A stretch of 23,750 bases of DNA. Origin: Pseudovirgaria hyperparasitica. Lineage: Eukaryota; Ascomycota; Dothideomycetes; Acrospermales; Acrospermaceae. Within the stretch, counting starts at the first letter, position 1. Each line of letters opens with the position of its first letter. The stretch covers positions 4,500-28,249 of the forward strand of contig NW_022985588.1 in the NCBI RefSeq assembly GCF_010093815.1. The letters run 5' to 3'. This document shows, piece after piece, positions 1 through 23,750 of this stretch. Under the pieces are notes generated by a model. The model did not search any database, had not been told where the DNA came from, and was given only the letters and a program-made list of their open reading frames with translations. The position numbers and the translations under genes are program-made.

Positions 1-115
1 AAGCTATATAGCCATATCTTGGATATCTCAAAGAAAAAAAAACAGGTGACGCGTCACCAGGTGACTCAAAATGCGTCACCAGGTGACTCAATAGGGTGAT
101 TTTTCGTTTTTTCTA
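1..115 (+). repeat. Tail of a spacer (IGS) repeat unit, little mutated
   Basis: This stretch matches the 3' end of the 340-bp repeats found after the 28S gene (compare 7469-7545 and 7809-7912): an A-rich run, then the 14-bp palindrome GGTGACGCGTCACC, then GTGACTCA and GTGATTTTT. This copy and the one at 7809-7912 carry one extra subrepeat of about 24 bp (a second GCGTCACCAGGTGACTCA) that the copy at 7469-7540 lacks. The rDNA unit is thus bracketed by the same repeat on both sides, as expected of intergenic-spacer subrepeats in tandem rDNA. The stretch keeps most CA/TG dinucleotides, so it largely escaped RIP. An unrelated dispersed repeat that landed on both sides is a weaker alternative. Confidence 0.7.
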
Positions 116-1101
116 TTTTTGCATAAGTCCCTGAAAAATGGACGTCTTTAGAAAAGTGTTTAGTGAGCGGCGTTCTAAACGTGTTTTTTATACTAAAACG
201 AGTTTTTTAAAAAATTAGTCTCGTAGACTACATTAATTTTTCGCGGTACCGGGCCTAATTAAGGTCGGAGGATATATAAGGGGGAGGTTAAAAAACTTTA
301 GTACTAGTATAAAGTCCCCTAGTGGGGTAGTAATAGCCCCCCGAAAAAGGCTAGGCTCGAGCTAGTATTCACGCACTATAGCGCCTAAAGCCCTTTACCA
401 GCCGCCGAACGTCCTCGACTATTAGGTACTAGGCTACCCGTATACTCTATATAGGGACCCCTAGCTAGTTATCGCCGTAATAGGCACTATTACACTTAAT
501 GTATGCTTCTATAAGCCTCTTATTTCATAATTAAAGGTAGATTTACTAGCTATATATCCCTAAACACGGGCGTGGTTAAGATTTCGAACCTAGAAAGGCA
601 TTCGCGTACTAAATGAGGAATAACCTAATCAAGGATAATACGCCGTTAGTCTGCGTCTAAGAGGAAAGTTATTACTACTTTAGCTACCGTGTATTAGTTG
701 GAAATCCATTTAGCTAGGTCGCTAGGTGGTAATTATCTACTCTAGGGACTCTGTTGCCGCTAGTATTACATCCTTCTTAGTAATAATTCTAGGGGTATCT
801 ATGTAATGCGCTAGCACCTTAGTACTATAACTTACGTAAGACCTCCTCTATAGCTAATACTAAACTATAACAGAAGCGTATTTAGTTACTAGTCTCCTAA
901 TTAGTAAAGTAGTACTACTATAGGTTTACGGTAGATAGAAGGAACCTCTTCTTAGACTATTTACTATCTTCGGGTAGAATATAGCTTAAGAAGATAGTTA
1001 GTAAGGACTCTTTAGAGACCAATTACCGGCCGAATTTTACTATCCGGCATCCTTACGGATGCTTTATACGGGGCGCTTAAGGGAGTACCGCCAAAGATAG
1101 C
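116..1101 (+). other. rDNA intergenic spacer and probable 5' external transcribed spacer
   Basis: There is no gene here. The stretch lies between the spacer repeats and the first base of 18S. Up to about 290 it keeps many CA/TG dinucleotides; from about 300 on it is rich in CTAG, TATAG and TA, as if RIPped together with the rRNA genes. By comparison with other fungi, several hundred bases upstream of 18S are normally transcribed as 5'ETS. I see no tRNA, 5S gene or protein reading frame in it. Confidence 0.6.
271..287 (+). promoter_or_regulatory. Possible RNA polymerase I start region
   Basis: The motif GATATATAAGGGGGAGG lies about 820 bases upstream of 18S, a plausible 5'ETS length for a fungus. 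It sits where the un-mutated spacer gives way to the RIPped transcribed part. The assignment rests on position, TATA-like character and preservation only; no experimentally known promoter was matched. It could equally be ordinary spacer. Confidence 0.25.
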
Positions 1102-2900
1102 TACCTAGTTAATTCTACTAGTAGTCATATGCTTGTCTTAAAGATTAAGCCATGCATGTCTAAGTATAAGCACTTATACTATGAAACTGCGAATGGCTCA
1201 TTAAATCAGTTATCGTTTATTTAATAGTACCTTACTATATAGATACCCGTGGTAATTCTAGAGCTAATATATACTAAAAACCTCGACTTCGGAAGGGGTG
1301 TGTTTATTAGATAAAAAACCAATGCTATTCGTGGCTTCTTAGTGATTCATAGTAACCAAACGAATCGCATGGCCTTAAGCCGGCAATGGTTCATTTAAAT
1401 TTCTACCCTATTAACTTTCGATGGTAGGATAGTAGCCTACTATAGTATTAACGGGTAACGGGGAATTAGGGTTCGATTCCGGAGAGGGAGCCTAAGAAAT
1501 AGCTACTATATCTAAGGAAGGCAGTAGGCGCGTAAATTACCCAATCCCGACACGGGGAGGTAGTAATAATAAATACTAATACAGGGCTCTTTTGGGTCTT
1601 GTAATTGGAATAAGTATAATTTAAATCTCTTAACGAGGAATAATTAGAGGGTAAGTCTAGTACTAGCAGCCGCGGTAATTCCAGCTCCAATAGCGTATAT
1701 TAAAGTTATTATAGTTAAAAAGCTCGTAGTTGAACCTTGGGTTCGGCTAGCCGGTCCGCCTAACCGCGTACACTAGTCTAGCCGGGCCCTTACCTCTAGG
1801 GAGCCGCATGCCCTTCACTAGGCGTGTTAGGGAACTAGGACTTTTACTTTAAAAAAATTAGAGTATTTAAAGTAGGCCTTTACTCGGATACATTAGTATG
1901 GAATAATAGAATAGGATAGTAGTCTTATTTTATTAGTTTCTAAGATTACTATAATAATTAATAGGGATAGTCGGGGGCATTAGTATTCAGCCGTTAGAGG
2001 TAAAATTCTTGGATCGGCTAAAGACTAGCTACTGCGAAAGCATTTACTAAGGATGTTTTTATTAATTAGGGAACAAAAGTTAGGGGATCGAAGACGATTA
2101 GATACCGTCGTAGTCTTAACCATAAACTATGCCGACTAGGGATCGGGCGACGTTTCAATATTGACTCGCCCGGCACCTTACGAGAAATCAAAGTTTTTGG
2201 GTTCTAGGGGGAGTATAGTCGCAAGGCTAAAACTTAAAGAAATTAACGGAAGAGCACTACTAGGCGTAGAGCCTGCGGCTTAATTTGACTTAACACGGGG
2301 AAACTTACTAGGTCTAGACATAGTAAGGATTGATAGATTGAGAGCTCTTTCTTGATTTTATGGGTGGTAGTACATGGCCGTTCTTAGTTGGTAGAGTAAT
2401 TTATCTACTTAATTACGATAACGAACGAGACCTTCCCCTACTAAATAGCTAGGCTAGCTTTAGCCGGTTACGGGCTTCTTAGAGGGATAGTCGGCTTAAG
2501 CCGATAGAAGTTAGAGGCAATAACAGGTCTATAATACCCTTAGATATTCTAGGCCGCACGCGCGCTATACTAACGGAGCTAACGAGTTTACTACCTTAGC
2601 CGAGAGGCCTAGGTAATCTTATTAAACTCCGTCGTGCTGGGGATAGAGTATTATAATTATCACTCTTTAACGAGGAATACCTAGTAAGCGCATGTTATTA
2701 GCATGCGTTAATTACGTCCCTACCCTTTATACATACCGCCCGTCGCTACTACCGATCGAATGGCTTAGTAAGGCGTTCGGACTAGCTTAGGGAGGTCGGT
2801 AACGACTACCCGGAGCCGGAAAGTTCGTCAAACTTGGTCATTTAGAGGAAGTAAAAGTCGTAATAAGGTTTCCGTAGGTGAACCTACGAAAGGATTATTA
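1102..2900 (+). rRNA. 18S (SSU) rRNA gene, RIP-mutated, probable pseudogene
   Basis: This is the small-subunit rRNA of the cytoplasmic ribosome. It runs from TACCTAGTTAATTCTACTAG (normally TACCTGGTTGATTCTGCCAG) to the GGATTATTA end (normally GGATCATTA). Its 1799 nt are normal for a fungal 18S without introns. Many invariant segments are readable, for example CAGCCGCGGTAATTCCAGC near 1668. Transitions are scattered throughout and hit fixed positions: GTGCCAGC of the 530 loop reads GTACTAGC, and GTACACACCGCCCGTC of the decoding region reads ATACATACCGCCCGTC near 2730. All differences from the usual fungal sequence that I checked are C to T or G to A, mainly in CA/TG context. That pattern means RIP rather than an unusual lineage. 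The copy is unlikely to give working ribosomes. Confidence 0.93.
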
Positions 2901-3041
2901 TTAGGTGGCGTAGGCTTCGGTCTACCCCTCCTACCCTATGTTTACTATAATCGTTACTTATGTAGATAGCCTAACAGCGTCTATATAAGAGCATTAACCC
3001 TTTAAATTTAAGAATTATCTAAGTAAAAAGAAATAGAATAA
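2901..3041 (+). other. Internal transcribed spacer 1 (ITS1)
   Basis: This is the spacer between the 18S 3' end and the 5.8S 5' end, removed from the precursor during rRNA processing. At about 141 nt it is within the fungal range. It is AT-rich and probably RIPped, so it is poor material for species identification. Confidence 0.85.
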
Positions 3042-3198
3042 AACTTTTAATAACGGATCTCTTGGTTCTAGCATCGATGAAGAACGCAGCGAAATGCGAT
3101 AGCTAGTATGAATTATAGATTTATGTGAATTATCGAGTCTTTAAACGCATATTACGCCCCTTAGCTTACTAGGGGGCATGTCTATCTAAGCGTCGTTA
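3042..3198 (+). rRNA. 5.8S rRNA gene, RIP-mutated
   Basis: This is the 5.8S rRNA, which pairs with 28S in the large subunit. It starts at AACTTTTAATAACGGATCTC (normally AACTTTCAACAACGGATCTC). The hallmark segment GCATCGATGAAGAACGCAGC is fully kept at about 3071-3090. It ends near GCGTCGTTA, giving 157 nt, the usual length. The second half is more damaged: TTGAACGCACATTGCGCC reads TTAAACGCATATTACGCC. The changes are again C to T and G to A. A few differences just after GCGATA are not simple transitions and may be real sequence drift. Confidence 0.92.
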
Positions 3199-3344
3199 TA
3201 ACTCTTAAGTTTTACTTAGTATTAGTAGTTATCCTACTTACTAGGGCACTGCTTAAATTAAACCCGACGTGCCTATCTAGGAACGTAGTAGATTTTATAA
3301 TCCTTTAGACATAGATAGGCCACTTCGAGTAGAGCCTTCTATAG
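3199..3344 (+). other. Internal transcribed spacer 2 (ITS2)
   Basis: This is the spacer between 5.8S and 28S. The flanks should form the proximal ITS2 stem: the 5.8S 3' end and the TTAACCTTAGATTAGATAGG start of 28S. At about 146 nt it has a normal length for an ascomycete. The sequence is AT-enriched, in line with RIP. Confidence 0.85.
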
Positions 3345-5549
3345 TTAACCTTAGATTAGATAGGGATACCCGCTAAACTTAAGTATATTAATAAGCGGAG
3401 GAAAAGAAACCAATAGGGATTGCCTTAGTAACGGCGAGTGAAGCGGCAACAGCTTAAATTTAAAATCTAGCACCTCTGGGTGTCCGAGTTGTAATTTATA
3501 GAGGATGCTTTAGTACCGGTACTACTCTAGGTTCTTTAGAATAGAACGCCATAGAGGGTGAGAGCCCCGTCTCTAGGCGGTGCTAGGTACCATGTAAAGC
3601 GCCTTTAACGAGTCGAGTTATTTAGGAATACAGCTCTAAATAGGAGGTAAATTTCTTCTAAAGCTAAATATAGGCTGGAGACCGATAGCGCATAAGTAGA
3701 GTAATTAAAAGATAAAAAGTACTTTAGAAAGAGAGTTAAATAGCGCGTGAAATTATTAAAAGGGAAGCGCTTATAGTTAGACTTAGCTACCCAGTTCGGT
3801 AGTGCCTCGTGTACTATCTATACTATGGTAGTTAGGCTAGCATTAGTTTAGACGGCCGGATAAAGGCTACGGGAATATAGCTCCTTTCGGGGAGTATTAT
3901 AGCCCGCGGTATAATACGGCCTATCTAGACTAAGGAACGCGCTTCGGCTCGGATACTAGCATAATAGCTATAAGCGGCCCGTCTTAAAACACGGACCAAG
4001 GAGTCTAATATCTATACGAGTGTTTAGGTGTTAAGCCCTTACGCGTAATAAAAGTAAACGGAGGTAGGAGCCCTCGGGCGTACCATTAACCGATCCTAAT
4101 GTCTTCGGAAGGATTTAAGTAAGAGCATAGCTATTAGGACCCGAAAGATAGTAAACTATACCTAAATAGAGTGAAGCTAGAGGAAACTCTAGTAGAGGCT
4201 CGTAGCGGTTCTAACGTGCAAATCGATTATTAAATTTAGGTATAGGGGCGAAAGACTAATCGAACTATCTAGTAGCTGGTTCCTACCGAAGTTTCCCTTA
4301 GGATAGTAGTAACGGAAACGCAGTTTTATAAGGTAAAGCGAATGATTAGAGGCCTAGGGGTTAAAACAACCTTCACCTATTCTTAAACTTTAAATATATA
4401 AGAAGTCCTTATTACTTAATTGAACGTGGATATTCGAATACACCGTTACTAGTAGGCCATTTTTAGTAAGTAGAACTAGCGATACGGGATGAACCGAACG
4501 CGATGTTAAGGTGCCGGAATACACGCTTATTAGATACTATAAAAGGTATTAGTTCATCTAGATAGTAGGACGGTAGCCATGGAAGTCGGAATCCGCTAAG
4601 GAGTATATAATAACTCACCTACCGAATGAACTAGCCCTAAAAATGGATGGCGCTTAAGTATGTTATCTATATATCGCCGCTAGGGTAGGCTTACTACCCT
4701 AGCGAGTAGGTAGGCGTAGAGGTCTATAATAAAGTCTTCGGGGTAACCCGGGGTCGAACGGCCTCTAGTATAGATCTTAGTAGTAGTAGTAAATACTCGA
4801 ATAAGAACTTTAAGGACTAAAGTAGGGAAGGGTTCCGTGTGAACAGTAGTTGGACACGGGTTAGTCGATTCTAAGGGGTAGGGAAACTCCGTTTTAATAT
4901 ACGCGCTTACGCGTTACCCCCCGAAAGGGAAGCCGGTTAATATCCCGGCACCTAGATATAGATTCTTCGTGGTAACGTAACTAAAGGTAGAGACGTTGGT
5001 AAGAGTCCTAGGAAGAGTTATCTTTTCTTCTTAATAGTTAAATTACCCTAAAATCGGTTTATCCGGAGCTAGGGTACTATAGCTAGAAGAGCTCTATACT
5101 TTTACGGAGTCCGGTACGCTTTTAACGACCCTTAAAAATCCGCCCGAAGTAATAGTTTTTACGCTAGCTCATACCTATAACCGTAGTAGGTCTCTAAGGT
5201 AAATAGCCTCTAGTTAATAGAATAATATAGATAAGGGAAGTCGGTAAAATAGATCCGTAACTTCGGGAAAAGGATTAGCTCTAAGGGTCGGGTACGTTAG
5301 GCCTCGGGTAGAAGGCTTAGAGGTAGGAGAGTACTAGCTTCACGGCCGGCGCTTTCCAGCCGCTAGGTTCGGATACCCTTAGTAGGTTTCGGCTGTCCGG
5401 CGTACGCTTAACGATTAACTTAGAACTAGTATAGATAAGGGGAATCTAACTATCTAATTAAAATATAGTATTACGATAGTCGTAAAACGATATTAACGTA
5501 ATATAATTTCTACCTAGTACTCTAAATATTAAAGTAAAGAAATTTAACT

Positions 5550-5582
<33 letters not shown>

Positions 5583-6038
5583 TGACCTTAAAGAGGGTTA
5601 TAAAAGAAGTTATTTAATAACTTCTAGTACTAGGCGTTACTTAGTATAACACTATTAAAGTACGGGGAGTTTCTAAAGCCTCTATCACCACGGCTATCTT
5701 AAAAGAGATAGTATAGTACTCTAGGGTAGTACCTAGGGGGATGGTAATAGTATAGAGAATGTTATAATGGATAATCCGCAGCTAAGCGCTACTAATAGCT
5801 TAGCTATTCATGCGTGCAGTTTAACGACTAAATGGTAGTGGGTTCTATCTTCTATAGAAGATAGTACTTAAGATATAGTCTCCGCCTAGAGTTAAAAAAT
5901 ATAGGGATAAAGAGCTCTTAAGGTAGCCAAATGCCTTATTATCTAATTAGTAACGCGCATAAATAGATTAACGAGATTCCTACTATCTCTATCTACTATC
6001 TAGCGAAACCATAGCCAAGGGAACGGGCTTAGTAGAAT

Positions 6039-6076
<38 letters not shown>

Positions 6077-7032
6077 TTGACATTGTGAAAAGACATAGGG
6101 GGTGTAGCATAGGTAGGAGCTTCGGCGCTAGTAAAATACCACTACCCTTATCGTTTTTTTACTTATTTAATAAAGCGGGGCTAGGCTTTACCGTCTATCT
6201 TCTAGCATTAAGGTCCTTCGCGGGCCGACCCGGGTTGAAGACATTGTCAGGTGGGGAGTTTGGCTGGGGCGGCACATCTGTTAAACCATAACGCAGGTGT
6301 CCTAAGGGGGACTCATGGAGAACAGAAATCTCCAGTAGAGCAAAAGGGCAAAAGTCCCCTTGATTTTGATTTTTAGTGTGAATATAAACTATGAAAGTAT
6401 AGCCTATCGATCCTTTAGTCCCTCGAAATTTAAGGCTAGAGATGCTAGAAAAGTTACTATAGGGATAACTAGCTTATGGTAGCTAAGCGTTTATAGCGAC
6501 GTTGCTTTTTAATCCTTTAATGTCGGCTCTTCCTATTATACCGAAGTAGAATTCGGTAAGCGTTAGATTATTTACCCACTAATAGGGAACGTAAGCTGGG
6601 TTTAGACCGTCGTGAGATAGGTTAGTTTTACCCTACTAATAAATGTTACTCTAATAGTAATTCCACTTAGTACGAGAGGAACCGCGGATTTAGATAATTA
6701 GTTTTTACGGCTATCCGACCGGGCATTACCGCGAAGCTACCATCTACTAGATTATAGCTGAACGCCTCTAAGTTAGAATCCATACTAGAAAAGGGTAATT
6801 CCTTCTTACACGTAGCAGTTAGATATGAATAGGTTCTAGACCTAGAACCTTAGTAGACTAGTAATAGCTACCTCTTTAAAGCTAAGGTAGCTAGCTAGTA
6901 TCTTATAATTTGGTAGCGTGTAGGGTGAGATCCCTTATAGACGACTTAGTTATCTAAGTCGGTCGTGTAAGTAGTCGAGTAGCCTTGTTGTTACGAGCTA
7001 CTGAGCGTAATCCGATCCTCAGCTTGATTTGT
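3345..7032 (+). rRNA. 28S (LSU) rRNA gene, RIP-mutated, interrupted by a group I intron
   Basis: This is the large-subunit rRNA, which forms the peptidyl-transferase centre. It starts at TTAACCTTAGATTAGATAGG (normally TTGACCTCGGATCAGGTAGG) and ends at the usual GATTTGT. The span is 3688 nt; removing the 332-nt intron at 5583-5914 leaves 3356 nt, normal for fungi. Conserved landmarks include AAGCGGAGGAAAAGAAACC near 3394 and the sarcin-ricin loop AGTACGAGAGGAAC near 6668. The peptidyl-transferase region is damaged: GTTACCACAGGGATAACTGG reads GTTACTATAGGGATAACTAG near 6452. RIP is uneven: about 6046-6110 and especially 6228-6365 keep the normal sequence. The gene is probably non-functional. Confidence 0.93.
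5583..5914 (+). ncRNA. Group I self-splicing intron (IC1-like) in 28S at site L1921
   Basis: The exon sequence AACTATGACT|CTCTTAAGGTAGCC is split exactly here. Core elements are readable in order: Q-like AATCCGCAGCTAAGC (5772-5786), R-like TTAACGACTAAATGGTAGTG (5821-5840, normally ACGACTAGATGG) and S-like AAGATATAGTC (5870-5880). The guide fits both splice sites. 5596-5601 GGTTAT pairs with the 5' exon end ATGACT, giving P1 with the usual U-G pair at the cut. 5591-5595 AAGAG pairs with the 3' exon start CTCTT, giving P10. The last intron base is G. The site is 4 nt upstream of the Tetrahymena L1925 site, hence L1921. No homing-endonuclease frame is visible. Some core bases carry RIP changes, so self-splicing may be impaired. 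Confidence 0.9.
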
Positions 7033-7185
7033 GGCAGGTCACTGCTCCACCATATGGGTACCTGGGTGTACTCTCTGAGGGGGAGATAAGTAAAGAGTAG
7101 GAATTATTTAGGGCCAAGGGGAACGACGAAGAAGAGTTCATATTAAGGGAGGGGTTATGGAAAGAGAGTAACTAATATGTAATAT
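7033..7185 (+). other. Spacer downstream of 28S (3'ETS/IGS), not RIPped
   Basis: This short stretch follows the 28S end. It keeps many CA and TG dinucleotides (for example CACTGCTCCACCATATGGG), in contrast to the RIPped 28S before about 7015. Processing and termination of the rRNA precursor would be expected in it, but I recognise no terminator motif. Confidence 0.6.
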
Positions 7186-7540
7186 AGTGACTTTAATGAG
7201 TGATTTTTTAAAAAACTCACGCATAAAAGTCGAGTTTGCTAGACGAGTAGTTGCGCTATAAGGACGATTGTGGCGGCTATGGAACGGCGCGAGTCGGCTC
7301 GTCAAGCTGGTGGGCTCGGCTTATCCATAGCTAGCCCGGGCGACGAGTTATTTGTAAAAGAGTATGTTTTTTTGCGAATTCACTCGCGGAAATCGCTCCT
7401 ACTCGGCCAGTTTTGATGCTATTCAACTCTAAATAGGCCTGGCATGCCCCCCAAGCACCCCCCGTTCAAGCCATATAGCCATATCTTGGATATCTCAAAG
7501 AAAAAAAAACAGGTGACGCGTCACCAGGTGACTCAATGGG
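7186..7540 (+). repeat. 340-bp IGS tandem repeat, copy 1 (largely intact)
   Basis: ACTCACGCATAAAAGTCGAG at 7215 recurs at 7555, and the whole unit repeats with a period of exactly 340. Compared with copy 2, the first 540 bases differ at only a handful of positions (for example CTAGACGAG against CTCGACGAG). The unit begins with a self-complementary GTGATTTTTT/AAAAAACTCAC stretch. It ends with an A-run and the palindrome GGTGACGCGTCACC (7512-7525), followed by AGGTGACTCA. No coding frame is apparent. The unit probably belongs to the rDNA spacer; it could be a dispersed repeat, and I did not recognise its family. Confidence 0.8.
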
Positions 7541-7880
7541 TGATTTTTTGAAAAACTCACGCATAAAAGTCGAGTTTGCTCGACGAGTAGTTGCGCTACA
7601 AGGACGATTGTGGCGGCTATGGAACGGCGCGAGTCGGCTCGTCAAGCTGGCGGGCTCGGCTTATCCATAGCTAGCCCGGGCGACGAGTTATTTGTAAAAG
7701 AGTATGTTTTTTTGCGAATTCACTCGCGGAAATCGCTCCTACTCGGCTAGTTTTAATGCTATTTAACTCTAAATAGGCCTAGTATACCCCCTAAGCACCC
7801 CCCGTTTAAGCTATATAGCTATATCTTAGATATCTTAAAGAAAAAAAATAGGTAACACGTCACTAGGTGACTTAAAATAC
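7541..7880 (+). repeat. 340-bp IGS tandem repeat, copy 2 (3' part RIPped)
   Basis: This is the second unit in register with copy 1. Up to about 7740 it is nearly identical to copy 1. From about 7750 on, differences come thick and are all C to T or G to A: CTCGGCCAG becomes CTCGGCTAG, CCATATCTTGG becomes CTATATCTTAG, and the palindrome GGTGACGCGTCACC becomes GGTAACACGTCACT. The RIP boundary therefore falls inside the repeat. Confidence 0.8.
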
Positions 7881-7912
7881 GTTACTAGATAACTTAATAG
7901 GTGATTTTTTAA
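7881..7912 (+). repeat. Partial third IGS repeat ending at the rDNA/helicase junction
   Basis: AAAATACGTTACTAGATAAC and the following GTGATTTTTT are a RIPped version of the extra subrepeat seen at 68-113. Homology to the repeat stops at about 7912, where the helicase-related sequence begins. This is the right-hand border of rDNA-type sequence in the window. Confidence 0.6.
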
Positions 7913-9954
7913 GAAGGTCTAAAGTAGTAAGACTTCTATTTCTACTTACGCTATCTATTAGATCTCTCTTATATAGAGTAATCTATAGTTAATCTTTAGG
8001 AATATCTATAGTATTAGTAGAGAAATAGATAGACTTAAGTAGAAATAAGCGAAAACTTAAGCCGAGCTTAAGCTAGTAGTATTTAAGGCTTATAGTAAAG
8101 ATTATAGCTTTAAAGAGTTAATTAGTTATATATATAGATTCCTTAAATTCTCTAAGTATTACTCTTAGATTAAGTTACGTAATCGCTTCTAATAGATTAA
8201 TAAAGGGAAATTAGTATTCTTAATAAGCTTACTCTACTTTCATTATACTAATATCCTTCTATTATCTAACTACTCTATAGTATAGATCTTTAAGGTTAAG
8301 TAAGTAGATAACTTTATAAAGTATTTTTCTAAACTTTCTAATCTTATTATAAGCGAAGTAGATAAAGCTAATATACTATATACTAATACCGGCCTCTACG
8401 AAGACCCTTATAACTTTTAGATTATTAAACTTATAGCTAGTAAGCTTCTTAGTATAGGTTTTACTATTCTATTATATATTAGACCTAATATAATATATAA
8501 ATAAGTAAAGTAATTCTTTAAAGATCTAGGTACTTATACTATAGTTTATATCTTACTACCGCTATATAACTCTATAGATCTTACCGGCTTTAATAATAAG
8601 CTTAAACTAGAGAGTAATCCGATTAATTTATGGTATATAGAAGTTACTACTCTCTATATATAATATAGTATATTAAGTAGGCTGGATACTTAGCCCTAGA
8701 TCTCTATTCTCTACCACGAGTTATTCGATAAGAAATTTAACTATCTAATATATATTACTATAAGTACCTTATAAGATAAATAGATAGATCTTCTATTATT
8801 CTAATTCTAAGACGTTACTATCGGGTATATCTAGCTCTTAGATATTACTTAGGCGCTCTTAGCTATTATCTATTCTATTAATATAAAAGGATTCTATTAT
8901 ATAGAACTAGGTAGTTGTAGATACCTTAAAGTAGATTTAAAGGATTATAATAATAATATATACCGCTTTAAAGTCCTTTAATTTCGTCTAGGCGTTCTTC
9001 TATTTAAATACCTTACTCTAAAAGTCTTTAATAAGGTTAGACGTCCTTCTAAAGTACCTAACATACTAATTATATTAATAGATTTAGTTACTAATATAAC
9101 TTAAGCTTATTCTAAATATTTTATTCGGACTAGCAATACTAGTTTAAGTATAATTAGATTATCCCTTACTACGCTTATAGGGTTTATAGATATTCTAGCT
9201 TTAGTTAGTATATAAACCTATAATAAGCTTACTAAGTAATATATTAATATATACTAGAAACTAACCTACTACGCTATATAAGCTTCTAGAGATAGCGGCG
9301 TAGATAACTACGCCGCTTAGAATATATTTAATATAATAGTCCTTAATGTTATTATAGACTTAGTATCTATATCTCTAATATATAGGTCCTCTAACTCTAA
9401 CGACGAGATTCTAGATTATAGTATAGAGTCTTAGAATACTCTTATTACTCTTTCTAAATTATCTATATCTCTAGATAATAATAAGGATATAAATATAGAA
9501 TATAGTCACGATATTATTAGTAATAAAGGTTCTATTACTAGCCCTATTACTAATATATATATACTTCTAATATTATCTAAAGTCTACTCTAGTATTCTAT
9601 CCCCTTTACGACCCTCTATATAGAATCTAATACTTAGTAATAACTATCTAAATCTTTAACCTATCGACTATAACCACTACGTTAAAGATTATAAAAGATT
9701 CTATAATCTCTAGAATATTATATATTTAGAACTATCTCTCTAATAATAGTATATCTATATATAGATAACGGACGTACTTAGGGCTTAGTTTCTACTTCAC
9801 GGCTACGGAGGAGCTAGGAAGAGCTATTTATAGCTTCGTCTACTACTAGCTATACTTCTAATTAATAAAATAAATAGTACTTCTATTATTACTTATACTA
9901 CTAAGGTAGTTATTCTATCTAGTAATATAATAGCGTATCTTCCTATACTAGGTT

Positions 9955-10008
9955 CCACCTAAATATATAGAATATATATATATATATATTATTATTAATC
10001 TAACTAAC
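9955..10008 (+). other. Reading-frame switch in the helicase: lost intron or (TA)n slippage
   Basis: The helicase reading frame changes by one register here, between the motif Ia region and the next readable block starting near 10009. The interval holds an ATATATATAT tract and CTAACTAAC, which resembles a fungal branch site. A short spliceosomal intron whose borders were altered by RIP, or a slippage indel in the TA tract, would both explain it. Confidence 0.4.
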
Positions 10009-11820
10009 AAAACCTATAACGATACTATAAGAAAAGTATATAAATATATAAGTAATATATTTACTCGCTATAAGTCTCTAAAGATACCGGTTATTCTTTA
10101 AAGATACCCCGAAGCTATTAATTAAGAGGTTTTCTTTACTATAGCTAGACTATCTTATTACGGCGACCCTCTTATCGGACTAACCTAGAATAATATAATA
10201 GATAGTACTATTCTTATATAAGTCTAGGCTAACTATAGTAAATAACTATTAGAATATAGTACGGATCCCCGTACTTATCTATAGAAACTATATACTAGTT
10301 ATATTATACTTAAGATTATTAGACTTATTAAATCTTAATACTAATATAAATAGATCCCTAAGAATTTCGAGAAAGAAACGGCTTAGCTATTATATACTAT
10401 CTATAAACGTTATACTTATAATAAGGACATGCCTAAGGAGGAGTATAATAGAAAAAATAAGCTATACCTCGCTATCTAGGACCTAGTTACTATCTATGCC
10501 TAGATTTATATAGGGACCCTATATATTATAAACATCGCTAAGGTAGCCTATAATATATATCCGATTTTAGTTATAATAGAAGAGACTATATATATTCTTA
10601 AAAGTAATATACTTAGGATTATTATTAATTATACTACTATAGAATAGTAACCGATATTTATTTATGTTAGCGACCTATACTAGCTTAATATCTACTAGTA
10701 TAATAGTACTAATATATAGACCGCGAACCAGAGAATCTCCTTTATAAAGCGCTAGATATAATATAGTTTTCTAACTACTCGCCTTACCGAGTTAGAACGC
10801 TTAGTTCCTAGAATAATAAACGTTATATTACTAATTACTTACTTAGACGAGCTAACGACCTTACTCTATATAATAAATAATATTAATATAGTACTTATAG
10901 AGACCTTTCGATAAATATTTAGAATCTATAGCTATTAATATATTATATATACTAACGTTAATAGGGATTACGCGTATATAGTAAATAACTTAATATATAA
11001 TATAGACTTATTACGTTTTACTTAGTAGATTATTACTAAGCTCTTCTATTATAGTATTATACTCGATTATATACTCTATATTTCTATATACGCTATCTAA
11101 CGTAATCTATTTAAAGGGATAGTTAGGAACTCGCTTCTAACTATACTTACTATAGCGGATAAAGCTCGATTTAATACTCTATCTAAGTCGGTATAGAAGC
11201 TTATCTAATAGCGTTTATAGGACGGTTCTTAGAGTTATAATAATAATATAGTCCTTATTAACCCGGTCTAAACTAATTACTTTAGCTTTCTCTTAGAAGT
11301 AAACCGTAATATTATTACTTTTACACGCGCTAAATAGATAATAGTTATTATTACTAACTTTATATCTCTTAAGAGGTAGAGAGTTCTAGATAGTATACTC
11401 GGCGAGATATAGAATAAGTACTCTAAGATTTATATAATATATACGTACACGACCCCTAACCTAGATAGCCTCCCTCTACTCTCTAATATATCTAATCTCT
11501 AATATAGTTACTCTATACTTAGTATTAGAGAGAGGGGAGAATAAAGTAATTAATAAACTACTAATAGTACTAAGCTCTATAAGCCGCTAGTCTACCGTAA
11601 ATATAACGTTAAAGAATATAAGTCTATTAAGTATCTAAGAGGGTTAACGCTTATATATAATAACTATTAGAATATTAGCTATAAAGCTAATATTTACCCT
11701 AAACCTAAGACGCTTACAGATACGTTTTACTATAATTATAAAACTACTAGTTATACCCAGCATTATTATCCTAGCCATACTAAATTACTAGTATATATAA
11801 ATAGTAATAATCTAGTTAAT

Positions 11821-11907
11821 ACTACTAGAGCTAATACTACTAGAGCTAATACTACTAGAACTAATACTACTAGAACTAATACTACTAGAGCTAATACTAC
11901 TAATAAA
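11821..11907 (+). repeat. 15-bp in-frame minisatellite (TTGAN-type pentapeptide)
   Basis: Five copies of ACTACTAGA(G/A)CTAAT stand in tandem, followed by a partial sixth. The period is 15 bp and they are in the same frame as the zinc knuckle just upstream. They read as Thr-Thr-Arg-Ala/Thr-Asn; undoing the usual G to A change in AGA gives Thr-Thr-Gly-Ala-Asn. This is probably a flexible low-complexity linker after the knuckle. Confidence 0.85.
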
Positions 11908-12400
11908 GTAACTACTAGTAGCTAGAACGATAGAGACTATAAGGATACTAACTAAGATAGCGGTATTATAATATATAAAGACATAGAAGTTAATTAGTAT
12001 AGTATATAACTAGACTTATATATTAGGGCTACTTAGTTACGGCTTCTTAGTAAGTATACCTCTATATCTATTTTAGATATAGTTATAATATTCTACTAGG
12101 TAGATAGTTTAGCTCTATTAAAGATCTATTAAGGGTATTTCTATTATATCTACTCTAGTATAGATACGCTATTAGATAATATAGCGCTACTAGGTACGTT
12201 AACTAGTACCTACTAATTATAAAATAAATATAATTCTATATCTATTATAAGCCCCGGCCTAATAATATAGGCTTCCTTTAGTTATCTCCTTTATACTTTT
12301 AAAACTACTTCTAGTCTTTATATTAGAAGATATTACTATCTAAAGAGAAAATATAAAAAAACATACGCCCTAATTAAAGCCTCTACCTTTAGACTTTAAC

Positions 12401-12414
12401 TATAATATATATAG
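12401..12414 (+). repeat. Left target-site duplication of LINE B
   Basis: TATAATATATATAG occurs here and again at 23028-23041, exactly flanking the LINE B element with its (ATT)n tail on the right. Fourteen bases is a normal duplication length for LINEs. The sequence is simple AT, so chance contributes, but its position at both borders of the element supports it. Confidence 0.65.
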
Positions 12415-12835
12415 GGAAAAACCTTCCTATACCCTAAGGGACTAAAACTAGTTAATTCGGGGCGATATAGCGATCTATAAACATTAATTAATAGAGTATA
12501 CTAAGTATAATAACTTCTAACATATATACGTACATATAGCGTATAATACACGACGGTACTAATATATAGAGATACTATATATATATACTTAAAAACTCTT
12601 TAGAGTAATAAGCACGGACTACCGCTAATAAACGCCGACATGCTAACCCCCTTTATTAGTTAAGGGTAGCCCTTATCTAATAATTATAGCGGCCTTAGGC
12701 ACCGCCATACCCCGGCTCTTACTAGGTATACCTCTACTACTAGTATAGTAGAAACGGCTATATAGTGGTATATTCTAGGACGACCAAACTACTATTCTAA
12801 AAGTAAAAAACGCCTAGAGATATAAAGTACTATAG
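12415..12835 (+). other. 5'UTR of LINE B
   Basis: This is homologous over its whole length to 12846-13257, the 5'UTR of LINE A; shared blocks include TAGTTAATTCGGGG-type sequence near 12449 and AATAAACGCCGACA near 12627. It lies immediately before the ORF1 start codon (ATG now ATA at 12836). It contains a hairpin at 12653-12683 and would be expected to carry an internal promoter, but none can be pointed to. The two copies look like a tandem repeat but are better explained as the 5'UTRs of two nested elements. Confidence 0.75.
12653..12683 (+). other. 5'UTR hairpin of LINE B (14-bp arms, 3-nt loop)
   Basis: TTATTAGTTAAGGG, loop TAG, CCCTTATCTAATAA: one mismatch in 14 pairs. The same hairpin occurs at 13078-13108, 17855-17885 and 22756-22786. 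Confidence 0.75.
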
Positions 12836-12845
12836 ATAACTAAGA
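12831..12845 (+). repeat. Left target-site duplication of LINE A
   Basis: TATAGATAACTAAGA here is identical to 18133-18147. In the right copy it runs straight on into the rest of LINE B ORF1; in the left copy it follows LINE B 5'UTR. The pair therefore marks the insertion point of LINE A at codons 1-4 of LINE B ORF1. The first few bases could be shared with the (TAT)n tail. Confidence 0.8.
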
Positions 12846-13257
12846 AAAACTTCTCACACCCCAACGGACCAAACTGGTTAATTCGGGGCAAAACAGCGAT
12901 TTATATACATTAAACGATAGAGCACACCGAGTACAACAACCTCCGACACACGTACGTACGTGTAGCGTATAATATACGACGATACTAACGTGTAGAGACA
13001 CTATATATACGCTCGAAGACTCTTTAACAACACGAGTATAGACCATATCTAATAAACGCCGACACGCCGACCCCCTTTTATTAGTTAAGGGCTACCCTTA
13101 ACTAATAACCATGGCGGCCTTAGGCATCGTAATACCCCGGCATACGCCGGATATACCCCCACTAGTATAGTAGAAACGGCTATATAGCGACATTAATATA
13201 GATAGCTAGACACCTATCTAAAATATAGGAACTAACTAAGGGTGCGAAGCGCTATAG
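12846..13257 (+). other. 5'UTR of LINE A
   Basis: These 412 nt begin at AAAACTTCTCACACCCC just after the target duplication and end at the ORF1 start. The copy is less mutated than the LINE B counterpart. It holds the perfect hairpin 13078-13108 and, downstream, CCGGCATACGCCGG (13137-13150), itself an inverted repeat. Both motifs have relatives near the ORF2 stop (17798-17885). No credible protein frame was found; an antisense frame at 12840-13046 is judged spurious. Confidence 0.75.
13078..13108 (+). other. 5'UTR hairpin of LINE A (perfect 14-bp arms)
   Basis: TTATTAGTTAAGGG, loop CTA, CCCTTAACTAATAA: a perfect inverted repeat about 150 nt upstream of the ORF1 start. It is the best preserved of four copies. 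Confidence 0.85.
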
Positions 13258-14559
13258 ATAACCTAGACCGAGGGGACCCTAAGAGGGGAGACCCTTCTAG
13301 ATAAAATCAAATACTAGGTAACATATATAGAGAGGAACGCCGAGGAGGGAAAGAAGACCCTCCTTTATATATTCTAGGACCTTATCCGGAACCTAAGAGA
13401 AATCATAGAGGAAGAAAGGAAGTCGCTACGAGAGGAACCTAGTAGTAGGCTCGACCGAATGGAAGCCAGCCTACGGAGAATCTAGAAAGAGCTATTCTAA
13501 GGTAAGCGCCCTAATACGGGGGCTTAGATTATAGTAATACCCGGAGCCACCGCACTAAGGACCACTAGAACTATAGATAGAGTATATAGTATACGTATCG
13601 TAATCTAGAATAAGGACACGCTGGCGTAGGTCTAATAGGCATCCCTAAAGGAAATTATAAATAAGATTAACGAATAGAAAGGAATGTAGTCGAGCGTCGT
13701 AGCTACTAAAGTTACACTAGGTGGGGTAGTACTTACTACTATAACGAATACTACGTAGTAAAACATCTCGCGAGATCCGAACGCGATAGGTAGTATCTTC
13801 CCCGGCACGTCCATTAGGGCAGCTATATACCCGATTATAGTATACGCAGTACCCGTGCGGGGACAGGCTATTAGAGCGGAGGATATTACGCGCATAGAAC
13901 AATCCAACACGCGAAAATACCTAGGGATTAAGATCGTGAAAGCGTGGTAGAAGAACCCATAGGCGATTAAGACGACGGTAAAAAAACACTCTACTATAAT
14001 TATAGAGCTCCGAGACCCTACCCTCGCATAATACATTATATAGAAGGGATTCCTAGTAGAAGGAGAGCTCCTTATGGCCGAGCCATAGGATAGAGCATGG
14101 GTAATAACATAGTACTTTAACTATTAAGGGTATAGATACACTATACAAAGGTACTTATAGAAGACCAAGTGCGGATAGTACCGTGGGGACCACGCTACCT
14201 AGGAGTGCCCTCATGAACCGCGAGGAGACGGACTAAGAAATAGGGACATAGTATAGTGTTTAAACTGCGACGGGAAACACCTGTCGTGGTCGTTAACGTG
14301 TATAAAACGTAAACAGGTCATAGAATACATTCGCACGATAAAAGTAAGAGGCGCGAGATGGTTATAGAACATGACATCTACCACGGGCCCTTCCTTTATA
14401 ACACCCCTAACCTCCCCTCCGGAAGGTAGTTAGGCGGGATAGTAGACTATCCTAAAGACGATAGGACGACTAAAAGGTATAGTTAAAGCCGCTACCGCGC
14501 GAGGATAGTCGCGCCTCTAAGGAATAAGCATATAGATATATATACTTTCTAGTACCTAA
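13258..14559 (+). pseudogene. LINE A ORF1: gag-like RNA-binding protein with three zinc knuckles
   Basis: ORF1 proteins of Tad LINEs bind the element RNA to form the ribonucleoprotein that is reverse transcribed. The frame is continuous for 433 codons, from ATA (former ATG) at 13258 to TAA at 14557-14559, broken only by TAG/TAA at likely Gln/Trp codons. The start is chosen because LINE B has the matching ATA-ACN codons at the same point. Residues 20-90 are charged and Leu-rich, possibly a coiled coil. The zinc knuckles follow. Knuckle 1 (14113-14154, CX2CX4HX4C) has all ligands turned to Tyr. Knuckle 2 (14170-14208) has lost one Cys. Knuckle 3 (14257-14301, CX2CX3HX6C) is intact. The stop overlaps the ORF2 start. 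Confidence 0.85.
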
Positions 14560-17500
14560 TAAGGGACTAGAATATACTCCAAATTATATAGATAAACGTA
14601 TAATATAAAAGAGAGAACTAGGCGACGCTCCTCGAAGAGACTGGGGCCATAATACTCGCCATCTAGGAACCCTATAAACACTACTAGACGAGCAAACCAA
14701 CTATACACCCCGGATACCATACTATATACCCTCTAGGACTAGAAAGACGAGTCCTCTTCTACATTTATAGGTTAATACCACTCTTATTATGGTCGTATAC
14801 CGAGCGCGATAACCTTAGGATAATACTACACCTATAAACAGATATAGGCCCCCTATATATATATAATATATATAACTAATAACGTGTACTTATACTAGAC
14901 GAGATGCTCGAGGGTACCACGGAACCAGGGTAACACATTCTCCTAGGAGACTTTAACCTCTACCACTAATAGTAGGGAGGCCTAGCCGTGGTTAGGGAAG
15001 AACTTAGAGTAAGGGAACTACGCACCCGCTACCACGACTTCCTATACCTACTCACACCTATAGGATAAGTCATATAGAAAAAACATAAATAGGACGAAGA
15101 CGGGTCCACGCTTAACCTTACCTTCGCCACGGAGTATATTAGTTACCGGATCCAATACTACCGCCTAGGCTAGGTATAGACGGATTCCGACCACGAATGC
15201 ATAGAAACCGCAATAAACGTGCATACCCCGAATGAATAACGGGGACGATAGATATGGAAGGACACCGACTAGGAAAAGTACCTAAAGGACCTGGAATCGG
15301 CGATCCTAGATCCCTCTATAGTTAATGTATCTAACGACCTAGCCATAGACCAGGCCGTATAGACACTCCTATAAATATACTAGAATACGAGAAATAAACA
15401 CGTACTATACCGAATATACCGGCCCCCGGAAGCAAAGGGGATTCCTCGAGTACGGGAAAGTAGATAAGACGCCCGAAGGCTATATACACGCGTATACCGT
15501 ATAAGAATACCCGAGTCATAGGAAGAATAGAAGGAAGCGATACGATAACGCGATAAAGTCCTCTATAACGAAAGGCGTAAATAGTAGCGTATAATTACTA
15601 GTTAATAGACACGATACGTAATAGGGCTATAGCGTATAGCGAAATGGGCCAAGGGCGTAGACACTCTAACACCCCCGCCACTTATACCTCCCCTAATACA
15701 TTAGAGGAGAATATACTTCACGAGCCTTAAGAAAACTAAGGCCCTACGGGAGGCCATGTTCCCTCTCCCGGAACTAGTAGACCTATTAGACGTTTATGGC
15801 GCTAAATATCTATACACGGTAGACATCCCCGAAGAAGTTACGGAGAAGGATATACTTAATATTATTAAGACACTCCCAAATAATAAAGCACCTAGACCAG
15901 ATGGAATTCCAAATCGATGCCTAAAAAGTACTATAAAAGCGACCCTACCGCTTATTACTCGTATATTCCAAGCATACGTCACGTAGGGGTACCACCCCTA
16001 GTGCTTCCGAGTCGCCTATACTATTATACTCCCGAAACTAGGAAAGAGCCCTAACTCCCTAAAGGGATGGAGACCAATCGCCCTTCTCTTCTACCTAGGT
16101 AAGATACTAGAGGCCACGATAGCGAAGAAGATGAGCACCGCGGTATAGGAATATAATCTTCTCCCTCCGAACTAGAAGGCAAAGATAGATAGCTCCCTAA
16201 TAATAGCTATCTAATATATTATCGAAGTCGTCTAGGCCGTATAGAAACAGGGACGGGTAGTATCGCTCCTCTCCCTCGATATGGCCGGAGCGTTTAATAA
16301 GGTAAACCATATAAGACTTATTCATAACCTCCGGATAAGACGAATACTAGAATAGATTACACGCTTTATATAGTCATTCCTCATAGGAAGAACAACTTAG
16401 ATATATATCCCTAGGTACCAGAGCGAATACAAAGAGACGGTATACGGTATCCTATAAGGGAGCACCATCTCTCCGATCCTATTCCTCTTCTTTACGGTAG
16501 ACCTTCTTTAAGGAATAAAGTATATAGAGGTAGTCGGATACGCCGATGATATATACCTTCTAGCCATTAATAATAATACTAACCGAACGTATAGACGACT
16601 AGAACAGGACTACGAGAGGTACCTCTAGTAGGTAAAACGCCACGGAGTAAAGTTCGCCCTAGAGAAATACTAGCTCATGCACTTTATTAATCATTAAGGG
16701 AAATAGATAACTAGGGAAGGCGAACGACGCCCCCGAATCGACGCATTTAACGAACTACTAGTATAAAGCATGCGCGCGCTCGGAGTTATACTAGATAGTA
16801 AGCTTAAATGGGGACCATAAGTGGTATACACCGTCTCTAGGGCCCTCTAGATAGAAGCCGCTATACGACGGATTATAGTCTCTATATAGGGAACCGCCCG
16901 GGATAAGGCACGCTAGCTATATATATCTATAGTACGACCCGCCTTCACGTACGGACACGAGTGCTAGTATACGGCCCTTATATAGACTAGGCGAATAAAG
17001 CTCGAATCCATATAGAACCGCATACTCCGTCTTATATTAGGCGTATATAAAGCTACTAACACGGTGCTACTACGACGCGAGACAGACGTCACAAGTATAC
17101 ATAACTTCTACTAGACATAGAGGGTGGTATACTTCACTAAATAATAAGTATAGGAACGTATAGAAAACGTAGAACATACTTTCGCCGCGCTACGCGCACG
17201 AATTAGTATACATTACCGCGTACTCCTACACACAGGCCGGAATCGAATACGGTACAGGTGCTTAATAGAAGCCGACTCTAGCTAAGTAGTATAAGAAGTC
17301 CGAGATAACCCGGACGCTCTTCTAGACCGGTAGAGTCTTTAAGAACTCGTGAAAAATATACGGTCGTGGACTTAAGATAAGTAGAAAGAGGCACTCTATG
17401 CCTACTAGACCTTCTAGTAGGATAGGTACCTAGAGTAGATTCGAGGGCCATGGAAGGAACCGAGTAAATGGATGTATAAAGGGCTAACGAAAGCCTAAGT

Positions 17501-17861
17501 ATCTATACTCATCCAAGCCCGAACGGGCGCCATGGGACTCCTATACTATATCTATAAGAGAGGCGTTCCCGACACCTCCCTATGGTATAAGGCGTACGGC
17601 CGGAGAGGTATAATACGCCACTATCTAGCTATATGCTCTAACCTCTATATATAACGGTAATAGCTTATCCACGTTACGAAGACTTTAGATATCGTACAAT
17701 AGCTTAATAAGTACCCTAAGGATGTCTCCCGATGGATGCTTACATATCTACTACTCCCCTAGTACTAGTGGACCCGGAAATATATACCGGAAGAGACCCG
17801 GCATACGCTGGTAGTAACCCGACATATACCGGAAGAACCCCGGGAGAACTCTAATTATTAG
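14559..17861 (+). pseudogene. LINE A ORF2: endonuclease and reverse transcriptase
   Basis: This is the replication protein of the element: it nicks the target and reverse transcribes the RNA. It spans 1100 codons in one frame from ATA (former ATG) at 14559 to TAG at 17859-17861. An AP-type endonuclease is at about residues 5-215, with the GDFN motif at 130-133 (14946-14957) and SDH at 210-212 (15186-15194). A reverse transcriptase follows: the finger motif KAP-x-PDGIP is near residue 443 (15885), with one Gly read as Arg, and the catalytic YADD is at 661-664 (16539-16550). The C-terminus has a CX2C...HX4C zinc finger (17586-17636) whose first two Cys are now Tyr. An uninterrupted stretch of 76 codons (15756-15986) covers the finger region. 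I see no RNase H domain. RIP stops prevent expression. Confidence 0.9.
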
Positions 17862-17885
17862 TCGAGGGTAGCCCTTAACTAATAA
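17855..17885 (+). other. 3' hairpin of LINE A at the ORF2 stop
   Basis: TTATTAGTCGAGGG, loop TAG, CCCTTAACTAATAA. The two imperfect pairs fall where this arm has CG and the other copies have TA, as though one arm was RIPped and the other not. The ORF2 stop codon lies within the first arm. Confidence 0.8.
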
Positions 17886-18105
17886 CCTCCGCACCTACAC
17901 GTGCTACCTAAGGGTAAAACAACGGTAACATAGGCTATAGACTAATAGGCGTACCCTATAGCTATATACTCAAGACGAAACAGAGGTTCAATGAGATATA
18001 GTTATAGACATAAGGAAGTTTTTCCCTATGGGGTTCCTTCTTACATAGTGGCTTAGACTAGAGAAGGCATAGGCCTATAGAGTACTACTCTACCTAGTTA
18101 TACAA

Positions 18106-18132
<27 letters not shown>
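17862..18132 (+). other. 3'UTR and (ATT)n tail of LINE A
   Basis: This is non-coding, homologous to 22763-23027 in LINE B, with shared blocks such as GTGCTACCTAAGGGTAAAAC at 17909-17928. It ends in an (ATT)n run from about 18105. A simple-sequence tail of this kind, instead of poly(A), is found in some LINE groups. Beyond the hairpin I see no other defined element. Confidence 0.8.
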
Positions 18133-18136
<4 letters not shown>

Positions 18137-18147
18137 GATAACTAAGA
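18133..18147 (+). repeat. Right target-site duplication of LINE A
   Basis: TATAGATAACTAAGA is identical to 12831-12845. It starts directly after the (TAT)n tail and continues as LINE B ORF1. Confidence 0.8.
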
Positions 18148-19460
18148 TAGAGAGGACTCTACTCGCGGACACCCTCGTAGATAAGATTAAATACTAGGTA
18201 GCACGTATAGAGAGGGAGGTCGAGAGAGAAGAGACTACCCTCCTTAATATCTTCTAGAGCCTAGTCTAGAATATTAAGAGGCTTACTATAGAAGTAAAAT
18301 AGATACCGGAAGTAAGCCCGGAGTCTAGGCTAGACTAAATTAAGGCTAGTCTACTAAGAATCTAGGAAGGCCTTACCTAGAAGAAATATCTAACTACCTA
18401 GGCATAAGTCGTAGCACCATTAGGTAGCATAACTAGGATAACCTAAATACTAAGAATATCTATAGGAGAAGCATATAGCGTACGGATCGCTATCTAGGAT
18501 AAGAAAGTCCTTATATAGGTCTAGAAGGTATCTCTAAAGGACATTATTAATAAGATTAATAAATAAAAAGGGATATAGTTAAATGTAGTCGTAGCTAAAC
18601 TTACCCTAGAAGGTATAGTACTAACTACTACTACTAATATAGCCTAGTAGACTATCTCCCGTAACCCGAACGCGATTAATAATATCTTCTCTAGCGCCTC
18701 TGTCCACGCTAACACGTACCCGATATAGATATATATAGTCCCTATCCGGGGACATGTTATCGGCGCTAATAATATCGAGCGAATAGAATAATCCAATAAC
18801 CGGAAGTACCCTAGAATTAAGATCGTAAAGGCATGGTAGAAGAACGTATAAGGGATTAAGGTAAAATTAAAAAAGCACTCTACTATAATAGTAGAGCTCC
18901 GAGACCCCGCCCTCGTCTATTAGATTATATAGAAGGGCTTCTTAGCTAAGAGGGAGTTACTTATAGTAGAACCATAGAATAGGGCTTAGATAATAACCTA
19001 ATACTTTAACTATTAGGGATACGGATATATAGGGTAGAGGTACTCTTAGAAGGCTATCTACGGATAGTACCGATAGGGCCATAGTACCTAGAAATACCTA
19101 TATAAAGCCTAAGGGGAATATATACATAATAAAGATACTACTAAGTACTCTAACTACGATAGGAATTACCTATTATAGTTAGCGATATATATAAAACGTA
19201 AATAAATCGCTAAGTATATTAATACTATAAAGGCGAGAGGAGCGAGGTAGATATAATAGACTATAAGGCCTCTACTATCTACTCTAACTATACCCGTAAA
19301 CGCACTAACCAACTTATAAGAAGGCGGGTCTAATATATAATAGCATACTATATAGAGAAAGATAGGGCGACCCTAGGGTATTCTTAAGGCAGCTACCGCG
19401 TAGAGATAGTCACGCCTTAACGCTACTAGTATATAGGCTTAAGCGTTCCCTAGCACCTAA
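18138..19460 (+). pseudogene. LINE B ORF1: gag-like protein, heavily RIPped
   Basis: This is the same protein as LINE A ORF1, 440 codons here; it is 7 codons longer through in-frame length differences. It starts at ATA 18138 (former ATG; the duplicate start at 12836 lies across the LINE A insertion) and ends at TAA 19458-19460. The first zinc knuckle (19002-19043) and the third (about 19144-19190) have lost their Cys and His ligands to Tyr. It is cut off from its own 5'UTR by LINE A. The frame is continuous apart from TAA/TAG at Gln/Trp positions. Confidence 0.85.
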
Positions 19461-22400
19461 TAAGGAGCTAAGATATACTTATTATTATATAGGCGAACGT
19501 ATAATATAAACGAGAAAACCAGGCCACGCTCCTAGAAGAGATAGATACCGTAATAATAGCTATCTAGAAGCTATATAAACACTACTAAACCGATAAACTA
19601 ACAACACACCTAGGATACTATACTATCTACCCCCCGGACCTAGATAGGAGAGTCCTATTCTATATATATAAATCTATCCCGCTCTTAGAATAGTCCTATA
19701 TAGAACGGGATAATCTCCGGATAATACTATACCTCTAGATAGAAATAGGGCCTCTCTATATATATAATATCTATAACTAGAGAGAATTACTTACGCCGGA
19801 CGCTATACTAGAGAGTATCACGGAACTAGAATAATATATCCTTCTAGGCGACTTTAACCTCTACTATAGATAGTAGGGAGGCCCGATAGTCCTTAGGGAA
19901 GAGCTTAGAGTAAGGGAATTATATACGAGGTGCTATAACCTTCTATACCTCCTTACGCTAGTTAGATAAACCATATAGAGGAAATATAAGGAGGATAAGG
20001 AGGGATCTATACTCGACCTTACCCTCGCCATAGAATATATAAGCCATAGAGTATAATATTACTACTCTAGTAAGACGTAGATAGACTCTAACTATAAATA
20101 TATAGAGACCGTAATAGATATATCTATATCTAACGAATAATGGGGGAGATAGCTATAGAAAGACACTAACTAGAAGAAGTATAGGGAGGACCTAGGATCG
20201 GCGATTCTAGACCCCTCTATAGTTAACGTATCTAATAGCCCGACTATAGATAGGGCCGTATAAGTCCTTCTTTAAGCCTTCTAAAACTTAAGAGATAAAC
20301 ACGTGCCGTACTAAACGTATAAGCCCCTAGACGTAAGGGGTATACCTTAAATACGTGAAAGTAGAAGGGAAGCCCGGAGACTATATATACGCGTATACTA
20401 TATCTAGATAACTAAGATATAGAAGAAATAGAAAGAGGTAATCCGATCTTATAATAGGACCCTCCGTAATAAATAACGTAAATAATAGTATATAATTACT
20501 AATAAATACACACGCCAGGCCGTAGAACTATAGTATATAGTAAAGTAGGCTAAGAGCGTAGACGTACCGACGCTACTACCACTAATACCTCCCTTAATAT
20601 ACTAGGGAAGGATATATACCACGAGCCCCGAAAAGATAGAGATCCTCTAAGAAGTTATATTTCCCCCCCTAGAGCTAGTAGACCTATTAGATATTAATAA
20701 TAATATATATCTAGACACGGTTAATATTCCCGTAGAGATTACGGTAGAAGATATACTCGACGCTATTAAAACACTCCCGAATAATAAAGCGCCCGGACTA
20801 GATAGAATACCGAATAGATGCCTTAAATATACTATATAGGTGACCTTACCACTTATTAGTCTTATCTTCTAGGTATACGCTAAGAACGGGTACCACCCCT
20901 AAAGCTTCTAGACCGCCTATACTATTATACTCCTAAAGCTAGGGAAGAACCCTAACTCCCTAAAAGGATAGAGACTAATTACCCTTCTCTTCTATCTTAG
21001 TAAGATACTTAAGGCTACGATCGCGAAGAAGATAAGTACCGTAGTATAAGAATATAACCTCCTTCTAGCAAACTAGAAGATAAAGACCGGGAGCTCTCTA
21101 ATTACCGCTATCTAATATATCCTCGAAGTTATCTAGACTATATAGAAGTAGGGACGCGTAGTAATACTACTCTCCTTTAATATAGCCGGTATATTTAATA
21201 AGGTAAACTATATAAGACTTATCTATAATCTATAGAAGAGACGTATACCCGAATAGATTACAAAGTTTATATAGTTCTTCCTCGCCGAAAGAATTACCTA
21301 GATATATATCTCTAGATATTAAAGTAAATATAAGAAGATAATATATAGTATTCTATAAGGAAGTACTATCTCTCCGATCCTCTTTCTCTTCTTTACCATA
21401 GACCTTCTATAGGGGATATAGTATATAGAGATAGTAGAATACGCTAATAATATATACCTCCTAGCTATTAATAATAATACTAGTTTAATATATAAACGCC
21501 TTAAATAAGACCATGAGAGATATATCTAGTAGGTAAAGTACTACGGAGTAAAGTTCGCCCCTAAGAAATACTAACTTATATACTTTATTAACCGCCGTAG
21601 GAAATAGACTACTAAGGAAGGAGAGTAACGTTCTAGAATAGATACTTTTAATAAACCGCCGACATAGAGTATATATATACTTAGCGTTATAATTAATAAT
21701 AAACTTAAATAGAGCCTATAGATTGTATATATAGTATCTAGGGCCCTTAAGATAGAAGCCGCTATACACCGGATTACGGCCTCCATATAGGGAACCGCCT
21801 AGGATAAGGCGCGCTAGCTATATATCTCTATAGTACGACCCGCCTTCACGTACGGACACGAGTACTAGTATATAGCCCTTATATAGGCTAGGTAAATAAA
21901 GCTCGAGTCTATATAGAACCGTATACTCCGCCTTATATCTAGCGTATATAAAGCTACTAATATAGTACTACTACGGCGCAAGATAAACGTAATAAGTATA
22001 TAAGACTTCTACTAGATATAGAGGGTAATATACTTTACTAAATAATAAGTATAGGAATACGTAGGATACGCCGAATATATCTTCGCCGCGCTATATATAT
22101 AAGTTAATATCTACTACTAAGTACTACTATATATAGACTAGACTTAACTATAATATAAGAGTCTAATAGAGACGGACTTAAACTAAATTATATAGAAGAT
22201 CAGGGATAACCCGGATGTCTCCCTAGACCGGTAGAACCCTTAGGAGCTTATACGGGCTATATAGTCGTAGACCTAGAATAAATAGAAGGAAGTCCTCCGG
22301 ACCTGTTAGACATTCTAATAGAATAGGTATCTAGAATAGATCCGGGGACTATAGAAGAAACCGAGTAGATAGATATACAAGGGGCTTACGAAAGCCTAAG

Positions 22401-22762
22401 TATCTATCCTCCTCTAAGCCTAAATAGAAGCTATAGGACTTCTATACTACTTATACTAGAGGGGCGTCCTAGACGCGTCTCTATAGTATAAAGTATACGG
22501 CCGGAGAGATATAATATAGTACTATCTTACGATATACCCGGACCTCTATACGTAGAGATAATCGCTTATCTATACGATAAGGACCTTTAATATCACGTGG
22601 TAGCTTAATAAGTACCCTAAGGAGATCGCCTAATAGATACTTATATACCTCTCTCTCCCCTAATACTAATAGACCCGGATATATATACCGGAAGTAACTA
22701 GGTATATACTAGATAGACCCCGATATACGCCGGAAGAACCCTAGGAGAACCCCGATTATTAG
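19460..22762 (+). pseudogene. LINE B ORF2: endonuclease and reverse transcriptase, catalytically dead
   Basis: This is homologous codon for codon to LINE A ORF2, with the same length (3303 nt), start overlap and stop. The reverse transcriptase box reads YANN (21440-21451): both catalytic Asp codons GAT became AAT. The endonuclease SDH reads SNY (20087-20095). RIP-type stops are denser than in LINE A. The endonuclease GDFN motif is still visible near 19847. Even without stops the protein would lack the metal-binding Asp pair needed for polymerisation. Confidence 0.88.
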
Positions 22763-22786
22763 TTAAGGGCGACTCTTAACTAATAA
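22756..22786 (+). other. 3' hairpin of LINE B at the ORF2 stop
   Basis: TTATTAGTTAAGGG, loop CGA, CTCTTAACTAATAA: 14-bp arms with one G-T pair. It is at the same place relative to the ORF2 stop as in LINE A. Confidence 0.8.
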
Positions 22787-23027
22787 CCCCCGTACTCTAT
22801 ACGTGCTACCTAAGGGTAAAACGATAGTACTATAGGTTATAGGTCTATAGATATTCCTAACGGCTATATACTTAAGATAACACGAAGGTTTCACGAGATG
22901 TAGTTATAGAGAGAAGGGAGTTTTTCCTTATATAAAGGTTTCTTCTTATATAATAGCTTAGACTAAAGGAGGTATATACCTATAGAGTAAACTACTCTAT
23001 CTAGTTATATAATATTATTATTATTAT
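22763..23027 (+). other. 3'UTR and (ATT)n tail of LINE B
   Basis: This is non-coding, homologous to 17862-18132, and ends in a shorter (ATT)n run from about 23013. The right target duplication follows directly. Confidence 0.8.
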
Positions 23028-23041
23028 TATAATATATATAG
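23028..23041 (+). repeat. Right target-site duplication of LINE B
   Basis: TATAATATATATAG is identical to 12401-12414. It marks where the interrupted helicase locus resumes. Confidence 0.65.
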
Positions 23042-23750
23042 AATATAGTAAACCTAAATATCGCGTACTTTAAAAGCATAGAAGGATATAATACTTAAAT
23101 ATAATAAAATATAGGCTTATAATACTCGGAGAGTATCTAGGGATAAGTATATGAATATAAAATAGAATAAGACTAACGCGGTACCTTATATATATATAGC
23201 TATATACTATTCTAGACGTAGTTACCTACGATATAATATTATAAGATAAGAATTATAGCTATCTAATTCTATTAAGGGTATTAGATAATATAAAGTAAAT
23301 AACTATACGTCTAACCATGCTACGCTAAGTTACGTACGTATTATAAACGTATATTTAAGGAATAATAAGAATATAAACGAGTTTCACCTGGTAGATACCT
23401 TATTATTCTAGCTTCTACCTCTATTATCTAATCTATATCTCTATCTTTCTTACGTCTATAATATACTACGTATATACTATATAATTAGTCTATAAATTAT
23501 AAATACTATATTAACTACGTACGTTAACTATATATAATTAATATATTAAATCCGATTCTATAATAAAGTAACCGTCTAAATATAGTAATTACTATAGTAC
23601 TACTTTATATCTTAAGCCTAGATATATAAGTAAAGCGTAAAGCTATAGAGGCGCGTATAAGGTAGCTATATATAGAAGTATATATAGCTACTCTACTTAT
23701 AGACTATAGGTATTAAACTAAGAATAAGCTTAGTATAAAAAGAGTATATA
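23042..23750 (+). pseudogene. Probable continuation of the helicase-locus reading frame, unknown domain
   Basis: This is host sequence beyond LINE B, running off the window. Joining it to 12414 with one copy of the duplication keeps a frame readable for most of the 709 bases, with only TAA/TAG stops of RIP type. The decoded segments look protein-like (for example a His-Ala-Thr-Leu-Ser-like stretch near 23310) but match no family I recognise. In DNA this rich in TA, other frames can also look open, so the coding claim is tentative. No other gene is visible here. Confidence 0.35.

Follow-up and report, generated by a model that had tools for sequence, protein, structure and literature searches.

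What kind of element left behind a heavily mutated helicase gene in the fungus Pseudovirgaria hyperparasitica, where a preliminary description, made from the letters of this DNA, had suggested a mobile or subtelomeric gene family? We analyzed the whole surrounding stretch of 23,750 nucleotides (the window), together with related copies elsewhere in the genome. With a probability of roughly 80%, positions 7909-12414 and 23028-23750 are the remains of one copy of an approximately 22 kb class II transposon of the Plavaka group with PlavakaB-like ends. The observations behind this reading are the ends of the copies, their target duplications, the transposase and helicase domains and the order in which these occur, and the marks of RIP.

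The window copy survives in two pieces (Table 1). Position 12414 joins position 23028 directly when other genome copies are aligned, and the 10.6 kb between the two pieces is made up of LINE-like insertions, with repeats spaced 4901 bp apart and a reverse transcriptase match in the first of them (PF00078, E=2.3e-18). The coordinates first given for the gene, 7913..12414, agree with the repeat boundaries from copy comparison, yet these edges were produced by later insertions and are not gene ends. At the other side, the window and its contig (C40) both stop at 23750, while other copies continue into the SNF2-like gene and the 3' terminal inverted repeat (TIR). An LTR-like element, so named for its repeats only, lies upstream of the helicase piece; Pfam scans of window positions 2500-7500 in six frames gave no match. 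The left and middle part of the copy on contig C4 has no match in C40:1-4499 or in window positions 1-7908.

Table 1. Features of the window copy of the probable Plavaka-type transposon and of the insertions that interrupt it
Feature	Position	Strand	Frame or basis
Left surviving piece of the ~22 kb transposon, with most of the SF1 helicase gene	7909..12414	+	Alignment with C21 and C6 copies
Walker A-like motif FLLHGYGGARKSYL	9789..9830	+	Frame of 7401
SF1 motif II-like PILVIIEE	10561..10584	+	Frame of 7402
Motif III IYVSDLY	10660..10680	+	
AAA_12-type region, motif III through motif VI	10660..11334	+	AAA_12 in less-RIPped copies
TTRLTELERLVPRI, part of the ordered SF1 series	10774..10815	+	
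Motif VI FLLEVNRNIITFTRAK (NRNIITFTRAK)	11287..11334	+	
Inferred CCHC zinc-knuckle position; presumed ligand positions are Tyr in the window copy	11722..11769	+	
15-bp tandem repeat, 5.7 units, NTTRA/NTTRT	11817..11902	+	
Tandem pair of LINE-like retrotransposon copies, ~4.9 kb each, foreign to the transposon	12415..23027		Absent from other copies
Right surviving piece of the ~22 kb transposon	23028..23750	+	Copy comparison

The gene had been described as a single frame of more than 1400 codons, which did not hold: the frame of 7401 contains the N-terminus and Walker A, but motif II and all that follows it are read in the frame of 7402. The RIPped left piece therefore carries a frameshift near 9976-10055, as located by frame and stop analysis. 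Over 7909-10000 the helicase frame has 696 codons with 43 stops, and over 10000-11960 it has 653 codons with 41, the lowest counts among the three plus-strand frames in both stretches; in the second stretch, one minus-strand frame has 40. Across these two frames, SF1 motifs follow one another in the expected order (Table 1). AAA_12 (PF13087) was matched in all 11 less-RIPped copies (best E 1.1e-10), these being the 11 of 18 near-full-length copies with a GC content of at least 0.359. A profile built from the 11 copies matched ZNFX1 (E 4e-5), Sen1 (0.018), Upf1/NAM7 (0.073) and SMUBP-2 (0.79), and no other protein among the eight matched sequences. By profile comparison and AAA_12, the protein is classified as an Upf1-like SF1 helicase and not a RecQ one, in keeping with the original proposal. 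In the comparison, which covered this genome, neither reassignment to another family nor a single-copy ancestor was seen. An isolated, stop-free helicase relic also occurs at C2:597267-597653.

A CCHC zinc knuckle had been placed after the helicase. It is plausible but not present in the sequence as written, where all 17 copies have Tyr at three of the four presumed ligand positions, and at the remaining one 16 have Tyr and one has Cys; following the logic of RIP, a knuckle may once have stood there. The pentapeptide repeat (NTTRA) is present as reported, and a 24-base segment taken from it is matched exactly 29 times across the genome.

GC content is 25-30% across 500-bp intervals from 8001 to 12500. 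CA and TG dinucleotides are nearly absent from the same region, with (CA+TG)/(AC+GT) at 0.02-0.10 and TA/AT at 1.5-2.0. This pattern is the signature of CpA-type RIP, typical of Pezizomycotina, and together with the GC values it bears out the earlier view that the gene is RIPped. That it is multicopy is equally clear from 33 DNA matches to the helicase region in the genome, 18 of them nearly full length. In an alignment of 17 of these 18 copies (the insertion-bearing L012 was omitted), transitions account for 1116 of the 1140 columns with two states, and transversion differences between copies number 0-17 per 4.2 kb. The copies would thus have multiplied in a recent burst and then been mutated by the fungal defence, RIP. 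No intact copy was seen among them, so no activity can be inferred.

The preliminary description had proposed looking for terminal repeats at the copy ends, and it is these that decided the identity of the element. Both ends were compared in seven copies, and all seven carry 26-bp TIRs, whose paired ends differ over the first 26 positions by one to four transitions only in every copy. Searching the genome with the TIR pattern returned 40 sites (35 exact and 5 with one mismatch), compared with 0 for the reversed control. All seven copies are flanked by a 2-bp target duplication (TA in four, then TT, CG and AA), a count that is partly post hoc in that the flanks were already in view when the outer C/G was counted as part of the element, an assignment supported by the published Plavaka end CATCA. 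According to the published account, PlavakaB ends read 5'-CATCA..TGATG-3' with target site duplications (TSDs) of 2-3 bp, a rule that the 2-bp duplications fit (PMC12730594). Among the 14 ends, CATTA occurs in nine, TATTA in three and CATCA in only two, a distribution that by itself speaks against a CATCA end but is consistent with CATTA and TATTA being RIP-altered forms of CATCA. The end-to-end length is 21.9-22.4 kb in four copies (C6, C14, C20 and C26), the values for C14 and C6 being approximate because of runs of N inside. The gene is therefore mobile, as had been suspected, but as one gene of a Plavaka-type transposon of about 22 kb and not as its own mobile unit or a free-standing family.

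These ends also bear on the subtelomeric half of the original suggestion, by which a helicase family of the TLH or Y' kind would have spread through recombination at chromosome ends. Eleven of the 18 near-full-length copies do lie less than 100 kb from a contig end, ends that are not telomere-mapped and where contigs may simply break at repeats, but the copies on C1, C4, C8 and C10 are 473-994 kb away from one. The seven end pairs have differing flanks (judged by eye), each with the 2-bp duplication that recombination would not create, and the helicase is Upf1-like and not RecQ. We consider this origin very improbable and the subtelomeric label unsupported.

Pfam scans covered six frames of the left part of the C4 copy (L071 from 1974, and L068) and of the C6 stretch (L041 from 1500, and L044), and the three plus-strand frames of L052 and of the right piece of the C4 copy (L095). 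The left half of the C4 copy, translated with X at stops, matches PF18759 at E=2.3e-27 and 96.5 bits (cut-off 26.3), and a DUF6532 match lies on the opposite strand to the left of this EnSpm-like transposase. Genome-wide, 22 places hold a total of 25 Plavaka stretches, all of them interrupted by one or more stops; none was found in 14 control genomes. A Helitron, first suggested by the helicase gene and by a 3' end resembling CTRR followed by T (here CCTAA followed by T, with CTAAT as the 3' end in the four copies compared first), has practically no probability left: the 5' end is an inverted repeat of the 3' end, a target duplication is present, and in the scanned frames Helitron_like_N and PIF1 were unmatched while the Plavaka transposase was matched. 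The TIRs and TSDs refute that identity. A viral origin was also considered and rejected. When IMG/VR was scanned with the alignment of the helicase, none of the 222 pattern matches was confirmed as a relative; in the scanned frames no viral family reached its cut-off, nanovirus Clink (E=0.26) falling far below. TET/JBP had no Pfam match in the scanned frames, where a RIP-damaged gene could escape detection.

From left to right, the element encodes the transposase, the helicase and an SNF2-like ATPase. The frame in the right half consists of 78-residue repeats followed by the ATPase domain, and in the C4 piece it has 35 stops, whereas the two remaining plus-strand frames have 101 and 92. SNF2-related PF00176 scored 17.2 and 15.1 bits on the C6 copy, under the gathering score of 24.9 (best E=0.0029), the SNF2 motifs were spotted by eye, and a profile of the region had no match among solved structures (PDB); we therefore use the guarded label 'SNF2-like'. 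The Pfam scan of the C4 piece in three plus-strand frames did not return an SNF2 domain. It gave AAA_33 at 25.0 bits (cut-off 27, E=2.5e-5) in a different, stop-rich frame, which we take as chance within the repeats. Identity to the query in this region is 54-59% for C7, C17, C9:1465935, C30 and a piece on C34, 65-69% for C23, and 76-90% for the remaining larger ones.

The two types of right half, at 54-59% and 76-90% identity, show that this half can differ, and raise the alternative that helicase and SNF2 form an element of their own, which entered a Plavaka transposon ahead of the burst and travelled with it as a passenger, playing no part in transposition. At four of the 22 transposase places a downstream helicase is lacking, and the lone relic on C2 points the same way. 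Against this, 18 of the 22 places have a helicase behind the transposase, no more than 30 kb away and in the same orientation, at a spacing of 8.0-8.7 kb at 11, although such a common order is compatible with earlier nesting as all copies come from one recent burst. The alignment of the C6 and C21 copies runs without a break across both the helicase and the SNF2 region and stops only close to the 3' end, and an unsystematic look at these alignments noticed no second pair of ends. On balance we regard nesting as unlikely.

For the single Plavaka-type transposon that we favor, the whole unit of about 22 kb would most likely have been cut and pasted by its own Plavaka transposase. We tentatively suggest that the Upf1-like helicase and SNF2-like ATPase could be accessory proteins that aid a transposon of such great length. 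They might, for instance, unwind or remodel nucleic acid or chromatin, either at the transposon ends or while the DNA is repaired, by analogy with TET/JBP in other Plavaka elements and with the helicases of AcademH, KolobokH and Helitrons. More speculatively still, a giant Plavaka lineage in RIP-competent fungi might encode an Upf1/ZNFX1-like helicase and an SNF2-type remodeller that its transposase needs, either to move 22 kb or to escape chromatin silencing. If so, this would be the first CACTA/EnSpm-group transposon with a two-ATPase module within the literature searched, where we found no report of an Upf1-like or SNF2 gene in a Plavaka element. Such a pair would be a different class of cargo from TET/JBP, and makes the function of transposon-borne accessory enzymes a testable question. 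The locus also illustrates that a heavily RIPped, apparent orphan gene can be assigned through the ends of its copies without sequence repair.

Among known systems, the helicase shares its SF1 profile with ZNFX1, Sen1 and Upf1, and differs from them in being transposon-borne, in its unrecognised N-terminus, and in the inferred CCHC knuckle and the pentapeptide repeat near its C-terminus. Like TLH it is a multicopy fungal helicase; TLH is RecQ-type and subtelomeric, and the helicase of this element is neither. The transposases and target duplications of AcademH, KolobokH and Helitron differ from those of the Plavaka-type element. These three are likewise helicase-encoding DNA transposons of fungi, with Helicase_C, DEAD and PIF1 given as their helicase domains (PMC10799480). 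By its ends, which may go back to CATCA, the element resembles PlavakaB of the CMCT/EnSpm group. It has in common with PlavakaB the domain of a Plavaka transposase, a target duplication of 2 bp and an accessory gene carried inside, which in PlavakaB is TET/JBP (PMC12730594). Unlike PlavakaB, the element described here is about 22 kb long and carries an Upf1-like SF1 helicase and an SNF2-like ATPase, with TET/JBP unmatched in the scanned frames. Its host has CpA-type RIP, whereas the Plavaka families of that study were reconstructed from Agaricomycotina (PMC12730594).

Homology between copies of the helicase gene reaches far past the window on both sides, and the sequence ending at window positions 12411-12414 joins directly to position 23028 in other copies. 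A sharp 3' end of the repeated unit was recognised first, followed by a 5' end on contig C14 that is the inverted repeat of that 3' end. A RIP-tolerant pattern of the end occurs at 40 sites in the genome (35.0 Mb in 59 contigs), and the reversed pattern, used as a control, at none. Paired ends lie 21.9-22.4 kb apart in four copies and 27.8-30.0 kb apart in three, these lengths being approximate because there are N runs in C14 and C6, and about 470 bp found in C4 and C10 are missing from C14. Terminal repeats, for which the preliminary description had proposed to examine the copy ends, are present in all seven copies for which both flanks were available: over their first 26 positions, the two ends are identical except for one to four transitions, and each copy is bordered by a 2-bp target duplication (TA in four, and TT, CG and AA), the outermost C/G having been counted as element only after inspection of the flanks. 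Given these ends, the target duplications and the differing flanks, the whole unit has moved, and it is to this unit that the earlier suggestion of mobility applies.

Features of the window and of related loci in the same genome (G000, whole genome; C numbers, contigs)
Feature	Location	Details
Window	G000:C40:4500-28249	right edge is the contig end
Remains of the transposon	window 7909-12414 and 23028-23750	
Two tandem LINE-like retrotransposon copies, ~4.9 kb each (10.6 kb)	window 12415-23027	4901 bp spacing; 68-84% alike in repeat blocks
LTR-like repeat, ~340 bp, twice in tandem	window 7187-7872 (region 7187-7910)	its end again near 1-104
Helicase relative without stops (L096)	C2:597267-597653	132 query residues aligned at 40% identity, E=3.4e-25; spans 350-bp windows of 55% and 38% GC
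Second helicase relative, one stop	C10:989895-990545	31% identity, E=9e-13; ~3.3 kb from an isolated terminal inverted repeat match
SNF2-like regions of a second type	C7:1631901, C17:37225, C9:1465935, C30:111294	54-59% identical to the C4 copy
40-kb stretch between terminal inverted repeat matches	C8:1582804-1623428	left part, transposase and SNF2-like region; helicase absent from match lists

The left part of the copy on contig C4, translated with X at stops, matches the Plavaka transposase family PF18759 (E=2.3e-27); the other strand carries a DUF6532 match further left (E=9.1e-8; 32.6 bits versus 24). Transposase sequence is found as 25 stretches at 22 genome places, each with a stop, and in none of 14 control genomes. 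At 18 of the 22 places the helicase, in the same orientation, lies no more than 30 kb downstream, the two starts being 8.0-8.7 kb apart at 11. An AAA_12 helicase is recovered in every one of the 11 less-RIPped copies (GC at least 0.359) aligned from the 18 near-full-length ones, as expected of the SF1 helicase originally described, and the profile of this alignment matches ZNFX1 (4e-5), Sen1 (0.018) and Upf1 (0.073). Further downstream, a frame with 35 stops, versus 101 and 92 in the other frames, holds 78-residue (234 bp) repeats and then an SNF2-like domain, which in the C6 copy falls short of Pfam's gathering score. No SNF2 domain was detected by a Pfam scan of the C4 piece, where AAA_33 reached 25.0 bits (cut-off 27) in another, stop-rich frame; the profile of the SNF2-like region matched no solved structure. 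Larger pieces of this region are present at 20 genome places.

The C7 and C17 helicases are 76-81% identical to the C4 copy despite the second-type SNF2-like region there, and on C21 the helicase is 77% and the SNF2-like region 78% identical to it; on these sequence comparisons, the element may have had its right half exchanged. The C8 stretch is perhaps a composite or deleted copy.

In the window, GC falls to 25-30% and CA/TG dinucleotides are almost gone at positions 8001-12500, which is the mark of CpA-type RIP and agrees with the RIPped gene of the preliminary description. The SF1 motifs stand in the correct order as claimed, but this copy does not have the single frame proposed for them: its N-terminal portion and Walker A are read in the 7401 frame, with 43 stops over 696 codons, and the part from motif II on is read in the 7402 frame, with 41 stops over 653. 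When the C4 copy is the query, the window copy is likewise matched as two pieces that overlap. The frame of the C4 helicase is kept over the best aligned stretch in 11 of 15 other near-full-length copies and shifted in four (L011, L013, L014 and L015), in a comparison that left out the window copy and L012, a copy with an insertion, and in which L017 aligned from 1065 on only. At the presumed zinc knuckle, three ligand positions are Tyr in all 17 copies and the fourth is Tyr in 16 and Cys in one. RIP can convert both Cys and His codons to Tyr codons, so that a CCHC knuckle was a reasonable reading, though none is visible in the sequence.

The gene was multicopy, as had been proposed, with 33 genome matches to a 2.1 kb probe, 18 of them nearly full length. 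Two more distant matches (C15 and C4; 66% DNA identity) carry many stops, and no frame stays open for 80 codons in their matching part. When 17 of the 18 near-full-length copies were aligned, 1140 columns showed two states, 1116 of these being C/T or A/G, and 22 showed more than two; pairs differ by 0-17 transversions over 4.2 kb, and by 0-6 among the eleven less-RIPped copies. These figures indicate a recent burst, after which almost all of the divergence has been of RIP type. RIP states at 280 variable CA/TG-TA sites correlate weakly between copies (-0.06 to 0.37) and without clear clusters, as expected if each copy was hit separately. Counting against separate hits, 43 of the 79 codons with a stop in at least one copy have one in all 17; saturation at strongly preferred RIP sites could account for these common stops, and so could mobilisation of an ancestor copy that was already mutated. 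Eleven of the 18 near-full-length copies lie less than 100 kb from a contig end (not a mapped telomere), which fits either a subtelomeric bias or contig breaks in repeat-rich blocks; the C1, C4, C8 and C10 copies are 473-994 kb from one.

The helicase relative on C2 looks, from its 1.4 kb context, like an isolated remnant of an older relative largely spared by RIP, or else like a captured fragment. Reverse transcriptase (PF00078) is encoded in the first LINE-like copy of the window, and LINE-related sequence also adjoins transposon copies on C9, C17 and C21. Left of the helicase piece, the repeat arrangement suggests an LTR element plus one additional LTR; a Pfam scan of window 2500-7500 matched no domain.

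From what is known of the family, the Plavaka transposase would have moved the unit, and the most likely reading of the two ATPases is that they helped transposition. The main rival is that the helicase-SNF2 block travelled as a passenger; because the copies stem from one recent burst, the order of genes that they have in common does not count as independent evidence for selection. By sequence, the ends appear PlavakaB-like, since the 14 ends begin with CATTA (nine), TATTA (three) or CATCA (two) and the target duplication is 2 bp: in PMC12730594, PlavakaA elements have TGT..ACA ends and 2-bp duplications, and PlavakaB elements CATCA..TGATG ends and duplications of 2-3 bp. We found no report of a Plavaka element with an SNF2 or Upf1-like gene in the literature searched, most subscription papers (for example, Iyer et al. 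2014) being outside its reach. Published accounts describe TET/JBP genes in PlavakaB elements and Plavaka families reconstructed from Agaricomycotina (PMC12730594), Plavaka in Rhizophagus (PMC11075540), and Helicase_C, DEAD and PIF1 helicases sourced from AcademH, KolobokH and Helitron (PMC10799480).
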